A stretch of DNA of 64,000 nucleotides from positions 126,501-190,500 of the forward strand of contig NZ_FNOI01000001.1 of assembly GCF_900107015.1 (NCBI RefSeq), given 5' to 3'. Position 1 is the stretch's first letter, and each line of letters begins with the position of its first letter. Made by a program: the position numbers and the translations under genes. This document shows positions 1 through 64,000 of the stretch, in pieces. The DNA comes from Litoreibacter albidus (lineage in GTDB: Bacteria; Pseudomonadota; Alphaproteobacteria; Rhodobacterales; Rhodobacteraceae). The notes beneath the pieces are model-generated. The model saw only the letters and a program-made list of their open reading frames with translations. It did no database searches and was not told the origin of the DNA.

Positions 1-116
1 CAACCGTCCGCAGGATCGCTGCGGGTGGTTCCGGTCACATCATCGCCGCGTGCGGCGTAATCGCCGTAAAGTGCGCGTCCGATGCCGCGATTTGCGCCGG
101 TGATCAGAACCTTCAT
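1..116 (-). CDS. SDR-family oxidoreductase, N-terminal fragment
   Basis: Only the first 38 or so codons lie in the window; the gene runs off the left edge. The translation opens with MKVLITGANRGIG, the glycine-rich TGxxxGIG dinucleotide-binding motif of classical short-chain dehydrogenases/reductases, so a Rossmann fold NAD(P)-dependent oxidoreductase is well supported. The substrate cannot be judged from this piece. The ATG (complement of 114-116) is directly followed downstream by the N-terminal beta strand of the fold, which fixes the start. It lies 12 bases beyond the stop of the DUF1178 gene on the same strand, so the two may be co-transcribed. Confidence 0.85.
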   Translation of the reverse strand, partial: MKVLITGANRGIGRALYGDYAARGDDVTGTTRSDPADG

Positions 117-128
117 GGGGGTATTCCT

Positions 129-551
129 TTAGTTGGCTTTACGCGCAGGCCCGAAGGGCAGGGGCACGACGGGGACGCCGTCTTCGATCAGGGCTTTGGC
201 GTCTTCTAGCTTGGCTTCGCCGTAGATGGAGCGTTCGGGCTTGCTGCCATCGTGCATGGCGCGGGCCTCTGTCGCGAAGTTGGTGCCGACGTTCTCGGAG
301 TTGGCCTCCAACTGCTTGCGCAACTCGCGCACGGCTTGCTCCGCAGGGGAGGCGGGGGCGGACAGGGGTTTTTCCGGCTGCGCATCAGAGGTGCGCACGC
401 GCGGCGCCATGATGGATTTTTGCACCTCGGGCGAGCCACAGACAGCGCAGGTGACCATCGCCGCCGCGTGAAGTTTGTCAAACGCGTCAGCCGATTGGAA
501 CCAGCTGTCAAATGCGTGGTCATTGGCGCAAGAGAGGGCGTAGCGGATCAT
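129..551 (-). CDS. DUF1178 family protein
   Basis: A 140-residue protein opening MIRYALSCANDHAFDSWF, the typical start of DUF1178 proteins, small soluble proteins of alpha- and betaproteobacteria of unknown function. Cys8 and a CAVCG motif near residue 35 suggest a small metal-binding ribbon, as is usual for the family (inference). A Pro/Ala-rich linker near residues 55-75 separates this head from a charged C-terminal part ending in a conserved-looking VPVVPLPFGP stretch. The start at 551 is preferred over an ATG four codons upstream because family members begin at MIRYAL. A perfect TTAA-N7-TTAA box lies just upstream (557-571). No biochemical role can be assigned. Confidence 0.85.
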   Translation of the reverse strand: MIRYALSCANDHAFDSWFQSADAFDKLHAAAMVTCAVCGSPEVQKSIMAPRVRTSDAQPEKPLSAPASPAEQAVRELRKQLEANSENVGTNFATEARAMHDGSKPERSIYGEAKLEDAKALIEDGVPVVPLPFGPARKAN

Positions 552-556
552 TCGGG

Positions 557-571
557 TTAACAAGTCCTTAA
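557..571. promoter_or_regulatory. CtrA-type box TTAA-N7-TTAA
   Basis: TTAA at 557-560 and TTAA at 568-571 with exactly seven bases between match the CtrA recognition pattern of alphaproteobacteria. It sits 5 bases before the DUF1178 start codon, unusually close for an activator site, so repression or chance are both possible. The match is seen; the function is inference. Confidence 0.4.
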
Positions 572-644
572 GGTGAGCGATCAGTATAGCACAAATTTAT
601 GCGCCATTGGCATGATGACAAGAACAAAGCGCCAAAAAATCTAA

Positions 645-1121
645 CTAGGATTTGAGTAAGCTCGCGTCAAAACTCTTGATTATCTTGCGCAATTCCGGCT
701 CCCGCACACGGGCGGCGGCCTTCTTCTGGCTAAACCACTTGCGCGTGCGCTCTTTGCTTTCGGGCCAGCGTTTCAAGGATTTTTGCACCTTCACCGGAAA
801 CACGGATACCGCACAGGGCAGGTCATCCGCGCCGTCCATCACCTTGGTGTAGGAGTATAGGCCCAGACAGATATTGTAGGCTTTGCCCTCCACGCCGGCC
901 TCTTCATAGGCCTCCACGGCGGCGGCTTTGGCGGGGGGCAGGTCGTCCATCGGCCAGCCTTTGGGGATGATCCAGCGGCGCGACCCGCGCGAGGTAATCA
1001 GCAGCACTTGCGTCTCCGTGCCCTGCACCCGAAAGCACAGCGCGCCGAACTGCGTGCGCACGTCCCGTTTGTGGGAACCGGTCATCCGCAACGGCGGGTG
1101 CTTCATTTTGATTAACGACAT
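645..1121 (-). CDS. NUDIX hydrolase
   Basis: A 158-residue protein with a single NUDIX domain. The nudix box is visible around residues 55-78 (GWPMDD, then VEAYEEAGVEG), retaining the EExG core that binds the metal; the first Arg of the canonical REUxEExGU is replaced by Val-Glu-Ala, as is common in the diphosphoinositol-polyphosphate-hydrolase-like NUDIX group found in Rhizobiales and Rhodobacterales. The fold hydrolyses nucleoside diphosphates linked to another moiety; the true substrate is not predictable. The N-terminal FGALCFRV strand and the WIIPKG lead-in are typical of this group. It stands alone, with an AT-rich gap of about 90 bases to DUF1178 on the same strand. Confidence 0.85.
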   Translation of the reverse strand: MSLIKMKHPPLRMTGSHKRDVRTQFGALCFRVQGTETQVLLITSRGSRRWIIPKGWPMDDLPPAKAAAVEAYEEAGVEGKAYNICLGLYSYTKVMDGADDLPCAVSVFPVKVQKSLKRWPESKERTRKWFSQKKAAARVREPELRKIIKSFDASLLKS

Positions 1122-1185
1122 GCTCTGCTCCGCGCGGTGCCTTTTGGCACGCTTTGGCCAATTTTAGCCGCAGACTGCGGCGAAT

Positions 1186-2175
1186 TCAAAGGGTATCGGG
1201 ACGCAGCTGCGGCGTTTGCCCCGCCATGACCTGCAAGAACCACGCGGTATCAATGTTGCCGCCGCACAGGATCACGGCGCAGGCCTTGCCTGCCATCTTG
1301 TCCTTTTCTTGTAACAGCCCTGCAAGGGGCGCGGCGCCCGCGCCTTCCGCCAGATTGTGGGTGCAGTGGTAATAGGTGCGGATGGCCTCGGCGACCTCGT
1401 CGTCGCTGACCGTGATTATACGCTCCGCGCCCTTGGCATAAATGTCGTAGGCTTCCTGTACAGGGACGCGCACGGCCATGCCGTCGGCAAAGGTGTCGGG
1501 GGCCTCTGTCTCGATCATGCGGCCCGCCTCCACCGACAGCTTGGCGGTTTGCGCGCGGTCGGACACAACGCCCACAACCTTGGTTTTAGACCCCAAGGCG
1601 TTGCGGGCCAGAATGGTGCCGCAGATGCCGGAGCCACAGCCGATGGGCACATAGATCGTATCCAGATCGGGCTGCGCGCTCAGCAACTCGAACGCATAGG
1701 TGGCGACGCCGCGCACCAGTTCCTTGTGAAACGGCGGCACGATAAACAGCCCGTCGCGTTCGGCCACGCGCACAGCCTCGGCGCGGGCCTCGTCAAAGTC
1801 GGTGCCGTGTTCAATGAGTTCGGCGCCGAAGGCCTTCATGGCGGCGTTCTTCTCCACGGAGTTGCCGTGCGGCACATAGATGCGCGCGCTTAGCCCTGCG
1901 GCCGTTGCCATGCGGGCCTGACCTTGGCCGTGGTTGCCCTTGGTGGCGGTGCAGATGCCCGGCACATCGGGGTGCGTGCGGGTCAGCCAGTCCATGAAGG
2001 TGATCGCGCCGCGCATTTTGAACGCGCCCGTCGGCCCGTGGTTTTCATGCTTCACCCATGTCGGCGTGCCGGTGCGGGCGTTCAGCAGGGGCCAGCTATA
2101 CTGCGGCGTCGGGTCCATGTGGCGGTAAACGAGGGCGCAGGCGTCCTCTAGCTCGGATTTGGTAAAATTCATCAT
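1186..2175 (-). CDS. Threonine dehydratase-like PLP enzyme
   Basis: A 329-residue fold-type II PLP enzyme. The cofactor lysine is in GAFKMRGA (about residue 53), and the phosphate-binding glycine loop is the GCGSG motif near residue 180. SNHGQG-like substrate binding is represented by KGNHGQGQA. Length (about 320-330 residues, no C-terminal ACT regulatory domain) fits catabolic threonine/serine dehydratases and threo-3-hydroxyaspartate ammonia-lyases rather than biosynthetic IlvA. The likely reaction is deamination of a beta-hydroxy amino acid to a 2-oxo acid plus ammonia in the cytoplasm. Two adjacent ATGs (2175 and 2172) are possible starts; the first has a GCGGA ribosome site at good spacing. 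It is divergent from modA, with only about 80 bases between them. Confidence 0.85.
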   Translation of the reverse strand: MMNFTKSELEDACALVYRHMDPTPQYSWPLLNARTGTPTWVKHENHGPTGAFKMRGAITFMDWLTRTHPDVPGICTATKGNHGQGQARMATAAGLSARIYVPHGNSVEKNAAMKAFGAELIEHGTDFDEARAEAVRVAERDGLFIVPPFHKELVRGVATYAFELLSAQPDLDTIYVPIGCGSGICGTILARNALGSKTKVVGVVSDRAQTAKLSVEAGRMIETEAPDTFADGMAVRVPVQEAYDIYAKGAERIITVSDDEVAEAIRTYYHCTHNLAEGAGAAPLAGLLQEKDKMAGKACAVILCGGNIDTAWFLQVMAGQTPQLRPDTL

Positions 2176-2258
2176 ATCCGCAGCCTAGCGTGTGGACGGC
2201 GTGCTGCAAGCCGCATTTGACCTTGCGCCCGCGCGCGCATTGCCCACAATCATCCCTG

Positions 2259-2960
2259 ATGATCCGCCGTGTTATCATAGCCTTGGCCTTGTGCCTGACC
2301 GCGTCCCCTGTGGCGGGGGATGTGGTGATCTTCGCCGCCTCGAGCCTGAAAACCGCGCTGGACGAGGTGACGGAGGGCCTGCCTGTGCGCATATCATACG
2401 GCGGCAGCGGGGTCTTGGCGCGGCAGGTGTTGCAACGCGCGCCTGCGGATATCTTTTTCTCGGCCAACGCGGTCTGGATGGACGCGGCCGAACAGGGCGG
2501 GGCCATCGCGGCGGAGAGCCGCATGGACCTTTTGTCGAACAGCTTGGTCGTCGTCGGACATAAAGCCGCTACGCTCAAAGACATGTTGGCCGGCGACGGG
2601 CGGGTGGCCACGGGGTTGGTGCGCTCCGTCCCTGTTGGGATTTACGCCAAAGCCTATTTGCAGGCGTCCGGTCATTGGGACACCATCGCGCCGCGCCTGA
2701 TCGAGACGGACAGCGTGCGCGCCGCGCTGGCCCTGACCGCGCGGGGGGAGGTGCCGTTTGCGATTGTCTACGCCAGCGACGCGGTGGCGGAGCCAGCGGT
2801 GCAGGTGATCCATGCCTTGGCCGACGTGCCGGACCTGCCGATCCGCTACCCTGTGGCGCTGACCGCGTGGGCCAGGCCGGAGGCCCGCGAAGTGCTGGAC
2901 GTGCTGCAATCGGACGCCGCGCGGGCCGTGTTTGCGGCGCATGGGTTCGGGGTGCCGTGA
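2259..2960 (+). CDS. modA: Molybdate ABC transporter, periplasmic binding protein
   Basis: A 233-residue periplasmic solute-binding protein. The start at 2259 gives a clean signal peptide (Arg-Arg followed by a hydrophobic stretch ending SPVAG), while the longer reading frame upstream has no such sense. After cleavage the sequence begins DVVIFAASSLKTAL, the ModA hallmark in which the early Ser residues bind the oxyanion; GGSGVLARQV and PADIFFSANAVWMD are further family motifs. It captures molybdate (or tungstate) and delivers it to ModB. Its TGA overlaps the modB ATG by one base, and modC follows, so the three genes form one operon. No clear ModE-type palindrome was seen in the short upstream gap. 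Confidence 0.95.
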   Translation: MIRRVIIALALCLTASPVAGDVVIFAASSLKTALDEVTEGLPVRISYGGSGVLARQVLQRAPADIFFSANAVWMDAAEQGGAIAAESRMDLLSNSLVVVGHKAATLKDMLAGDGRVATGLVRSVPVGIYAKAYLQASGHWDTIAPRLIETDSVRAALALTARGEVPFAIVYASDAVAEPAVQVIHALADVPDLPIRYPVALTAWARPEAREVLDVLQSDAARAVFAAHGFGVP

Positions 2961-3646
2961 TGCTGGGACTTGGGCCAGAGGAATGGACGGCGGTTTGGCT
3001 GTCGCTGCGGGTGTCCGTGGTGGCGACGCTGGCGATCTTGCCGCTGGCCATCTGGGTGGCCCATGTGTTGGCGCGTCGGGAGTTCGCGGGCAAGGGCGTG
3101 GTGAACGCATTGGTGCTGCTGCCGCTGGTCTTGCCGCCCGTGGTGACGGGGTACATGCTGCTTTTGACCTTTGGCACGCAGGGGGCCGTGGGCGGGTTTC
3201 TAAGCCACCTCGGTATCGTCTTCGCTTTTCGCTGGACCGGCGCGGCGCTGGCGGCTGCGATCATGGCCTTCCCGCTGATGGTGCGCGCAATCCGGCTGGG
3301 GTTCGAGGCCAGCGACCCGAAGCTGGAGCAAGCCGCGACCACGCTGGGCGCATCGCCGTGGCGGGTATTTTATACGATTACATTGCCCACGGCCCTGCCG
3401 TCGGTGATTGCGGGGGCTGTGTTGGGCTTTGCCAAGGCGATGGGTGAATTCGGCGCGACGATCACCTTTGTCGCCGCTATTCCAGGTGAGACGCAAACAA
3501 TCCCCTCCGCAATATACGGCTTCCTGCAAGTGCCGGGTGGGGAGGGGCAAGCGGGGCGGTTGGTGCTGATCTCGCTGATCATCGCGCTGGGCGCGGTGGC
3601 GGTATCTGAATGGGTGGCGCGCCGCGTCGCGGGGCGGCGGGCATGA
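2960..3646 (+). CDS. modB: Molybdate ABC transporter, permease
   Basis: A 228-residue inner-membrane permease with about five hydrophobic helices. The EAA loop that contacts the ATPase is visible around residues 135-155 (EQAATTLGASPWRVF with the downstream TLPTALP), and GEFGATITFVAAIPGETQT is a typical ModB signature. The ATG at 2960 overlaps the modA stop; the reading frame is open further upstream but that part has no membrane character. It forms the channel for molybdate and dimerises with two ModC subunits on the cytoplasmic face. Its stop overlaps the modC start (ATGA), pointing to translational coupling. Confidence 0.95.
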   Translation: MLGLGPEEWTAVWLSLRVSVVATLAILPLAIWVAHVLARREFAGKGVVNALVLLPLVLPPVVTGYMLLLTFGTQGAVGGFLSHLGIVFAFRWTGAALAAAIMAFPLMVRAIRLGFEASDPKLEQAATTLGASPWRVFYTITLPTALPSVIAGAVLGFAKAMGEFGATITFVAAIPGETQTIPSAIYGFLQVPGGEGQAGRLVLISLIIALGAVAVSEWVARRVAGRRA

Positions 3647-4758
3647 GCGTTTCGGTACACATCCAGCAGCGCCTTGGCGATTTCGCCCTTGATGTGGCGT
3701 TTGATAGTGAAGGCGGTGTGACCGCGTTATTTGGCCCGTCGGGCAGCGGCAAGACATCTGTGATCAATGCGATTGCGGGGCTGAACAAGCCCGACACAGG
3801 GCGCATCCATTTGGGCGGGCGCGTGCTGTATGACAGCGGCGACGGGATCAACGTGCCGCCGCACAAGCGCCGCATCGGCTATGTGTTCCAAGAACCGCGC
3901 CTGTTCCCGCACATGAGCGTGGCCCAAAATATCGAGTACGGGCGGCGCAACCAGCTGTATTCTACCCCCAACGACGGCGGATTGTCGGTGCTGGGGATCG
4001 CGCATCTGATGGAGCGCTATCCGCGCGACCTGTCCGGCGGGGAAGCGCAGCGGGTGGCGATTGCGCGCGCGTTGACGAGCCAGCCCGAAGTGTTGCTGAT
4101 GGACGAGCCGCTGGCCGCCTTGGATGACACGCGCAAGGCGGAGTTCCTGCCGTATCTACAGGCCTTCGTGGCCAAGACGAGCATTCCGGTGTTCTACGTC
4201 AGCCACGCGATGAGCGAGGTGGCGCAGTTGGCCGATCATCTGGTGGTGATGCGGGAGGGGCGCGTGGCGCGGTCCGGTGCGCTGGGGCAGATCCTATCCG
4301 ATCCGGCGGCGATTTCCGACATCGGAGTGCGCGAGGCGGGGGCGATTGTGACGGTCACTGTGACGCGCGCCAATGACAGCGACGGGCTTAGCGCACTGGC
4401 GACCAGCGCGGGGCGGCTGTTCCTGCCGCGCGTGCAGGCCGAGGACGGGGCGACGCTGCGGGTTCGTATCCGTGCCAGCGACGTGATGTTGTCAAAAGAC
4501 AAGCCGGACGGCTTGTCGGCTCTGAATATTCTGCCCTGCACGGTGACGCAGCTGCACGAAGGGCAGGGGCCGGGGGTGGCTGTCGCCCTGCGCTCTGGCG
4601 GGGATACGTTGATGGCGCGGATCACGCGGCGGTCGGCGCGGGCTATGGGGCTTCGGGCGGGGTCGAGTTGTTATGCGGTGATCAAATCCGTCGCCGTGGC
4701 CCCAACGGACCTTGGACTGCGCGGGGGGCTGGGTGGGGGGCTGGGCGGGACGCCCTGA
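3643..4758 (+). CDS. modC: Molybdate ABC transporter, ATP-binding protein
   Basis: A 371-residue ABC ATPase with a Walker A GPSGSGKT at residues 31-38, the LSGGEAQR signature near residue 130, and Walker B LLMDEP followed by LAALD near 150. The C-terminal third (about 290-358) is a TOBE/Mop-type domain that in this family binds molybdate and can feed back on transport. The protein ends in an unusual Gly-rich tail (LGLRGGLGGGLGGTP). The ATG at 3643 overlaps the modB stop and has the expected beta-strand start (MSVSVHIQQ). It powers molybdate import with ModAB and supplies molybdenum for cofactor-containing enzymes. Confidence 0.95.
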   Translation: MSVSVHIQQRLGDFALDVAFDSEGGVTALFGPSGSGKTSVINAIAGLNKPDTGRIHLGGRVLYDSGDGINVPPHKRRIGYVFQEPRLFPHMSVAQNIEYGRRNQLYSTPNDGGLSVLGIAHLMERYPRDLSGGEAQRVAIARALTSQPEVLLMDEPLAALDDTRKAEFLPYLQAFVAKTSIPVFYVSHAMSEVAQLADHLVVMREGRVARSGALGQILSDPAAISDIGVREAGAIVTVTVTRANDSDGLSALATSAGRLFLPRVQAEDGATLRVRIRASDVMLSKDKPDGLSALNILPCTVTQLHEGQGPGVAVALRSGGDTLMARITRRSARAMGLRAGSSCYAVIKSVAVAPTDLGLRGGLGGGLGGTP

Positions 4759-4863
4759 CCCTGTTGCCAAGAAGTCGAGGCGCGGCGCGGGTGTGCCCGT
4801 GCGGACTTGTGTCCGCGCACGGCTTTGCGGATAACGGCTGTAATCCCTAACCCGAGGCCCCAG

Positions 4864-5778
4864 ATGAATATTTTGCGCAAACTTGCCACGTCCTTGATGT
4901 TTCTAAGCGCGGCGGGTGCCGCCGCTGCTGCCGATGGCAACAGGGCGCTGGGCTGGGGCAGCCTGTTCAGCAATGACGCCTTGGGCGACGGCAAGGACCG
5001 CTGGCGCAGCGCCGCTTTGGTGGTGTCGCATGTGCGCGGCGACGGGTGGACGGGGCAACTGCCGGACCGCTTCGGTGCATTGGTTGAATACCGTTTCCGC
5101 ACAGAGATGATCACGCCGGTTAATGTGGCGTCGCCAAGCGCATCGGATCGCCGGTACGTGGGCGCGTTGTCCTTCGGGGCGCATACGCATTTCCAAAAAG
5201 GCGCCACCGAGATGAGCGCCGGTTTGGATTTCGTGTTCGTCGGCCCGCAAACAAACGTGGACCAGCTGCAGGACAGCTTTCATGGGTTGTTCGAGTCTGC
5301 GTCCGTCAACGTGGACGGCTTTCAGGTGGAAAACGCGGTTTACCCGACCCTGACCTTTGAGGCGGGACGCAAGTTTGACGTCGGCGCGACGGGTGCGCTG
5401 CGCCCGTTCGTTGAGGTGCAGGCCGGTGCGGAGACCTTGGCGCGGATCGGCGCGGATGTGACGTTTGGCAGCTTCGGGCAAGGGGCGCTGATGCTGCGCG
5501 ATAACCCGACGGGGCAGCGCTATTCCGGCATCGCGGGTGACGCGCCTTTGGGCACGTCTTTGGTGCTGGGCGGGGATGTGGCCTATGTGGCGGACAGCCA
5601 GTATCTGGATCAGGCGGGCATCACGCATAAAGACATGCGCGCGCGGCTGCGTGCGGGCGTGCACCAGCAGTTGCGGCGCGGCGCGGTGTTCTACGGGGTC
5701 ACCTATCTGAGCGAGGAATACGACAGCCAGCCCGAAGGGCAGGTTGTGGGGTCGCTGAGCGCACGGCTGAAGTTCTGA
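4864..5778 (+). CDS. LpxR-family outer-membrane protein (lipid A deacylase-like)
   Basis: A 304-residue protein with a signal peptide (MNILRKLATSLMFLSAAGAAAAA) and a body rich in alternating aromatic and polar residues ending in Phe, as expected for an outer-membrane beta-barrel. The early SNDALGDGKDRWRS segment resembles the END...DRYYT motif that starts LpxR/DUF2219 proteins, and GALSFGAHTHF and YGVTYLSEEY are barrel-strand-like. LpxR removes the 3'-acyloxyacyl group of lipid A in the outer leaflet; the catalytic residues were not verified here, so the enzymatic role is inferred from family. It is a single gene 105 bases after modC. A GC-rich hairpin (5782-5797) follows the stop but lacks a T-run. 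Confidence 0.7.
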   Translation: MNILRKLATSLMFLSAAGAAAAADGNRALGWGSLFSNDALGDGKDRWRSAALVVSHVRGDGWTGQLPDRFGALVEYRFRTEMITPVNVASPSASDRRYVGALSFGAHTHFQKGATEMSAGLDFVFVGPQTNVDQLQDSFHGLFESASVNVDGFQVENAVYPTLTFEAGRKFDVGATGALRPFVEVQAGAETLARIGADVTFGSFGQGALMLRDNPTGQRYSGIAGDAPLGTSLVLGGDVAYVADSQYLDQAGITHKDMRARLRAGVHQQLRRGAVFYGVTYLSEEYDSQPEGQVVGSLSARLKF

Positions 5779-5835
5779 GCAAGGCCGCTTGCGGCCTCTA
5801 GGAGAGTCCTCGGTGCAACAGATGAGCAACGTCTG

Positions 5836-5850
5836 TTAACGAATTGTTAA
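5836..5850. promoter_or_regulatory. Perfect CtrA box upstream of Hint gene
   Basis: TTAA at 5836-5839 and TTAA at 5847-5850 with seven bases between, extended by AC after the first half. It is about 86 bases upstream of the Hint-domain gene, a normal place for an activator. CtrA controls motility, gene-transfer-agent and surface genes in Rhodobacterales; direct binding here is inference. Confidence 0.55.
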
Positions 5851-5935
5851 TCCCAGACTATCCAGAGTCCGTTTCCCGTGCTACGGCTTAAAAAAAGACG
5901 ACCATAAAAATAAAAAACTTGAGCAGGTAGCGGAC

Positions 5936-6991
5936 ATGACAACGGGCTTTCAAGGCACGTATGTCCTCACGTCAGACCAAATTCAGCTGGATGGGGCCGC
6001 ATGTGCGCCGGACCAGCTGCCACAGACCGGACAGGTCTGGTCATGGCACGGGGACGAAGTGCGTCTGGATGGGGCGCATTCTCCATTGATTTTAACGGGT
6101 GAAATCGGGCGCGATGATTTGCGCCGCCGCGTGGCGCGCGTTGTGCAACGCAAGTTTGACCTGCCCGAAGGCGCAGAGCTGAGCATTGGCGACGACACCG
6201 TGCCGGGGCCGGATGGCTATGTGCTGTCGGATGGCGCGATGCGCTTCACGATTGTGCCGATCCGCCTGTCACGTATGCCTGTCGTTTTGTGGTGGTGCGT
6301 GGACGGCGTGCCGCTGGCGGGGCGCGACTACCGCGTCGCGTCGGTTCCCGGAACGCCGGAGGTGCAGCGCCGCTCCAGCGACTTTGGCGGCGACGTCATT
6401 TGCTTTACCGAGGGCACCCGCATTCGCACCCCAGACGGCGACACCCATGTGGAGCATCTGAGCGTCGGCGACATGGTTCAGACCAAAGATGACGGCGCGC
6501 AGGAAATCCTGTGGATTGGCCGCCGTCGCATGAGCGGCGCACGCCTGTACGCCATGCCGGAACTGCGCCCCGTGCGGCTGCGCGCGGCGGCGTTGGATCA
6601 AGATGTGCCGGACGAAGACCTGCTGGTTTCCCCGCACCACCGGATTTTGTTTTCCGGCGCGAACGCGCAGGCGTTGTTCAACCAGCCTGAAGTGCTGGTT
6701 TCTGCGTCGGACCTGATCAACGACCACTCTGTCTTTGTGGATCACGCGGTGAAAGAGGTGACTTACGTGCACCTGCTGCTGTCGCGTCACCAGATTTTAT
6801 GGGCCAACGGCGTGGCCACCGAAAGCTACCACCCTGCCAACACCACGCTGAAGACCGTGGATGCGGGGCAACGTGCGGGGCTGCTGTCGATATTTCCAGA
6901 CCTGAAGCGGGATTTGCACAGCTACGGGCCGTTCGCGCGGCGCAATCTGGATCGGTCGGAAGCGGCTATTTTGATGCACGACATGGTGTAA
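5936..6991 (+). CDS. Hint (Hedgehog/intein) domain protein
   Basis: A 351-residue protein with a Hint_2-type domain from about residue 153 to 295. It starts at GGDVICFTEGTRIRTPDG (Cys156 is the nucleophile position), continues with VEHLSVGDMV and contains VSPHHRIL with the block-B-type histidine. Such domains are very common in Rhodobacterales, usually at the end of secreted repeat proteins, and may cleave their own N-terminal peptide bond. Here the N-terminal 150 residues are not a recognised repeat domain and no signal peptide is seen. No C-terminal Asn-Cys/Ser splice junction is present, so cleavage rather than splicing would be expected (inference). A CtrA box lies upstream and a membrane metallopeptidase gene follows after four bases. 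Confidence 0.85.
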   Translation: MTTGFQGTYVLTSDQIQLDGAACAPDQLPQTGQVWSWHGDEVRLDGAHSPLILTGEIGRDDLRRRVARVVQRKFDLPEGAELSIGDDTVPGPDGYVLSDGAMRFTIVPIRLSRMPVVLWWCVDGVPLAGRDYRVASVPGTPEVQRRSSDFGGDVICFTEGTRIRTPDGDTHVEHLSVGDMVQTKDDGAQEILWIGRRRMSGARLYAMPELRPVRLRAAALDQDVPDEDLLVSPHHRILFSGANAQALFNQPEVLVSASDLINDHSVFVDHAVKEVTYVHLLLSRHQILWANGVATESYHPANTTLKTVDAGQRAGLLSIFPDLKRDLHSYGPFARRNLDRSEAAILMHDMV

Positions 6992-6995
6992 GCCC

Positions 6996-7706
6996 GTGGC
7001 CTTTGTGAAAGGCCATTGGCAGTTGATTGCGTTGGTCGCGGTGATTTTTGCACTGTGGTCAACGCCGGTGATGGTCCCCCTGAAAATACTGGTGGTTTTG
7101 CTACACGAGCTGTCCCATGGGTTGGCGGCGGTGCTGACGGGTGGCTCTATCGAGCAGTTGACGGTCTCGCCGGAGCAGGGCGGATTGGCGATCACGCGCG
7201 GTGGGTCGCGGTTTTGGACATTGACCGCGGGCTATCTGGGGTCGTTGCTTTTGGGCCTTGCTTTGCTGTTTGCCGCGTTGCGCAGCGCGGCGGACCGCGC
7301 GGTGGTGGCCGGATTGGGCGTGGCGCTGCTCATCGTGTCGGCGCTCTATCTGCGCGACATTTTCGCATTGCTGTTTTGCGTCGGGTTGGCGGCGGTGTTG
7401 CTGGCCATAGCGCGCTGGCTGGATCACCGCGCCAATGATCTGGTGCTGCGGGTCATCGGGCTGACGTCGATGATCTATGTGCCGTTTGACATTTTCTCCG
7501 ACACCATCGCGCGGTCCTATTTGCGGTCCGACGCACGGATGATGGCGGAAGAGTTCGGTGGGGCGACGATACTGTGGGGCGGGCTTTGGCTGGTGCTGAG
7601 CCTTGTTGTCATTGGTGCTGCGCTACGTGGGCTTTTGGGGCGCGAGAGCAATATCGCCCTTAGCCGCGACGCAGCAGCCCCGCGACCGCCGCGCCCGCGC
7701 GGCTGA
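6996..7706 (+). CDS. M50-like membrane metallopeptidase
   Basis: A 236-residue polytopic membrane protein starting from GTG, four bases after the Hint gene stop. A zinc-binding HELSHG motif (HExxH) at about residues 37-42 lies inside a hydrophobic segment, the pattern of M50B-like intramembrane proteases; about six hydrophobic helices are visible. A D(I/T)F..D motif (VPFDIFSDTI) near residue 165 is the probable third metal ligand region. Family members cleave within or near the membrane, but the substrate is unknown. The tight spacing suggests co-expression with the Hint protein. The last 47 bases overlap the 3' end of the convergent TetR gene. Confidence 0.75.
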   Translation: MAFVKGHWQLIALVAVIFALWSTPVMVPLKILVVLLHELSHGLAAVLTGGSIEQLTVSPEQGGLAITRGGSRFWTLTAGYLGSLLLGLALLFAALRSAADRAVVAGLGVALLIVSALYLRDIFALLFCVGLAAVLLAIARWLDHRANDLVLRVIGLTSMIYVPFDIFSDTIARSYLRSDARMMAEEFGGATILWGGLWLVLSLVVIGAALRGLLGRESNIALSRDAAAPRPPRPRG

Positions 7707-8235
7707 GAACGTCGAGGCGGTCCACCGAACGGGCCATGATCCGCAGGCCTACGTATTGCGTCACAAGCAAGTCCGCGAGGGCGGGCTGTTCGTCCGGCGG
7801 TATGTCGGAGGCTGCGAGGGCGGTGCTGAAGCCGTCGTGCATTTGCTGCAACGCCTGCTTTACGGCGGCGGCAATGTCTGGGTCGTAGGAGCTGGGGCCT
7901 GCGGCGGCAGAACACAGCAAGCAGCCGCGTTTGTCGCCAGCCTCCACCGCGTCGGTGATCGAGGCAAACAGCGCGTCGATACGGTCGGCCCCGTCGGGGA
8001 TGCTATCGTCACCGAGCAGCGCCACGGCCTGCGCGACGGCGATTTGCTCGTATCGGTTGAGCACCAGCAGGAACAAGGAACGCTTGTCCTTGAACGCCTT
8101 GTAGAGGCTGCCGCGGGTGAGGCCCATGCCACTGAGCAAGTCCGGCAGGGACGCGCCCTCGTAACCGTGCTGCCAAAAGACATCCATCGCCTGTTCCAGC
8201 GCTTTATCGGGGTCGAATTCTCTGGGGCGGGCCAT
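7660..8235 (-). CDS. TetR/AcrR-family transcriptional regulator
   Basis: A 191-residue regulator with an N-terminal helix-turn-helix: ARPREFDPDKALEQAMDVFW, then GYEGASLPDLLSGMGLTRGSLYKAFKDK (about residues 24-50), typical of the TetR DNA-binding domain. The C-terminal ligand-binding half contains a Cys-Leu-Leu-Cys pair (GCLLCSAAAG) near residue 103, seen in several TetR proteins that respond to electrophiles or oxidation (inference). It is divergent from the DM13 gene, and two GGTTC/GAACC palindromes lie in the gap, the expected place for an auto-regulated operator. Its 3' end overlaps the M50-like gene on the other strand. Confidence 0.9.
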   Translation of the reverse strand: MARPREFDPDKALEQAMDVFWQHGYEGASLPDLLSGMGLTRGSLYKAFKDKRSLFLLVLNRYEQIAVAQAVALLGDDSIPDGADRIDALFASITDAVEAGDKRGCLLCSAAAGPSSYDPDIAAAVKQALQQMHDGFSTALAASDIPPDEQPALADLLVTQYVGLRIMARSVDRLDVLSRAGAAVAGLLRRG

Positions 8236-8272
8236 TGGGGTGTCCTGTCGTCGGTGTCAGAGGCTTCATATA

Positions 8273-8327
8273 GGTTCGGAACCAGATAGTCCACAATCAC
8301 GCTTATGTGTTTTGAACCGATTGGTTC
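8273..8327. promoter_or_regulatory. Two operator-like palindromes between tetR and DM13 gene
   Basis: GGTTC-G-GAACC at 8273-8283 and GAACC-GATT-GGTTC at 8314-8327 use the same five-base half site in opposite arrangement. They lie 38 bases upstream of the TetR start and 71 bases upstream of the DM13 start. Symmetric sites in the gap between a tetR gene and its divergent neighbour are the usual TetR operator layout; binding is inferred. Confidence 0.6.
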
Positions 8328-8397
8328 CTAACTGTAGGAGTGAGTCACACCGCCACTTCCGGCGGCCTGAGCTTCACACTTCAAAAGGACCAGAGCT

Positions 8398-8793
8398 ATG
8401 ACATCCATCCTCTCCAAAATTGCATTGGCCGCCGTTTTCGCGGCCGCCGTCTCCGCCCCGCTGACCGCGCAAGCAGACGTCGTATCGGGCGGCACCTTCA
8501 CGGGTGCCAGCGACCACATCACCACGGGCAACGTGTCCGTGTTCAAAACCGCTGACGGCGGGGCGCTGGTTATCTTGGACAGCAACTTTTCCCTCGACGG
8601 CGCGCCCGACCCACGCGTGGGCTTCGGCAAAGACGGCGTTTTCGCCCCGTTGTCGGATCTGGGCGAGTTGCAGGATCTGGGCGGAACACAAGTCTACAAA
8701 GTGCCCGCGTCGGTGAACGTGGACGACTTCAACGAAGTCTACATCTGGTGCTTGCAGTTCGGCGTGCCTTTGGGCGTGGCTGCGCTGTCCTAA
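8398..8793 (+). CDS. DM13 domain protein, exported
   Basis: A 131-residue protein: signal peptide to about residue 26 (ending APLTAQA), then one DM13 domain. Family motifs seen are GTFTGASDHITTGNVSVF, the LDGAPDPRVGFGKDG core, and the C-terminal EVYIWCLQFGVPLGVAALS with the single conserved Cys. DM13 is found in animal extracellular proteins and in many bacterial periplasmic proteins and is proposed to act in redox or electron transfer through this Cys; the actual role is unknown. The gene faces the TetR regulator and is likely its target. Confidence 0.85.
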   Translation: MTSILSKIALAAVFAAAVSAPLTAQADVVSGGTFTGASDHITTGNVSVFKTADGGALVILDSNFSLDGAPDPRVGFGKDGVFAPLSDLGELQDLGGTQVYKVPASVNVDDFNEVYIWCLQFGVPLGVAALS

Positions 8794-8840
8794 GTTAGGC
8801 CACCGTCCGTTTTCTCTGCCCCCCAAGAAAGGAAATACCT

Positions 8841-9218
8841 ATGTCGCTTCGTTTTATTACCCCGAATATGCACGGCGTTCTGGACTACATCGTCGGCACG
8901 ACCCTGATCGTCGCCCCCGGCCTGTTGGGCTTGGGCGTGTCGTCGCCGCTGGCCTTCTGGCTGTCGGTTCTGACAGGGTTGGCGGTTATCGCCATGAGCC
9001 TGATCACCGATTACCGCTTTTCAGTGGCTCAGATCATCCCGTTCTGGCTACATCTGACGGTGGACGCGGTGGCGGCGGTGGTCTTTCTGGTGGCGCCATT
9101 TGCGTTCGGCTTCGCGGGGCTGGATTTCGTGTATTATCTGGTAAATGCGGCGGCGGTTCTTGTTGTGGTGGCCTTCGGCCTGACAGAGCAACCGGAGAGC
9201 GACGCGGCAGCAGCCTAA
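8841..9218 (+). CDS. Small four-helix membrane protein (SPW-repeat-like)
   Basis: A 125-residue protein with four hydrophobic segments and the arrangement MSLRFITPNMHGVLDYIVGTT, typical of small SPW-like membrane proteins that begin with a HGxxDY motif. A GGAAAT-like ribosome site (AAGAAAGGAAAT) precedes the ATG. It follows the DM13 gene by 47 bases on the same strand and may be under the same TetR control (inference). No function is known. A rho-independent terminator (9241-9268) follows. Confidence 0.7.
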   Translation: MSLRFITPNMHGVLDYIVGTTLIVAPGLLGLGVSSPLAFWLSVLTGLAVIAMSLITDYRFSVAQIIPFWLHLTVDAVAAVVFLVAPFAFGFAGLDFVYYLVNAAAVLVVVAFGLTEQPESDAAAA

Positions 9219-9240
9219 GCGCACATTATATTCAACCAAG

Positions 9241-9268
9241 AAGGGGGCGGCTGTTTGGCTGCCCTTTT
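9241..9268 (+). terminator. Rho-independent terminator
   Basis: A hairpin of GGGCGGC (9245-9251) with GCTGCCC (9258-9264), one G-U pair, a six-base loop, flanking A/T pairs and a TTTT run (9265-9268). It ends the DM13/membrane-protein unit before the rpsD promoter. Confidence 0.75.
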
Positions 9269-9282
9269 CGTGTCATTGGTGA

Positions 9283-9310
9283 TTGACTCCACCCGCGCGC
9301 CTTATATAAG
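9283..9310 (+). promoter_or_regulatory. Putative housekeeping promoter of rpsD
   Basis: TTGACT at 9283-9288 and TATAAG at 9305-9310, spaced by 16 bases, resemble a sigma-70 promoter. They lie about 110 bases before the rpsD start and just after a terminator. Confidence 0.55.
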
Positions 9311-9334
9311 CGCGACTTCATTGGTGTTGGTGGC

Positions 9335-9374
9335 CCCCGCAAGGGGAACCCTGTCACCCCGGCAAAATCCGGGG
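9335..9374 (+). other. Twin hairpins in the rpsD leader
   Basis: Two short stable hairpins follow each other in the predicted 5' leader: CCCC-GCAA-GGGG (9335-9346) and CCCCGG-CAAAAT-CCGGGG (9357-9374). The AAGAAGGAGAT ribosome site lies downstream near 9403-9413. Ribosomal protein S4 is an autogenous translational regulator in other bacteria, so a regulatory leader is plausible, but no known S4-binding motif was recognised. Confidence 0.35.
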
Positions 9375-9418
9375 GAAGGACAACGCCCTTCTAAAACATA
9401 TAAGAAGGAGATCAGCGT

Positions 9419-10039
9419 ATGACTAAACGTACCGCTGCCAAATACAAAATTGACCGCCGGATGGGCGAAAACATCTGGGGCCGCGCTAAATCCCCAGTAA
9501 ACCGTCGTGAATATGGCCCCGGCCAGCACGGTCAGCGCCGCAAGGGCAAACTGTCTGACTTCGGTCTGCAGCTGCGCGCCAAGCAGAAGCTGAAAGGTTA
9601 CTACGGCGACCTGACCGAGAAACAGTTCAAGCGTACCTACGTTGAAGCTGCTCGTGTTAAAGGCGACACAGGCGAAAACCTGATCGGCCTGCTGGAGCGC
9701 CGTCTGGACGCAGTTGTTTACCGCGCCAAATTCGTTCCAACCGTATTCGCTGCACGTCAGTTCGTGAACCACGGCCACGTCACAGTAAACGGCAAGAAGG
9801 TAAACATCCCTTCCTACCGTGTGAAAGAAGGCGACGTGATCGAAGTGCGTCAGAAGTCCAAGCAAATGGCGCTGGTGCTGGAAGCATCCCAACTGCCAGA
9901 GCGTGACGTTCCTGATTACATGGAAGTTGACCACTCCAAAATGGTAGCGACCTTCGTGCGCACACCAAGCCTGGGCGACGTTCCATACCCTGTCATGATG
10001 GAACCAAACCTCGTGATCGAATACTACGCACAGAACTAA
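9419..10039 (+). CDS. rpsD: 30S ribosomal protein S4
   Basis: A 206-residue protein of the standard length. It carries the S4 N-terminal region ([26 protein letters not shown]) and the S4 RNA-binding domain with [36 protein letters not shown]. It binds 16S rRNA early in 30S assembly and contributes to translational accuracy. In alphaproteobacteria rpsD is usually monocistronic, as here: own promoter, a strong AAGAAGGAGAT ribosome site, and a UUCG-loop terminator. Codon use is visibly more biased (GTT, CGT) than in neighbours, as expected for a highly expressed gene. Confidence 0.98.
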
Positions 10040-10065
10040 GCGTTCTTTGCGACCAGAGTTTCAAA

Positions 10066-10090
10066 GGCCGCCCTTCGGGGCGGTCTTTTT
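10066..10090 (+). terminator. rpsD terminator with UUCG tetraloop
   Basis: GGCCGCCC (10066-10073), TTCG loop, GGGCGGTC (10078-10085), then TTTTT. An eight-base-pair stem with a stable tetraloop, 27 bases after the rpsD stop. Confidence 0.9.
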
Positions 10091-10296
10091 CGTTTGAGGG
10101 TATGTGTGGAGCCGAGAATCGCTTTGGCAGAAGGTGTCGCCTTGCAGCGAGATGCGGCCACAAGCGTGTTGCGCAGGCGGCAGGATGCCACGCGACCATG
10201 GTCTAAGGCGGGATGAGCGGGGCGTTAAAATCGGGTGTCTTGGCGGGATGCGCGATGGATTGCTGCGACGCGGCAAGTCGATATGGGTTCGATATA

Positions 10297-10357
10297 TTTA
10301 CAAAATTTACAACCAAAAACCCCTTGCCGGCCCCACCTTGAAAAACAAATTTACAAA
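10297..10357. promoter_or_regulatory. TTTACAAA repeats upstream of acs
   Basis: The 464-base gap between rpsD and acs holds no convincing gene. Its right half is unusually AT-rich and carries TTTACAAAATTTACAA (10297-10312, two adjacent copies) and a third TTTACAAA at 10350-10357. This resembles the TTTGCAAA sites bound by RamB/ScfR-type (PccR-like) regulators that control acetyl- and propionyl-CoA metabolism, which fits the acetyl-CoA synthetase gene downstream. Assignment to that family is inference. Confidence 0.45.
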
Positions 10358-10503
10358 ATTATCGTTCAATCCCCGTTGCTTGGCGGTAATTATAAAACGC
10401 GCGTGCTATAAGCCCGTTGAGGGAGTGAATTCTATTCTGTTAGAGCGCGCGGCTTAACTGCCCTAGCGTCACTTCTCTTGCACGAAATATGCGGAGGACC
10501 ACC

Positions 10504-12471
10504 ATGACGACCCCAGCCAACCCAGACACGACCTATGCCCCGGATCCGGCCTTCGCCAAGGCCGCCCATGTAGATGCCGCGGGATACGAGAAGATGTATG
10601 CCGCCTCTATGGCCGACCCGGACGCCTTCTGGGCGGAACAGGGCAAGCGTCTGGATTGGATCAAGCCGTTCACGCAGGTCTCCGACGTCGATTTCACCTT
10701 GGGCAATGTCCACATCAACTGGTTTGCGGACGGCACGTTGAACGTGGCGGCCAACTGCATTGACCGCCACCTTGCCACGCGCGGCGACCAGACGGCGATC
10801 ATCTGGGAGCCGGACGATCCGAAGGACGACGCCAAACACATCACCTACAAGCAGCTGCACAAGTCGGTGTGCAAAATGGCCAACGTGCTGGAGAGCCTCG
10901 GCGTGCGCAAAGGCGACCGCGTTGTGATCTACCTGCCGATGATCCCAGAGGCCGCCTATGCGATGCTGGCCTGCGCACGGATCGGGGCGATCCATTCCAT
11001 CGTGTTCGCGGGCTTCTCGCCCGATGCTTTGGGCGCACGGATCAACGGCTGTGACGCCAAGGTGGTGATCACGGCGGACCATGCGCCGCGCGGCGGACGC
11101 TCCACCCCTTTAAAATCGAACACGGACCAAGCGCTTTTGCACTGCAAGGACAGCGTGAAATGTCTGGTGGTCAAGCGCACGGGCGCACAGACAACATGGA
11201 CCGAGCGCGACTACGACTACAACGAGATGGCAATGGAGGCCGACGACAGCTGCCGCCCTGCGGAGATGAACGCGGAAGACCCGTTGTTTATCCTCTACAC
11301 CTCCGGGTCCACCGGTCAACCGAAGGGCGTGGTGCACAGCACGGGCGGCTATCTGGCCTACGCGGCGATGACGCATGAATACACGTTTGATTACCACGAC
11401 GGCGACATCTTCTGGTGCACGGCGGATGTGGGCTGGGTCACGGGGCACAGCTACATCGTTTACGGCCCACTGGCGAACGGCGCGACGACCATCATGTTCG
11501 AGGGCGTGCCGACATATCCGGATGCGGGGCGGTTCTGGGACGTGTGCCAGAAGCACAAGGTAAACCAGTTCTACACCGCGCCGACCGCTTTGCGCGCGTT
11601 GATGGGGCAGGGCAACAGCTATGTCGAGAAATACGACCTGAGCGACCTGAAGGTGCTGGGCACCGTGGGGGAGCCGATCAACCCCGAGGCATGGACGTGG
11701 TATTACAACATTGTCGGCAAGGGCAAAGTGCCGATTGTGGACACGTGGTGGCAGACCGAAACGGGCGGCCACCTGATGACACCGCTGCCGGGGGCCACGA
11801 ACCTGAAGCCGGGATCGGCGCAGCAGCCGTTCTTCGGGATCAAGCCGCTGGTGCTGGACCCGCAATCCGCCGAGGTGATCGAGGGCAACGACGTGGACGG
11901 GGTGCTGGTGATTGCCAACTCCTGGCCCGGCCAGATGCGCACGGTTTGGGGGGATCATGAGCGGTTCGAGAAGACCTATTTCAGCGACTACCCCGGCTAC
12001 TACTTCACTGGCGACGGCTGCAAGCGCGATGCGGATGGCGACTACTGGATCACGGGGCGTGTTGACGATGTGATCAACGTGTCCGGTCACCGCATGGGGA
12101 CGGCCGAGGTGGAAAGCGCCTTGGTGGCGCATGTTCAAGTGGCTGAGGCCGCCGTGGTTGGCTACCCGCATGACATCAAAGGGCAGGGCATCTATGCCTA
12201 TGTGACCTTGATGAACGGGGTGGAGCCGACCGAGGAGTTGCGCAAGGAGCTGGAAAAATGGGTCCGCACGGAGATCGGACCGATTGCCAAGCCGGACCTG
12301 ATCCAATGGGCACCGGGCCTGCCGAAAACACGCTCTGGCAAGATCATGCGCCGTATTCTGCGCAAGATTGCGGAAGATGATTTCGGCGCGCTTGGGGATA
12401 CCTCCACGCTGGCGGAACCCGCCGTGGTGGATGAGCTGATTGCCAACCGTATGAACCGAAAGGACGCGTGA
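10504..12471 (+). CDS. acs: Acetyl-CoA synthetase (acetate--CoA ligase)
   Basis: A 655-residue AMP-forming ligase of standard Acs length. Visible motifs are the P-loop [11 protein letters not shown] near residue 265, the WWQTETGG region near 415, the YFTGDG hinge region, and the C-terminal TRSGKIMRR, whose Lys is the residue acetylated and inactivated by Pat-type enzymes in Acs proteins. It converts acetate, ATP and CoA to acetyl-CoA via acetyl-AMP. The ATG at 10504 is preferred because GGAGG (10492-10496) sits at proper spacing; a longer frame would put the ribosome site inside the coding region. Its stop overlaps the adk start. Repeated TTTACAAA motifs lie upstream. Confidence 0.97.
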
Positions 12472-13157
12472 TGGACGGGTCAACGATGTCGGACGCAGCC
12501 CCTGTTTTGATCCTGCTCGGACCACCGGGTGCCGGTAAAGGCACGCAAGCGCGCAAGCTGGAAGAAGGCTTCGGCCTTGTGCAGCTCTCGACGGGCGACT
12601 TGCTGCGCGCGGCAGTGGCCGCGGGCACGGACGCGGGCAAAGAGGCCAAGGCGGTGATGGAATCCGGCGCGTTGGTCAGCGACGAGATTGTGCTTGCGAT
12701 CTTGAAGGACCGCCTGACGGAGGAGGATTGCGCCAAGGGCGTGATCCTTGACGGCTTCCCGCGCACGACAGTGCAGGCGGAGGCGCTTGACGGTCTGTTG
12801 GAAACCACGGGGCAAGGTATCGACGCGGCCATCTCGCTGGATGTGGATGACGCGGAGATGGTGACCCGCATCGCGGGGCGCTTTACCTGCAAGGGCTGCG
12901 GCGAAGGGTACCACGACACCTTCAAAGCGCCTGCAGTGGCTGGCGTATGCGACAACTGCGGCGGCACCGATATGGTGCGCCGCGCCGATGACAATGCGGA
13001 AACGGTGGCGTCGCGCCTAGAGGCTTATCACGCGCAGACCGCGCCGCTGATCGACTACTACGACAGCAAGGACGCGCTGGTGCGCGTCGATGCGATGGGC
13101 GAGATCGGCGAGATCGCAACCGAGCTGGGCGCGATTGTCGGGCAAATTTCACGTTAG
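12471..13157 (+). CDS. adk: Adenylate kinase, zinc-lid type
   Basis: A 228-residue adenylate kinase: Walker-type GPPGAGKGTQ near residues 17-26, the NMP-binding LSTGDLLRAAV, and DGFPRT. The LID domain carries four cysteines (CKGCG ... CDNCG), so it is of the structural-zinc long form. It interconverts ATP+AMP and 2 ADP. The ATG at 12471 overlaps the acs TGA and has AAAGGA 6 bases upstream; ATG 12486 is an alternative nearer to family starts. This appears to be a second, stand-alone type of location, since adk usually lies in the ribosomal protein cluster; coupling to acs is sensible because Acs makes AMP, which Adk recycles. Confidence 0.93.
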   Translation: MDGSTMSDAAPVLILLGPPGAGKGTQARKLEEGFGLVQLSTGDLLRAAVAAGTDAGKEAKAVMESGALVSDEIVLAILKDRLTEEDCAKGVILDGFPRTTVQAEALDGLLETTGQGIDAAISLDVDDAEMVTRIAGRFTCKGCGEGYHDTFKAPAVAGVCDNCGGTDMVRRADDNAETVASRLEAYHAQTAPLIDYYDSKDALVRVDAMGEIGEIATELGAIVGQISR

Positions 13158-13185
13158 CCCGCGCGGTTTTTGGGGGTAGTCTTTC

Positions 13186-13212
13186 AAGGGCGCATTCCGG
13201 TGCGCCCTTTTT
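13186..13212 (+). terminator. acs-adk terminator
   Basis: AAGGGCGCA (13186-13194), loop TTCCGG, TGCGCCCTT (13201-13209) and further T residues: a perfect nine-base stem 28 bases after the adk stop. Confidence 0.9.
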
Positions 13213-13230
13213 GCAATCCAAGAGGCCGCT

Positions 13231-13767
13231 ATGCCCCATGACCGCGAAGTAGCCACAGAGAGGCTGTATCTGACCCCGTTCGCGCCCGCGCACGCGGAGG
13301 CGCTGTTTGCGATGAATTCGGACCCAGAGGTGATGCGCTATCTTGGCCCGCCGCAGACCCGCGCGGATGTCGAGGCAAGTATCGCAAAGGTGCGCGCGCG
13401 GTGGGATGCGCTGGGCTACGGCTGGTGGGCGATTTTTCTGAAGGGTACCGACACGCTTATCGGCTCTGCCTGCGTGCAAAATCTGGCCCATAAGGAAGAC
13501 GCTCCGCTGGAAATCGGCTGGCGTCTGATGACGCGCTACCACGGCCGCGGCTACGCCACCGAGGCGGGGCAGGCGGCGATGGACTTCGGATTTGAGCGCT
13601 TGGGCGTGGATTACCTGTGTGCGGTGGCAGACCTTGACAACACACCGTCCCAGAAGGTGATGCAGCGCTTGGGGATGAGCTATGTCGGGGTGCAGACGCA
13701 TTATGACGTGCCCTGCGTGGTTTACGAAAAACACCGACGCGCGCGCGGGGCGGAGGTGCCCGTGTGA
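13231..13767 (+). CDS. GNAT-family N-acetyltransferase (RimJ/RimL type)
   Basis: A 178-residue protein of the GNAT_3 (RimJ/RimL-like) group. TERLYLTPFAPAHAEALF is the typical entry. The acetyl-CoA loop is MTRYHGRGYATEAGQAA (about residues 97-113), containing the Q/RxxGxG/A pattern, and LDNTPSQKVMQRLGM is the usual N..S..v..klGf motif. Members acetylate alpha-amino groups of ribosomal proteins or small molecules including antibiotics; the substrate is unknown. It follows the adk terminator and precedes the MFS-type gene by 53 bases on the same strand. Confidence 0.87.
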   Translation: MPHDREVATERLYLTPFAPAHAEALFAMNSDPEVMRYLGPPQTRADVEASIAKVRARWDALGYGWWAIFLKGTDTLIGSACVQNLAHKEDAPLEIGWRLMTRYHGRGYATEAGQAAMDFGFERLGVDYLCAVADLDNTPSQKVMQRLGMSYVGVQTHYDVPCVVYEKHRRARGAEVPV

Positions 13768-13820
13768 GGGTCGCGCTCTTTTTGCTCGCCAAGGGGAAGG
13801 CGGGGGCGTAAGTCTTCCGC

Positions 13821-15065
13821 ATGTTTGGTGATAATATAAGACGTCTCGACTTGGACGAGGCGAAGGCGCTGCCATTTGTGCGCCAGCCCGTCTTCTTGTT
13901 GTTCCTCATGGCGTTCGCCATGCCCATTGCCTTTGCCACATGGTCGGCGCTGCTCAATAACTTTGTGATTGAGGTGGCGGGGTTCACGGGCGTGGAGATC
14001 GGCTGGCTCCACACGGTGCGCGAGATTCCGGGCTTTCTGGCCATCGGGGTGATCTTCTTGATCATCTTCGTGCGCGAGCAGGTGCTGGGGCTGATCTCCC
14101 TGATTTTGCTGGGGCTTGCGACGGGGATGACGGCGTATTTCCCGCAGTTTGGCGGCATCTTGATGCTGACGCTGCTGTCGTCAATCGGGTTTCATTACTA
14201 CGAGGCGGTCAACCAGTCGCTGCAACTGCAATGGATCGACAAGGCCAAGGCGCCGCAGACACTGGGTTGGCTGACGGCGGCGGGAAGCTTTGCGTCGCTT
14301 ATTGCCTACGGATTGTTGGTGCTGACGTGGAAAACCTTCGATCTGAGCTACGAGACGGTTTACCTGATCGCGGGGGGCATCACCGTGCTGATCGCGGCGT
14401 TCTGCCTGTTCTACTTCCCGCAGTTCGAGACCCCGCACCCACAAAACAAGAAGATGGTGCTGCGCAAGCGGTACTGGCTCTATTACGCGCTGCAATTCGT
14501 GTCGGGTGCGCGTCGCCAGATTTTCGTGGTCTTCGCGGCGTTCATGATGGTGGAGCGCTTCGGGTTTGAAGTCCACGAGATCACCGGATTGTTCCTGATC
14601 AACTATGTGGCCAACATGATCTTCGCGCCGCTGATCGGCCGCGCCATTGGCGTGTTCGGCGAGCGCAAAATGCTGGTGTTTGAATACGTGGGGCTGACGC
14701 TGGTGTTTTTGGCCTACGGCGGGATTTACTACTTTGGCTGGGGCGTCGTGCTGGCGGCGGGCTTATATGTGGTGAACCATCTGTTTTTCTCCATGGCGTT
14801 TGCGTTGAAGACTTACTTTCAGAAAATCGCGGACCCTGCGGACATTGCCCCGACGGCGGCGGTTGCGTTCACGATTAACCACATCGCGGCTGTCTTCCTG
14901 CCGGTGGTGCTGGGCTATATGTGGGTGTCCTCGCCCGCGTCGGTGTTCATTGCGGCGGCGGGGATGGCGGTGACGTCACTTGTGCTGTCCTTCCTGATCC
15001 CGCGCCACCCAGAGCCGGGCCACGAGACCATCTTTGCCCGCCTGAAACCCGTAGCCGCGCAATAA
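13821..15065 (+). CDS. MFS-type transporter
   Basis: A 414-residue polytopic protein with about twelve hydrophobic helices in two halves separated by a charged cytoplasmic loop near residues 205-220 (PQFETPHPQNKKMVLRKRYW). The arrangement fits the major facilitator superfamily; an LIGRAIGVFGERKML segment near 270 is reminiscent of the conserved GxLaDr-grk loop between helices 8 and 9. Substrate and direction are unknown. Close homologues are common as uncharacterised MFS proteins in Rhodobacterales (recollection, not search). No regulator is adjacent. prmA follows after 83 bases. Confidence 0.75.
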   Translation: MFGDNIRRLDLDEAKALPFVRQPVFLLFLMAFAMPIAFATWSALLNNFVIEVAGFTGVEIGWLHTVREIPGFLAIGVIFLIIFVREQVLGLISLILLGLATGMTAYFPQFGGILMLTLLSSIGFHYYEAVNQSLQLQWIDKAKAPQTLGWLTAAGSFASLIAYGLLVLTWKTFDLSYETVYLIAGGITVLIAAFCLFYFPQFETPHPQNKKMVLRKRYWLYYALQFVSGARRQIFVVFAAFMMVERFGFEVHEITGLFLINYVANMIFAPLIGRAIGVFGERKMLVFEYVGLTLVFLAYGGIYYFGWGVVLAAGLYVVNHLFFSMAFALKTYFQKIADPADIAPTAAVAFTINHIAAVFLPVVLGYMWVSSPASVFIAAAGMAVTSLVLSFLIPRHPEPGHETIFARLKPVAAQ

Positions 15066-15148
15066 GCGCAGCGGCCCTGCGTCGCGGCGGGGGTTGCGTT
15101 GGGGCGGGTTGCGGCCTAATCGAACGGCAACCTTAAGGAGCCATCCCA

Positions 15149-16018
15149 ATGCCGACATACACCGCCCTGACGACCCTTATGGGGGAACCCGCAGCCCAAG
15201 CCCTCGGCGTGGCGTTGGAAGCGCTGGAGCCTGCGCCAACGGGCGTGGGTGTGTTCGAGGTCGAAGACGGCTCCGGCCTGTGGGAAGTGGGCGGATATTT
15301 TCTGGAGCAACCCAGCGACATCGAATTGGCGCTGCTGACGGCGATGCACAATGCAAAGCCGTTTGTTGTGTCCGAAATCCCCGAAACCGACTGGGTCGCG
15401 CATGTGCGCCGTGAGTTGGCACCCGTCGAGGCGGGGCGCTTCTTTGTGTATGGCAGCCACGACGCGGACAAGGTGCCCGCCGATAAAGTGTCCTTGCTGA
15501 TCGAAGCCGCAATGGCGTTTGGCACGGGCCATCACGGCACCACGCAAGGCTGCTTGCTGTCGCTGGAGGACTACGTAGCCGAGGGTGGCCGCGCGAAGAA
15601 CGTGATCGACGTGGGCTGTGGCACTGCGGTGCTGGCCATGGCGGCCTCTGCGGTGTGGGGCGAGGTTGTGATTGCCTCCGATATTGACCCTGTGGCGGTG
15701 GATGTTGCCGAGGTAAACGCGCAAGCCAACGGCATGGCGGACAAGATCACCTGCCTAGAGGCGATTGGCTTTGGCCACGAACAGATTGCGGCCAAGGCGC
15801 CGTTTGACCTGATTTTCGCAAATATCCTGAAAGGCCCGCTGATTGATCTGGCCCCTGATATGGACGCCAATTGCGTGGTGGGCGGCACGATTATCCTATC
15901 CGGCTTGCTGATTGATCAGGCCGAAGAAGTGCAAGCTGTCTATGAGGGCGCCGGATTCCAACTGTCGCAAAGACGCGACATTGGCGAATGGACTGCACTC
16001 AGAATGCGTAAAAAGTAG
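15149..16018 (+). CDS. prmA: Ribosomal protein L11 methyltransferase
   Basis: A 289-residue protein with an N-terminal substrate-recognition domain (about 1-110) and a C-terminal class I SAM methyltransferase. Visible are FGTGHHGTTQGCL near 125, the SAM motif VIDVGCGTAVLAMAAS near 153, the acidic strand IASDIDPVAVDVA, and NILKGPLIDLAPD, which replaces the usual NILAxPL. It trimethylates lysines and the N-terminus of L11 in the cytoplasm. The ATG at 15149 has AAGGAG close upstream (15135-15140). It stands alone. Confidence 0.93.
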   Translation: MPTYTALTTLMGEPAAQALGVALEALEPAPTGVGVFEVEDGSGLWEVGGYFLEQPSDIELALLTAMHNAKPFVVSEIPETDWVAHVRRELAPVEAGRFFVYGSHDADKVPADKVSLLIEAAMAFGTGHHGTTQGCLLSLEDYVAEGGRAKNVIDVGCGTAVLAMAASAVWGEVVIASDIDPVAVDVAEVNAQANGMADKITCLEAIGFGHEQIAAKAPFDLIFANILKGPLIDLAPDMDANCVVGGTIILSGLLIDQAEEVQAVYEGAGFQLSQRRDIGEWTALRMRKK

Positions 16019-16095
16019 GATTTTCCATAGGAGATCCTAAGCGGACCTGTTAGCCAAAGTTGTAAATGTGCAATTCATAAGCACTGGAAGCAGCT

Positions 16096-16449
16096 TTGTC
16101 AGACGTGAATAAAGACCGCTTTATAGAGCGGTTAAATGCGATTCAGCAGAAGAGCGACCCCAAGAAGCGGGTGGTTCACAAGGTCAATGATGATGGTCTT
16201 GTGGTTGAGGTGGTGAAGCCTCGCCGCAAAAAGCTTGTGCCGGTGAAGAGCATTTTGATCGGGGCGACCATCTTTGTAATCCTGAAAGGCTTCGTCTACG
16301 CGCAGTTGGGCGGTGACGAATACCAGCAGCGGATTGACTCCCTGATGAAGGGCGCGAGCGTTCAGGTCTTCGCCGCGTTCCTGCTGGATGCTGATCCCGC
16401 GACGCGGGCCGTTGCGAATGGTTTGGACAAACTGCTGCGCGGCAACTGA
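16096..16449 (+). CDS. Small single-pass membrane protein, unknown
   Basis: A 117-residue protein read from TTG at 16096 with GGAAGCAG upstream; a GTG three codons in is an alternative. The first 50 residues are soluble and highly charged (KKRVVHKVNDDG, PRRKKLVPVK). One hydrophobic helix follows (SILIGATIFVILKGFVYAQL, about 53-72), then a periplasmic or cytoplasmic tail with the LLDADPATRAVANGLDKLL segment. Not recognised as a named family, though coding character is strong and it is a sole gene between prmA and DUF1127. No function can be proposed. Confidence 0.6.
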   Translation: MSDVNKDRFIERLNAIQQKSDPKKRVVHKVNDDGLVVEVVKPRRKKLVPVKSILIGATIFVILKGFVYAQLGGDEYQQRIDSLMKGASVQVFAAFLLDADPATRAVANGLDKLLRGN

Positions 16450-16461
16450 CCCCCAGATACG

Positions 16462-16485
16462 AAAAAAGCCACCCCGCAGGGTGAC
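16462..16485 (-). terminator. Terminator of the DUF1127 gene
   Basis: On the minus strand a GTCACCC-type stem (16479-16485) pairs with GGGTGGC (complement of 16468-16474) with one mismatch and is followed by a run of six T (complement of 16462-16467). It lies about 30 bases past the DUF1127 stop; a further inverted repeat AACGTCTA/TAGACGTT spans 16491-16524. Confidence 0.65.
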
Positions 16486-16515
16486 TTTCTAACGTCTAGC
16501 CTAAGGCTACAGCCG

Positions 16516-16707
16516 TTAGACGTTGTAGATGTCGCCACGTGTCAAACCGATGTCTTCCAGCTCACGTGCAGTCAGCGAGGACAGGGCGTTGCGTGTTACG
16601 CGACGGTCGTTCCATGCCGCGATGGCACCGAAGAGGGAAGCGAAGAAGCCACGAGTGTCGGCGCGGACGCCTTCGTTCAGCGAGCGGGAGGTTTCATATA
16701 CAGCCAT
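16516..16707 (-). CDS. DUF1127 (YjiS-like) small protein
   Basis: A 63-residue basic protein with the DUF1127 core: AIAAWNDRRVTRNALSSLTARELEDIGLTRGDI. Such proteins are abundant in alphaproteobacteria; in Agrobacterium and Rhodobacter some act in RNA-related regulation of phosphate, carbon or stress responses (the Rhodobacter CcaF1 protein binds RNA). This copy has the longer form with a 30-residue N-terminal extension. The ATG is preceded by AAAAAGGACGA on the coding strand. It is monocistronic with its own terminator, as is usual for the family. Confidence 0.88.
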   Translation of the reverse strand: MAVYETSRSLNEGVRADTRGFFASLFGAIAAWNDRRVTRNALSSLTARELEDIGLTRGDIYNV

Positions 16708-16922
16708 GCGAGTCGTCCTTTTTTAAGAGTGCCCAATTCGTGGGCGTTTTGAGTATCTGAGGGGCAGATAGGCCCCCCTTGGGAGTCTCACAAGAAAGAT
16801 TATTGCATGCCCCCTATGCGCCAAGCGCATATGTCGTAAGGTTAACGAAACCCCTTAAATATATGACGGAAACGTGACAGCCATTCGTGTCGCTATTGGT
16901 CGTTTGGGGGGCGATTTTGCCT

Positions 16923-16970
16923 GCCCGATGTCGCTTTTGAAACAATTGCGACATCGGGCTGTCGCAATTG
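16923..16970. other. Two mutually exclusive hairpins upstream of ruvC
   Basis: GCCCGATGTCGC (16923-16934) pairs perfectly with GCGACATCGGGC (16948-16959). An overlapping pair, CAATTGCGAC (16943-16952) with GTCGCAATTG (16961-16970), is also perfect. The segment GCGAC at 16948-16952 belongs to both, so only one can form at a time. This switch-like layout sits 80 bases before ruvC in a 341-base gap (16708-17048) that otherwise shows only a SOS-box-like site. Confidence 0.5.
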
Positions 16971-16995
16971 GCGTATCGCTGCGCTCTTGGCAAAT

Positions 16996-17010
16996 GTTCT
17001 TGTTTCGTGC
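16996..17010 (+). promoter_or_regulatory. SOS (LexA) box-like site of ruvCAB
   Basis: GTTC at 16996-16999, seven bases, then GTGC at 17007-17010: one mismatch from the alphaproteobacterial LexA consensus GTTC-N7-GTTC. It lies 38 bases upstream of ruvC, whose operon is part of the SOS response in many bacteria. Confidence 0.5.
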
Positions 17011-17048
17011 TACTTGTGGCGAAAGAACAACAAAAAAGTAGAGCAGCG

Positions 17049-17558
17049 ATGCGTGTGATAGGGATTGATCCGGGGTTGAGAAACCTTGGATGGGGCGTAA
17101 TCGACACTGACGGGTCGCGTATTTCGCATGTGGCGAACGGAACCTGCCACTCTTCAACCGGAACGCCACTGGGGGAGCGACTGTTGAGTTTGCACGCCCA
17201 GCTGAGCGACGTCTTCGCGCTTTATGCGCCAGAGACCGCCGGCGTGGAGCAGACATTTGTGAACAAAGACGGCGCGGGGACCCTGAAGCTGGGCCAAGCC
17301 CGCGGGATCGCCATGTTGGTGCCCGCGCAGGCGGGGGTCAGCATTGGGGAATACGCGCCCAACAAGATCAAGAAGACCGTTGTGGGCGTGGGCCATGCAG
17401 ATAAGACGCAAGTGGCGCATATGGTTAAGATGCAACTGCCCGGCGTGATCTTAACGGGGCCGGACGCGGCGGACGCCTTGGCGATAGCCCTGTGCCACGC
17501 CTTTCACGCCCGAACTGGCAACACATTAAGCGCAGCATTGGCGAAGGCAGGGGCATGA
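17049..17558 (+). CDS. ruvC: Holliday junction resolvase RuvC
   Basis: A 169-residue RNase H-fold endonuclease. [16 protein letters not shown] supplies the first catalytic Asp (residue 7), VEQTFVNKD the catalytic Glu (near 66), and the C-terminal [15 protein letters not shown] the last two Asp residues. It cuts Holliday junctions symmetrically, guided by RuvAB. The ATG at 17049 is chosen because the family begins MRVIGIDPG; the frame is open upstream. Its stop overlaps the ruvA start (ATGA). A LexA-like site precedes it. Confidence 0.96.
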
Positions 17559-18208
17559 TCGGAAAACTCACAGGGCGTCTGGACTACCGCGCGACGGATC
17601 ACGTTTTGATCGACGTTGGGGGGGTGGGCTACATGGTTTACTGCTCTGAGCGCACGATGGCGGTGCTGCCCGGCCCCGGGGAGGCCGTGTCGCTGTTTAC
17701 CGAGTTGCTGGTGCGCGAAGACCTGCTGCAACTGTTCGGCTTCACCACATTGATAGAGAAAGAATGGCACCGCTTGTTGATGACGGTGCAAGGCGTCGGC
17801 GCGAAGGCGTCGATGGCGATTTTGTCCACGCTGGGGCCGGACGGCGTGTCGCGGGCGGTCACTTTGGGGGATTGGAACGCGATCAAAGCGGCGAAGGGCA
17901 TCGGTCCTAAGACGGCCCAGAAGGTGGTGCTGGAGTTGAAGGACAAGGCGCCGAAGGTGATGGCGATGGGCGGCAGTCTGGCCGCCGCGCAAGGCGAGGT
18001 TGTGGCCGCGCCGGAGAATGACGACGTGATAGAGGCGGTCGCACCCGCCAATGCGTCGACGCAGGCGGAGGCATTGTCGGCGCTCACCAACCTTGGCTAT
18101 GCCCACGGGGATGCGGCCAGCGCGGTGGCGCAGGCGGCGGGCGAGGGTGCAAGTGACACCGCCGCGCTGATCCGCGCGGCGCTAAAGCTGCTGGCCCCGA
18201 AAGACTAG
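17555..18208 (+). CDS. ruvA: Holliday junction DNA helicase subunit RuvA
   Basis: A 217-residue protein: domain I OB-fold ([28 protein letters not shown]), domain II with two helix-hairpin-helix motifs ([13 protein letters not shown] and [16 protein letters not shown]), a flexible acidic linker near 140-165, and domain III ([20 protein letters not shown]), which binds RuvB. RuvA tetramers hold the junction in an open square form. Translationally coupled to ruvC by a four-base overlap; ruvB follows after 52 bases. Confidence 0.95.
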
Positions 18209-18260
18209 CGCGTAACGCTTGCACTGGAAGAGTGCCGACCAGTGCTGCATAGAGATATAT

Positions 18261-19283
18261 ATGAACGAACCTGACCCAACATTGCGCCCAGAACTGCGCC
18301 CCGGCGATGCGGACCGCGCCTTGCGCCCGCAAGGCCTTGACGAATTCATCGGCCAAGCGGAGGCGCGTGCCAACCTCAAGGTGTTTATCGAGAGCGCCAA
18401 AACCCGTGGCGAGGCGATGGACCACACGCTGTTTCACGGTCCGCCCGGTTTGGGGAAAACCACGCTGGCGCAGATCATGGCGCGTGAGCTTGGGGTGAAC
18501 TTCCGCATGACCTCTGGCCCCGTGCTGGCCAAGGCGGGCGATCTGGCGGCGATCCTGACCAATCTGGAAGCCCGCGACGTGTTGTTTATCGACGAGATCC
18601 ACCGCCTTAACCCCGTGGTGGAGGAGATCCTCTATCCGGCGCTTGAGGACTTCGAGCTGGACTTGGTGATCGGTGAAGGCCCCGCCGCGCGCACCGTGCG
18701 GATTGAGTTGCAGCCGTTTACGCTGGTGGGGGCGACCACGCGGCTGGGGCTGCTGACGACGCCGCTCCGCGACCGCTTCGGCATCCCGACGCGTTTGCAG
18801 TTTTACACCGAGAGCGAATTGCATGAGATTGTGCGCCGTGGCGCACGGATGCTGGGTGTTCCCTGTGAGGACGACGGAGCCTCGGAGATTGCCAAACGCG
18901 CCCGCGGCACGCCGCGTATTGCGGGGCGGTTGCTGCGTCGGGTGGTGGATTTTGCGGTTGTTGAAGGCGGCGGTAAGATCACGCGGGCGCTGGCCGATAG
19001 TGCGTTGACACGGTTGGGCGTGGATCATCTGGGCTTGGACGGCGCGGACCGTCGTTATCTGCGACTGGTGGCCGAAAATTACCAAGGCGGCCCTGTGGGG
19101 ATCGAGACCATGTCGGCGGCTTTGTCGGAAAGCCGTGACGCGCTGGAAGAGGTGATTGAGCCTTACCTGCTGCAACAAGGTCTGATACAGCGCACCCCGC
19201 GCGGGCGGATGCTGGCGCAAAAGGCGTGGACCCATCTGGGGTTGGAAGCGCCGCAAATGCGAAACGACTTGTTTGAAGGATAG
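18261..19283 (+). CDS. ruvB: Holliday junction helicase ATPase RuvB
   Basis: A 340-residue AAA+ motor. Walker A GPPGLGKT is at 60-67, Walker B LFIDEIHR near 108, sensor 1 GATTR near 155, and the C-terminal winged helix has the [13 protein letters not shown] segment. Typical [14 protein letters not shown] start. It drives branch migration as a hexamer on RuvA. ATG 18261 is preferred over a TTG 42 bases upstream because it fits family length and starts right before [20 protein letters not shown]. Third gene of the ruvCAB operon. Confidence 0.96.
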
Positions 19284-19291
19284 ACATTCCC

Positions 19292-19933
19292 GTGGTTTTC
19301 GAAGTAACGGCGCAAAGCGTAGAGCAGATGTTCACCCGTGCAGATGGCACCTATAAGTTCGCCCGCTGGGGCCGCCCCATAGCACCCGTGGTGTTCGGGG
19401 TGGAGGACAGCGCGGTCTCGGTCTTTAAGGACGCGATAGAGGCGGTGTGCCGGTTGGCCAAACACGAGATGGCGGAGACTGATCCAGAACTCGGCGCGAA
19501 CTTCATGGTGTTCTTCGTGTGTGACTGGCAGGAGTTGGCGGATACCCCCAATCTGGACCGGATGATCCCAGAGCTCGCACCTTTGGTGGACCGGCTGAAA
19601 TCTGCGGACGCCAATCAATACCGGCTGTTCCGGTTTGACGACGACGGCGGGATCAAGGCTTGTTTCTTGTTCTTGCGCATGGACGCTGCGATGTCGGAGC
19701 TGCCTGCGGACACGCTGTGTCTGGGGCAGGCGGTGCAATCCGTTCTGCTGTGGTCGGAAGCGGCGTTCGCCAGTACCTCCCCCTTGGCGCTGACTGGTGA
19801 CAACGTGGCGATTTTGAAGCCGGACGTGGCGAATGTGATCCGCGCGGCCTACGATCCGGTCATGCCCGTCGCGGCGGAAGACACATCGCACGCGTTGCGC
19901 ATGGCGGCGCGTGTCGGGATGTTGGTGGCGTGA
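19292..19933 (+). CDS. Conserved hypothetical protein between ruvB and DUF6500
   Basis: A 213-residue soluble protein starting at GTG eight bases after the ruvB stop. No signal peptide or membrane helix. It is acidic, with FARWGRPIAPVVFGVEDSAV and LCLGQAVQSVLLWSEAAFA among its more structured segments. I do not recognise a named domain. Placement inside the ruvCAB-ybgC-tol cluster and the four-base overlap (GTGA) with the next gene show it is expressed as part of the operon. I recall similar proteins at this spot in other Rhodobacterales, which argues against chance coding. No function is proposed. Confidence 0.75.
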   Translation: MVFEVTAQSVEQMFTRADGTYKFARWGRPIAPVVFGVEDSAVSVFKDAIEAVCRLAKHEMAETDPELGANFMVFFVCDWQELADTPNLDRMIPELAPLVDRLKSADANQYRLFRFDDDGGIKACFLFLRMDAAMSELPADTLCLGQAVQSVLLWSEAAFASTSPLALTGDNVAILKPDVANVIRAAYDPVMPVAAEDTSHALRMAARVGMLVA

Positions 19934-20148
19934 GGGCAGAGCTGCGCCGCAAAGCCGTTGCCATCTGCACGGACAAGATCGCCAAGAAGGGCGCGGGCGT
20001 CGGCCTGTCGTTTTACGCGTTCTTCGCCAATAGGAACGATACGCCCGAGTTGCTGATGGAAGCGGCGCGCTGGTGGATCGAGACGCACCGGCTTGACCAC
20101 TTCGAGAAAGCCGTCAAAATTCGCGCCATGATTGAGGCAGGGGACTGA
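19930..20148 (+). CDS. DUF6500-like small protein
   Basis: A 72-residue protein beginning with GTG that overlaps the previous stop by four bases. The sequence (KAVAICTDKIAKKGAGVGLSFYAFFANRNDTPELLMEAARWWIE) matches my recollection of DUF6500 proteins, small alphaproteobacterial proteins of unknown role. No membrane segment. The stop is one base before the ybgC start, so the genes are tightly co-translated. Confidence 0.7.
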   Translation: MRAELRRKAVAICTDKIAKKGAGVGLSFYAFFANRNDTPELLMEAARWWIETHRLDHFEKAVKIRAMIEAGD

Positions 20149-20149
20149 C

Positions 20150-20542
20150 ATGCCACACAGGTTTTCCGTGCGCGTCTACTACGAGGACACCGACCTTGCG
20201 GGCATCGTTTACTACGCCAACTACCTGAAGTTCATCGAGCGGGCCCGCAGCGAGTGGGTGCGCGAGATCGGCGTGGATCAGGTGGCGCTTAAGGCGGAGC
20301 ATGGCATCGTCTTTGCGGTGCGCCGCGTGGAGGCGGATTACCTTGCGTCGGCCAAGTTCGACGACATGCTGGATGTGGTGACAGAGGTTCAAGTCATCTC
20401 GGCGGCGCGGATCACGCTCACGCAAGATGTCACCCGTGGCGACGCGGTGCTGTTCAAATCGCTGATTACCCTTGTTTGCATCGGCGCGGACGGGCGTCCG
20501 CAGCGGCTTCCGGCGGATATTCGCCAGTTGATGCAACGGTAA
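20150..20542 (+). CDS. ybgC: Tol-Pal-associated acyl-CoA thioesterase YbgC
   Basis: A 130-residue hot-dog-fold thioesterase. VYYEDTDLAGIVYYANYLKFIERARSEW carries the catalytic Asp (YEDTD) and the YxxYL motif typical of YbgC. It hydrolyses short- to medium-chain acyl-CoA, and in proteobacteria is tied to phospholipid metabolism at the membrane. The ATG at 20150 fits the family start (MPHRFSVRVYYEDTD); GGCAGGGGA upstream provides the ribosome site. First gene of the tol-pal cluster. Confidence 0.93.
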   Translation: MPHRFSVRVYYEDTDLAGIVYYANYLKFIERARSEWVREIGVDQVALKAEHGIVFAVRRVEADYLASAKFDDMLDVVTEVQVISAARITLTQDVTRGDAVLFKSLITLVCIGADGRPQRLPADIRQLMQR

Positions 20543-20652
20543 CAGGAATTTTTATACCCATCTGACGTGGAATATAGCAATGCGGTGGCGTTGCGGCTAT
20601 CTTGTAGCCAATCAAGCCGCACAAAGCGGTAAAAACAAGGCGAGCAGGTTTT

Positions 20653-21348
20653 ATGGAAGCTGAGGCAATCGGCCTAGCCAGCGACGTTGACTTTTCAGTC
20701 ACGGCGCTTTTTTGGCGGGCAACATTCGTAGTTAAATTGGTCATGTTGATGCTGATCGGGGCGTCGTTCTGGAGCTGGGCCATCATCGTGCAGAAGTTTA
20801 TCAACTTCCGCAAAGCCCGTGCCTCTGCCGCCGAGTTTGACCGCGCCTTTTGGTCGGGTGAACCGCTGGATGAGCTGTTCGACAAAGTGGGCAGCGACCC
20901 GCAGGGCGCATCGCAACGTATCTTCGCCGCAGGCATGTCGGAGTGGCAGCGCTCCCATAAGGACGATGGCCAGCTGATCGCGGGGGCGACCGCGCGGATT
21001 GACCGCTCCATGGATGTGGCGATCGCGAAGGTTGAAGAGAACCTGAACAACGGTTTGACGTTCCTTGCCACCGTCGGCTCCACCGCGCCGTTTATCGGGC
21101 TGTTCGGGACCGTGTGGGGCATCAAGAACGCGTTTGAGGAAATCGCCATCGCGCAAAACACCAACCTTGCGGTTGTGGCGCCTGGCATCGCGGAGGCGCT
21201 TGTCGCCACGGCCTTGGGGCTGGTGGCCGCGATCCCAGCGGTTATTTTCTACAACAAACTGTCGACAGACGCGGACCGCATCATGTCGGGCTACGAGGCG
21301 TTTGCCGACGAATTCACCACCATCCTGTCGCGCCAGCTGGATTCCTGA
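20653..21348 (+). CDS. tolQ: TolQ, Tol-Pal proton channel subunit
   Basis: A 231-residue inner-membrane protein of the ExbB/MotA/TolQ family. Three hydrophobic helices are visible (near 20-45, 135-155 and 170-200). The MotA/ExbB motif ATVGSTAPFIGLFGTVWGI and VAPGIAEALVATALGLVAAIPAV are characteristic. With TolR it forms the proton-driven motor that energises TolA. Located 110 bases after ybgC with AGGCGAGCAGG upstream of the start. Confidence 0.96.
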   Translation: MEAEAIGLASDVDFSVTALFWRATFVVKLVMLMLIGASFWSWAIIVQKFINFRKARASAAEFDRAFWSGEPLDELFDKVGSDPQGASQRIFAAGMSEWQRSHKDDGQLIAGATARIDRSMDVAIAKVEENLNNGLTFLATVGSTAPFIGLFGTVWGIKNAFEEIAIAQNTNLAVVAPGIAEALVATALGLVAAIPAVIFYNKLSTDADRIMSGYEAFADEFTTILSRQLDS

Positions 21349-21351
21349 GCG

Positions 21352-21828
21352 ATGGCGGGCGGTGTCATTCAAGGCGCGTCTTCGGGCGGTCGTCGGGGCA
21401 AGCGGCGCAAGGGCGGCGCAAAGCCCATGTCAGAAATCAACGTCACACCGTTCGTTGACGTGATGCTGGTGCTGTTGATCATCTTCATGGTCGCGGCCCC
21501 ATTGCTGACGGTGGGCGTTCCGGTGGAACTGCCGAAGACGGCAGCCTCCGCGTTGCCGACAGAGCAAGAAGAGCCGTTGACCATCACCATTGAGGCCAGC
21601 GGGCAACTGTCTATCCAGAACACAGAGATTGAAGACGACGCGCTGATTGGCCGTTTACGTGCCATTGCCGCAGAGCGCGACAACGACAAGGTGTTCCTGC
21701 GTGCCGACGGCGCGATCCCTTATGAGCGCGTCGTTCAAGTGATGGGCGCGTTGAACAAGGGCGGATTTTCCAACATCGGTTTGGTGACGGACACCGGCGG
21801 CCCATCGCTTGATGGGCAGGATGGGTAG
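21352..21828 (+). CDS. tolR: TolR, Tol-Pal proton channel subunit
   Basis: A 158-residue ExbD/TolR-type protein. After a basic 25-residue N-terminus (SGGRRGKRRKGGAKPM), SEINVTPFVDVMLVLLIIFMVAAPLL forms the single helix containing the essential Asp in FVDVMLVLL. The periplasmic domain (about 60-150) ends in GGFSNIGLVTDTGG. It pairs with TolQ. Its start is three bases after the tolQ stop. Confidence 0.95.
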   Translation: MAGGVIQGASSGGRRGKRRKGGAKPMSEINVTPFVDVMLVLLIIFMVAAPLLTVGVPVELPKTAASALPTEQEEPLTITIEASGQLSIQNTEIEDDALIGRLRAIAAERDNDKVFLRADGAIPYERVVQVMGALNKGGFSNIGLVTDTGGPSLDGQDG

Positions 21829-21834
21829 CGCCTT

Positions 21835-23004
21835 ATGCGCATGTCTCCAAATACGGGCACCTATGTTTCCGGCGCAGGCCACGCGGCCTTTATCCTCTAC
21901 CTGATTTTAGGGGGCTTTTTCGTGTCGCGTGACACCGATCTGGATGTGGAGGTCAGCAATGTCTCCATCATTTCGGGCGAAGAGTTTGAAGCTATGCAAG
22001 CGCAATCCCCCGGTGAGGGGGAGTTGCCGCCAGCGCCTGAAACACCCGTAGAGGTGGATCAACCCGCGCCAGCGGTAGAGCCGGCTGCACCAAGCACGCC
22101 GCCACCTGAACCTGCGCCCGCCCCGCCCGCGCCGGACGTCGCGCCGGAAGAACCTGTTGTGCCGGAGTCGCCAGCCCCTGTGCAGGAGGCGGTGGAAGCC
22201 CCAGTCCAACCCGAACAGGCCGAAGCGCCTGAAGTGGACGGCGATCCGGGCGCTACTTTGATCGACCCTGACGCGCGGCCCGTGCCGCGCCCTGCGGAGC
22301 GGATCGCCGACGAAGTCGTCGAGGAGCCGGACCCAGAGGTTGCAATCGCTGACGAGGATCAGGCCGCAAGCGCCCCCGCGCCGGAGCCGACACCCGTGGA
22401 AGAGGCACAGGAAGAAACCGCACGCGAGGAATCCACGACGGAGATCGTGACCGAAGCGGATGAACCCGCGACCCACGCACCGACGTTGTCCACGCGACCG
22501 GGCCGCAAGCCCACGCCGCCTGCGCGCCCTGCGCCGCAAGTGGCTGAAGCCCCCGCAGCGACGGAGTCTGAGCCCACGACATCCGCGCCGAGCCTTGCGG
22601 ACAGCATCGCCGACGCCGTGGCCGAAGCGAACAGCGAGACGGCGCAGCCCAACAACGCCAACCCCGGTGGCGGCACGTCATCGCCCATCACGAGCCAAGA
22701 AAAGGGCGCGTTCATTCTGGGCATCCAGAAGTGTTGGAATGTGGGGGCGTTGGGCACCGATGCGCTGGCCGTTTCGGTGGTGGTCGGCTTCCAGATGGAG
22801 CAGGACGCCAAGCCGATTATCGGCTCGATCAAGCTGATCTCGTCCAAAGGCGGCAGCGGCGTTGCGGTGGATAAGGCCTATGAGGCAGCGCGCCGCGCGA
22901 TCATCCGTTGCGGGGCAAGTGGCTATAACCTTCCCCTCGACAAATATGACCAATGGCGTGAAGTGGAAGTCAGCTTCAACGCGACGAACAAAGAAATAAG
23001 ATGA
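21835..23004 (+). CDS. tolA: TolA-like trans-periplasmic energy transducer
   Basis: A 389-residue protein: N-terminal membrane helix (YVSGAGHAAFILYLILGGFFV), a long Pro/Ala/Glu-rich spacer (about 60-270) able to cross the periplasm, and a folded C-terminal domain with FILGIQKCWNVGALGTDALAV and YDQWREVEVSFN, containing a conserved-looking Cys pair (KCWN, RCGAS). The spacer is compositionally biased but the position between tolR and tolB and the end domain identify it as TolA. It links the TolQR motor to TolB/Pal during outer-membrane constriction. Start six bases after tolR. Confidence 0.92.
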   Translation: MRMSPNTGTYVSGAGHAAFILYLILGGFFVSRDTDLDVEVSNVSIISGEEFEAMQAQSPGEGELPPAPETPVEVDQPAPAVEPAAPSTPPPEPAPAPPAPDVAPEEPVVPESPAPVQEAVEAPVQPEQAEAPEVDGDPGATLIDPDARPVPRPAERIADEVVEEPDPEVAIADEDQAASAPAPEPTPVEEAQEETAREESTTEIVTEADEPATHAPTLSTRPGRKPTPPARPAPQVAEAPAATESEPTTSAPSLADSIADAVAEANSETAQPNNANPGGGTSSPITSQEKGAFILGIQKCWNVGALGTDALAVSVVVGFQMEQDAKPIIGSIKLISSKGGSGVAVDKAYEAARRAIIRCGASGYNLPLDKYDQWREVEVSFNATNKEIR

Positions 23005-23088
23005 CCTTAATGGCGCAAATACGCCGAAGTACGGCTGGGCGGGGCGTGAATGCCTTGCAAAACGCCGCCTTCGTGAAAGGATAAGACC

Positions 23089-24396
23089 ATGTTCAAGATG
23101 ATCCTCACCTGTCTGGCTGTTGTCATGACGCTGTCCGCTGCGAAGGCGGAGCCTTTGCGCATTGAGCTGGACAGCCCGAATATCGAGCCGCTGCCCTTCG
23201 CCGCCCCCGCCTTCATCGCGGAGACCGCGGGCGCAGAGCAATACGCGCGCGATCTGGCGTCGGTGGTGGCTGCTGACTTGCAAGGCTCCGGCCTGTTTCG
23301 TGCGATCAGCCAAGACGCCTACATCAGCCAGATCACCAGTTTTGAGAGCCCCGTCCAATATGCGGACTGGAAAGCGATCAACGCGCAGGCCTTGGTCACG
23401 GGGGCTGTCAGCACAACCAATGACGGCCAGATTGTCGTGAAATTCCGCCTGTTTGACGTTTTCTCTGAGGACCAAATGGGCGAGGGGCTGCAATTTGTGG
23501 GCTCCACCAACGGCTGGCGTCGGATGGCGCATAAGGTGGCGGACGCGGTTTATACGCGGATCACTGGCGAGGGCGGCTATTTCGACAGCCGCGTTGTTTA
23601 TGTGGCAGAGACCGGCCCGAAGAACGCCCGCCTAAAACGCTTGGGCGTGATGGATTACGACGGGGCCAACCAGCAGTTCCTGACGGATGCGCAGGCAATT
23701 GTGCTGGCTCCGCGTTTCTCGCCCAACGGCGACCGCGTGATCTACACGTCGTACGAGAGCGGCTTCCCGAAGATTTACGTGCTGGATGTGGCCTCTGTCG
23801 GGCGGCGCGTGTTGCAAGACCAGCCGGGCACGATGAGTTTTGCCCCGCGCTTTGCTCCGAACGGGCAGGACGTTGTGTTCTCCCTCACCACTGGGTCGAA
23901 CACGGATATTTACCGCCTCAATCTGGACAGCGGGCAGCGCACGCAGCTGACCTCCAGCCCCGCAATCGAAACTGCGCCCAGCTATTCGCCTGATGGCACG
24001 AAGATCGTGTTTGAAAGCGACCGCTCCGGCACGCAGCAGCTTTATGTGATGGACGCCAACGGCGGCGAGGCCACGCGCATTTCTTTCGGGCAGGGCCGCT
24101 ATGGCACGCCTGTTTGGTCGCCGCGCGGGGATCTGGTGGCTTTCACCAAACAAAACCGCGGACGGTTCCACATTGGCGTGATGCGCACGGACGGATCGGG
24201 GGAGCGGTTGCTGACGGCGTCCTTCCTTGACGAGGGCCCGACATGGGCACCGAACGGTCGCGTTATCATGTTCACCCGCGAGACCGCCGGATCGGCCGGA
24301 TCGTCCACGCTGTATTCGGTCGACATTTCGGGGCGTAACCTGAAGGCCGTGCAAGCGAATGCGTCGGACCCAAGCTGGTCGCCACTGCTGAAGTAA
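23089..24396 (+). CDS. tolB: TolB, periplasmic beta-propeller
   Basis: A 435-residue exported protein. The signal peptide ends near residue 21 (TLSAAKAEP). The N-terminal domain (to about 165) is followed by a six-bladed propeller with repeated [43 protein letters not shown] and [10 protein letters not shown] units. TolB binds Pal and TolA and helps coordinate outer-membrane invagination. GAAAGGATAAGACC precedes the start. Standard length. Confidence 0.96.
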
Positions 24397-24478
24397 ACCA
24401 CACGATTCCCATTGCGCCCTAAACATGCTAACTTCGGCGCAATCGAGCCAACATATATGACCCATAAGGATCACACCG

Positions 24479-25000
24479 ATGAAGACGCTTACCAAGGTTG
24501 CCCTGTTGACCACCACGCTGGCGCTGGCCGCCTGCGCCAAAAGCCCGTTTGACCGTAGCGGCGACACTGCCGGTGGCGCAGGCGCTGGCGGGTTTGACAA
24601 CGGCGGCATTTCCACCTCCGCCTTGGACCCGAACAGCCCCGCTTACTTTAGCCAGACCATCGGCGACACGGTGCTTTTCAACGTGGACCAGTCCACGATC
24701 AACGACACCGCGCGTAGCACGCTGGCGCAGCAAGCCAACTGGCTGACCACGAACCCAAGCTACACCGCCATCATCGAAGGCCACGCCGACGAGCAGGGCA
24801 CCCGTGAATACAACCTTGCCCTTGGCGCGCGCCGCGCCGCCGCCGCCCGCGACTATCTTGTGGCGAACGGCGTTGCCGACAGCCGCCTGCGTACGGTGAC
24901 CTTCGGCAAGGAGCGTCCGCTGGAGGCCTGTTCAACAGAAGCCTGTTATGCGAAGAACCGTCGTGCGGTGACGGTGATCTCCGCTGGTGTTGGCAGCTGA
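24479..25000 (+). CDS. pal: Peptidoglycan-associated lipoprotein Pal
   Basis: A 173-residue lipoprotein with lipobox LAAC at residues 16-19. A Gly/Ala/Asp-rich spacer is followed by an OmpA-like domain (about 60-170) with VLFNVDQSTI, IIEGHADEQGTREYNLALGARRA, and LRTVTFGKERPL, including the Asp and Arg that bind meso-diaminopimelate. It anchors the outer membrane to peptidoglycan and is the target of TolB. Located 82 bases after tolB with AAGGATCACACC upstream. Confidence 0.96.
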   Translation: MKTLTKVALLTTTLALAACAKSPFDRSGDTAGGAGAGGFDNGGISTSALDPNSPAYFSQTIGDTVLFNVDQSTINDTARSTLAQQANWLTTNPSYTAIIEGHADEQGTREYNLALGARRAAAARDYLVANGVADSRLRTVTFGKERPLEACSTEACYAKNRRAVTVISAGVGS

Positions 25001-25012
25001 TAGGCTAAGATT

Positions 25013-25831
25013 ATGCGCAAGGTACTAATGTGTTTGAGTTTCGCTTTGAGCGTGGGGCCGCTGGCCGCACAGGACTCGAGCCTTGCGGATATTCGCGCCG
25101 AGCTGGGGCAGCTGAATGCGTCGATCGTGCAGCTGCGCGCCGAATTGGCGGGCGGCAACACCGGTGGTTTGACCATCACCGGTGACACCCTGCAACGCAT
25201 CGACATTATCGAGGCGTCCTTGGCCAAGCTCACGTCCAAGACGGAAAGCCTTGAGAACCGCATTAACCGTGTGGTGACAGACGGCACCAACCGCGTGGGC
25301 GATCTGGAATTTCGCCTGTGTGAGCTGGAAGAGGGCTGCGACCTAGGCTCTGTCGGTCAAACGCCCACTTTGGGCGGGGATGCGGGGGCGGCACCGGCTG
25401 CGCCCGTCGCGCCTGCGTCCACACCGGACACGGGTGGGGCCGAACTTGCAATGTCCGAGAGACAAGACTTTGAGCGGGCGCAGGAGGCGCTCGCAGCCGG
25501 TGACTTTCAAGGCGCCGCTGAAAAGTTTGCGACCTTTAATGAATCCTACCCGGGCGGCCCGCTAGCCGCCGACGCGTATTTCTACCGTGGGCAAGCCTTG
25601 GCGCAGTCCGGCGACTGGAACAACGCGGCACGTGCCTATCTGGAAAGCTTCTCCGGCTCCCCCGACGCGCCGCGCGCGCCAGAGGCGTTGTTCCGTTTGG
25701 GGCTGTCCCTATACGAATTGGGCCAAGCGGAGGAAGCCTGCCTGATGCTGCAAGAAGTCGGCGTGCGCTACCCTGGCTCTGATCAGGTGCTTCCGGCGAA
25801 TTCTTCCATGCGCAACCTCGGCTGCCAGTGA
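25013..25831 (+). CDS. ybgF: Tol-Pal system protein YbgF (CpoB)
   Basis: A 272-residue exported protein: signal peptide to ALSVGPLAAQ, an N-terminal coiled coil (about 22-90, LADIRAELGQLNASIVQLRAEL), a Gly/Ala/Pro linker, and a C-terminal TPR region (from about 145) with FERAQEALAAGDFQGAAEKFATFNESYPGGPLAADAYFYRGQAL. CpoB coordinates peptidoglycan synthesis with Tol-driven constriction. It ends in GCQ; its stop overlaps the GTG start of tilS. Confidence 0.92.
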   Translation: MRKVLMCLSFALSVGPLAAQDSSLADIRAELGQLNASIVQLRAELAGGNTGGLTITGDTLQRIDIIEASLAKLTSKTESLENRINRVVTDGTNRVGDLEFRLCELEEGCDLGSVGQTPTLGGDAGAAPAAPVAPASTPDTGGAELAMSERQDFERAQEALAAGDFQGAAEKFATFNESYPGGPLAADAYFYRGQALAQSGDWNNAARAYLESFSGSPDAPRAPEALFRLGLSLYELGQAEEACLMLQEVGVRYPGSDQVLPANSSMRNLGCQ

Positions 25832-27051
25832 TCGCGCCGACGCTTCGTGACGATTTTCTAAGCAGTATCGCACCGGACGGGGTGCTTGGCGTCGCCGTGT
25901 CCGGCGGCGGTGATAGCATGGGGCTGCTGCATCTGTTGCTGCGCGCGGGCGTTTCGCTGGCGGCGGCGACGGTGAACCACAACCAGCGCGAAGAAGCCGC
26001 CGCAGAGGCTGATGCTGTCGCTGCGTTTTGTGCAGGTCACGGCGTGCCGCATGAGGTGTTGCAGTGGCGCTGGGACGGGCAGGGCAACTTCCAAGATCAG
26101 GCGCGGCGTGGGCGCTACGGCTTGCTCGCGCAATGGGCTGTGCGGGCGGGCGTGGACGCTGTGGCGCTTGGGCACACGGGCGACGACAACATAGAGACGT
26201 TCCTGATGGGGCTATCACGGGGGGCTGGATTAGACGGGCTGTCAGGGATGCGGCCCGAGTTCATCTATGACGGCGTCCGCTTTTGTCGCCCGCTACTAGA
26301 TACGCGCCGCAGCGATTTGCGCGATATGTTGCGGGAGGCGGGGGTATCGTGGAGCGATGACCCAAGCAACGACGACCCGAGTTACCACCGCATTCAGGTG
26401 CGCCAAAACATGGATGCGTTGGCGGCGGCGGGCATCTTGCCAGAGCAGGTTTTGGCATCTTTAGGAAACCTGCAAGCCACCCGCCGCGATGTGAACGCGG
26501 ACCTTGCCCGCGCGGTGCAAGGCCGGTTCAAGATAGACCGTGGCGATCTGTGTTTTGATGCGGAATGGGTCGGGGATATCTCGCCTGAGTCGCAACGCAG
26601 GCTGTTGAATTGCGCCTTGCAGTTCGTTGCGGGGCGGGAGTACCCGCCGCGCGGTAGCAAGCTGGGGCGGGTTTTGGCGGATTTGCGCCAGAAATCACAG
26701 CTTCACGGCTGCGTCATATACGCCAATGACGGCCTGCTACGTGTGGGACGTGAATACGGTGTAATTGCTGACCTTCGCGCCCCCTCCAAGGGTCTTTGGG
26801 ATGGTCGCTGGCGGGCGGACGGCCCCCATAGTGACACCACCGAAATGCGCGCGTTGGGTGAAGCAGGCTTGGCTCAATGGGGCGGTGACTGGCGGGACAT
26901 AGGGTTGCCGCGCCACGCGGTTTTGGCGCTTGCGTCCGTGTGGGATGGCGACGCGCTTTGTGCCGCGCCACTGCACGGATTGTCGGACGATTGGCATCTG
27001 GAGCTGAAACAGAGTGACGATGCGTACATAGAGTTTGTTTTATCGCATTGA
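25828..27051 (+). CDS. tilS: tRNA(Ile)-lysidine synthase TilS
   Basis: A 407-residue enzyme read from GTG overlapping the ybgF stop by four bases. The PP-loop motif is SGGGDS at 25-30 (consensus SGGxDS), with HTGDDNIETFLM and RPLLDTRRSDLRDML as further TilS signatures. It adds lysine to C34 of the tRNA-Ile CAU anticodon so that it reads AUA. The N-terminal domain spans about 1-215; the C-terminal half is less conserved, as usual. The ybgF-tilS-ftsH order is typical of Rhodobacterales. Confidence 0.93.
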   Translation: MIAPTLRDDFLSSIAPDGVLGVAVSGGGDSMGLLHLLLRAGVSLAAATVNHNQREEAAAEADAVAAFCAGHGVPHEVLQWRWDGQGNFQDQARRGRYGLLAQWAVRAGVDAVALGHTGDDNIETFLMGLSRGAGLDGLSGMRPEFIYDGVRFCRPLLDTRRSDLRDMLREAGVSWSDDPSNDDPSYHRIQVRQNMDALAAAGILPEQVLASLGNLQATRRDVNADLARAVQGRFKIDRGDLCFDAEWVGDISPESQRRLLNCALQFVAGREYPPRGSKLGRVLADLRQKSQLHGCVIYANDGLLRVGREYGVIADLRAPSKGLWDGRWRADGPHSDTTEMRALGEAGLAQWGGDWRDIGLPRHAVLALASVWDGDALCAAPLHGLSDDWHLELKQSDDAYIEFVLSH

Positions 27052-27140
27052 ACCTGCGCCACTTATCCCTATTTTAACACCAAGGGCTGTAAGCGACGTA
27101 AGTGTCTGCGTCGAAGCCGAGCTGATTTAGGAGATTTCCC

Positions 27141-29060
27141 TTGGGCAACGCGAGAAACATCGCTTTCTGGGTCGTATTGTTTTTACTGATCCTCGCTCTT
27201 TTCAACTTGTTCAACGGCGGTCAAACCGCAGCTGACTCCCGCACGATCCCTTACTCCGATTTTATCGAGCGGGTTGAGGCGGGCGACGTGAGCAAAGTTA
27301 CGTTGGACGGCGAAAACATCATCATCCAATCCGGCAGTGAGCGGTACACCACGATCAAGCCAACCGGCGTTGATGTGACCCCCGTGTTGCTGGAAAACAA
27401 AGTGGCGGTTGAGGCCAAGAGCCAAGAGCAAAACGGTATTCTCGCCTATGTTGGCACGTTGCTGCCATTCCTTGTCATCATCGGTATCTGGATTTTCTTC
27501 ATGAACCGGATGCAAGGCGGCGGCAAAGGCGGGGCGATGGGCTTCGGTAAATCCAAGGCTAAGTTGCTGACCGAAAAGCAAGGCCGCGTCACATTCGACG
27601 ACGTCGCCGGCATCGACGAGGCGAAAGACGATCTGGAAGAGATCGTAGAGTTCCTGCGCAACCCGCAAAAATTCAGCCGTTTGGGCGGTAAGATCCCTAA
27701 AGGCGCATTGCTGGTGGGCCCTCCGGGCACTGGTAAAACGCTGCTGGCGCGTGCTGTTGCTGGTGAAGCTGGCGTGCCGTTCTTCACCATTTCCGGTTCC
27801 GATTTTGTGGAAATGTTCGTTGGTGTTGGTGCCTCGCGCGTTCGTGATATGTTTGAACAGGCGAAGAAAAACGCGCCTTGCATCGTGTTCATTGACGAGA
27901 TCGACGCTGTTGGCCGCTCCCGCGGGGCGGGTTACGGCGGCGGCAACGATGAGCGTGAGCAAACGTTGAACCAACTGCTGGTTGAGATGGACGGCTTCGA
28001 GGCCAACGAAGGCATCATCATCGTCGCCGCGACCAACCGGCCGGATGTTCTGGACCCCGCGCTGCTCCGCCCGGGCCGTTTTGACCGCCAAGTTCAAGTG
28101 CCGAACCCCGACATTAAGGGCCGTGAGAAAATCCTGCGCGTGCATGCGCGTAAGGTGCCACTGGGGCCGGATGTCGATCTGCGCATCATCGCCCGTGGCT
28201 CCCCCGGTTTTTCGGGGGCCGATCTGGCGAACCTTGTGAACGAATCCGCGCTTATGGCAGCCCGCGTCGGCCGTCGCTTTGTGACAATGGAAGATTTCGA
28301 GAGCGCAAAAGACAAGGTCATGATGGGGGCGGAGCGTCGTTCCATGGTGATGACCGAGGACGAAAAAGCGCTGACAGCATACCACGAGGCTGGTCACGCG
28401 ATTGTGGGCCTGAACGTGCCGCAGCATGACCCGATCCACAAGGCGACGATTATTCCACGTGGCCGTGCCCTTGGTCTGGTGATGAGCCTGCCGGAACGTG
28501 ACCAACTGTCTGTGTCGCGCACCAAATACACCTCCAAAATCGCTATGGCGATGGGTGGTAAGGTTGCGGAGGAGCTGAAATTCGGCCCCGAAAACGTGAC
28601 CTCCGGCGCGACGTCCGACATCCAACAGGTGTCGAAAATTGCACGGGCTATGGTGACGCAGTTTGGCTTCTCCGAGGAGTTGGGTCACGTTGACTACGCC
28701 AACGAGCAGCAATCGCATTTGGGATCTTACAGTGGTGGCACCAGCCATTCGCAAGAGACCCAGAAGATCATCGACCAGAAGGTCAAAGAGCTGATCGACG
28801 AGGGCTACCAGACGGCGAAACGCATCCTGACCGAGAAAAACGAGGAGTGGGAACGGCTGGCGCAGGGCCTGCTGGAGTACGAGACGCTGACTGGTTCAGA
28901 GATCAACAAAGTGATTTCGGGGCAACCGCTGAACCGTGGTGACGACGAGGAAGACGACACGCCCGATAGCGGCACAACCTCCGTGGCCGCGATCCCGAAG
29001 ACGCGCAAAACCAAGACGCCGAAATCTGATGGCGGGATGGAGCCTAAGCCGTCGTCCTAA
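27141..29060 (+). CDS. ftsH: ATP-dependent zinc metalloprotease FtsH
   Basis: A 639-residue membrane protease with start codon TTG (27141), preceded by TAGGAGATTTCCC. Two transmembrane helices (about 5-25 and 105-125) flank a periplasmic domain. Walker A GPPGTGKT is at 193-200, Walker [11 protein letters not shown] near 250, SRH region near 305-320 and zinc site HEAGH at 415-419. The C-terminal tail after residue 605 is hydrophilic and repetitive in charge. It degrades unneeded membrane and regulatory proteins. A strong terminator follows. Confidence 0.97.
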
Positions 29061-29084
29061 GGCTGAGCGTATCGCGCAAAGATT

Positions 29085-29114
29085 AAAACGCCCCGCCATT
29101 TGGTGGGGCGTTTT
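29085..29114 (+). terminator. ftsH terminator
   Basis: AAAACGCCCCGCCA (29085-29098) pairs with TGGTGGGGCGTTTT (29101-29114) with one G-T pair and a short loop; the 3' arm itself ends in TTTT. The symmetrical A/T flanks would let it work on both strands. Confidence 0.9.
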
Positions 29115-29204
29115 CATTTGTAGCAGAGCGTTGTTTTGCGTGACTGGACGTCCCGTGCGTCGATGGCGCATGCTCTGCGGATCACCAACCCGAAGGACCA
29201 CCTG

Positions 29205-29798
29205 ATGCCGGCATTGATCAAAACAAAACACGTTGGAAAAATTGTTTGGCTGGGGGTGGTGTCCGATCGGGCAGCGGCGCTGCGCTCCGCCGCAGTGACA
29301 GAACTTGCGGCCACATTTGACGGGCTGGAGGGGGAGGACCACGGCGGGGCCATGCGGCCCTCTTGCAGTCGTGTGCGTACGCAGTACCCGAAGGGCACCG
29401 TGATCAGGAACACCCGCCAGATTTGCGTGGTCTCGGCGGAGGAGATGGCCGCCGTTGCCGCCGAGATGGGCGTCGAGGTGTTCAACCCCGAATGGTGCGG
29501 CGCGAACATTGTCGTTGAAGGGCTGCCCGATTTCACCCACCTGCCGCCGTCCTCGCGGTTGCAGATGTCGGATGGAACCACTTTGACTGTCGACATGGAA
29601 AACCAGCCTTGCCACCTGCCAGCGCCCGTTATCGACGAAGACGCACCGGGCCACGGGCGGGCATTTAAACAGGCGGCGAAAGGGCGACGGGGCGTCACCG
29701 CATGGGTGGAGCGCGAGGGCACCCTGCGCGTGGGGGACAGCGTGACGCTGCATATTCCGGCGCAGCGGGCATGGCGCGGTGAAGGTCCGACTGTCTAG
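29205..29798 (+). CDS. MOSC domain protein
   Basis: A 197-residue protein with a single MOSC domain (MPALIKTKHVGKIVWLG, then RNTRQICVVSAEEMAAV, VEVFNPEWCGANIVVEGL, and ENQPCHLPAPVI carrying the conserved Cys). MOSC domains bind the molybdenum cofactor and carry a sulfur to it, or reduce N-hydroxylated compounds with partners. The start at 29205 has GAAGGA upstream; the frame stays open further back but lacks a ribosome site. It is a stand-alone gene after the ftsH terminator. It may use the molybdenum imported by ModABC elsewhere in this window (inference). Confidence 0.85.
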   Translation: MPALIKTKHVGKIVWLGVVSDRAAALRSAAVTELAATFDGLEGEDHGGAMRPSCSRVRTQYPKGTVIRNTRQICVVSAEEMAAVAAEMGVEVFNPEWCGANIVVEGLPDFTHLPPSSRLQMSDGTTLTVDMENQPCHLPAPVIDEDAPGHGRAFKQAAKGRRGVTAWVEREGTLRVGDSVTLHIPAQRAWRGEGPTV

Positions 29799-29974
29799 GC
29801 AGAGGCCCCCTATTCGCAACGCCTGTTTCCCATCTGAAACCCTGAAGGCGGGTGAGGCCGATTCCGGCCCCATAAATGTCGGAAATGCGGGATGCGACGC
29901 GCGGTGACCCCGATATAGGCGAAGGGACACAATCGCGCCGCCCGCGTATTTGCGACGGCCAAGGGGAGACAACC

Positions 29975-31651
29975 ATGAGTTTCAAGACCGATATCGAGAT
30001 TGCCCGCGAGGCCTCCAAACGCCCGATCCAAGAAATTGGAGCCAAGCTGGGCATCCCAACAGAGGACCTGCTGCCATTTGGCCACGACAAGGCAAAGGTA
30101 TCGGCAGACTTCATCGCGGCGCAGCGCGGCAAGAAGGATGGCAAACTGATCCTCGTGACGGCGATCAACCCGACGCCAGCCGGTGAAGGCAAGACGACCA
30201 CGACAGTGGGGCTGGGCGATGGCCTGAACGCGATCGGCAAGAACGCGGCGATCTGTATTCGCGAGGCGTCGCTTGGCCCGTGTTTCGGGATGAAGGGCGG
30301 GGCCGCTGGCGGTGGCTACGCGCAAGTCGTGCCGATGGAAGAAATGAACCTGCACTTCACGGGCGACTTCCACGCGATCACATCGGCGCACAACCTGCTG
30401 TCGGCGATGATCGACAACCATATTTACTGGGGTAACGAGCTGGAAATCGACGAGCGCCGCGTCGTCTGGAAGCGCGTGCTTGATATGAACGACCGCGCGT
30501 TGCGCGACTGTGTGACGTCGCTGGGCGGCGTGGCCAACGGCTTCCCGCGTCAAACCGGTTTCGACATCACTGTGGCGTCCGAGGTTATGGCAATCTTGTG
30601 CCTCGCGCTGGATCTGGATGACCTGCAAAAGCGTCTGGGTGACATCATTGTGGCGTACCGCCGCGACCGCTCCCCTATCTATTGCCGTGATATCAAAGCC
30701 GACGGCGCGATGACCGTGCTGTTGCAGCAGGCTATGCAGCCGAACCTTGTGCAAACGCTGGAGAACAACCCTGCGTTCGTTCACGGCGGCCCGTTCGCCA
30801 ACATCGCGCATGGCTGTAACTCCGTCGTGGCAACCACGACCGCTCTGAAGCTGGCGGATTACGTGGTCACGGAAGCGGGCTTCGGGGCCGACCTTGGCGC
30901 CGAGAAGTTCATGAACATCAAGTGCCGCAAAGCCGGATTGGCACCAGACTGCGTGGTGCTGGTGGCGACTGTGCGCGCCATGAAAATGAATGGCGGCGTG
31001 GCGAAGGCAGATCTGGGCGACGAAAACGTTGACGCTGTTAAAGCAGGCTGCGCGAACCTTGGCCGCCATATCGAGAACGTCAAATCCTTCGGCGTGCCGG
31101 TTGTCGTGGGCATCAACCACTTCTCCGGCGACTCCGATGCGGAGGTTGCGGCGGTAGTTGACTATGTTGAAGGTCAGGGATCGGAAGCGATTTTGTGCAA
31201 ACACTGGGCGCATGGGTCCGAAGGGATCAAGGAACTGGCAACCCGCGTGGCGGAAATCGCGGACAGCGGCGCATCGCAATTTGCCCCGCTTTATGCCGAC
31301 GACTTGAGCCTGATGGAGAAGATCGAAACCATCGCCAAGCGCATCTACCGTGCTGACGAAGTGCTGGCGGACAAGAAAATCCGCGATCAGCTTCGCCAGT
31401 GGGAAGAGGCTGGCTACGGCAACCTGCCGGTGTGTATGGCAAAGACGCAATACTCGTTCTCGACCGACCCGAACCTGCGCGGCGCGCCGGTCGGGCACTC
31501 CTTGCCGGTGCGCGAAGTGCGCTTGTCTGCGGGGGCCGGTTTTGTGGTCGTCGTCTGCGGCGAGATCATGACTATGCCGGGCCTACCACGGGTGCCATCC
31601 GCCGAAGCGATCATGCTGAACGACGCGGGCGAAATCGAAGGCCTGTTCTAG
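29975..31651 (+). CDS. fhs: Formate--tetrahydrofolate ligase
   Basis: A 558-residue enzyme of standard length. The P-loop-like [13 protein letters not shown] is near 65-77; other signatures are [24 protein letters not shown] and [15 protein letters not shown]. It makes 10-formyl-THF from formate, THF and ATP. The ATG at 29975 follows AAGGGGAGACAACC; an upstream in-frame start would add 33 residues without family similarity. folD follows and together they interconvert formate with methylene-THF, a common arrangement in marine Rhodobacterales that oxidise methylated compounds. Confidence 0.97.
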
Positions 31652-31741
31652 GGCGACAGTTTGGGCGCGGCGGTGGTGAAAGCCGCCGCGCCCGTGCTAT
31701 GGGCGGACAAGAAAATTTTCAATAACGATGGAGAAGACGGC

Positions 31742-32644
31742 ATGAGCGCACAAGTTATCGACGGGAAAGCGTTTGCAGCCAAGGTGCGCGCGCAGGTCGC
31801 GACCGAAGTGGGTAAACTGGCGACGGAGCATGATCTGGTGCCGGGCTTGGCCGTTGTTCTGGTGGGCGAAGACCCAGCCAGCCAAGTGTATGTGCGCTCC
31901 AAGGGGAAAATGACCGTTGAGGTAGGGATGAAGTCGGTGGAGCATCGTCTGGACGATGACACCACCGAAGCGGCGCTGCTGGATGTGATCAAATCCCTGA
32001 ACGAAGACCCGACTATTCACGGCATTCTGGTGCAACTCCCGTTGCCCAAGCATCTGAACGAAGACTTGGTGATCGGCTCTATCGACCCCGCCAAGGACGT
32101 GGACGGGTTCCATATCTCCAACGTGGGGCTGCTGGGGACGGGGCAAAAGTCCATGGTGCCCTGCACGCCTTTGGGATGCTTGATGATGCTGCGGGATCAT
32201 CACGGGTCGCTGTCGGGCATGGATGCCGTTGTCATCGGGCGTTCCAACATCGTGGGCAAGCCGATGGCGCAGCTTTTGCTAGGCGATAGCTGCACCGTGA
32301 CCATCGCGCACTCGCGCACCAAGGATTTGCCGGATGTTGTTCGCCGCGCGGATATTGTTGTGGCAGCCGTTGGCCGCCCCGAGATGGTGCCGGGCGACTG
32401 GATCAAGCCGGGGGCGACGGTGATTGACGTGGGCATTAACCGTTTGGACGCGCCAGAAAAAGGCGAGGGCAAGACCCGCCTTGTGGGCGACGTGCATTAC
32501 GAAAGTGCGGCTGCGGTTGCGGGCGCGATCACACCCGTTCCGGGCGGTGTTGGCCCGATGACGATTGCCTGCCTGTTGGCCAACACGCTGACAGCGTGCT
32601 GCCGCGCAAATGGCCTGCCGGAGCCGGAAGGGCTGACCGCCTAA
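31742..32644 (+). CDS. folD: Methylene-THF dehydrogenase/cyclohydrolase FolD
   Basis: A 300-residue bifunctional enzyme. QVYVRSKGK holds the catalytic Lys of the Tyr-x3-Lys motif (residues near 52-56), with ILVQLPLP, the GRSNIVGKP nucleotide-binding loop and the C-terminal [14 protein letters not shown]. It converts 5,10-methylene-THF to 10-formyl-THF with NADP. Start at 31742 follows GGAGAAGACGGC. The upstream 90 bases after fhs contain no terminator, so the two genes are probably one operon. Confidence 0.96.
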
Positions 32645-32661
32645 CTTGCCACAATTTTGCC

Positions 32662-32690
32662 TTACAGGGCGGCCATGCGCTGCCCTGTAA
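32662..32690. terminator. Convergent hairpin between folD and the ATPase gene
   Basis: TTACAGGGCGGC (32662-32673) pairs with GCTGCCCTGTAA (32679-32690), leaving a five-base loop and one G-T pair. It sits in the 46-base gap between two converging genes and would stop transcription from either side. Confidence 0.75.
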
Positions 32691-34007
32691 TTAGTGCTTA
32701 ATCTCTTCGTCGATCACATACATGTTGGCCCATGCGCGGTCGATCAGTTCGGGCGTCATCTGGTTCGGGATGCCCTCATACTCGCAAACGGCGATCATCT
32801 GGTCGATCAGGAAGTTCGCGTGATAGTTGGCGTAGACGTTGTCGATGCCGGGGTAACGGACTTTTAGCAGGTGGATGAGGGCGTCCTCGTTCAGAGGCAT
32901 TTTCTTCTTCTTGGCGACCATAGCGAAGACCTTCAGAAATTCTTCCTGCGTGGGGCCGTCAATCTTGATCTTGAAGAAAATCCGGCGCAAAGCCGCGCCA
33001 TCAAACATTTCATTCGGGTGGAAGTTGGTCGAGAAAATCACGAGCGTGTCGAAGGGCACTTCGAACTTTTCACCAGATTGCAGGGCCAAGATGTCGTACT
33101 CCGCCTCCATAGGAACAATCCATCGGTTGATCAGCGCCTGTGGGGGCTCTTCCTGCCGCCCAAGGTCATCCACGATAAAGACGCCGCCGGTCGCTTTTAG
33201 CTGAAGCGAGGCTTGGTAGGTGCGCGATGTGGCGTTGTAGTTCAGGTCGAGCATGCTGAGCATCAACTCACCACCAGTCATAACGGTGGGGCGCTCGCAC
33301 ATCAGATAGCGCTTGTCATAGCGGTTGTCCGTGCGGCGCAAAGAGGAGCCGACTTCGGTCGCCTCCGGCGCGATAGGGGTGTGCACAATCGGATCAAAGA
33401 GCGTCACAACTTGTCCAGCATATTCAATGCATTGCGGGATGTAAATCATATCCCCTAAGGCATCGCGGATACCGTTGGAGATGGCGGATTTACCGTTTCC
33501 GGGAGGGCCATAGAGCAGGATGGAGCGGCCCGAACTAACGGCGGGGCCCAGATCATCGAGCAGGTTATCGGGCAGAATGAGGTGCCCCATGTTCGACAAA
33601 AGCTTCTCGCGGGTGATCTGGATGTTGCGGACCGACTGGCGCTTCACCTGCTCTTTATACATGCTGAGCGGGACGGGCAGGGCGCCGTAGTATTCCGATT
33701 GCGACAGCGCGTCCAAGGCGCGCGATTTGCCGGCATCGGACAGCTGGAACGCCATCTCAGAGCCGGAACCTGCGTGCAGGGTGCCTTGCGCCTCGATCAG
33801 TTTTTGCTCGCGTGCGATTTCGACCAGTTGCTGGGTCAACCCAAGGGACAGGCAGATGGCTTCGGACATGTCGGAAACATGTTCCAAGTTTTTGCGGAAA
33901 ATTGTTTTCAACAAAATATCGCGCATCATAACGATGCTAAGACCGGTGTCTTTCAACGACTTTGGGGAGGCCGGTGCCTGAACGCCCGTGGTTGTCTGTA
34001 TATTCAT
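32691..34007 (-). CDS. AAA-type ATPase at the edge of the tad locus
   Basis: A 438-residue soluble ATPase. Walker A GPPGNGKS at 167-174, Walker B VFIVDD near 276-281, sensor-1 FSTN near 325-328 and an Arg-rich RRIFFKIKIDGP segment further on. The N-terminal 150 residues include MMRDILLKTIF and RQSVRNIQITREKLLSNMGHLIL, perhaps a winged helix plus linker. I recall this family next to tad pilus genes in Rhodobacterales and Rhizobiales, where it is called simply ATPase. It is not CpaF; it may act on regulation or on remodelling (inference). No close neighbour on its strand, with an AT-rich promoter gap of 150 bases. Confidence 0.8.
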   Translation of the reverse strand: MNIQTTTGVQAPASPKSLKDTGLSIVMMRDILLKTIFRKNLEHVSDMSEAICLSLGLTQQLVEIAREQKLIEAQGTLHAGSGSEMAFQLSDAGKSRALDALSQSEYYGALPVPLSMYKEQVKRQSVRNIQITREKLLSNMGHLILPDNLLDDLGPAVSSGRSILLYGPPGNGKSAISNGIRDALGDMIYIPQCIEYAGQVVTLFDPIVHTPIAPEATEVGSSLRRTDNRYDKRYLMCERPTVMTGGELMLSMLDLNYNATSRTYQASLQLKATGGVFIVDDLGRQEEPPQALINRWIVPMEAEYDILALQSGEKFEVPFDTLVIFSTNFHPNEMFDGAALRRIFFKIKIDGPTQEEFLKVFAMVAKKKKMPLNEDALIHLLKVRYPGIDNVYANYHANFLIDQMIAVCEYEGIPNQMTPELIDRAWANMYVIDEEIKH

Positions 34008-34157
34008 GTGCTCTGCCCTGTGTGCCGAGTTTCCGGCATCCTTTCGCCTAGTTTACCAATTTCAAGCTGTCCAAACAACAAAAACGATCCTGCTTCTAAA
34101 ACCGGTTGCGCTGCGGTAGCTTTGCCCAAAATCAACGCCGCCATTTTAGAGCGGGAC

Positions 34158-35777
34158 ATGGGGACGATGCATATGGACAACGGTTTGGATAAGTCCGGAG
34201 CAAGGCTTTTTCTTGTTTATTTATTAGGATTGGTCGCGCTGATGGGGGGCATGGCCCTCGCGAAGGGCGGGCTTTATGTGGACCGGCACGAGGGCGACAC
34301 GCTCCATCTCACCGAGATCGTGATGCGCATGGCCCAAGGGCAATGGCCGCATGTGGATTTCGTGACGCCTTTGGGCGTGCTTGGATTCCTGCCAATTGTT
34401 GCCTTCGTATGGCTTGGCTTCGGTATTGGCGCTGCGATTGTTTGGGCGCAGATTGCCGTGGCGCTGCTTTTGGTGCCGATGGTGTTCTGGGTGGGGCGCA
34501 GTCGCCTCAGCCGCGGCATGGCCTACGGCGTGGGCGCTTTGGTCATGATCATGACGCTGGCGATGGTCCACGGGGAGGCCGTGCCGTCACTGTCGATGTC
34601 CATGCATTACAACCGTTGGGCGTGGGCCTTTGCCTTCGTTGCGATCCTGATCGCGACGCTGGAGCCGAAGCATGCCAGCAATGCTTGGCTGGACGGGATC
34701 ATCATGGGCGTGGCGTTCAGCTTCCTTGCGATGGGAAAAATCACATATGGCGTGGCCTTCGTGCCGGGTGTCGCGGCGGCCTTGGCGATGCGCGGGCAGT
34801 GGAAAGCTATGGCGGTGGCAACGGGCGTTGTAGCGCTATTCGCGGTTGCGTTAACTCTGATTGGGGGCGTGGCCATGTGGCCCGCATATATCGCCGACCT
34901 TGCATTGGTGGCGAGTACCGACATTCGCCCCCGCGCGGGCGTTGACTTGGGCACCTTGCTGCTGGCACCGCACTACATTTTGGGCACGGCCGTGCTGTTC
35001 TTGTCGGTTGTAGTCCTGCGGCGCGGGCTGAACCCGCCTTTCGGGTTGGTGGTGATGTTGCTTGGTGTCGGGATGATCTATGTGACGTTCCAGAATTTTG
35101 GTAACGATCCGAAATGGCTGGCGCTGCTTGCGGTGATGATGCTGGCGGTGGCGCGGACGCCGCAGGTGATCGCCTTGGCCGTTGTGGCCTGCGCGTTGAT
35201 TGGGCCGTCGTTTTACAACATGGCCATCAGCCCGGCGCATCACTTCGTCGCAAAGGCAGAAGCATATGGCCCCTTGTTTGAAAGTGGGCCGCTGGCCGAA
35301 ACTCACGGAGACATTTACACCAAGAAAGAGCGTGCCAATAACATTCTGGAGCGCCACCCTGCGGTGTTTGAGAGCGAAGAGTTTGCCTACCTGAATGATC
35401 TGGCAGACCGCAGGTCGGAGCCGGAATTCCAAGGCGAGGTGCTACCGTCATGTCGCCAGGAATTGGGCATGGTTGGTGTGTCTTACGCGATTGCACGTGA
35501 TCTGGATAAGGCAGGTTTGTCGGACGGAAAATCGGTGTTCGTCGCGGATACGTTCGGCGGGTTCTGGATGTTCGGCGGCTTGGAGCCAACGGTTGGCGCG
35601 GCCCCGTGGTACTACGGGAAGTTGACGGGATACGACAACGCCGACTACCTGCTGGTGCCCACCTGTCCAACCACGCCGAGCGCGCGCAGGTCTATCTTGG
35701 CTGAGGTTGAGGCGCGCGGCGACGTCTTGGAAGAGCTGCGCCGCACGGAGCTGTATATCCTGTACGCGCGGCCTTAG
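34158..35777 (+). CDS. Polytopic membrane protein, GT-C glycosyltransferase-like
   Basis: A 539-residue protein with about ten to eleven hydrophobic helices in the first 380 residues and a soluble C-terminal part. The segment after helix 1 (YVDRHEGDTLHLTEIVMRMAQGQWPHVDFVTPLG) has acidic residues and the D..P.G pattern seen in the first loop of GT-C/ArnT-like glycosyltransferases that use polyprenyl-phosphate sugars. This is similarity of pattern only. ATGs at 34158, 34167 and 34173 are all possible starts. It stands on the opposite strand from the surrounding tad genes and overlaps the 3' end of cpaA by four bases. Given the polyprenyl-arabinose-type genes 13 kb away, it could be an acceptor-side enzyme (speculation). 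Confidence 0.5.
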   Translation: MGTMHMDNGLDKSGARLFLVYLLGLVALMGGMALAKGGLYVDRHEGDTLHLTEIVMRMAQGQWPHVDFVTPLGVLGFLPIVAFVWLGFGIGAAIVWAQIAVALLLVPMVFWVGRSRLSRGMAYGVGALVMIMTLAMVHGEAVPSLSMSMHYNRWAWAFAFVAILIATLEPKHASNAWLDGIIMGVAFSFLAMGKITYGVAFVPGVAAALAMRGQWKAMAVATGVVALFAVALTLIGGVAMWPAYIADLALVASTDIRPRAGVDLGTLLLAPHYILGTAVLFLSVVVLRRGLNPPFGLVVMLLGVGMIYVTFQNFGNDPKWLALLAVMMLAVARTPQVIALAVVACALIGPSFYNMAISPAHHFVAKAEAYGPLFESGPLAETHGDIYTKKERANNILERHPAVFESEEFAYLNDLADRRSEPEFQGEVLPSCRQELGMVGVSYAIARDLDKAGLSDGKSVFVADTFGGFWMFGGLEPTVGAAPWYYGKLTGYDNADYLLVPTCPTTPSARRSILAEVEARGDVLEELRRTELYILYARP

Positions 35778-36253
35778 AAAAAGGCGACGCGAACGAGGTA
35801 AAACACCAAAGTTAGGGACAGCGGCAGCCCCATCGGGAAGTCGCGCATGCGCTCCCAGCTCTCCCAGTTGGGCGCAAGCTTGCGCGCGCCGCTAACGCGG
35901 GCCACGCGGTGTAAAATGAAGGCCAGAATGGTCGTCACAGAGAAGATCGCCAGAACCGTCGTGATGCCGGACAAGGCCACGAAGGGGGCCATAGCGGCGG
36001 CGAACTTTGCGTCGCCCGCGCCGATGAGGCCGGTGATTGTCATCAAGAAGCCAATCACGAGAATGACCGCGAAATGCGCATAGCGCCACGCGTAGACATC
36101 GAACGGCAGGGTTACTGCACCAACTGCTGCGAAGACCACGAGCAGGGCTATAACGGCCTTGTTAGGGATCTTCATGCGGGCGAGGTCGCTCCATGCGACC
36201 CACAGACAAATGAGGGTCGCAAGGGGCAGGGCCCATAACGCAAAAGTCGTCAT
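35774..36253 (-). CDS. cpaA: Prepilin peptidase CpaA/TadV
   Basis: A 159-residue membrane protein of the A24 aspartic prepilin peptidase family, in the short CpaA/TadV form without a methylase domain. WSDLARMKIPN holds the first catalytic Asp (near residue 19) and GLIGAGDAKFAAAM the GxGD motif (near 77). About five to six helices. It cuts the leader peptide of the Flp pilins. ATG at 36253 is chosen since the longer frame begins with unrelated, proline-rich sequence. Four bases lie between it and the upstream TPR lipoprotein gene. Confidence 0.9.
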   Translation of the reverse strand: MTTFALWALPLATLICLWVAWSDLARMKIPNKAVIALLVVFAAVGAVTLPFDVYAWRYAHFAVILVIGFLMTITGLIGAGDAKFAAAMAPFVALSGITTVLAIFSVTTILAFILHRVARVSGARKLAPNWESWERMRDFPMGLPLSLTLVFYLVRVAFF

Positions 36254-36257
36254 GATC

Positions 36258-37103
36258 TTAGCTTTCGAGTGTGCGCAAGGAGCGGATAGCTGCCTCAAAG
36301 TGCTGCGGATGGGTCTCGATGGCTTCGTCCAGCAATGCTTTGCCGGTTTCGATGTCACCTTGCTTGATCGCGGTCAGGCCCATTGTGTGTAGCAATTGCG
36401 CGCGCTCCACCTGTGTGACCTGTATGATCGGCAGCGTGTAGTTCTTACGCGCGCCACGGGCCAGCACCATGTTGTTCTTGGCAGTGAACAGCGAAGGGTC
36501 GTAGGTGATTGCTTCGCCGAACAGGCGTTCCGCCTCGTCATAGTCACCGCGCGACAGTTTGGAGAAACCCCAGTTGTTCAGCACAGTGCCAGGCGTGGTG
36601 GTCAGGCCAACGGCGGTTTCATAGAAACTGTCGGCTTTCTTCCATTCCTTGTTGGTGTCGGCGATGATCGCCTCCAAGCGGTAACGCTCGAAGGTCTCAT
36701 AGGTCGGTGGAACTGCATCCAGCGCCTTTTCCGCCTTTTTCCATTCGCCTTGGCGCACGAGCGCGTTGGCGTAGAACACGCGGTCGTCGTTGGTGGCATC
36801 GGGATGTTTGACGATTTTGGACCAGATCACACCGGCCTCTGTCGCGCGTTTGGCGCGGAGCAACGACTGGCCGAGGCCGCGTTGCATGTCCAAACGGTCA
36901 GGCTCTTCCGTCACAGCCTTCTGGAAGTAGACCACGGCTTCGTTGGGGTCCGCGACGGTCAGCATGATGTTGTTGAGATTGCTCTCGTCAATAACATTGA
37001 CGTTTTTGAGTGTCTTGCTGTACTCGCCCTTACCATCTTTATCACAAGCGGCAAGTGCTACGACGCTGATAAGACACAGCATTCCTGTCTTTATGTGGCG
37101 CAT
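36258..37103 (-). CDS. TPR lipoprotein of the tad locus
   Basis: A 281-residue lipoprotein with lipobox VALAAC (Cys at 20). TPR units follow (DPNEAVVYFQKAVTEEPDRLDMQRGLGQSLLRAKRATEAG; NNWGFSKLSRGDYDEAERLFGEAITYDPSL). Such TadD-like proteins are thought to help secretin assembly at the outer membrane. A second one lies directly upstream, so either could be TadD. Transcribed with cpaA, 36 bases after the neighbouring gene. Confidence 0.8.
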   Translation of the reverse strand: MRHIKTGMLCLISVVALAACDKDGKGEYSKTLKNVNVIDESNLNNIMLTVADPNEAVVYFQKAVTEEPDRLDMQRGLGQSLLRAKRATEAGVIWSKIVKHPDATNDDRVFYANALVRQGEWKKAEKALDAVPPTYETFERYRLEAIIADTNKEWKKADSFYETAVGLTTTPGTVLNNWGFSKLSRGDYDEAERLFGEAITYDPSLFTAKNNMVLARGARKNYTLPIIQVTQVERAQLLHTMGLTAIKQGDIETGKALLDEAIETHPQHFEAAIRSLRTLES

Positions 37104-37139
37104 TTGGCGTCCTCTACTCTGCTCTCAATGGCCTTGTGA

Positions 37140-37706
37140 TCAGGGCGCCTGTAGCAACAGGTAGCGGCCGTTCCCGCGTCTCACCAAGTCAAAGGCTCTT
37201 TCGTCTTTTTCTGAAGTATAGGCAGGGTTTTCGATTTTAGCGAGCGCGCGGCGCAGGTTTTCCCTGATTTCGTCAGATTTGCCACTATCGAGCGCAAAGG
37301 CGGTTTTGAACACGCGGCTGGCTTCGCCGACGCGACCGGTGTCCATGAGGACAACGCCGAGATTATTCCACGCAGGAACAAAGGTTTGGTCGGTTTTTAT
37401 GGCGCGGCGTAACAGCTGTTCGGATTGCCCAAGACGCCCAAGGCGAAGGTTGACCGAGCCGAGCGCACTCAGCACATCAACGGTGGTTCCTTGCTCCCCT
37501 GCGGCGCGCAGATAGGCCTTTAGGGCGAGTTCAAACTGTCCGGCGGCCATAAGGCGGTGCCCCACGGCGAGACCATCGACGGACTGCAGGCGGGTGACGT
37601 CACCGGTTGGCGGAAACGGGCTGTCGCCCTGCGCAAGGGTGGCGGTCTTCTCCTCGCAGCCTGCGAGGATCAGTCCAACTGCTACTGCGCCCACCCATTT
37701 ATGCAT
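37140..37706 (-). CDS. tadD: TadD-like TPR lipoprotein
   Basis: A 188-residue lipoprotein with lipobox LILAGC (Cys at 17) and three TPR-like units (AAGQFELALKAYLRAAGEQGTTVDVLSALGSVNLRLGRLGQSEQLLRRAIK and following). It sits directly after tadC, the usual place of tadD, so the name is given on position. It is expected in the outer membrane facing the periplasm, assisting secretin biogenesis. Three bases from the tadC stop. Confidence 0.8.
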   Translation of the reverse strand: MHKWVGAVAVGLILAGCEEKTATLAQGDSPFPPTGDVTRLQSVDGLAVGHRLMAAGQFELALKAYLRAAGEQGTTVDVLSALGSVNLRLGRLGQSEQLLRRAIKTDQTFVPAWNNLGVVLMDTGRVGEASRVFKTAFALDSGKSDEIRENLRRALAKIENPAYTSEKDERAFDLVRRGNGRYLLLQAP

Positions 37707-37709
37707 TCG

Positions 37710-38690
37710 TTACCCACCGCCGTTTAGGTTCTTATATATATCGTAGATCGACGGGCCGATCAAAATAATCAACAATGGCGGCAAACAGAACATCATAGTT
37801 CCGAGCGTGAGCTTGGTCGGCAACACGTTTGCCTTCTCTTCCGCCCGCATCACGCGTTTATCGCGCATTTCTGCCGCGTAGACGCGCAACGCGTCTGCGA
37901 TGGATGTACCGAAGCTGGTGGACTGGATCAGCACGGTCACGAAGCTGGACACGTCCGGCACGCCAGCGCGTTCGGCCATGTCACGTAGCACGGTGATCCG
38001 GTCCTTACCGGCCTTCATCTCGTTCGCCACCATCTGGAATTCATCTGCAAGGGCAGGGTAGCCCGCGCGGATTTCGGCGGCCACGCGGATGATCGATTGG
38101 TCCAACGCCTGTCCGGCTTCGACGCAAACAAGCATCAGGTCGAGGCTGTCGGGGAAGCCGGATTCAATTTCTTCCTGACGTTCCTGACGACGGCGCTCAA
38201 TCCAGTACTTCGGCAGGTAATAGCCCGCGCCGCCCGGAACGATGATGGCAATGATCAGGTCGCGGGTGGACATGTCGTCGCCACCAAGGATCAACACGTA
38301 AAGCAGGCCGAGCGTCAGAAAGAGCACACCAAGCGCGAACTGTGCAAAGTGGAAGGTACGCACCGCGGTCTTTTGTTTGTAGCCCGCTTGAAGCAGCTTG
38401 AGCTTCATACCCTGCAGCTCTTCCACGTCTTGCGGCTCTAGGAAGTTGGCGAATTTGTCCAGCTTGTCGGTGCCGTTGGCCGCGCGCAGCGAAGAGTTGT
38501 CACCCTTGGAACGGGCGGACGCACGCTTTGCTTCCTCGCGGATACGGTCCAGCGGGTCTTTCTTCTTTTGGAGCATCGTCGGCAGGGTAACTAGGACCAT
38601 GATGAAGCCCAGCATCCCAACCGCGATCAGGGGGCCGAGTTCGCCGAGGTTTTCCACCAAGATGGCATTGATTGTCTCTACAAATTGCAT
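37710..38690 (-). CDS. tadC: Tad pilus inner-membrane platform protein TadC
   Basis: A 326-residue GspF/PilC-fold membrane protein, with helices near 20-38, 115-150 and 290-320 and a cytoplasmic loop carrying the T2SSF motif (ESGFPDSLDLMLVCVEAGQALDQSIIRV and ERAGVPDVSSFVTVLIQSTSFGTSIADALRVYAAEMRDKR). TadB and TadC together form the base on which pilins are extracted. It is the gene after tadB with four bases between. Confidence 0.94.
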   Translation of the reverse strand: MQFVETINAILVENLGELGPLIAVGMLGFIMVLVTLPTMLQKKKDPLDRIREEAKRASARSKGDNSSLRAANGTDKLDKFANFLEPQDVEELQGMKLKLLQAGYKQKTAVRTFHFAQFALGVLFLTLGLLYVLILGGDDMSTRDLIIAIIVPGGAGYYLPKYWIERRRQERQEEIESGFPDSLDLMLVCVEAGQALDQSIIRVAAEIRAGYPALADEFQMVANEMKAGKDRITVLRDMAERAGVPDVSSFVTVLIQSTSFGTSIADALRVYAAEMRDKRVMRAEEKANVLPTKLTLGTMMFCLPPLLIILIGPSIYDIYKNLNGGG

Positions 38691-38694
38691 CTCA

Positions 38695-39663
38695 TTACAC
38701 CTTGATGTTGACCATGATGCGCATGAAAACCATGTTCACCACAAGGAAGACGCCCACCACGATACATGCGGGAATGAAAAATTCGGTCTCTTTCACTTCT
38801 GCGTAATAGTTCGGCTCCATGATGTTGATGCCGACCAGCGCAAGCAGCGGGAACATCGACAGGAACATGCCGGACCATTTGGCCTCCGCCGTGATCGCCT
38901 TTACGCGGCGGAACAGCTTGAAGCGGGCGCGGATAACTTGTGACAAGCCGTGCAGGATTTCAGCAAGGTTACCGCCTGAGGTTTGCTGAATGGTCACGGC
39001 CACCGCGAGGAAGCGAAGATCCTGCATGTCCATGCGTTCGGCCAAATGTTTCAGGCTTTCGGACACGTCGCGGCCGTAAGCGGATTCGTCCGCAATGACG
39101 CCGAATTCGGTGCCCAGCGGGTCCGCGACTTCCTTGGCGACGATGTTGATCGCGGAGGCAAACGGGTGGCCTACACGCAGGGAGCGCACCATCAGCTCAA
39201 TCGCGTCGGGCAGTTGCTCCTCCATCAAGGCGAGGCGCTTTTTGCACTTGTTGTTCACCCAGACATAAACCGCGCCGATCCCCATCGCGAGGGCGATGAT
39301 GCCGCGCACAGGGGCGGTGGCCTCGGTCATCTGGCTTAGAACCGCGAAAATGACGCCCGCCAGAACGAACATCATGCCAATCAGAGCCGTCGGTGTGAAA
39401 GCGATGTTGGCGCGCAGGGCCTTGTCCGCCAGCATAGAATAGAGCGGGATGCTGCCCGAATTCATATGCTGGTTCATCTCTTTGCGGAGTTGTTCCAGAA
39501 CCTTTTCGCGCGAGCCACCTTTCTGGATCATGTCCAGGCGACGGTTCACCTTGCTGTTCAGGCTGATCGATTTGCCGAAGACAACGAGGTAAATGCCCTC
39601 GATCAACATCAGGACGGCGACAAAGATTATGCCGTACAGAATTGGCTCGAAACTGATTTCCAT
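38695..39663 (-). CDS. tadB: Tad pilus inner-membrane platform protein TadB
   Basis: A 322-residue GspF-fold membrane protein with the T2SSF signature (EQLPDAIELMVRSLRVGHPFASAINIVAKEVADPLGTEF, then LRFLAVAVTIQQTSGGNLAEILHGLSQVIRARFKL). An N-terminal helix, one or two helices near 90-140 and two near 270-315. It works with TadC and the CpaF ATPase. Six bases separate it from cpaF. Confidence 0.94.
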   Translation of the reverse strand: MEISFEPILYGIIFVAVLMLIEGIYLVVFGKSISLNSKVNRRLDMIQKGGSREKVLEQLRKEMNQHMNSGSIPLYSMLADKALRANIAFTPTALIGMMFVLAGVIFAVLSQMTEATAPVRGIIALAMGIGAVYVWVNNKCKKRLALMEEQLPDAIELMVRSLRVGHPFASAINIVAKEVADPLGTEFGVIADESAYGRDVSESLKHLAERMDMQDLRFLAVAVTIQQTSGGNLAEILHGLSQVIRARFKLFRRVKAITAEAKWSGMFLSMFPLLALVGINIMEPNYYAEVKETEFFIPACIVVGVFLVVNMVFMRIMVNIKV

Positions 39664-39669
39664 AACTGG

Positions 39670-41115
39670 TTACTCCGCTGCGACTGGTTCGTAGATCGAC
39701 GCAGGTAGGTCGTAGCCCCACTGCTTGAACCGGTCGGAATAATGCGAGCGCACGCCTGTTGGGGTGAACTGGCCAATGATCTTCCCGTCGGGCTGCAGGC
39801 CCAGACGCTGGTAGCGGAAGACCTCTTGCATGGAGATAACGTCACCTTCCATGCCGGTAATCTCGGTGATGGACACCATGCGGCGCGAGCCGTCTTGCAG
39901 GCGCGATGCCTGCACGATGAGGTTCACAGCCGACGAAATTTGCGCGCGCACGGCTTTGATGGGCATCTCGATACCCGCCATCGCGATCATGTTTTCCAAG
40001 CGCGACACGCCGTCACGTGCGGAGTTGGCGTGGATCGTAGTCATCGACCCGTCGTGGCCCGTGTTCATGGCTTGCAACATGTCGATAACTTCTTCACCAC
40101 GTGTTTCCCCCACGATGATGCGGTCGGGGCGCATCCGAAGGGCGTTTTTCAGGCAGTCGCGTTGGGATACGGCGCCTTTGCCTTCCACGTTTGCGGGGCG
40201 GCTTTCCATGCGGCCCACGTGGACCTGCTGGAGTTGAAGTTCCGCCGTATCCTCGATCGTCAGGATGCGTTCGGAGTTATCAATGAAGGAGGACAGCGCG
40301 TTCAGTGTTGTCGTTTTACCGGAACCTGTACCGCCGGATACGATGACGTTCAGGCGGCAGGCAACTGCGGCTTGCAGATACGCGGCCATTTCCTCGGAGA
40401 AGGCGCCGAATTTGACCAGATCGTCAATCGCCAGCTTCTCTTTTTTGAATTTACGAATGGACACCAATGAGCCGTCCACCGCGATCGGCGGGACCATGGC
40501 GTTGAAGCGGGAGCCGTCTTTCAAGCGCGCATCGACGTAAGGGTTGGATTCGTCGACGCGGCGACCCACGGCGGACACGATCTTGTCGATGATCCGCAGC
40601 AGGTGCTTTTCATCCTTGAAGCGCGTGTTGGTCAGCGACAGCTTCCCGTCGCGCTCCACAAACACGCGGTTCGGGCCGTTGACCAGAATATCGTTGACGG
40701 TGTCGTCCTTCAAAAGCGGCTCGAGCGGGCCAAGGCCCGTGACTTCGTCGAAGAGTTCCGAATGGAGGGTCTGGCGTTCATCCTTGGTGAGAATGACCGA
40801 CATTTCCTCAAGACCCTCGGCGCAGATGGCGACGATCTCGGACTTCAGGTCCGCTTCCGGCGCGTTTTCAAGCGCTGCAAGGTTCAGGTTGTCGAGCAAG
40901 CGGTGGTGCAACTCGGAGCGGACGTGCTCCAACCGTTGGCGACGCTTGAGGTCTTTATCTTGCGCAATCACATCTGCCGGCGCGATTGGCGCTTTCGCGT
41001 CCGCCCTGCGCATCGACTTTGCGGCCACTGCTTTCGGGGCCGGAGCCGCGACAGCGGCAACCTCTTTCGAGGGTGTCTTGGGGGTAGCATCTGATTTTTT
41101 GTAACGCGAGAACAT
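39670..41115 (-). CDS. cpaF: Tad pilus assembly ATPase CpaF/TadA
   Basis: A 481-residue VirB11/PilT-type secretion ATPase. After a low-complexity Ala/Lys-rich N-terminal 60 residues come Walker A GGTGSGKT at 261-268, the Asp box ILTIEDTAELQL, Walker B and the His box TGHDGSMTTIHANS. Hexameric in the cytoplasm, it drives pilus extension and retraction. Length and order fit CpaF. 15 bases after cpaE on the same strand. Confidence 0.96.
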   Translation of the reverse strand: MFSRYKKSDATPKTPSKEVAAVAAPAPKAVAAKSMRRADAKAPIAPADVIAQDKDLKRRQRLEHVRSELHHRLLDNLNLAALENAPEADLKSEIVAICAEGLEEMSVILTKDERQTLHSELFDEVTGLGPLEPLLKDDTVNDILVNGPNRVFVERDGKLSLTNTRFKDEKHLLRIIDKIVSAVGRRVDESNPYVDARLKDGSRFNAMVPPIAVDGSLVSIRKFKKEKLAIDDLVKFGAFSEEMAAYLQAAVACRLNVIVSGGTGSGKTTTLNALSSFIDNSERILTIEDTAELQLQQVHVGRMESRPANVEGKGAVSQRDCLKNALRMRPDRIIVGETRGEEVIDMLQAMNTGHDGSMTTIHANSARDGVSRLENMIAMAGIEMPIKAVRAQISSAVNLIVQASRLQDGSRRMVSITEITGMEGDVISMQEVFRYQRLGLQPDGKIIGQFTPTGVRSHYSDRFKQWGYDLPASIYEPVAAE

Positions 41116-41130
41116 GATGATAAACCTTCG

Positions 41131-42381
41131 TTATCCCGTGGCTTCCGCCTGATTTGCTTCGTGCAGAGATTGCGCGAGTTTTGCGATCTCCTTGCGCAAT
41201 GGGTTTTTGGCTGCGGTGTCGACCAATGGCAGACCGTGATCGCAGCTCTGGGAGACTTGCTTGCCGCCGTCTGGCATGTGCAATTCGATGGAAATATCGA
41301 GGCTTTCGGCCATCCGTTTGGAGCGGCTTTTGCCCGACAGATCCGTGAACTTTGGTGCACGGTTCAAGACGTAGCGAATTTTCTCGTAAGGAAGCCCTTC
41401 GGATTTCAGCGCGCGGATCATGCGCAGCGTGTTCTGCGCGGAGCGCAGATCAAGCTCCATCATGCCGAAGTAGACGTCCGACATGCCAAGAACGGTTTCC
41501 GTCCATTGAACCAAGGTCGAAGGCATGTCGACGATGACGTAGTCAAAGTTGCGGCGTGCGGTGTTGATCAGCTTTTCGATGTCATCGGGGCTGACCATGT
41601 CCAGTGGGATCATGTCGGCTGGTGCCGTCAAAACCTGAAGCTTGTCGTTGAAGGTTACGAGCGTGGAGCGGAAGGCGTCGTCGTCCATGCTTTCGATATC
41701 GGACAACATTTCCAGCACAGCGTCGCGGCGCGGCAAATCCAGATAGGTGGAGGCGGAACCGAACTGGAAGTCCAGGTCCAGCAAGCACACGCTGACATCG
41801 GCTTTCTTATCGACAGTGGCCAGCTCCCACGCAAGGTTCACCGCGAAGGTAGAGCCGCCACATCCGCCTGCAAGCCCGTGAACCGGAAGCACGACACCAT
41901 CGTTGGTGCCGACTTTGCCGGTCGCTACCGGCGGCAGCTCTGCTGCGACTGGGGCAACTTCTGCGATTTCGGCCTGCTCTTCGATGCGCGCGATGGAGTC
42001 GTGCAGCGCGCCCTCTGGGAGGGGGTAGGGGAGGAAGTCGTTCGCGCCCAACTTCAAGAGCTGGTGCAAGGCGATGGGAGAGACGTCTTCGGCGATCAAG
42101 ATGACCTTGATATCCATATCTTTGGCGCGGCCGATTATTTCGCCAACTAGGGTCAGGTTGTCTTCGTCGGAGCTGTCTACGGCGACGGCGATGAACGAAA
42201 GATCCGAGGCGTCGGGCTGGGACAAGTATGCGTTGGCATCCTCGAAGCTAAGGTCGCCCCACGCCTCACCCAGTTCAGTTTCCATGTCCTCAATCAGAAG
42301 ATCGAAGTTTTGCACGTCGCGGGCGACGGTACAGGCGGAAATCGGCGCCGGTTCAGTTTGTAAAGCTACATTGCTCGTCAT
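41131..42381 (-). CDS. cpaE: Tad pilus localisation ATPase CpaE/TadZ
   Basis: A 416-residue two-domain protein: a receiver-like N-terminal domain without the standard Asp (about 20-130), then a MinD/ParA-type ATPase domain. Its P-loop is degenerate, GLAGGCGGST, lacking the usual Lys, as in other TadZ proteins. CpaE marks the pole for pilus assembly. ATG at 42381 is chosen over one nine codons upstream because the residues before it are not conserved-looking. It is the promoter-proximal gene of the cpaE-cpaF-tadBCD-cpaA unit. Confidence 0.9.
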   Translation of the reverse strand: MTSNVALQTEPAPISACTVARDVQNFDLLIEDMETELGEAWGDLSFEDANAYLSQPDASDLSFIAVAVDSSDEDNLTLVGEIIGRAKDMDIKVILIAEDVSPIALHQLLKLGANDFLPYPLPEGALHDSIARIEEQAEIAEVAPVAAELPPVATGKVGTNDGVVLPVHGLAGGCGGSTFAVNLAWELATVDKKADVSVCLLDLDFQFGSASTYLDLPRRDAVLEMLSDIESMDDDAFRSTLVTFNDKLQVLTAPADMIPLDMVSPDDIEKLINTARRNFDYVIVDMPSTLVQWTETVLGMSDVYFGMMELDLRSAQNTLRMIRALKSEGLPYEKIRYVLNRAPKFTDLSGKSRSKRMAESLDISIELHMPDGGKQVSQSCDHGLPLVDTAAKNPLRKEIAKLAQSLHEANQAEATG

Positions 42382-42428
42382 GCCTAGAATCCCATTTGGC
42401 CAAAACACGGCCGGGTTCGTGTCAGCAA

Positions 42429-42453
42429 GGGCGCCCTAAGTAGGGTGGCGCCC
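42429..42453. other. Hairpin between the OmpA-like gene and cpaE
   Basis: GGGCGCC (42429-42435) pairs with GGCGCCC (42447-42453), extended by CTA/TAG. It is in the gap where one tad unit ends and cpaE begins (minus strand). No T-run is present, so it may be a weak terminator or an mRNA processing structure. Confidence 0.4.
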
Positions 42454-42586
42454 CTGCCAACTGTTTGCGGTATTAAAACCAACAAGCCGTTTTATGCCGG
42501 ATTGTGGCTTATCTCATGACAAGGAATGCTTAGGAAAAGGGGCGACAATGGGGCGAAATTACCGAAAAACTGAGGTATTATTTCCG

Positions 42587-43225
42587 TTATTGAACTATTC
42601 GTTCCCGTGCGAGAGTTTCGTCGCTCTTTGCGGTCTGAACGTACTCGCGCTGCACAAGAATAGCATATTTGCCGTTCAGAAGCGTCGCTTTGCGTCCGTT
42701 TGAGAAACCACTAACTTCGGTCACTGTGCGCCGGTTGCGGCGTTCAGGGGCCTCGGTCGGAATGACCGGACGGGTCTCGCCAAAGGAGGCCACAGCCTCA
42801 AGCCGCGCGCGGCTGATGCCTTGGCTGGTCAGGAACCGCACGGCCGCTTGTGCGCGGCGCAAGCCCAAGGCTTTGTTCGCTGCATTCGAGCCGACCAAGT
42901 CGGTGTGACCATAGACGCGGAATTTAACTTCTGGGAACTGACGGATCCAATCCGCCTGCTCCATTAGGGCAGCCCGTGCGTTCGCATCCAGTTTGGAGGA
43001 GTTGAACTCGAAGTTGACCTCGGTGTTCACGTCGGCTGCAAAGCGGCGGCCCAGTGTTTCAGCAACGGAGATCGTGCCGTTGGAGATCAGCGTGTTGGTC
43101 ATGGTCGGGTTGCCGAAGCCACCTTCGTCGACACTGGCGCCGATTTCATTGTCGAAACCGGTACAGGCTGTCATGCCAACCGACAGTACGGCGATCAGAG
43201 CGATCGTAGAGGAAGATTTAAGCAT
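42587..43225 (-). CDS. OmpA-family lipoprotein in the CpaD position
   Basis: A 212-residue lipoprotein with lipobox MTAC (Cys at 21) and an OmpA-like peptidoglycan-binding domain (about 60-165): VNFEFNSSKLDANARAALMEQADWI, FRVYGHTDLVGSNAANKALGLRRAQAAVRFL, ending ETRPVIPTEAPERRNRRTVTEV. In many tad loci this place holds CpaD; here an OmpA protein probably anchors the secretin to the wall. Six bases from the secretin gene and clearly co-transcribed. Confidence 0.85.
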   Translation of the reverse strand: MLKSSSTIALIAVLSVGMTACTGFDNEIGASVDEGGFGNPTMTNTLISNGTISVAETLGRRFAADVNTEVNFEFNSSKLDANARAALMEQADWIRQFPEVKFRVYGHTDLVGSNAANKALGLRRAQAAVRFLTSQGISRARLEAVASFGETRPVIPTEAPERRNRRTVTEVSGFSNGRKATLLNGKYAILVQREYVQTAKSDETLARERIVQ

Positions 43226-43231
43226 CTGATA

Positions 43232-44659
43232 TTACTCCAAAACATAGCCATATGAGCCGGAGAAGTCCTGACGTGCCACTTCACCAGTCGGGGTGCGGCG
43301 TGCGCGAACTTCACGAGCAATCTTACCGTTCAAGAAGAACTCACGTTCGGTAGGAGGGCGGATGCGGTCGGTTGAAAGAACAAGGCTGTTGCCATGCGTT
43401 GGCGTCACAAGGTGCGCGGTCACGATGATGACCAGCTCCGATTGGCGACGCTCGTAGTTGGCAGAGCGGAAAAGCGCGCCCAGCACTGGAATGTCGCCCA
43501 GCCAAGGAACTTGGCCAGCCAGATCGGTGAAGTCATCCTTCAACAAGCCCGCAATTGCGAAGCTTTCGCCGTCGCGCAACTGCACAACCGTGGAGGATGC
43601 GCGTTTAGAGAAGGCGTTGACCGAGAAGCTGTCGTTTACCACGACGACCGACGGGTCAATGCCCGACACCGCGGTGTCCAGCTTGAGGTTGATGATGTCC
43701 TCGTCGAGCACTGTCGGGGTAAAGCTAAGCTCCACACCGAACGGTTTATAGCTGATGCTGACAGAACCGTCTTCAGAGATAGGCACCGGATATTCGCCGC
43801 CCGCAAGGAACGTCGCTTCTTGGCCGGAGAGGGCGGTCAAGTTGGGTTCCGCCAACGTGCGCACAAGGCCTTTGGTCTCTAGGGCTTCCAAAACGACCAT
43901 GGCGCGAAGGCTGCCACTGCCGAAGCCGAAGGAGAAGACGCCGTTCCGCTCGCGGGTTGAGGTCGCGGTACCTGCGCTGCCGTCAGCCGGAAATGCCGTG
44001 GTAGGGTTGCTACCGGCTTGGAGCGTGTTTGTGAAACCATTCGCGCCGAAGGTGCCGCCGGCTGTCTGGAAGCCTAGGCTGGCGGACAGGTCTTTGGAGA
44101 CCGAGCGCGTCATCTCAGCGAAACGGACCTTCAGCATAACTTGCTGTGTTCCGCCAACGCTCATCAGGTTGGATACCGCATCTGGCGCGTAACGCTCCGC
44201 CAGATCAAGGGCGCGGTCGAGTTTGGAGATGCTGGACACAGTCCCGGACAGCACGAGGCCGTCGTTCGCTGTGCGCACTTCGATGTTCTCACCTGGAAGG
44301 ATTTCGCGGAGGCGCTCTTTGAACTCGGAAAGATCCGGCGACACGCGCACGGATACGTTTGTGATCAGGCGACCGTCTGCACCCAGAAGGGTTAGCGTGG
44401 TGCGCCCGGGGGCCTTGCCCAACACATAGATCGTGCGGTCCGACAATGTTGCAATGTCGGCGATGGCAGGGTTGGCCACGGAGAGTTCAGCAAATGGCAC
44501 GTCGCTTTCGACGACCACGGCGCTGTTGATTGAAACGTTAAGTTTGCGGGCCGTCGACTGATTGGTGATCTTCAGGTTCTGCGCGAACCCAGCCTCTGGT
44601 ACAAACGTCGTTAACGCTAGGCCGAACAGGCCTGCGCAGAAAAACTGCTTTAATATCAT
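43232..44659 (-). CDS. cpaC: Tad pilus secretin CpaC/RcpA
   Basis: A 475-residue exported protein: signal peptide (ending VPEAGFAQ), the pilus-assembly N-terminal domain (VVVESDVPFAELSVANPAIADIATLSDRTIYVLGKAPGRTTLTLLG), a BON-like segment, and the secretin core (VMLKVRFAEMTRSV, LTALSGQEATFLAGGEYPVPI, FGVELSFTPTVLDEDIINLKLDTAVS, RASSTVVQLRDGESFAIAGLL). It forms the outer-membrane channel for the pilus. Length is typical. Confidence 0.95.
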   Translation of the reverse strand: MILKQFFCAGLFGLALTTFVPEAGFAQNLKITNQSTARKLNVSINSAVVVESDVPFAELSVANPAIADIATLSDRTIYVLGKAPGRTTLTLLGADGRLITNVSVRVSPDLSEFKERLREILPGENIEVRTANDGLVLSGTVSSISKLDRALDLAERYAPDAVSNLMSVGGTQQVMLKVRFAEMTRSVSKDLSASLGFQTAGGTFGANGFTNTLQAGSNPTTAFPADGSAGTATSTRERNGVFSFGFGSGSLRAMVVLEALETKGLVRTLAEPNLTALSGQEATFLAGGEYPVPISEDGSVSISYKPFGVELSFTPTVLDEDIINLKLDTAVSGIDPSVVVVNDSFSVNAFSKRASSTVVQLRDGESFAIAGLLKDDFTDLAGQVPWLGDIPVLGALFRSANYERRQSELVIIVTAHLVTPTHGNSLVLSTDRIRPPTEREFFLNGKIAREVRARRTPTGEVARQDFSGSYGYVLE

Positions 44660-44820
44660 TGTGATCTGCCTCTCTGATCACTTGGGGGGAACGGGTCTTA
44701 TGCCCATTTTCACGAGAACCATGCGCGAATTCGAAATTTATTGCAAGAATCAGGTGTTTATCGCGCGTCTTTTATGTGGGCCTGTCGCAACACCACGCTA
44801 ATTGTAGTGGCAGACATAGT

Positions 44821-44846
44821 TGCGGCACCCAATATAGGGTGCCGCA
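44821..44846. other. Perfect ten-base-pair hairpin between cpaB and cpaC
   Basis: TGCGGCACCC (44821-44830), six-base loop AATATA, GGGTGCCGCA (44837-44846). It lies within the 212-base gap downstream of cpaB and upstream of the secretin gene (minus strand). With no T-run, it may give partial termination or protect mRNA ends, tuning cpaB against the secretin. Confidence 0.5.
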
Positions 44847-44871
44847 GGGTCATCTTAGTATGATGATTTGT

Positions 44872-45705
44872 TTAGTTGGTGCAGGCGATCGGCATTTCGA
44901 TCACTTCGGCGCCTTTGCGCGTCTTGATTGTGCAAACCCGTGCGGCCTTTTCTACTACTGCGGCCTCTTCACGGATGCCCAGCAACTGATTTTGGTCAAC
45001 CTCTACGCCTGCAACTTCGGTGTCATCACCAGCGCCAACGAGCGACAGGGACAGGCGGCCAGTCGATTGGGCTTGTGCCAATGCGCCAACTTCACTCGGG
45101 GAGGCGGCAACTGTGACCGTGCGCGCAATCGTTGGTGCGGAGCGGTCGCCGTCAGCAGTTTGGTCAACCGCGATAAGCTTCAAACGGGTGTCGATCAGCT
45201 TGGTCACTTCGCGACCTTGGCTATTGCCGGTCCAGTAAACGTCCACGTGGTCACCTGGACGCAAGAAGCCCGAAACACCGGAGGACACGTCAACTCGCAG
45301 CGCGAAAGCGCGCATACCTTTTGCAAGGCGTGAGGACACGCCAGCATCTTCGCCCGGCTCTGTTACTTTGCTGATCATAACGGCTTCGTCTTTTTCCATA
45401 ACGCGCAGCACCGTGCGCAGCTCGCCGGTCGGCGGGAACAACACTTCACCCTCTTGGAATGCGCCTTCTGGGATGGCGTTGTTCGGCCATGCGATGATTT
45501 GCACGTCTTCTTTCGTCAGCGTTTCGCCGTATGCGATCTGACGCTTGACGGTGAAGACGGCCTCTAGGGGAACGTTGCTTTTCAGCAGTTTCTCCTGAGC
45601 GGCCACCTTGGCCTGATATTGGTCGAATCTGTTTTTTGCCATGAAGGCCGCGAAACCTGCCAAGGCCACGCCCACGATTAGCACTAACCCGAAAACCATC
45701 CGCAT
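44872..45705 (-). CDS. cpaB: Tad pilus assembly protein CpaB/RcpC
   Basis: A 277-residue protein with an N-terminal membrane anchor (MVFGLVLIVGVALAGFAAFMA) and a SAF/CpaB domain (about 50-230) with YGETLTKEDVQIIAWPNNAIPEGAF, GMRAFALRVDVSSGVSGFLRPGDHVDVYWT. It is periplasmic and is proposed to link the secretin with the wall. Ends in a Cys-containing tail (EMPIACTN). First gene after the pilins on this strand. Confidence 0.93.
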   Translation of the reverse strand: MRMVFGLVLIVGVALAGFAAFMAKNRFDQYQAKVAAQEKLLKSNVPLEAVFTVKRQIAYGETLTKEDVQIIAWPNNAIPEGAFQEGEVLFPPTGELRTVLRVMEKDEAVMISKVTEPGEDAGVSSRLAKGMRAFALRVDVSSGVSGFLRPGDHVDVYWTGNSQGREVTKLIDTRLKLIAVDQTADGDRSAPTIARTVTVAASPSEVGALAQAQSTGRLSLSLVGAGDDTEVAGVEVDQNQLLGIREEAAVVEKAARVCTIKTRKGAEVIEMPIACTN

Positions 45706-45836
45706 TTTTTGCCCCTTTTCATATTATATAACGTCCTGCCGCATTTGTCGGGCAGGGCTCACTCATCTGGTCCCGTTATGCAGGTTGATTGCGGCGAAAT
45801 ATGGGAGTGGGTGAGGTTTTACGGCGGCGTCACCCA

Positions 45837-46025
45837 CTAGAACGAGGTGGTGGCCGTCTGATTGCTGAGGTTGCCGTCGACGTCGCCGGTTAAGTCCTGC
45901 GTGCCACCAATGACGACCCCCATCGAGGCCAGCGCTAACCCTATAATTCCGGCCGACAGGATAACCCAGTCGAGTGTAACGGCACCGGTTTCGCTTCCCA
46001 AAAAACGGGACACTAGGTATTTCAT
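45837..46025 (-). CDS. Flp-type pilin-like protein
   Basis: A 62-residue protein with the shape of a Tad prepilin: short basic leader (MKYLVSRFLGSETG), then AVTLDWVILSAGIIGLALASMGVVIGG, a hydrophobic helix right after the cut site Gly. The usual Glu-Tyr of Flp is Asp-Trp. The ATG at 46025 is chosen; the longer frame adds non-pilin sequence. A nine-base inverted repeat (45806-45814 with 45830-45838) overlaps the stop. Diverged from the three pilins further on, so perhaps a minor subunit. Confidence 0.75.
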   Translation of the reverse strand: MKYLVSRFLGSETGAVTLDWVILSAGIIGLALASMGVVIGGTQDLTGDVDGNLSNQTATTSF

Positions 46026-46185
46026 ACTCTTCTCCGACAGAACGGACGCGGTGCGCCCGTAAATAGGAGGTATTGCAGTCAAATAAGGCGAAAATTGGAA
46101 GCATTATGGCGGTTTTGCCATAATTCGCGATTTTGGTGGAAACGGTTTGTTTCCCGCCCGTGCGCCGTCGCTGGCCTTGAGCCGC

Positions 46186-46380
46186 TTAGAAGGTAGAGAT
46201 GATGTCTTGCTGCTTAACTTGGTAGTTGTCAGCGTGGTCCAGATCCTCAACGCCTCTGATGACGCCAGCGACAACGAATATGCCCAAGACAAAGATTACG
46301 CCGCCCAACCCAACAATTTCAGGAGAGATGGCGCCGGTTTCGTCGGCGGCGAAGGTCTTGATTTGCATCTTAAAGCTCAT
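46186..46380 (-). CDS. Divergent Flp-pilin-like protein
   Basis: A 64-residue protein opening MSFKMQIKTFAADETGAISPEIVGLGGVIFVLGIFVVAGVI. The FAADETGA part before the hydrophobic helix matches the leader of the neighbouring pilins, but the residues after the cut site are AISPEI rather than AVTVDW; Glu is retained at position 5 of the mature form. The C-terminal half is different and acidic (VEDLDHADNYQ). Probably a minor pilin or pilin-related protein. Confidence 0.65.
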   Translation of the reverse strand: MSFKMQIKTFAADETGAISPEIVGLGGVIFVLGIFVVAGVIRGVEDLDHADNYQVKQQDIISTF

Positions 46381-46536
46381 GGCATGTCTTTCTTCGTCGT
46401 GGCGTCGGAGAGTAAATGGTTAGGCGTGTGACTAACTGTTTACTGTAATGAAATATTGCAGGCGATAACGGCAAAAGTTTGGCGGCAATGGATCATTGTT
46501 GTCGCACCTGGGTTCAACTGGAAGGGGAATGGCAAA

Positions 46537-46562
46537 GGCCGCGCCCTATGCAGAGCGCGGCC
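46537..46562 (-). terminator. Pilin gene terminator 1
   Basis: GGCCGCGC (46537-46544) with GCGCGGCC (46555-46562), ten-base loop. On the minus strand it is followed by TTTGCC. The same kind of hairpin follows the two other main pilin genes, about 32 bases after each stop. Confidence 0.7.
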
Positions 46563-46594
46563 CGATATCTGCGTCGCGAATTGCGACGAGCAAC

Positions 46595-46789
46595 TTAGAA
46601 TGTGGTTGTCACACCCTGTGTTGTCAGCTGTGTTTCGATGTCGCCGGACAGTTTTTCCAGACCGTCGGATACGGATGCCATAACGGCGATGCCCAGGCCA
46701 ACGATGGCAGCGGTCAGAACAACCCAGTCAACAGTTACAGCGCCGGATTCGTCTGCTGCGAAATTTTTGATCATTGCGTTCAGTGTCAT
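46595..46789 (-). CDS. Flp-type major pilin-like protein, copy 1
   Basis: A 64-residue prepilin (MTLNAMIKNFAADESG, then AVTVDWVVLTAAIVGLGIAVMASVSDGLEKLSGDIETQL). The cut is expected after ESG by CpaA. Glu5-Tyr6 of standard Flp is Asp-Trp. It shares about 90 percent of residues with copies 2 and 3 and differs in IVG/LVG and the tail (VTTTF instead of VSAAF). Own ribosome site GGAGGGATATACT, own upstream box (46929-46950) and own terminator: a monocistronic, probably strongly expressed unit. Confidence 0.85.
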   Translation of the reverse strand: MTLNAMIKNFAADESGAVTVDWVVLTAAIVGLGIAVMASVSDGLEKLSGDIETQLTTQGVTTTF

Positions 46790-46928
46790 AGTATATCCCT
46801 CCAAGGATTTAGTTTGGTAAGTTTCCAAGTTCACAAGACGTACGTTTGACTCAGCCAGCCTCTGTTCTAGACTGCGTCGACGTCATAACACCGATTTATC
46901 GCGTCAAATCGGGGCAAGAATTGGGCGC

Positions 46929-46950
46929 GAATGGTACCTTTTCTTAACCA
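46929..46950 (-). promoter_or_regulatory. Conserved upstream box of pilin copy 1
   Basis: On the coding strand it reads TGGTTAAGAAAAGGTACC followed by ATTC. It contains TTAA-N7-TACC, close to a CtrA site. The same block is present ahead of copy 2 and, damaged, ahead of copy 3, each about 140 bases from the start codon. Confidence 0.5.
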
Positions 46951-46990
46951 AGCCACACACGGGTATTGGGGGCAGAGGGGGAACGACAAA

Positions 46991-47014
46991 GGCCGCGCTC
47001 CGAAGAACGCGGCC
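46991..47014 (-). terminator. Pilin gene terminator 2
   Basis: GGCCGCG (46991-46997) with CGCGGCC (47008-47014), followed on the minus strand by TTTGTCGTT. It ends the transcript of pilin copy 2. Confidence 0.7.
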
Positions 47015-47049
47015 CAATATCCAAATCGCCGTAGTAGGCGACAGGCAGC

Positions 47050-47244
47050 TTAGAATGCTGCGGATACGCCTTGCGTAGTCAGCTGTGTTTCGATGTCGCC
47101 GGACAGTTTTTCCAAACCGTCGGAAACAGAAGCCATAACAGCGATGCCCAGGCCAACGAGAGCTGCGGTCAGAACAACCCAGTCAACAGTTACTGCGCCG
47201 GATTCGTCTGCTGCGAAAGATTTGATCATTGTGTTCAGTGTCAT
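47050..47244 (-). CDS. Flp-type major pilin-like protein, copy 2
   Basis: A 64-residue prepilin whose product is identical to that of copy 3 (47508-47702). Leader MTLNTMIKSFAADESG, mature start AVTVDW, helix VVLTAALVGLGIAVMASV, tail TTQGVSAAF. The ribosome site GGAGGGATATACT and the upstream box are shared. Its product is the likely main pilus subunit. ATG at 47244 is the start; a longer reading includes the ribosome site. Confidence 0.88.
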   Translation of the reverse strand: MTLNTMIKSFAADESGAVTVDWVVLTAALVGLGIAVMASVSDGLEKLSGDIETQLTTQGVSAAF

Positions 47245-47385
47245 AGTATATCCCTCCAAGGATGTAATAAGTCAGTTTCAAAGTTAACCTGACGCTTAAT
47301 CGACCCAGCCAGCCTCTGTTCTAGACTGTGTCGCCGCCTTGGTATGCAGCATGTATCGCGCTCAATCGGGGCCAGATTGGGGCAT

Positions 47386-47407
47386 GAATGGTACCTTTTC
47401 TTAACCA
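47386..47407 (-). promoter_or_regulatory. Conserved upstream box of pilin copy 2
   Basis: The same 22 bases as at 46929-46950, with TTAA-N7-TACC on the coding strand, about 142 bases before the start of copy 2. Confidence 0.5.
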
Positions 47408-47448
47408 AACGGAAAGAATAGAGCGTAGAGGCTGGTTAGAACGACAAA

Positions 47449-47472
47449 GGCCGCGCTCCGAAGAACGCGGCC
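47449..47472 (-). terminator. Pilin gene terminator 3
   Basis: GGCCGCG (47449-47455) with CGCGGCC (47466-47472), followed by TTTGTCGTT on the minus strand; the duplicated twin of terminator 2. Confidence 0.7.
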
Positions 47473-47507
47473 CAATATCCAAATCGCCGTAGTAGGCGAC
47501 AGGCAGC

Positions 47508-47702
47508 TTAGAATGCTGCAGATACGCCTTGCGTAGTCAGCTGTGTTTCGATGTCGCCGGACAGCTTTTCCAAACCGTCGGAAACAGAAGCCATAACAGC
47601 GATGCCCAGGCCAACGAGAGCTGCGGTCAGAACAACCCAGTCAACAGTTACTGCGCCGGATTCGTCTGCTGCGAAAGATTTGATCATTGTGTTCAGTGTC
47701 AT
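47508..47702 (-). CDS. Flp-type major pilin-like protein, copy 3
   Basis: A 64-residue prepilin identical in protein sequence to copy 2; the two coding regions differ by two silent bases near the 3' end. Same leader, cut site and ribosome site. Its upstream box has lost the TTAA half, so its expression may differ from the other copies. Two copies of one pilin may raise dosage, or the duplication may simply be recent. Confidence 0.88.
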   Translation of the reverse strand: MTLNTMIKSFAADESGAVTVDWVVLTAALVGLGIAVMASVSDGLEKLSGDIETQLTTQGVSAAF

Positions 47703-47843
47703 AGTATATCCCTCCAAGGATGTAATAAGTCAGTTTCCAAGTTAACCTGACGCTTGATCGACCCAGCCAGCCTCTGTTCTAGACTGTGTCGCCGTCTTGG
47801 TATGCAGCATGTATCTTCCTCAATCGGGGCCAGATTGGGGCAC

Positions 47844-47860
47844 GAATGGTACCTTTTTCG
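47844..47860 (-). promoter_or_regulatory. Truncated upstream box of pilin copy 3
   Basis: GAATGGTACCTTTTT is kept but CTTAACCA is replaced by CGCACCC, so the TTAA half of the putative CtrA-like site is missing. The 370-base gap 47703-48072 otherwise holds the copy 3 promoter and the upstream region of the transglycosylase gene. Confidence 0.4.
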
Positions 47861-48072
47861 CACCCTTACATAAATGCGCTGAAATTCGTTCATCATGTTG
47901 ATTTGAAAGAAGTTTAATGTGATTTCGGGCAAAACACGCCCCCGCGCTGTCCCATAACCTGCGTCAATGCTGGCACAGGGTTTCGATTGTTGCGCAGATC
48001 AGGTGGTGTCAACGCCCTTTTTCTGCGATGGTCTGGAAAAAGAAAAATACCAACGGCAAGTCGGGCAGGCTC

Positions 48073-48885
48073 ATGTCGATTAAAATTCGCGAGATTATTC
48101 TGCTACTGTGTTTATGCGTAGCGGGCTCAGGTAACGCTGCAGAGCTGAAACCTGCATTTGGGGGTAACTTTACCTTCAAGAAAATTGCGCCGCCCAGTAA
48201 GGGCGCGAAAAAGCTGATCACCATCCAGATACAACCAAAGCCCAAGACGCCCAAAGTCGCGGCGACCCCGAAAGGGGCGGCACCTAAGGCACCGTCGAAA
48301 GTGGATTGGTTCTGGCAAGCCGTGTCGCCATCGATAGAGGCTTCCGGCCCCGGGCGCTTCACGCACGCTGTGGCGAGCCTTGGAACGGCCCCCAAGGGGA
48401 GTGCGGTCGCCGCGCCGCGGTTGGAGACAATGCAGGCCATCGCAAGCCAGCACGGGACGACGATTTTGCTGGAGACGTTGAACAAGAAGATATCGCCCGC
48501 ATTCGTTCTCGCGCTGATTTCGGTGGAATCAGGTGGACGTGTCGCTGTTGAAAGTAACAAAGGCGCTCAAGGCCTGATGCAGCTGATCCCCGACACCGCG
48601 GCGCGTTTTGGCGTGACCGACAGCACCGACCCCGTCCAGAACATCAAGGGCGGCGTGGCGTATCTTGAGTGGTTGATGACGGAATTCGCTGGCGACCCGA
48701 TCCTTGCGTTGGCGGGTTACAACGCTGGCGAGAATGCCGTGAAGAAACACAAAGGCGTTCCGCCGTATCCTGAGACGCGAAATTATGTGCCAAAAGTTCT
48801 GGCGGCCTGGAAAGTGGCCAGAGGCATGTGCCTGTCGCCGCCAGAACTGGTCTCCGACGGCTGCGTATTTCGGACAAAAGGCTAG
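48073..48885 (+). CDS. Lytic transglycosylase (SLT domain), exported
   Basis: A 270-residue protein with a signal peptide (MSIKIREIILLLCLCVAGSGNA) when started at 48073; ATG 48028 would add 15 charged residues in front. A Lys/Pro/Ala-rich linker (about 30-90) precedes a lysozyme-like SLT domain: ALISVESGGRVAVESNKGAQGLMQLIPDTAARFGV with the catalytic Glu in VESGG, then LALAGYNAGENAVKKHKGVPPYPETRNYV. It cleaves peptidoglycan, likely to open a path for the tad pilus next door. It is on the opposite strand to the pilins. Confidence 0.9.
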   Translation: MSIKIREIILLLCLCVAGSGNAAELKPAFGGNFTFKKIAPPSKGAKKLITIQIQPKPKTPKVAATPKGAAPKAPSKVDWFWQAVSPSIEASGPGRFTHAVASLGTAPKGSAVAAPRLETMQAIASQHGTTILLETLNKKISPAFVLALISVESGGRVAVESNKGAQGLMQLIPDTAARFGVTDSTDPVQNIKGGVAYLEWLMTEFAGDPILALAGYNAGENAVKKHKGVPPYPETRNYVPKVLAAWKVARGMCLSPPELVSDGCVFRTKG

Positions 48886-48888
48886 ACT

Positions 48889-50322
48889 ATGACACGCAAA
48901 CCACTGATTTTGGATGTCGACGGGACGCTCTTGCGCACCGATATGTTGTTCGAGACCTTTTGGTCCGCAATGGGGCGTGCGCCCATCGATACCTTGCGCG
49001 TGGCGGCAGGCAACCTGTCGGACCGCGCGCGGTTGAAGGCCGAGTTGGCGGCGCTCGCGGATTGCCGTGTCGATCTGATGCCCGTTGATGAAAACGTGCG
49101 CGACATGGCGCAGCAAGCAGCGGAGCAGGGGCACGAGGTGATACTCGCCTCTGCCTCGGACGAAAGCTTGGTCACTGCATTGGCAGCGCACCATGGGCTA
49201 TCCGGCCGCGTCTTTGCCTCGGATGGCGTGAATAACCTCAAAGGTGAGGCAAAGGCGGACGCGTTGGTGGAAGCTTTTGGCGAACGCGGTTTTCATTACG
49301 CGGGCAACGACGCATCCGACGTTGCGGTTTGGACGAAGGCCGACGACGTTATCATGGTTGGCGACCAGCCTGCGGCACGCGCGGCTTTGGAGGATGAGGG
49401 GCACGCGGTCACGCAATTGCCCGGCGGCTGGTCTTGGGCCAGCCTGATCAAAGCCATGCGCCCGCACCAATACGTGAAAAACGTGCTACTTTTGTTGCCC
49501 ATCATCGCGGCGCATAATTTCGGGCTTTCGGCCTTTCTACCCGTGCTGTTGGCGATTGTGTCCTTCTCGGCGGCGGCTTCGTGCATCTATCTGGTCAATG
49601 ATTTGCTTGATATAGACGCCGACCGACTTCACCCAACGAAGCGCAAGCGCCCGTTTGCCAGCGGGGCATTGCCGGTGAAGACGGGAATGTTTGCGGTGCT
49701 CGGCCTTGCGGCTGTGGCGTTGGGTGTTGCGGCGCTGTTGAACGCGGCCTTCTTGGGCGTTGTTGTGCTCTATATGATCTTGTCGCTGGCATATTCACTC
49801 AAGCTAAAGCGTATGCGCTGGGTCGATATCGCGACGTTGGCGGCGCTGTATACGATACGAGTCGTGGCGGGGGCGGCGGCGGCGCAGGTCTATGTGACAG
49901 GCTACATGCTGGTCTTTATCTTCCCCGTTTTTGTCACACTGGGCTGCGTTAAGCGGCTGACGGAATTGACGCTGGCCACGTCCGACGACCGTTTGCCCGG
50001 ACGTGGCTACGGCCGCCCGGACAGGTCGGACCTGCTGAACGTTGCAGGGTTGGGCATGTTTGGCGCATTGATGGTGTTCTTTTTGTATACGTTTACGGAG
50101 CAAGCCCGCTCGCTCTATCCCACGCAATGGCTGCTGTGGGTGGCGATGTTGCCCATCGGTGGGTGGCTGTTTCGTATGGTGTCGCTTGGGTATAAGGGCA
50201 AACAGGATTACGATCCGATTGTTTTTGCGATGCGCGACCGTCACGGAATATCGCTGATCCTGTTTGCTTTAACCTTGATGTTCTATGCGGCAGGTTTGTT
50301 CCAAAACGCCTTTGGCTTCTAA
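48889..50322 (+). CDS. HAD phosphatase-UbiA prenyltransferase fusion (DPPR synthase-like)
   Basis: A 477-residue fusion. Residues 1-185 form a HAD phosphatase with all four motifs: DVDGT (Asp9, Asp11), ASAS near 87-90, Lys118, and GNDASD with Asp141. Residues 188-477 form a UbiA-type membrane prenyltransferase with about eight helices; NDLLDIDAD at 237-245 is the first metal-diphosphate motif and the following RLHPTKRKRP matches decaprenyl-phosphate phosphoribosyltransferase (mycobacterial Rv3806c) better than ubiquinone UbiA. The expected product is polyprenyl-phosphoryl-5-phosphoribose, and the HAD domain would remove the 5-phosphate (inference). The gene converges on dprE2/dprE1-like genes, which would epimerise the ribose to arabinose. 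Start three bases after the transglycosylase gene. Confidence 0.85.
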   Translation: MTRKPLILDVDGTLLRTDMLFETFWSAMGRAPIDTLRVAAGNLSDRARLKAELAALADCRVDLMPVDENVRDMAQQAAEQGHEVILASASDESLVTALAAHHGLSGRVFASDGVNNLKGEAKADALVEAFGERGFHYAGNDASDVAVWTKADDVIMVGDQPAARAALEDEGHAVTQLPGGWSWASLIKAMRPHQYVKNVLLLLPIIAAHNFGLSAFLPVLLAIVSFSAAASCIYLVNDLLDIDADRLHPTKRKRPFASGALPVKTGMFAVLGLAAVALGVAALLNAAFLGVVVLYMILSLAYSLKLKRMRWVDIATLAALYTIRVVAGAAAAQVYVTGYMLVFIFPVFVTLGCVKRLTELTLATSDDRLPGRGYGRPDRSDLLNVAGLGMFGALMVFFLYTFTEQARSLYPTQWLLWVAMLPIGGWLFRMVSLGYKGKQDYDPIVFAMRDRHGISLILFALTLMFYAAGLFQNAFGF

Positions 50323-51056
50323 ACGCTGAGTTTTTTGAACAGTCGTTCAGGGATCGCCTTGATGATCCCCATGATCAGGCGCCAGAACCCCGGCGTGTAG
50401 ATCACGTCTTTGCGCTTCTCCACGGCTTTCAGGATATCGGCGGCGATTTTGTCCGGCGTGGCGACGAGAAACATCCCCTCGATCCCCCACGTCATGGCGG
50501 TGTCCACGAAACCTGGTTTTACGGTGACGACATGCCCGCCACTGCGGGTGAGCCTGTTGCGCAGACCGCTCAGGTAGGTGTGAAAGCCTGCTTTGGCCGA
50601 CCCATATACATAGTTGCCAATGCGCCCGCGGTCCCCCGCGACGGAGCCCACACCAGCAACAGTCCCGCCGCCGCGTTCTTCCATGTGGGGCGCGATCATT
50701 TGCAAGAAGGCGGCTGGCCCAGCGTAATTGTCGGTCACGGTGCCCGCGATCAGGGACGGATCTGCGTCGATCTGGTCTTGCGTCGGCATGGAGCCCACGA
50801 ACACGGCGACGTTGATCATCCCCTCCAGCGCTGTGGCGCTCTCTATAATCGGGGCGAAAGTGTTGGCGTCGCGGGCGTCAAAGCGAGCGGCTTGAGAAAA
50901 GGGAGCGCCTTGCAGGCGGCAGTCCGCCGCGCTGGCGTCCAGATCTTTCGCGTCGCGTCCTGCGAGGATGACATTCGCGCAGTCTCGCGCAACTGCACGA
51001 GCGAAGGCGCGCGCCATAGAGGACGTGGCCCCGAGGATGATCCAAGTTTCGGTCAT
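50319..51056 (-). CDS. dprE2: DprE2-like SDR (decaprenyl-phosphoryl-2-keto-ribose reductase)
   Basis: A 245-residue short-chain dehydrogenase. GATSSMARA is the nucleotide loop, Ser138 in GSVAGDRGR and Tyr151/Lys155 in YVYGSAK are catalytic. The C-terminal tail IYTPGFWRLIMGIIKAIP closely follows the pattern of mycobacterial DprE2, including a hydrophobic end that may touch the membrane. It would reduce the 2-keto intermediate made by DprE1 to polyprenyl-phosphoryl-arabinose with NAD(P)H. It overlaps dprE1 by four bases (ATGA) and the 3' end of the UbiA fusion by four. Confidence 0.85.
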   Translation of the reverse strand: MTETWIILGATSSMARAFARAVARDCANVILAGRDAKDLDASAADCRLQGAPFSQAARFDARDANTFAPIIESATALEGMINVAVFVGSMPTQDQIDADPSLIAGTVTDNYAGPAAFLQMIAPHMEERGGGTVAGVGSVAGDRGRIGNYVYGSAKAGFHTYLSGLRNRLTRSGGHVVTVKPGFVDTAMTWGIEGMFLVATPDKIAADILKAVEKRKDVIYTPGFWRLIMGIIKAIPERLFKKLSV

Positions 51057-52366
51057 GCGTGACTCCGGATGTTCAAGCGGCGGGTTTGGTCTGTTTCATA
51101 GGCCCCGTTAGGGTCTATTTCGGTGATGAGCTTGGCGAACTTTGCGACGTCTGGATACATGGAGCGTACATGCGCGGGCGACAACGTCGCGTCCTTGGCT
51201 AGATAAATACGCCCGCCTGCGTTCTTGGCGATTTCTTCAAGCTCCGCGATGAGGGCTTCTGCGGCCCCGCGATTGGGGAAGTCGACGGCGAGGGTATAGC
51301 CTTCCATGGGGAAGGACATCAGGCCTGCACGGCCCGGCCCCATGCGTTTAATCACCGCGAGCGGGGAGGCGAGGCCTTCGCGCCCGATCTTGTCTAGCAT
51401 CACGCGCAGAACTGTGGCCTCCGTAATCGGAACGACGCATTGGAACTGGTGGAAGCCGCGTTTCCCGTACAGGCGGTTCCATTCCAGAAGTTTGTCCAGC
51501 GGAAAGAAGAATTCGGTGATGGGCTTCACACTGGTGCGGCCATCTTCCGGCACGCGCCGGAAATAGGATGCGTTGAACAGTCGGACCACCGGATTGGAGA
51601 GCGCCCATTTGGGCGCGTTGAACGGCACCGACTTGGCGCGCTTGGCGTCGGGGACGAGGCCGTAGCCGGTTTCGGCTTCTTCCAGAATGCCGCGCCCGAG
51701 GGTTTCACCCTTCGCGGTCGCGTCGACCCAACCGACGGTATACGTGGATTGAGAGTTGTCCAAGGCTTCGAGGAAGTGATCTAGGTTTTCGATCCGCCGT
51801 TCCGTCACGGTGATCACGTCGCCTTTGCACGGCAGCAGTTTGATCTTTGCGGAGACGATCGCGCCCGTTTGTCCCATACCACCGACGGTGGCACGGAACA
51901 GTTTAGCGCCTTTGGACGGTCCGACCTTTTGGAGTTTGCCGCCATTCATCAAAGTGATTTCCGTGACATGCTGGCCGAAGGATCCCGCGCCATGGTGGTT
52001 CTTACCGTGCACATCATGGGCAATGCAGCCGCCGATGGTTGCGAAGCCGGTTCCCGGCATCACGGCGGGAAGCCACCCATCAGGCGCGAAGCGCCGTGCG
52101 ATATCACCGATGCGTGCGCCTGCTTCCACCTCCAGAATGCCAGTCTCTGGGTCGAAATCCAACAGCCGATCCATGCGGGTCATATCCAGAGCGTGGCCGC
52201 CGTCGTTCAAACAGGAGTCGCCATAAGACCGGCGCATGCCAAAGGCTGGTGCGCTTTGTTCGCTTTGGGCAGCGGCAAGCGTGGAGGTCCGCTCTGGGCG
52301 GGCGACTTTGGCGGTGGCGCTGTGGACGCGGCCCCAGCCTGTGTAGGTAAGAGTGTTCCAGATCAT
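51053..52366 (-). CDS. dprE1: DprE1-like FAD oxidase (decaprenyl-phosphoryl-ribose oxidase)
   Basis: A 437-residue FAD-linked oxidoreductase of the vanillyl-alcohol-oxidase fold. RRSYGDSCLNDGG (46-57), VMPGTGFATIGGCIAHDVHGKNHHGAG (102-128) and the YLAKDAT segment with Lys391 follow Mycobacterium DprE1 closely; Lys391 corresponds to the catalytic Lys418. It would oxidise the 2'-OH of polyprenyl-phosphoryl-ribose. The residue that is Cys387 in M. tuberculosis, the covalent target of benzothiazinones, is Ala360 here. Coupled by four-base overlaps to dprE2 and to the upstream membrane protein gene. Confidence 0.9.
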   Translation of the reverse strand: MIWNTLTYTGWGRVHSATAKVARPERTSTLAAAQSEQSAPAFGMRRSYGDSCLNDGGHALDMTRMDRLLDFDPETGILEVEAGARIGDIARRFAPDGWLPAVMPGTGFATIGGCIAHDVHGKNHHGAGSFGQHVTEITLMNGGKLQKVGPSKGAKLFRATVGGMGQTGAIVSAKIKLLPCKGDVITVTERRIENLDHFLEALDNSQSTYTVGWVDATAKGETLGRGILEEAETGYGLVPDAKRAKSVPFNAPKWALSNPVVRLFNASYFRRVPEDGRTSVKPITEFFFPLDKLLEWNRLYGKRGFHQFQCVVPITEATVLRVMLDKIGREGLASPLAVIKRMGPGRAGLMSFPMEGYTLAVDFPNRGAAEALIAELEEIAKNAGGRIYLAKDATLSPAHVRSMYPDVAKFAKLITEIDPNGAYETDQTRRLNIRSHA

Positions 52367-53370
52367 ATCATTTTCGACTTATTTGAGAATGCTTCGGCAA
52401 AAGGAAAGGTCAGCGCACCGAGGGCTATCGCGAACCAAAGTGTAGTGATGCGGATAACCGTGGTGGCCGCGACGGCCACATGAAGGGGCACACCGCTCAT
52501 GGAGAGCAAGAAAACCATTGAGGCTTCTGCGCCACCCAAGCCGCCCGGCGCGCCGGTCAAACCGCCCGCCAATGTGGAGAACAAGAAGATGGTTGTCGCC
52601 GCTGCAATTCCGATATCCGCACCCATCCATTTCAAGAGGAGATAGAGCGCGAACCCTTCGGCCAGCCACCCCACTGCGCTGAGGATCAGCGCGGGAATGG
52701 AGGTGCCGGCCTGACTGAACAAGCCCATGGAACGCGCCGATTGGCGCAGGGTGGCAAATAGGCGGGGCCAACGGTTGACGAGGCTAAAGAGCGCTTCCAC
52801 AATTCTTTTGAGCAACATGGGGCGGGTCACGATAACTGCGGTGACAATTGCCGCGGCGGCCACGGGGGCCGCACGAAGCCCGCCTTGGCCTGAGATCAGA
52901 ACGCCGCCACCCAAGACCAACCCCATCGCAGCCATGTCAAAAGCGCGGTCCGCAAGGGGGAGGGGTGTTAGCCGTTCCAGCGTCCATCCGGTCATCCGCC
53001 TGATCCACCGAAGGCGGACAAGTTCTCCGACTCGCGCGGGGGTGATGGTCATGGCGAAGCCACCAATAAAGTGCAGTAAAGAGGTGTGCAGCGACAGGTT
53101 CACGCCAAGCCTTGCTGCGAGAAAGTGCCAACGAACGCCGCGCAGGACATAGTTGATCAGCGATAGAGCGAGCAACGCGCCAAACTGGGTGACCGTCAGC
53201 TTTTGCAATTCTTGCCACGTCTCGCGCCAGCCAGTGGCAGTGACAAGCCCGATAAGTCCGACGACAAACAAAACCAGCAGGCCCCAAAATAGAACCCGAT
53301 CACGCCACGAGCGTTTCGAGGCCGCCAAAACATGCGGCGGGGGCGTTGGGATGCTGTCAGTCAAACTCAT
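52363..53370 (-). CDS. UPF0104/lysylphosphatidylglycerol synthase-type membrane protein
   Basis: A 335-residue polytopic protein with about seven to eight helices. Features of the LPG_synthase_TM (YbhN/AglD-like) family are NYVLRGVRWHFLAARLG, FIGGFAMTITPARVGELVRLRWI and GGLTGAPGGLGGAEASMVFLLS. The family contains the flippase part of MprF and proteins linked to polyprenyl lipids and cell-wall sugars, but catalytic function is not shown. It is the first gene of the operon with dprE1 and dprE2, so a role in moving or using the polyprenyl-linked sugar is plausible (inference). Confidence 0.8.
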   Translation of the reverse strand: MSLTDSIPTPPPHVLAASKRSWRDRVLFWGLLVLFVVGLIGLVTATGWRETWQELQKLTVTQFGALLALSLINYVLRGVRWHFLAARLGVNLSLHTSLLHFIGGFAMTITPARVGELVRLRWIRRMTGWTLERLTPLPLADRAFDMAAMGLVLGGGVLISGQGGLRAAPVAAAAIVTAVIVTRPMLLKRIVEALFSLVNRWPRLFATLRQSARSMGLFSQAGTSIPALILSAVGWLAEGFALYLLLKWMGADIGIAAATTIFLFSTLAGGLTGAPGGLGGAEASMVFLLSMSGVPLHVAVAATTVIRITTLWFAIALGALTFPFAEAFSNKSKMI

Positions 53371-53446
53371 GGTCCCTGTGCGCTAGCAACAAAATAGGGC
53401 AGGATTGTGAAACTGTTTCTAGAATCGGAACATTGGCGCGCAAGTG

Positions 53447-54037
53447 CTAGGAAATTCGAAGGAAACGCGACACACCTGTGCTGTTGTCGAAAAACGGCAC
53501 GCTGGCCGGCGGTGCGTCGGTTTTAGAAAGAGCTTCCACCTCTGCCAGCACCACCTCTGTGATGAACGGCAAGTTTAACGCCCGTGCGTCCGGTAGCGGA
53601 ACCCAATGCAGGTGGCTCAACTCGTCACTGGCTTTGGAGAAGTCATCAAGGTCGGTGTCGATCAGCGCGTCTGCATTACCCAGAAAAAAGCGGGCATCAA
53701 AGCGCCGTGGGCGGCCGGGTGGGGTGATGGCGCGAAAGAAGTAGTGCAATCCGTCGCAGCCGTTCAGCGCGAGGCCTGTTTCTTCCCATGTTTCGCGCAA
53801 GGCTGCCGCAAGCAGGGCAGGGCCAAATGGGCCAAGACGGTTTTGGCAAATCTCGGACTTTTTGCCGACAACCTGCGTCTGCGCGTCCTCCGGATCGACC
53901 GCACCACCTGGGAACACGTATTTATTGGGCATGAACGCTGCAGTCTTGCCGCGTTGGCCCATCAATATTTTCGGAACCGTCGCTGCGTCACGCACAAGCA
54001 CGACGCTCGCCGCGTCTCGGATTGGTGTGTCTATCAT
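53447..54037 (-). CDS. NUDIX hydrolase
   Basis: A 196-residue protein with a NUDIX box whose second part is LAAALRETWEETGLAL near residues 73-90; the lead-in glycine (FPGGAVDPEDAQ) is separated from it by an insertion of about 20 residues, as in NUDT19/CoA-type NUDIX proteins. It probably hydrolyses a nucleotide diphosphate or CoA derivative; the substrate is unknown. N-terminal DAASVVLVRDAATVPKILMGQRG is the first strand pair. 31 bases after the DUF983 gene on the same strand. Confidence 0.82.
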   Translation of the reverse strand: MIDTPIRDAASVVLVRDAATVPKILMGQRGKTAAFMPNKYVFPGGAVDPEDAQTQVVGKKSEICQNRLGPFGPALLAAALRETWEETGLALNGCDGLHYFFRAITPPGRPRRFDARFFLGNADALIDTDLDDFSKASDELSHLHWVPLPDARALNLPFITEVVLAEVEALSKTDAPPASVPFFDNSTGVSRFLRIS

Positions 54038-54068
54038 GCCCGCACTCTGGCCCGAGTGAGGCGTAGCT

Positions 54069-54479
54069 TCAACCGTTAACGCTGGGGGCTGGACTGTCTT
54101 TGAAGCCGTGCATCCGCTTGGCCCACTGCAAGGCCACCACCGCCCCCTTCAGTCGGGGCAGTAAATAGAGCGAGAGGGCAACGCACCCTACCGTGAAGAT
54201 TGTTGCGACGACCAGCGGATCGGGCTCGAACTCGAAGAAGGTCCAAAGCAACAGCGGCGCCATCAGGTGCCCCACGATCAGGATCGTCAGATAGGCAGGG
54301 CCATCGTCCGCGCGGTGGTGGCTCATCGGCTCATGGCACACAGGGCATTCGTCACGCACCGTTAGGTAGCCCGAAAACATAGGGCCTTGACCGCAAGAGG
54401 GGCACTGCCTGCGCCAGCCTCGCAGCAATGCGGGTTTCAACTCGCGGTCGGTCTGTGCGGTTATGTCTTCGATGGCCAT
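54069..54479 (-). CDS. DUF983 family membrane protein
   Basis: A 136-residue protein with CPSCG and CPVCH motifs (near 25 and 45), which may hold a zinc ion, and two hydrophobic helices (about 60-80 and 90-112). RGWRRQCPSCGQGPMF and HHRADDGPAYLTILIVGH are typical of DUF983. Common in alphaproteobacteria, function unknown. ATG 54479 is chosen; ten codons upstream lie within the leader. Probably co-transcribed with the NUDIX gene. Confidence 0.88.
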   Translation of the reverse strand: MAIEDITAQTDRELKPALLRGWRRQCPSCGQGPMFSGYLTVRDECPVCHEPMSHHRADDGPAYLTILIVGHLMAPLLLWTFFEFEPDPLVVATIFTVGCVALSLYLLPRLKGAVVALQWAKRMHGFKDSPAPSVNG

Positions 54480-54673
54480 GTCGATCTTACCTTTGTTCTG
54501 AATGCGCACATTACGCGACAGTGGCGGTGAGCGCAGGGTGACAGGATGTCTCGGGGGCGGGCGTCTCGATTTATTTTCCCCGCGCCGCGACGGAGTTCCT
54601 GCCGTGGTTCGTTAAAGGTGCATAACGGCGACCAAGACCGGTTCCCGAATGACCAAAACTGGAGACCACACAC

Positions 54674-55150
54674 ATGGCACTATTGGTAGATAACGTGAAG
54701 TCAAAACTCATTCTTGCGGGCGTGGGCCTTACCTTGGCGCTGACGCCGATGATGGCACAAGCTAAAGGCGGCCACGGACCGCGCGTTACATTCGAAGAGT
54801 TGGACGCAGATGGCAACGGCAGCGTGACAGAGGCCGAAATGCAAGCGCACCGCGCTGCGGGCTTCGCTTCGACTGACACAAACGGCGACGGCGCTTTGTC
54901 ACGTGATGAGCTGGAAGCGAAAATGAAATCCGGCAAAGAAGACCGCATGATCCGTCGTCTGGATAAGATGATGGAACGTATGGACACCGACGGAAATGGC
55001 ACGTTGAGCCAAGAAGAAATGGCGGATGCCGGTGGCAAACGCAAAGGCAAGGGCTTCTCGCGCATGGACAAAGACGGCAACGGTGAAATCTCCAAAGCCG
55101 AATTTGAGCAGATGGGTAAGAAGCATCGCGGCGGCAAACATAAGAAGTAA
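54674..55150 (+). CDS. EF-hand calcium-binding protein, exported
   Basis: A 158-residue protein with a hydrophobic leader ending TPMMAQA (residue 30) and four EF-hand loops: DADGNGSVTEAE (44-55), DTNGDGALSRDE (68-79), DTDGNGTLSQEE (104-115) and DKDGNGEISKAE (132-143). All have acidic residues at positions 1, 3, 12 and Gly at 6, so all four should bind calcium. The tail is basic (KKHRGGKHKK). It precedes an ECF sigma operon by 63 bases on the same strand, and I recall this pairing in other Rhodobacterales. Likely a periplasmic calcium buffer or sensor. Confidence 0.9.
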   Translation: MALLVDNVKSKLILAGVGLTLALTPMMAQAKGGHGPRVTFEELDADGNGSVTEAEMQAHRAAGFASTDTNGDGALSRDELEAKMKSGKEDRMIRRLDKMMERMDTDGNGTLSQEEMADAGGKRKGKGFSRMDKDGNGEISKAEFEQMGKKHRGGKHKK

Positions 55151-55213
55151 CTTTGGTTTGGGGCGGTCAAAGTTGGTCGCCCCGCCACTCACAATAGGTT
55201 AACGTCGCGCGGG

Positions 55214-55795
55214 ATGGATATGGCTCTGGATCAGTCGGATCAACTGGATGATGATGCGTTGATCGTGCTGTTCGCCAATGGCGACGGCGCGGCCGCGCAG
55301 ACGTTGACGGCCCGCTTGTCCCCTGTCGCACTGAGTTTCGCGCGTCGTATGCTCGGTGATTTAGCGGAGGCTGAGGACGTCGTGCAAGACGCGATGCTAC
55401 GCCTGTGGAAGGTCGCACCAGAGTGGCGTCCGGGCGAAGCAAAGCCTGCCACATGGCTCTACCGCGTGGTGAACAACCTATGTATCGACCGGCTGCGCAA
55501 GCGCCAAAAGGTGAGCGTCGGGTTGGACGATATGGCGGAGCCGCCGGATCCCACGCCATCGGTCGAGGCGCGGATGATAGAGACGGACCGTTTGGCAGCA
55601 CTGGATGCGGCCCTGTCGCAACTGCCGGAGCGGCAACGGCAAGCGGTGATTTTGCGTCACATCGAGGGGCAGGCGAACCCTGATATTGCGCAGGTCATGG
55701 AGATTAGCGTGGAGGCGGTCGAGAGTTTGACAGCCCGCGGGAAACGGACGTTGGCAAAGCTGCTTACGTCTCAAAAGGAAGAGTTGTCATCATGA
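55214..55795 (+). CDS. ECF-type RNA polymerase sigma factor
   Basis: A 193-residue sigma factor: region 2 (about 30-95) with RRMLGDLAEAEDVVQDAMLRLWKVAPEW and the core-binding TWLYRVVNNLCIDRLRKRQ; region 4 (about 135-180) with LSQLPERQRQAVILRHIEGQANPDIAQVMEISVEAVESLTARGKRTL. No extra domain. Its stop overlaps the start of the next gene by four bases. Expected to direct transcription of a stress regulon and probably its own operon. Confidence 0.93.
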   Translation: MDMALDQSDQLDDDALIVLFANGDGAAAQTLTARLSPVALSFARRMLGDLAEAEDVVQDAMLRLWKVAPEWRPGEAKPATWLYRVVNNLCIDRLRKRQKVSVGLDDMAEPPDPTPSVEARMIETDRLAALDAALSQLPERQRQAVILRHIEGQANPDIAQVMEISVEAVESLTARGKRTLAKLLTSQKEELSS

Positions 55796-56181
55796 GCGAT
55801 GATCTGAAATTAACCCCCGAGGCGGATGCCGAGTTAGATGATCTGTTCGCGCTGGCGCGTGCAGAAAGTCCAGTGCCCTCCGCACAGATCCTGTCGCGCA
55901 TCGTGCAGGACGCGGCCCAAACACAGGCCGGTTTCGATGCGCAAAATGCGGCCGCACCTGTGGCGCGATCACCTTGGTGGCGGCAGTTGTTTGATGATAT
56001 CGGCGGCCTGCCTGCCTTGGGCGGCCTTGCGGCCTGCGCCTGCGCTGGGGTCTACTTGGGCTTTATAAACCCTGATGTGCCGACGGGATGGACGTCTGCC
56101 GCTGTTGAAGACAGTTTCGAGACGGACGGCGTGATGAGCCACGCCATGCTGGGCGATGTCTACTGGATTGAGGAAGGGTGA
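55792..56181 (+). CDS. Putative anti-sigma factor (single-pass membrane)
   Basis: A 129-residue protein with an acidic cytoplasmic N-terminal part (about 1-65, EADAELDDLFALARAESPVPSAQILSRIVQDA), one membrane helix (about 75-95, LPALGGLAACACAGVYLGF) and a short outer tail. No zinc-binding HxxxCxxC motif is visible. Position directly after and overlapping the sigma gene, plus single-pass layout, suggests an anti-sigma factor; the sequence alone does not prove it. Its stop overlaps the next ATG by one base. Confidence 0.6.
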   Translation: MSDDLKLTPEADAELDDLFALARAESPVPSAQILSRIVQDAAQTQAGFDAQNAAAPVARSPWWRQLFDDIGGLPALGGLAACACAGVYLGFINPDVPTGWTSAAVEDSFETDGVMSHAMLGDVYWIEEG

Positions 56182-56690
56182 TGGCGATGGAAGAGATCAA
56201 GGCACCTATGCCGCGTAGGGTGAAATTGGCCCTGATTACCTCGCTTGCCGTCAACGTATTGGTGATCGGGGCGGTGGCAGGCGCGATGATAAAAGGGGGG
56301 GGGCGTCCGCCTAAGGGATATTCGGACCGCAGCGGTAGTAGTGTCGCGATCGGTATATATGGCCACGCTCTGGAGAAAGCGGATCGTCGGGCGGTCGGTG
56401 CGCTCATGCGGGCGGACCGTAAAGCGCAGCGGCGCGAAATCCGCGCGGAGCTTGGAGCGTTGGCGGCAAAAGCCTCGGACTTGCTAGTGCAGACGCCCTT
56501 CGACAAACAGGCTTTCGCCAATGTGTTGCTTGAGCAGCAACACGTGATCAAGGGTAGCGCGGACGCAATGCAAACCGCTCTCGTGGAGCATATCGCTGCC
56601 ATGTCGCCGGAGCGCCGCGCGGCCTATGCCCAGCGGCTGAATGACGCGCTGGAGAAGGGGGCGAGGCGCCGCAAATCGGATAGGAAGTAG
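56181..56690 (+). CDS. CpxP-like periplasmic heavy-metal-sensor protein
   Basis: A 169-residue protein with an N-terminal membrane helix (VKLALITSLAVNVLVIGAVAGAMI) and a helical periplasmic domain: RADRKAQRREIRAELGALAAKASDLLVQTPFDKQAFANVLLEQQHVIKGSADAMQTALVEHIAAMSPERRAAYAQRL. The length, charge and LTPEQR-like MSPERRAAYA place it in the CpxP/CnrX-like metal resistance group (heavy-metal resistance domain). In such operons it senses metal or misfolded protein and controls the sigma/anti-sigma pair (inference). Confidence 0.75.
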   Translation: MAMEEIKAPMPRRVKLALITSLAVNVLVIGAVAGAMIKGGGRPPKGYSDRSGSSVAIGIYGHALEKADRRAVGALMRADRKAQRREIRAELGALAAKASDLLVQTPFDKQAFANVLLEQQHVIKGSADAMQTALVEHIAAMSPERRAAYAQRLNDALEKGARRRKSDRK

Positions 56691-56709
56691 CGCGCGGGTG
56701 ACGTAGCGC

Positions 56710-58134
56710 CTACGCCGCCGTCGCAATAGCGACGACATTCCGGCCGCGGGACTTTGCGTCATACAATGCGCGGTCTGCTTGCTCCAACATATCGGGTATC
56801 GCAACGCGACCGTCTTGCACCGAAAGGCCGATGCTTACGGTCACATGCAACGGCGCGAGGCCTGCCTTCACGGTGATGTCCATTGCGCCCACGGCTTTGC
56901 GTAAGCGGTCGGCAGTTGCTGCGGCTTCGTCCTGTCCGGCGTTGGGCAGGGCGACCAAAAATTCCTCACCGCCCGTACGGCAGATCAGATCGCCGCTGCG
57001 CAAGTTTTGGCGTAGGGTTTGTGCGAGTGACGTCAGGACGATGTCCCCCACCGCATGACCGTAGCGATCATTCACGCCTTTAAAATGGTCCACATCGAAG
57101 GCAAGGATAGCAAAGTTGGTGTTGTTGGACAGGCAGGTGCGCTGCATTCCGCGTAGTTTTTGGGCGGCGTACCGGCGATTATGTAACCCAGTTAGCGGGT
57201 CGGTCATGGCTTGTTTCAGCCCCTCGCGGACCGCGCGTTTGTGGCGTTGCAGTTGGCAAGCGATGCGAGCTTGGTTGTCAATACGTGGGGCCAGTTCACC
57301 GATCGGGGTGCTGTCAGTCACGACGTCATGTGCGCCAAGGTCATAGGCCCGCGCTAACTGCTCTGGGCTGGGGCATTGAAGCGACAATATGATCCGAACA
57401 TCATGCATATGGCTGCGCGAGCGCATTTGGGACATGACGGACAAGGCGTGTTCTACGCTTTTTGTTCGGGTGAGCAGCACGACAACGTCAGGCTCGCTTG
57501 GGCGGGCGTCGGGCCGCATCAGCGTAGATAGCGGGACGGCACATATCTTGTCTTCGGCTTGGCGGGACTGGTTTATCGCATCAATGGGGCTAGGATCCAG
57601 CGTGGTCGGCTGAGCGGCTTCATCCGGCGCAATCTCCGTGCTGAAGATCAGCGTCTTTAGGCCTTCTTCCCGTCCGTTGTCCGCCGGTGTTAAGTCGCCC
57701 TCGGCCGACTGAATATGTAAATCACGGGGCGCTGCGTTGTCGCGCATTAGGCTGCGGATGCGGGCAAGCAATACGCCTTCATTGAATGGCCGCCACAACA
57801 GGTCGGATGCTCCCGCGCGCAAACATCTGTCGAGGAGGGTACACATTTTATCGTCCGCCGCCGGACCTGTGCGCATAAATACGAAGGCGGTGGCCATGTT
57901 ATGGGCTGCGCGCGCATCGCTCATCCAGCTCAGGGCACAGTCAGGCGCCGTTGACCGTATGCAAATTAAGGTGCTGCATAGCAGAACAACCTCATACCGA
58001 TTTGCTGCAAAGGCCGCGCGCGCTTGCGCGACGCTTTCTACGACACTGACCTCATAATGGGCGAGTGACAACTTCGCCCGTAGTACCATCCGATTGGTTG
58101 GGACTGGATCAACGACAAGTATTCGTCCGACCAT
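56710..58134 (-). CDS. pleD: PleD-like diguanylate cyclase with degenerate receivers
   Basis: A 474-residue protein with two receiver-like domains (about 1-130 and 160-295) and a GGDEF domain (about 305-472). The active site GGEEF is at 388-392 and an inhibitory RxxD site (Arg379-Asp382) lies five residues before it, so c-di-GMP synthesis with feedback inhibition is expected. The phosphoacceptor position of receiver 1, Asp53 in Caulobacter PleD, is Cys53 here, and receiver 2 also lacks a plausible Asp. It therefore probably does not answer to phosphorylation the same way. DPLTGLHNRRYA is the family entry. Divergent from DUF3572. Confidence 0.9.
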   Translation of the reverse strand: MVGRILVVDPVPTNRMVLRAKLSLAHYEVSVVESVAQARAAFAANRYEVVLLCSTLICIRSTAPDCALSWMSDARAAHNMATAFVFMRTGPAADDKMCTLLDRCLRAGASDLLWRPFNEGVLLARIRSLMRDNAAPRDLHIQSAEGDLTPADNGREEGLKTLIFSTEIAPDEAAQPTTLDPSPIDAINQSRQAEDKICAVPLSTLMRPDARPSEPDVVVLLTRTKSVEHALSVMSQMRSRSHMHDVRIILSLQCPSPEQLARAYDLGAHDVVTDSTPIGELAPRIDNQARIACQLQRHKRAVREGLKQAMTDPLTGLHNRRYAAQKLRGMQRTCLSNNTNFAILAFDVDHFKGVNDRYGHAVGDIVLTSLAQTLRQNLRSGDLICRTGGEEFLVALPNAGQDEAAATADRLRKAVGAMDITVKAGLAPLHVTVSIGLSVQDGRVAIPDMLEQADRALYDAKSRGRNVVAIATAA

Positions 58135-58193
58135 CTGCGCGCCTCGCCTTCAAAGTTGGAATCGCCTCTTGAATGCAGTCAGTCTGATCTGCC

Positions 58194-58213
58194 AAGTGTT
58201 AAGAAACACTTAC
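58194..58213. promoter_or_regulatory. CtrA-like site and inverted repeat
   Basis: AAGTGTT (58194-58200) and AACACTT (58205-58211) form an inverted repeat with a four-base spacer. The same stretch contains TTAA-N7-TTAC (58199-58213), near the CtrA pattern. It lies between the divergent pleD-like and DUF3572 genes. Confidence 0.4.
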
Positions 58214-58233
58214 CTGTTAGGAGTGCCCTCAGA

Positions 58234-58512
58234 ATGACGCCGCAAAAAGCCGAAGAACTCGCCCTGTCCGTTTTGGGCTGGCTTGCGGCCTCAGACGATA
58301 TGATGGGCGTTTTCTTGGGGTCGAGCGGCTCTTCCATCGACAGCGTTCGGGCCCAAGCCTCCGATCCCGCGTTTCTTGGGTCGGTGCTGGACTTTCTATT
58401 GATGGACGACAGCTGGGTGACAGCGTTTTGCGATGCAAATTCGGTCGATTACCGCCAACCGATGATAGCGCGGCAATACCTGCCAGGTGGGGATGTGCCG
58501 AACTGGACTTAG
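58234..58512 (+). CDS. DUF3572 family protein
   Basis: A 92-residue soluble protein: MTPQKAEELALSVLGWLAASDDMMGVFLGSSG, then FLGSVLDFLLMDDSWVTAFCDANSVDYRQPMIARQYLPGG. This matches DUF3572, an alphaproteobacterial family of unknown function that is usually next to a PleD-like gene, as here. The start at 58234 fits the family; TAGGAGTGCC lies upstream. Confidence 0.88.
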   Translation: MTPQKAEELALSVLGWLAASDDMMGVFLGSSGSSIDSVRAQASDPAFLGSVLDFLLMDDSWVTAFCDANSVDYRQPMIARQYLPGGDVPNWT

Positions 58513-58547
58513 TCCAAACCGGCGCAGCTGGCCGATCGTTACGGGGG

Positions 58548-58781
58548 TCACGGTCGTGTCGTATGCATGTGGGGCCATAATGACTCCGATAGTGGCACCG
58601 TTTGCGATGGTGCGTGACGCGGGGTTGAGCGGAGCGGCAGGTTGTGGCTGATGTCTACGGCGTCGCCCGTAAGGGCATCCAGCAGGCGGTCGACACTGGC
58701 ATCGATACGGGCCTTCGCCCGGCCAAAGGCGGATGCCACGCACGGCAACTGCCGCGGGTCATGAGCAATGGCAAACACCAC
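58548..58781 (-). other. Gap 58513-58797 with a possible gene remnant
   Basis: This 285-base gap lies between DUF3572 and the photolyase-like gene. A minus-strand frame at 58548-58781, starting from GTG, has codon use similar to its neighbours in its first 55 codons (VFAIAHDPRQLPCVASAFGR and on) and then becomes unconvincing. It matches nothing I know. It may be the relic of a gene or a chance frame. No terminator or RNA gene was seen. Confidence 0.25.
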
Positions 58782-58797
58782 ATGGCGCCAATGGAGG

Positions 58798-60039
58798 CTA
58801 TGACGTTACCAGCCCAAGCTCGTTGAGGATTATCGGGATCTTCTTTTTTAACCTGAAGAAGCCCTTGTTGGCGTGTGGCCACGTTTGCGTGTCATAAGCG
58901 CGCTGTTTTTGATGTAGGTGAAGGCCTGCCGCCTCCAACTGGGCGCGCACGGCTTCGAGTTTGGATGCGACAGGGCCCACCGGTGTCCACGGTGTAACGA
59001 CATGCGTAGTTTCTGCGCGCTTGGCTCCGTCGATGATGATTTCGGCCCAATCGCTTTCCGCCACATGGACCGCACCCGTCCCATTCGACCGCGCCACAGC
59101 ATCTTCGACGGCACTTTTCTGGAATGCTGCTACACGATCACTTTGCCGCCGCGATGCGGGAACAAGGCCTATCACGCCCGCTGGTGATCCCTGCTCAGTA
59201 CTCTCAGGATGGCAATCTTCCGGTGTGATCAGCAGCAAATGTCGCTCTGCCGATAGTGGTTTAAGCTGGGGCAGTGGGACACGCGGATGATCAACGTGTT
59301 CAACCAAGGGGGCAGCATGTGTCGCCAACTGGCCGGTCGGCTCAAAACGGTCATTGGTAAATTTTGCGATGTTGGAAGGCTGCGCCAGATAAGTCTTTCC
59401 CTTCGTGTGCAATCCCGCCACCCAACGCCAACTGAGCGTGTTAGATGCTAGGTCGCCGTCAAGCAGATGGCGCAAGAAGAAATCGGCCCCCAATTCCCAT
59501 GGTAAACGCAGCGTGAATATCCAGATTGACGCGAACCACATGCGGGCGTGGTTGTGCAAGTACCCCGTTTCTTGAAGGTCCGCACACCAGTGATCGAAAC
59601 ACGCGATACCTGTTCGGCCCGCAGTCGCGTCGCTGTAGTCTGATCTAACGGCGGCGTTCGTCTCCAGCGTGCTTAATGCAGTCTGAAGCCCATTTTTATA
59701 ACTCGACCAAACGCTCGGATGCTGCTCTAGCCAGCCCTTGAAATAACTCCGCCAGAATACTTCTTGGATGAACTTCATCGCGGCACTTGGGCTGTGATGC
59801 GCCAAGGTTGCGGCGAGCACCTCTTCTTCCGTGATCAATCTGTGTCTGATCCACGGCGAAAGTGCCGAGACAGAGCTGCAGTTTTGCGGTCCGAAATCAT
59901 AGTTGCGCAGCGATGCGTAATGCGCGCCTGTGCGTGACACAAATTTTTCTAGACGCTCAAGCCCGGCGGTGCGGGTCGGCTCAAACGTGACCGTTTCCGA
60001 GGGGGCTTGATCACCTGAAAAGAGGGCCGACGTTGTCAT
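58798..60039 (-). CDS. Photolyase/cryptochrome-family protein with swapped domain order
   Basis: A 413-residue protein. The FAD-binding helical domain of photolyases comes first (about 20-235): [86 protein letters not shown] Rossmann-like part follows (about 265-400, [14 protein letters not shown] to [28 protein letters not shown], ending [10 protein letters not shown]), which resembles the alpha/beta domain that normally stands at the N-terminus. ATG 60039 overlaps the DUF2256 stop. Probably binds FAD and acts in DNA repair or light sensing; the activity is not predictable. Confidence 0.75.
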
Positions 60040-60200
60040 TGGCACGACGTACCTGTGGTTGATTTGGCTGATGGTCGCGCGCGGCGGCACCGGTCAGAGC
60101 AGTATCTGACGTCATCCCAAACCTTCGCCCACTTTTTGCGCCAAGTGAACGGCAGGCCACAGGTGGCACAGGTCTTTTGCGGCAGGTCAGACTTTTTCAT
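60036..60200 (-). CDS. DUF2256 small cysteine-rich protein
   Basis: A 54-residue protein of the DUF2256 family: [39 protein letters not shown]. Two CxxC-type pairs (CATC and CSDRC) should bind one zinc ion. The family is often beside photolyase genes, as here, but its role is unknown. It overlaps the phrB 3' end by 14 bases and the photolyase-like start by four, so it sits in the middle of a compact operon. An earlier in-frame ATG lies inside phrB. Confidence 0.85.
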
Positions 60201-61722
60201 TGGCTTCAATTGCGTTGAAGAAACGGCGGCTGTCATCCCGAATGGCTTGCCGCTTCTCGTCGCTCATTTGGTCCAAGCTTCTATACATGAACCCCATGCG
60301 GGGGTTTCCACGCAGCTTGCCATCATTGCGGGCGATGAAATCCCAATAAAGGTAATTAAAGGGGCAGGCTGTGGGCCCGTTCTTAACCGAAGGCTTGTAC
60401 TTACAAGACCGACAATAGTTCGACATTTTGTTGATATATGCGCCACTGGCTGCATATGGCTTCGACGCAAGCAGACCGCCATCCGCGTAGAGGATCATGC
60501 CCGACACATTGGGCAATTCGACCCACTCATACGCATCGGCATACACCAGCATATACCAGTTGTTAACCTCATCCGGATCCAGCCCCGCGATCAGCGCGAA
60601 ATTCCCAAGGACCATCAGTCGCTGGATGTGGTGCGCATAGGCGTTCTGCTTGGTTTCGGTGACGCATTGGCGCAGGCAATTCATCTGGGTCTCAGCGCTC
60701 CAGTAAAACTCCGGCAAGGCGCGTTTCGCGTTGAAGAAATTCGCGGTTTTGTAGTCCGGCATCTTCAGCCAGTAGATCCCACGGACATACTCACGCCAAC
60801 CGAGAATTTGCCGTATGAAACCCTCGACGGCATTCAGGGGGGCGCCGCCGGCGTGATACGCAGCTTCAGCGCGCTCGATGCATTCAAGCGGGTCGAGCAG
60901 GCCGCAGTTAAGATAGAGGCCGATGTGGCTGTGATACATCCACGGTTCGCCTTGAAGCATGGCGTCTTGGTAATCGCCGAATAGTTTCAACCGTCGGTCG
61001 ACGAACTCTTCAAGGGCTATAACGGCCTGATCTCGGGTGACCGCGAAGTGGAACGGCGTCAATTCCCCGAAATGGTCAGGGAAATGGGCCTCTACGAGTT
61101 CTAGGACTTCTTGGGTCACTGCGTCTGGCCGCGCCTTGTAGGTTGGCGGGAGGTTAAGCCCAGCAGCAGGGGGCTTGCGATTTTCGGAGTCGTAGTTCCA
61201 TTGGCCACCAACTGGGTCGTTGTGGTCCATTAAGATTGAATACTTGCGACGCATTTCCCTGTAAAAGAATTCCATCCGCATCTGCTTGCGACCTTCAGCC
61301 CAATCGGCGAACTCGGCTGGCGAGCTGAGAAAGCGGTTGTCATCTTTAATTGTCACCGTGATTCCTAGCCGCTGGGACCATCCCTTGATGTCTTCCACAA
61401 GTCGGTACTCGCCTGGGGTCGTCACAATGACTTCGTCAATATCGTATCGCGCAACGGTGCGCGCCACTTCATCGGCCAAGGAGCCTGCGTTATTGGGGGC
61501 GTCGTATTTGACGTAATGGATATTCAACCCTTCAGCGAGCAGCTCGGCCGCGAAATGGCGCATCGCAGAAAAGATGAATGCGATCTTTTTCTTGTGATGT
61601 TTGACGTAGGTCGCCTCGCTGCGCACCTCGCACATTAGGATGATATCGTTTTGCGCATCTACGCCGACAAGGCTGGCGATGTTTCGGCTTAATTGGTCGC
61701 CGAGTATCAGGCGTAATTTCAT
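60187..61722 (-). CDS. phrB: FeS-type (6-4) photolyase/cryptochrome PhrB
   Basis: A 511-residue protein of the iron-sulfur bacterial cryptochrome/photolyase family. [10 protein letters not shown] opens the alpha/beta domain. The four cysteines that hold the [4Fe-4S] cluster are Cys349, Cys437, Cys440 and Cys453 ([10 protein letters not shown] and [10 protein letters not shown]), matching Agrobacterium PhrB 350, 438, 441 and 454 with a shift of one. [18 protein letters not shown] and [23 protein letters not shown] are family motifs. It repairs (6-4) photoproducts by blue light, with FAD and a ribolumazine antenna in known members. First gene of the operon with DUF2256 and a second photolyase-like gene. 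Confidence 0.94.
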
Positions 61723-61918
61723 AGCCTGCCCATTCCTGCCGATCTGGCGCTGACTAAACCTTGCGGGACGCCAACTTTCGGAGACATTCGAGACCTGTCC
61801 GGTCTCGGGCCGCGAAACCTTAACGCTCCGCCATCGTCAAAGAACGGACCAATGTCGCGCCACGTCGCCTCAAACGCATGCGGGATGGAAGTCCCACCTT
61901 TTATATAGGTGTCGTGAA

Positions 61919-62431
61919 TTATGGGCTGCAAGGTTCTGTCTCCACGACAACCTGCGCATCGGTGTCCATCACCGCAGAATATGATCGGTTACCCTTGAGA
62001 AGCGTGACCGAGGTGCCGCTGATTTCACCAGCGGATACAGTGATCCCGCGCTGCCCAGCCGTGTCGTCGACATCAATAGTAAATGCAACCGCCTCACCCT
62101 GGCCAAGGCCAGTCACATTCAACGTGGCCCGCTGATCAGCATCTGAGATATTGGGTGGCTCTAAAAGGTACTGCTCGCCTTTCGTAACTTCGAAAGGCTG
62201 AAACACTCCTACACCTTCGCTCGCTCCCGTGGTGTCGAAGATCAAACCAGCTTCTGACGCGGAAACGTCGATGACAATATCCACGGCGCCAAGGTCACAA
62301 TCGCCAAGATTTTCGATAATAAACCGATCCTTGGGGGCACCCTCGATGAATTGCACCCGAAGATCTGCGAAGGACGGGAACGCTACGAGCAGAAATGCAA
62401 AGCAGCTAAGCGTGAGGCCGATGGTGTTCAT
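61919..62431 (-). CDS. Exported protein, aggregation-factor-core-like
   Basis: A 170-residue protein with a signal peptide (MNTIGLTLSCFAFLLVAFPSFA) and a beta-rich body: LRVQFIEGAPKDRFIIENLGDCDLGAVDIVIDVS, LIFDTTGASEGVGVFQPFEV, VAFTIDVDDTAGQRGITVSAGEISG. I recall such Rhodobacterales proteins being annotated as aggregation factor core, a name without experimental basis here. Two Cys (DCDL and the C-terminal EPCSP) may form a disulfide. It is a single gene about 200 bases upstream of phrB on the same strand. Confidence 0.7.
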   Translation of the reverse strand: MNTIGLTLSCFAFLLVAFPSFADLRVQFIEGAPKDRFIIENLGDCDLGAVDIVIDVSASEAGLIFDTTGASEGVGVFQPFEVTKGEQYLLEPPNISDADQRATLNVTGLGQGEAVAFTIDVDDTAGQRGITVSAGEISGTSVTLLKGNRSYSAVMDTDAQVVVETEPCSP

Positions 62432-62791
62432 GAGTACTGTCCCCAGATCAAAAACTTTGCTCGTTTGATAGCAATACGCGCCCGATCCTCGAATGGATCA
62501 AAATTGAGGGACGAAATTGGCTGGAAGCTGTTGACGGGGGAGCAGGCGGAAGAAGAATATACCGGAACTAAACCGAGCGTGATGCGGGCGATCAAAGCTT
62601 GGAGAACGTGGTGCAGATACTGCGTATGTGGGCGTGCGGAGCTTTCCACCGCCTTAGAGTTTTCGCCCCCTGATCCCACGGCCGCACTTTAACCTTTGAG
62701 AAGACGGGCAGCCGCACGAACCGGCCAACGAGTACCCAATATGGAATTTCGCGTGTTGTCGCGGAAATAATATGAGTGGCTGTGCTACCCG
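62432..62791. other. Gap without convincing gene before the tRNA fragment
   Basis: Some frames are open (62351-62692 plus; 62428-62679 minus) but neither has a ribosome site, recognisable protein or suitable codon use. No repeats or terminators stand out. This is the chromosomal flank next to the island junction and may be eroded. Confidence 0.4.
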
Positions 62792-62835
62792 TGGAGGCGA
62801 GTACCGGAATCGAACCGGTGTACACGGATTTGCAA
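62792..62835 (-). tRNA. 3' half of tRNA-Cys (GCA): attachment-site remnant
   Basis: Read on the minus strand, it begins in the anticodon loop (TTGCAAA, anticodon GCA at 62831-62833). It continues with anticodon-stem strand TCCGT, the variable region, a T arm ACCGG-TTCGATT-CCGGT, acceptor strand ACTCGCC, discriminator T and encoded CCA (62792-62794). U73 and GCA identify tRNA-Cys. The 5' half is absent: upstream of 62835 the stem partner ACGGA is not found. This is not a functional tRNA but the fragment typical of one end of an integrated element. Confidence 0.9.
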
Positions 62836-63111
62836 AACTAGGTATGTGTCTGAATTTATATGGTATTGTGTTTAGATTTCGCACGAATACTGTGAGAACG
62901 TAGCGTGAATGTTTAGACTGAAAGATTGACCATTTTCTGAAAAATACCACACATGAACGCGAGGGGGATTTCTCTATCAAGAGGTCTCTCTGGGCCCCGA
63001 TCCGACTTTCCAACTAAGAACGTCTCTACCCAAAAGCTACCGATGGATCTTGTCGAGGCATTGCTGTTGATGCAGTGTTCTGCAACCGCTAAATTTTGAA
63101 GAGCCAATTAA
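62836..63111. other. AT-rich island flank, no gene seen
   Basis: Immediately past the tRNA fragment the base composition shifts to AT-rich and codon use no longer fits the host. Short frames (62913-63107 minus, 62654-63013 minus, the latter reading through the tRNA fragment) are not credible. No integrase gene lies in the part visible here; it could be farther right. Confidence 0.5.
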
Positions 63112-63414
63112 ATGCGAATGTTGACTGTGACCTTTGTAACTTGCTGTTCTCTTGCCGCTTGCAGCACAGAACTTACCGAACATGCATACTCTGTCAGACA
63201 AATTTCGCTTTCTGCTGCTGAGAAATGTTCATTCATTAGTCCAGTTTCTGGGGTTGAGTATTTTGGTTGGACTTCCGCTGGCGACGCGCAAAGTGCCCTA
63301 AATAAGGTCCGTAACTCTGTGGCGGAACGAGGCGGCAACGCCTTCGTGCTCACACAGACTGTTTCATCTGACGATGGCACGGTTAGCCACGCAGACGCTT
63401 ATCTCTGCGAATAG
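63112..63414 (+). CDS. Small DUF4156-like lipoprotein
   Basis: A 100-residue lipoprotein: leader MRMLTVTFVTCCSLAACS with lipobox LAAC (Cys at 17), then a small domain with KCSFISPVSGVEYFGWTS, ALNKVRNSVAERGGNAFVLTQTV and AYLCE at the end. The pattern, including two Cys likely bridged, is that of DUF4156/RcsF-like lipoproteins, which are found in outer membranes. Role unknown. It is the first gene inside the putative island, with lower GC than the chromosome on the left. Confidence 0.7.
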   Translation: MRMLTVTFVTCCSLAACSTELTEHAYSVRQISLSAAEKCSFISPVSGVEYFGWTSAGDAQSALNKVRNSVAERGGNAFVLTQTVSSDDGTVSHADAYLCE

Positions 63415-63575
63415 TAGAGCGCTAACGGCCCATCGCCGACATCCGTCATAACCTAACGTCGCTACGGTGCGGCCCCGTCGAAGGAGCCATTCGCTGCGGC
63501 TGCATATTCAAAGGATGGATAAGTGCATCCGTGCGGCGTAAAGCTGGCGTTTTTTATCGCCCTCCGTCGGGCATC

Positions 63576-64000
63576 TCATAAGCCCGATGCCCTGATATTT
63601 AAAATGAGTTGATCGATGTCGTAACCTTTGCGTACCTCAAAAAGCGCAACCCCGTTGCGTTTACAGGCCGCGCGTTTCCTCTTGTCTCGCCGTTGGTTTT
63701 CTTCGAATGCCTTCTGTCCACCGAAAAATTCGATTGGCCTATCATGCTGTTCTCCTTGAAATTCGACTGCGACGGACAACTCTGGAAAAAAAACGTCGAG
63801 GTGCTGACGCCCCAGCCACGACGGTCGTGCGTGCTGCAGTACTTGGTGCTCGCTGAAGGCATCCTTTAACTGGTAATAAAGATGAGTCTCGGAAATCCAG
63901 CCCTCTCCGATGCGCGGAAGTCCTTTATCCACTCTGAGAGCGTTCTCAGCCTGCCTGATCAAGTCGACAACATAATCTCTGAACTCGTCGCGATTGCTGA
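63576..64000 (-). CDS. PD-(D/E)xK nuclease-like protein, C-terminal part
   Basis: The reading frame is open to the window end, so only about 141 C-terminal residues are seen. The segment HLDVFFPELSVAVEFQGEQHDRPIEFFGG has the order Asp-x(9-10)-Glu-x-Gln-Gly...His of PD-(D/E)xK nucleases of the Vsr/DUF559-like kind, followed by RRDKRKRAACKRNGVALFEVRKGYD. A role in DNA cleavage or defence is possible. A TTG at 63962 was a formal start, but codons to the right remain open, so the real start is outside. Codon use is unlike the chromosome part, consistent with transfer. Confidence 0.65.
   Translation of the reverse strand, partial: SNRDEFRDYVVDLIRQAENALRVDKGLPRIGEGWISETHLYYQLKDAFSEHQVLQHARPSWLGRQHLDVFFPELSVAVEFQGEQHDRPIEFFGGQKAFEENQRRDKRKRAACKRNGVALFEVRKGYDIDQLILNIRASGL

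Follow-up and report, generated by a model that had tools for sequence, protein, structure and literature searches.

Which molecule would receive the sugar from a mycobacterial-type arabinose donor pathway in Litoreibacter, in which an arabinan wall, unlike in mycobacteria, is not expected? The window analyzed here, a 64,000-nt stretch of Litoreibacter albidus DNA (GCF_900107015.1, NZ_FNOI01000001.1, positions 126,501 to 190,500, forward strand), raises this question. The original prediction recognized three genes as such a pathway, found the acceptor enzyme "not obvious," and pointed to a GT-C-like membrane protein some distance away.

Donor-gene operon

The three open reading frames lie where they had been placed, with the four-base overlaps that had been claimed, and the RLHPTKRKRP motif is present in the UbiA part of the first protein. 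The N terminus of that protein carries a HAD phosphatase domain (PF12710, residues 7-144); this had been overlooked, as had a fourth operon gene.

48889..50322, + strand: HAD phosphatase (PRP)-UbiA fusion (domain, profile and PDB sequence matches; catalytic residues kept)
50319..51056, - strand: DprE2-like SDR, predicted 2-keto reductase step (profile and PDB matches)
51053..52366, - strand: DprE1-like FAD oxidase, predicted 2'-oxidation step (profile and PDB matches, conserved residues)
52363..53370, - strand: LPG_synthase_TM protein (PF03706, 1.7e-46; TIGR00374 flippase-like), predicted donor flippase

The UbiA and DprE2 genes converge and overlap at their ends (50319-50322), the DprE2 and DprE1 genes overlap at 51053-51056, and the DprE1 gene overlaps that of the LPG_synthase_TM protein at 52363-52366. 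Its synthase homologues fall into two clades, a and b, of which clade a is that of the window. Among 25 fetched loci carrying clade-a homologues of the synthase, a lytic transglycosylase (SLT) gene adjoined the UbiA gene in all 25, DprE2 adjoined DprE1 in 23, and DprE1 adjoined the LPG_synthase_TM gene in 22 (22/23 of the loci having DprE1). As this arrangement is seen in several genera, it is not due to chance.

The best PDB sequence matches were DPPR synthase for the UbiA protein (8j8j, E 3.4e-28), DprE1 for the DprE1-like protein (4aut, E 5.9e-71, residues 7-433) and DprE2 for the DprE2-like protein (21gq_C, E 9.2e-24, first of 203). The UbiA protein scored above the NCBIfam cut-off of PRK08238 (506.5 versus 351 bits) and below that of the decaprenyl-phosphate phosphoribosyltransferase equivalog NF008978 (153.1 versus 207 bits). 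The DprE1-like protein fell below the cut-off of the DprE1 equivalog (NF053785, 384.4 versus 500 bits), although this was by far its best model; the DprE2-like protein fell below that of the DprE2 equivalog (NF053786, 168.4 versus 250 bits) and scored higher with PRK07102 (263.7 against a cut-off of 267). The profile check thus upheld homology to DPPR synthase, DprE1 and DprE2 and, since all three scores lie under the mycobacterial cut-offs, identified the proteins as homologues outside the curated limits of those models.

Residues of the HAD domain that we take to be catalytic are conserved in the aligned clade-a homologues (D9 and D11 in 22/22, S88 in 23/23, K122 and D144 in 22/23, the remaining one being a gap). 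The DprE2-like protein and its homologues keep S138, Y151 and K155 (23/23). The DprE1-like protein shows near full-length homology, with H120, K122, Q307, Q309, K340, K391 and W213, presumably around FAD and substrate, in 23/23 homologues. At F287, T358 and A360, which we assume to lie near the active site, all 23 depart from the mycobacterial sequence. Those three positions and the subthreshold scores of both DprE homologues would fit a lipid donor that is polyprenyl-phosphoryl-ribofuranose or carries some other pentose, with a different redox step; this is improbable, as the mycobacterial enzymes are the best matches of both proteins over nearly their full length and the DprE1 residue set and the SDR triad are kept throughout. 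In the synthase, the NDxxDxxxD and KRxxE loops are intact (N237, D238, D241, D245, R356 and E359 in 25/25 aligned clade-a homologues); these residues are named in PMC11127046.

The reading as a polyprenyl-phosphoryl-arabinose pathway is therefore well supported at the level of sequence and catalytic residues. The fusion is predicted to act as polyprenyl-phosphoryl-ribose-5-phosphate synthase and 5'-phosphatase, and the place and family of the LPG_synthase_TM protein suggest a flippase.

The tad locus and the GT-C protein

The donor genes lie at one end of a tad pilus locus, and the GT-C gene adjoins the prepilin peptidase gene at the opposite end, an arrangement found in many Rhodobacterales.

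34158..35777, + strand: GT-C glycosyltransferase, predicted pentofuranosyl transferase acting on pilin (AlphaFold model, fold match, co-occurrence)
35774..36358, - strand: tad prepilin peptidase, TadV/CpaA-like (PF01478)
36258..37103 and 37140..37706, - strand: two TPR (TadD-like) genes
37710..38690, - strand: TadC; 38695..39663, - strand: TadB (PF00482 and PF19360, TadC/TadB jointly)
39670..41115, - strand: TadA/CpaF ATPase (PF00437)
41131..42408, - strand: CpaE-like AAA protein (PF13614)
42587..43225, - strand: OmpA-domain protein (PF00691)
43232..44659, - strand: RcpA/CpaC secretin (PF00263, PF13629)
44872..45705, - strand: RcpC/CpaB (PF16976)
45837..46025, - strand: Flp-type pilin ending ...TATTSF
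46186..46380, - strand: divergent Flp-type pilin ending ...IISTF
46595..46789, - strand: Flp-type pilin ending ...VTTTF
47050..47244, - strand: Flp-type pilin ending ...VSAAF
47508..47702, - strand: Flp-type pilin, protein identical to that of 47050-47244
48028..48885, + strand: lytic transglycosylase (SLT, PF01464), separating the pilin genes from the UbiA gene

The ends of the prepilin peptidase and GT-C genes overlap by four bases. The SLT gene is found at tad loci whether or not they carry the glycosylation module. The start codon of the GT-C gene is uncertain, its frame being open from 33582.

Structure prediction upheld the proposal of a GT-C-like membrane protein. The AlphaFold model (pLDDT 89.7) has a GT-C fold, with AftA as its best structural match; O-mannosyltransferases and ArnT lie less than 1 Z from AftA in this comparison, so the match indicates the fold only. 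Two acidic residues in the loop that follows helix 1, a loop that is probably periplasmic, are conserved among 27 aligned members (D47 in 27/27, E45 in 26/27). Naming the protein through Pfam or NCBIfam was abandoned, as no family matched it or the longer open reading frame; within the alignment, one member matched GT87 at E 0.0039 and another PMT_2 at 0.0098. A PDB sequence search with the GT-C profile gave a single match, at chance level.

Distribution among genomes

Across the order Rhodobacterales as a whole, the three genes do not invariably occur together. Of 149 sampled genomes, 26 carry a clade-a synthase, 36 only clade b, 16 only a weak match and 71 none, leaving 87/149 without a clear synthase of either clade. 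TadA matches occur in 144/149 of these genomes and the GT-C gene in 29/149, including 25 of the 26 with a clade-a UbiA. The GT-C gene lies within 12 kb of TadA in 25/28 genomes, as do the clade-a genes in 20/26, and the tad prepilin peptidase adjoins GT-C in 69 of 80 named loci. Across the class, the UbiA protein was matched in 37/385 genomes (E up to 1e-30). The class-wide GT-C profile search found 3/385, namely the window's own and two weak matches, a count that may include misses because at most three candidates per genome were scored.

The 15 clade-b loci examined (L056-L070) contained no tad gene and no GT-C homologue at E up to 10. A Nod-factor-like or LPS-only reading is not favored, because the clade-a genes lie by tad and these clade-b loci do not. 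The GT-C protein might still arabinosylate a lipid or polysaccharide of the cell surface (LPS, capsule or an adhesive glycan) that acts jointly with Tad pili in attachment, the tad linkage then reflecting shared regulation rather than a pilin acceptor. The tad-free clade-b loci are consistent with this, as are distant GT-C relatives adjoining a clade-b synthase away from tad in three loci (L112-L114, which had been fetched because of their GT-C matches) and the nearest biochemical precedent, which acts on O antigen (PMC11127046). We nevertheless consider it rather unlikely, given the prepilin peptidase linkage and the way in which the C-terminal motif of the pilins tracks the GT-C gene (see below). 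The GT-C gene is linked to tad and found together with the pathway, which makes pilin a likelier acceptor than LPS, capsule or a Nod-factor-like product and so narrows the choice of acceptor.

Genomes without a clear synthase

Exceptions occur in both directions: one genome (G122) has donor genes at tad and lacks GT-C, while another (G052) has GT-C and DprE genes and lacks the synthase. A search of 50 named GT-C genomes left 7 with no clear synthase and 7 with clade b only; among the former 7, five keep a clade-a DprE1 and two (G152, G175) lack both. When NF008978 was used to look for a replacement synthase, G052, G152, G160 and G175 yielded only weak UbiA relatives, whereas G155, G156, G192 and G193 yielded none; absence in G192 and G193 is weak evidence, since both are MAGs. 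Inspection by eye of the open reading frames neighboring four synthase-less loci (L216-L219) revealed no replacement candidate.

Such absences might mean that the module is a decaying relic in this lineage, in which GT-C and DprE genes persist although the donor pathway no longer works. Within Litoreibacter, G150 and G151 retain mere remnants of UbiA at the tad site, G155 and G156 lack it, and L. arenae (G152) yielded neither synthase nor DprE1; outside these, G052, G055/G160 and G193 lack UbiA too. We regard decay as very unlikely, however, because all four genes of the window have open frames and retain the conserved catalytic residues and both genomes with remnants carry a clade-b synthase elsewhere.

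Pilin C-terminal motif

A Flp pilin ending in (T/S)-(F/Y) was the motif derived from a discovery set, in which it was absent from 8/31 genomes with GT-C and present in 4/27 without. In the hold-out set it occurred in 16/18 GT-C genomes, 5 of these 18 being Litoreibacter, versus 5/20 without GT-C. One Litoreibacter genome without GT-C (G059) has the motif, its pilin ending ITSTF. Among 11 independent pairs, motif and GT-C agreed in 8, opposed in none and tied in 3; the pair test by fraction of pilins was weaker (8 to 1, p 0.039).

Proposed function

As the donor genes sit with a tad cluster and a matching sugar transferase, they most likely add a sugar to the ends of pilus subunits. We hypothesize, with a probability of roughly 60%, that this tad locus carries at its two ends a module that O-arabinofuranosylates Tad pilins in the periplasm, close to their C termini. 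The GT-C genomes without a recognizable synthase and the exceptions to the pilin motif count against this reading. Judging from homology and conserved catalytic residues, DprE1 would oxidize and DprE2 reduce C2 to give polyprenyl-phosphoryl-D-arabinofuranose, which the LPG_synthase_TM protein or another flippase may carry to the periplasmic face. The GT-C protein would then move the arabinofuranose to Ser/Thr near the Flp pilin C terminus before or during pilus assembly, a step suggested by fold, linkage, co-occurrence and the C-terminal motif.

A broader proposal, which we hold to be evenly balanced, is that these GT-C proteins may form a new family dedicated to Rhodobacteraceae Tad pili, adding D-arabinofuranose to Ser/Thr beside the C-terminal Phe/Tyr of Flp. 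The family would be gained and lost with the matching pilin C terminus, perhaps hiding the pilus from Tad-binding phages or tuning surface attachment. If true, this would give arabinofuranose in Rhodobacteraceae a defined acceptor and enzyme set, show that arabinosylation of pilins reaches beyond type IVa to the Tad class, and define a GT-C family for which Pfam has no model. In Caulobacter, phages use Tad pili as receptors (PMC11067988), and arabinosylated pilins make P. paraeruginosa resistant to certain phages (PMC12369383); if the proposal is true, a role in phage resistance could thus be tested in this family.

Comparison with known systems

The pathway is less surprising in Gram-negatives than the original prediction implied, being known or proposed in several (PMC11127046, PMC12369383). 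Precedents come from the LPS of Citrobacter (for the synthase step), the pilins of P. paraeruginosa and the Nod factors of rhizobia. Flp glycosylation as such is not new either, RcpC having been implicated in it earlier, according to PMC12307814. Titles and abstract openings, covering few subscription journals, yielded nothing on arabinosylated Flp/Tad pilins or donor genes at tad loci, and a study of Rhodobacterales tad genes (PMC8383342) nowhere uses the words UbiA, prenyltransferase, arabino, glycosyl or operon.

The mycobacterial decaprenyl-phosphoryl-arabinose pathway (Rv3806c, Rv3807c, DprE1, DprE2) shares three homologous enzymes, its members being the best PDB matches; here, in contrast, the phosphatase is a fused HAD domain and scores fall under the curated cut-offs. 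The parallel to Azorhizobium noeCHOP that had been drawn is already in print (PMC5080398, PMC2443382). According to PMC5080398, this system and Rhizobium IRBG74 noeCNHOP combine alphaproteobacterial arabinose donor genes with a dedicated transferase, but the acceptor is the Nod factor and NoeN is a separate proposed phosphatase.

The three-component pentofuranose system of Citrobacter youngae O1/O2 (ORF15/ORF14/ORF12, GT136) likewise has a HAD-UbiA fusion, with the same conserved residues, a lipid-linked pentofuranose and a periplasmic GT-C protein (ORF12) (PMC11127046). It employs a MATE-family protein, and its O antigen receives ribose or xylose. The window differs in having DprE1/DprE2 and an LPG_synthase_TM protein, set at a tad locus.

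In P. paraeruginosa, type IVa pilin arabinosylation (TfpW, PSPA7_6245-6251) likewise involves D-arabinofuranose donor genes and a GT-C protein encoded with the pilin, and the donor set and the GT-C/pilin set can lie apart as well (PMC12369383, PMC11841053); TfpW is called GT-C in the title of a reference cited in PMC11841053. Here the pilus is instead of the Tad type, synthase and phosphatase are fused, and the GT-C protein has no Pfam family. The donor pathway in Gram-negatives is thus already known, and what is new is its tad-locus setting.

Arabinose-donor genes in the window

The original prediction described three overlapping reading frames for a mycobacterial-type polyprenyl-arabinose pathway, and their positions and overlaps proved to be as it gave them. 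The genes concerned, with those of the neighboring tad locus, are as follows.

34158..35777 (+), glycosyltransferase of GT-C type (here GT-C)
35774..36358 (-), tad prepilin peptidase
39670..41115 (-), TadA ATPase
44872..45705 (-), RcpC
45837..47702 (-), Flp pilins
48028..48885 (+), lytic transglycosylase (SLT)
48889..50322 (+), HAD-UbiA fusion (the synthase)
50319..51056 (-), DprE2-like protein
51053..52366 (-), DprE1-like protein
52363-53370, LPG_synthase_TM protein, fourth gene, with a four-base overlap with DprE1

The first donor protein consists of an N-terminal HAD phosphatase domain fused to a UbiA domain; among proteins with solved structures, DPPR synthase 8j8j is its closest sequence match (E 3.4e-28). 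The top matches of the DprE2-like and DprE1-like proteins are mycobacterial DprE2 and DprE1, respectively. None of the three falls inside the cut-offs of the mycobacterial NCBIfam models; the fusion scores above the cut-off of its own model, PRK08238.

Residue conservation was assessed in homologues aligned by tblastn in 25 fetched loci (L031-L055) of clade a, the one of two synthase groups to which the window's own enzyme belongs. HAD residues D9 and D11 were conserved in 22/22 aligned sequences, S88 in 23/23, and K122 and D144 in 22/23, the remaining one being a gap; DprE1 residues H120, K122, Q307, Q309, K340, K391, and W213 and DprE2 residues S138, Y151, and K155 were conserved in 23/23. 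The functional roles of the DprE1, SDR, and some of the HAD residues checked are presumed. Synthase-loop residues N237, D238, D241, D245, R356, and E359, as named in PMC11127046, were conserved in 25/25 loci. Confidence in the donor pathway of the window is close to the highest that sequence evidence allows.

A GtrA-type protein lies between UbiA and DprE1 in the three loci of the other synthase group, clade b, that were tested. Clade a has no gene at that place, but one end of its operon is occupied by the gene for the LPG_synthase_TM protein, from which we infer that this protein is the flippase of the clade-a module. Following the donor operon are NUDIX and DUF983 genes (53447-54509), and ORFs that look similar by eye occupy this place in L216 and L217.

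Distribution and gene order

Among 149 genomes of the order, taken evenly out of a larger group, the fusion was matched in 78 (E up to 1e-3): 26 with a clade-a synthase (54-100% identity), 36 with clade b alone (35-44%), and 16 with weak matches alone. Four of the 26 also had a second, clade-b-type match (35-44%). Clade-a DprE1 (54-100%) was found in 28 genomes, and TadA was matched in 144 (E below 1e-180 in 139). The window's GT-C was matched in 31 genomes (E below 1e-50 in 29), including 25 of the 26 with a clade-a synthase (all but G122) and 27 of the 28 with clade-a DprE1. It occurred without the clade-a synthase in G014, G052, G055, and G100 and without clade-a DprE1 in G014 and G100 (Fisher p of 4e-23 for the synthase and 3e-26 for DprE1, ignoring relatedness of the genomes).

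SLT and UbiA were adjacent in 25/25 fetched clade-a loci and DprE2 and DprE1 in 23/25, with G106 and G146 having the latter pair on other contigs; DprE1 adjoined the LPG_synthase_TM gene in 22, G087 being the exception. UbiA and DprE2 were at most 600 bases apart in 19/23 loci and at most 4 kb apart in the others. UbiA lay within 12 kb of TadA in 20/26 clade-a genomes. In four of the other six (G011, G045, G051, and G083), the arrangement is unreadable because UbiA is close to a contig end; in G072 the tad locus is split, with UbiA beside RcpC and the pilins, and in G087 UbiA is 141 kb from TadA.

GT-C occupies the opposite end of the tad locus from the donor genes, convergent with the prepilin peptidase. 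Its distance from TadA was at most 12 kb in 25 of 28 genomes (the 29 GT-C genomes minus G055, which has no TadA match) and 24 kb in G045 and G049; in G011 the two are on separate contigs. It remained beside tad even where the donor genes are distant (G014 and G100, clade b; G087, clade a). Six GT-C-negative tad loci (L115-L120, two from the window's genus) had the same core and SLT, with both flanks absent. Marivivens donghaensis (L102, L133, and L227) lacks SLT, UbiA, and the core of the tad locus, and its DprE2 match ends at residue 162, but it retains GT-C, the peptidase, and one TPR gene, along with DprE1 and the membrane protein. Elsewhere in the window, a Hint_2-domain protein is encoded at 5936-6991 (PF13403, 6.5e-55), and its relatives (34-37% identity) also occur near the donor module in L036, L037, and L050.

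GT-C relatives and dependence on the donor pathway

Scanning genome contigs with a GT-C alignment gave 343 relatives, of which the best 80 were retained; this set overlaps the 149 genomes in a few cases (e.g., L133, L155, L168, and L195). The best 80 are assigned to genera of Rhodobacteraceae or to broader groups, and Litoreibacter supplies the closest (72-76% and less). Among them, the tad prepilin peptidase neighbored GT-C in 69/80 loci, and some tad gene was nearby in 70/80. Four of the remaining 10 stop close to GT-C: L135 and L150 no more than 200 bases from it, L191 and L200 no more than 1.4 kb. Distant relatives lie near a clade-b synthase, away from tad (L112:8204-9817, L113:10859-12601, and L114:8336-9940), suggesting that the wider family may act on other acceptors too.

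A synthase search in 50 genomes out of these best 80 found clade a in 36, clade b alone in 7, and none clear in 7. GT-C genomes without a synthase are the chief evidence against strict dependence of GT-C on the donor pathway. Five of the seven without a clear synthase have clade-a DprE1; for the other two, Litoreibacter arenae G152 and Aliiroseovarius marinus G175, a search at E up to 1e-20 gave none. Two of the clade-b-only genomes, those of Litoreibacter halocynthiae and L. ascidiaceicola, have clade-a UbiA remnants at the tad site (L220:8216-8650 and L221:13471) and a clade-b synthase elsewhere. L216, L217, and L101 have no UbiA between SLT and DprE2 and retain DprE2-DprE1-LPG_synthase_TM and GT-C.

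Pilin C termini

Pilins were taken as Flp-type ORFs located between RcpC and SLT. In the window, five Flp-type genes are consecutive, and two (47050-47259 and 47508-47717) encode an identical protein among similar flanking ORFs, which suggests recent tandem duplication.

In a discovery set, (S/T)-(F/Y) pilin ends tended to accompany GT-C, and the pattern [ST]x{0,2}[FY]x{0,2}-end, set afterwards, was run on 40 further regions (hold-out). Two of the 20 hold-out regions with GT-C stopped at a contig edge and had no pilin, leaving 18, and G058, with a distant GT-C relative only, was scored as lacking GT-C. By genome, the pattern occurred in 23/31 with GT-C versus 4/27 without in the discovery set and in 16/18 versus 5/20 in the hold-out; by pilin, the counts were 54/84 versus 5/62 and 34/45 versus 5/48. 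A control that dropped the aromatic and counted Ser/Thr among the four C-terminal residues, taking distinct pilins, gave means of 1.37 with GT-C versus 0.98 without (discovery) and 1.71 versus 0.74 (hold-out). The GT-C label switches 11 times on a 96-genome tree built from RcpC, and 11 edge-disjoint pairs gave 8 for the GT-C-motif link, 0 against, and 3 ties (p 0.008), or 8 to 1 when scored by fraction of pilins (p 0.039).

We consider the pilin the best-supported candidate for the arabinose acceptor, with a probability of roughly 60%.

Comparison with known systems

PMC11127046 demonstrates prenyl-phosphoryl ribose as the product of Citrobacter ORF15, a HAD-UbiA fusion, and reports DprE1/E2 homologues in candidate systems of organisms with arabinofuranose in their glycans. 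Two further papers describe arabinosylation of type IVa pilins in P. paraeruginosa (PMC12369383) and of Nod factors by rhizobia (PMC5080398). Because of these precedents, an arabinose-donor pathway in a Gram-negative bacterium is no novelty. There is also an earlier mention of Flp glycosylation, with RcpC implicated (PMC12307814). Compared with known pilin arabinosylation, the system proposed here would differ in its Tad pili and in its GT-C family, which has no Pfam name; what would be new is arabinosylation of pilins on Tad pili by way of that family.
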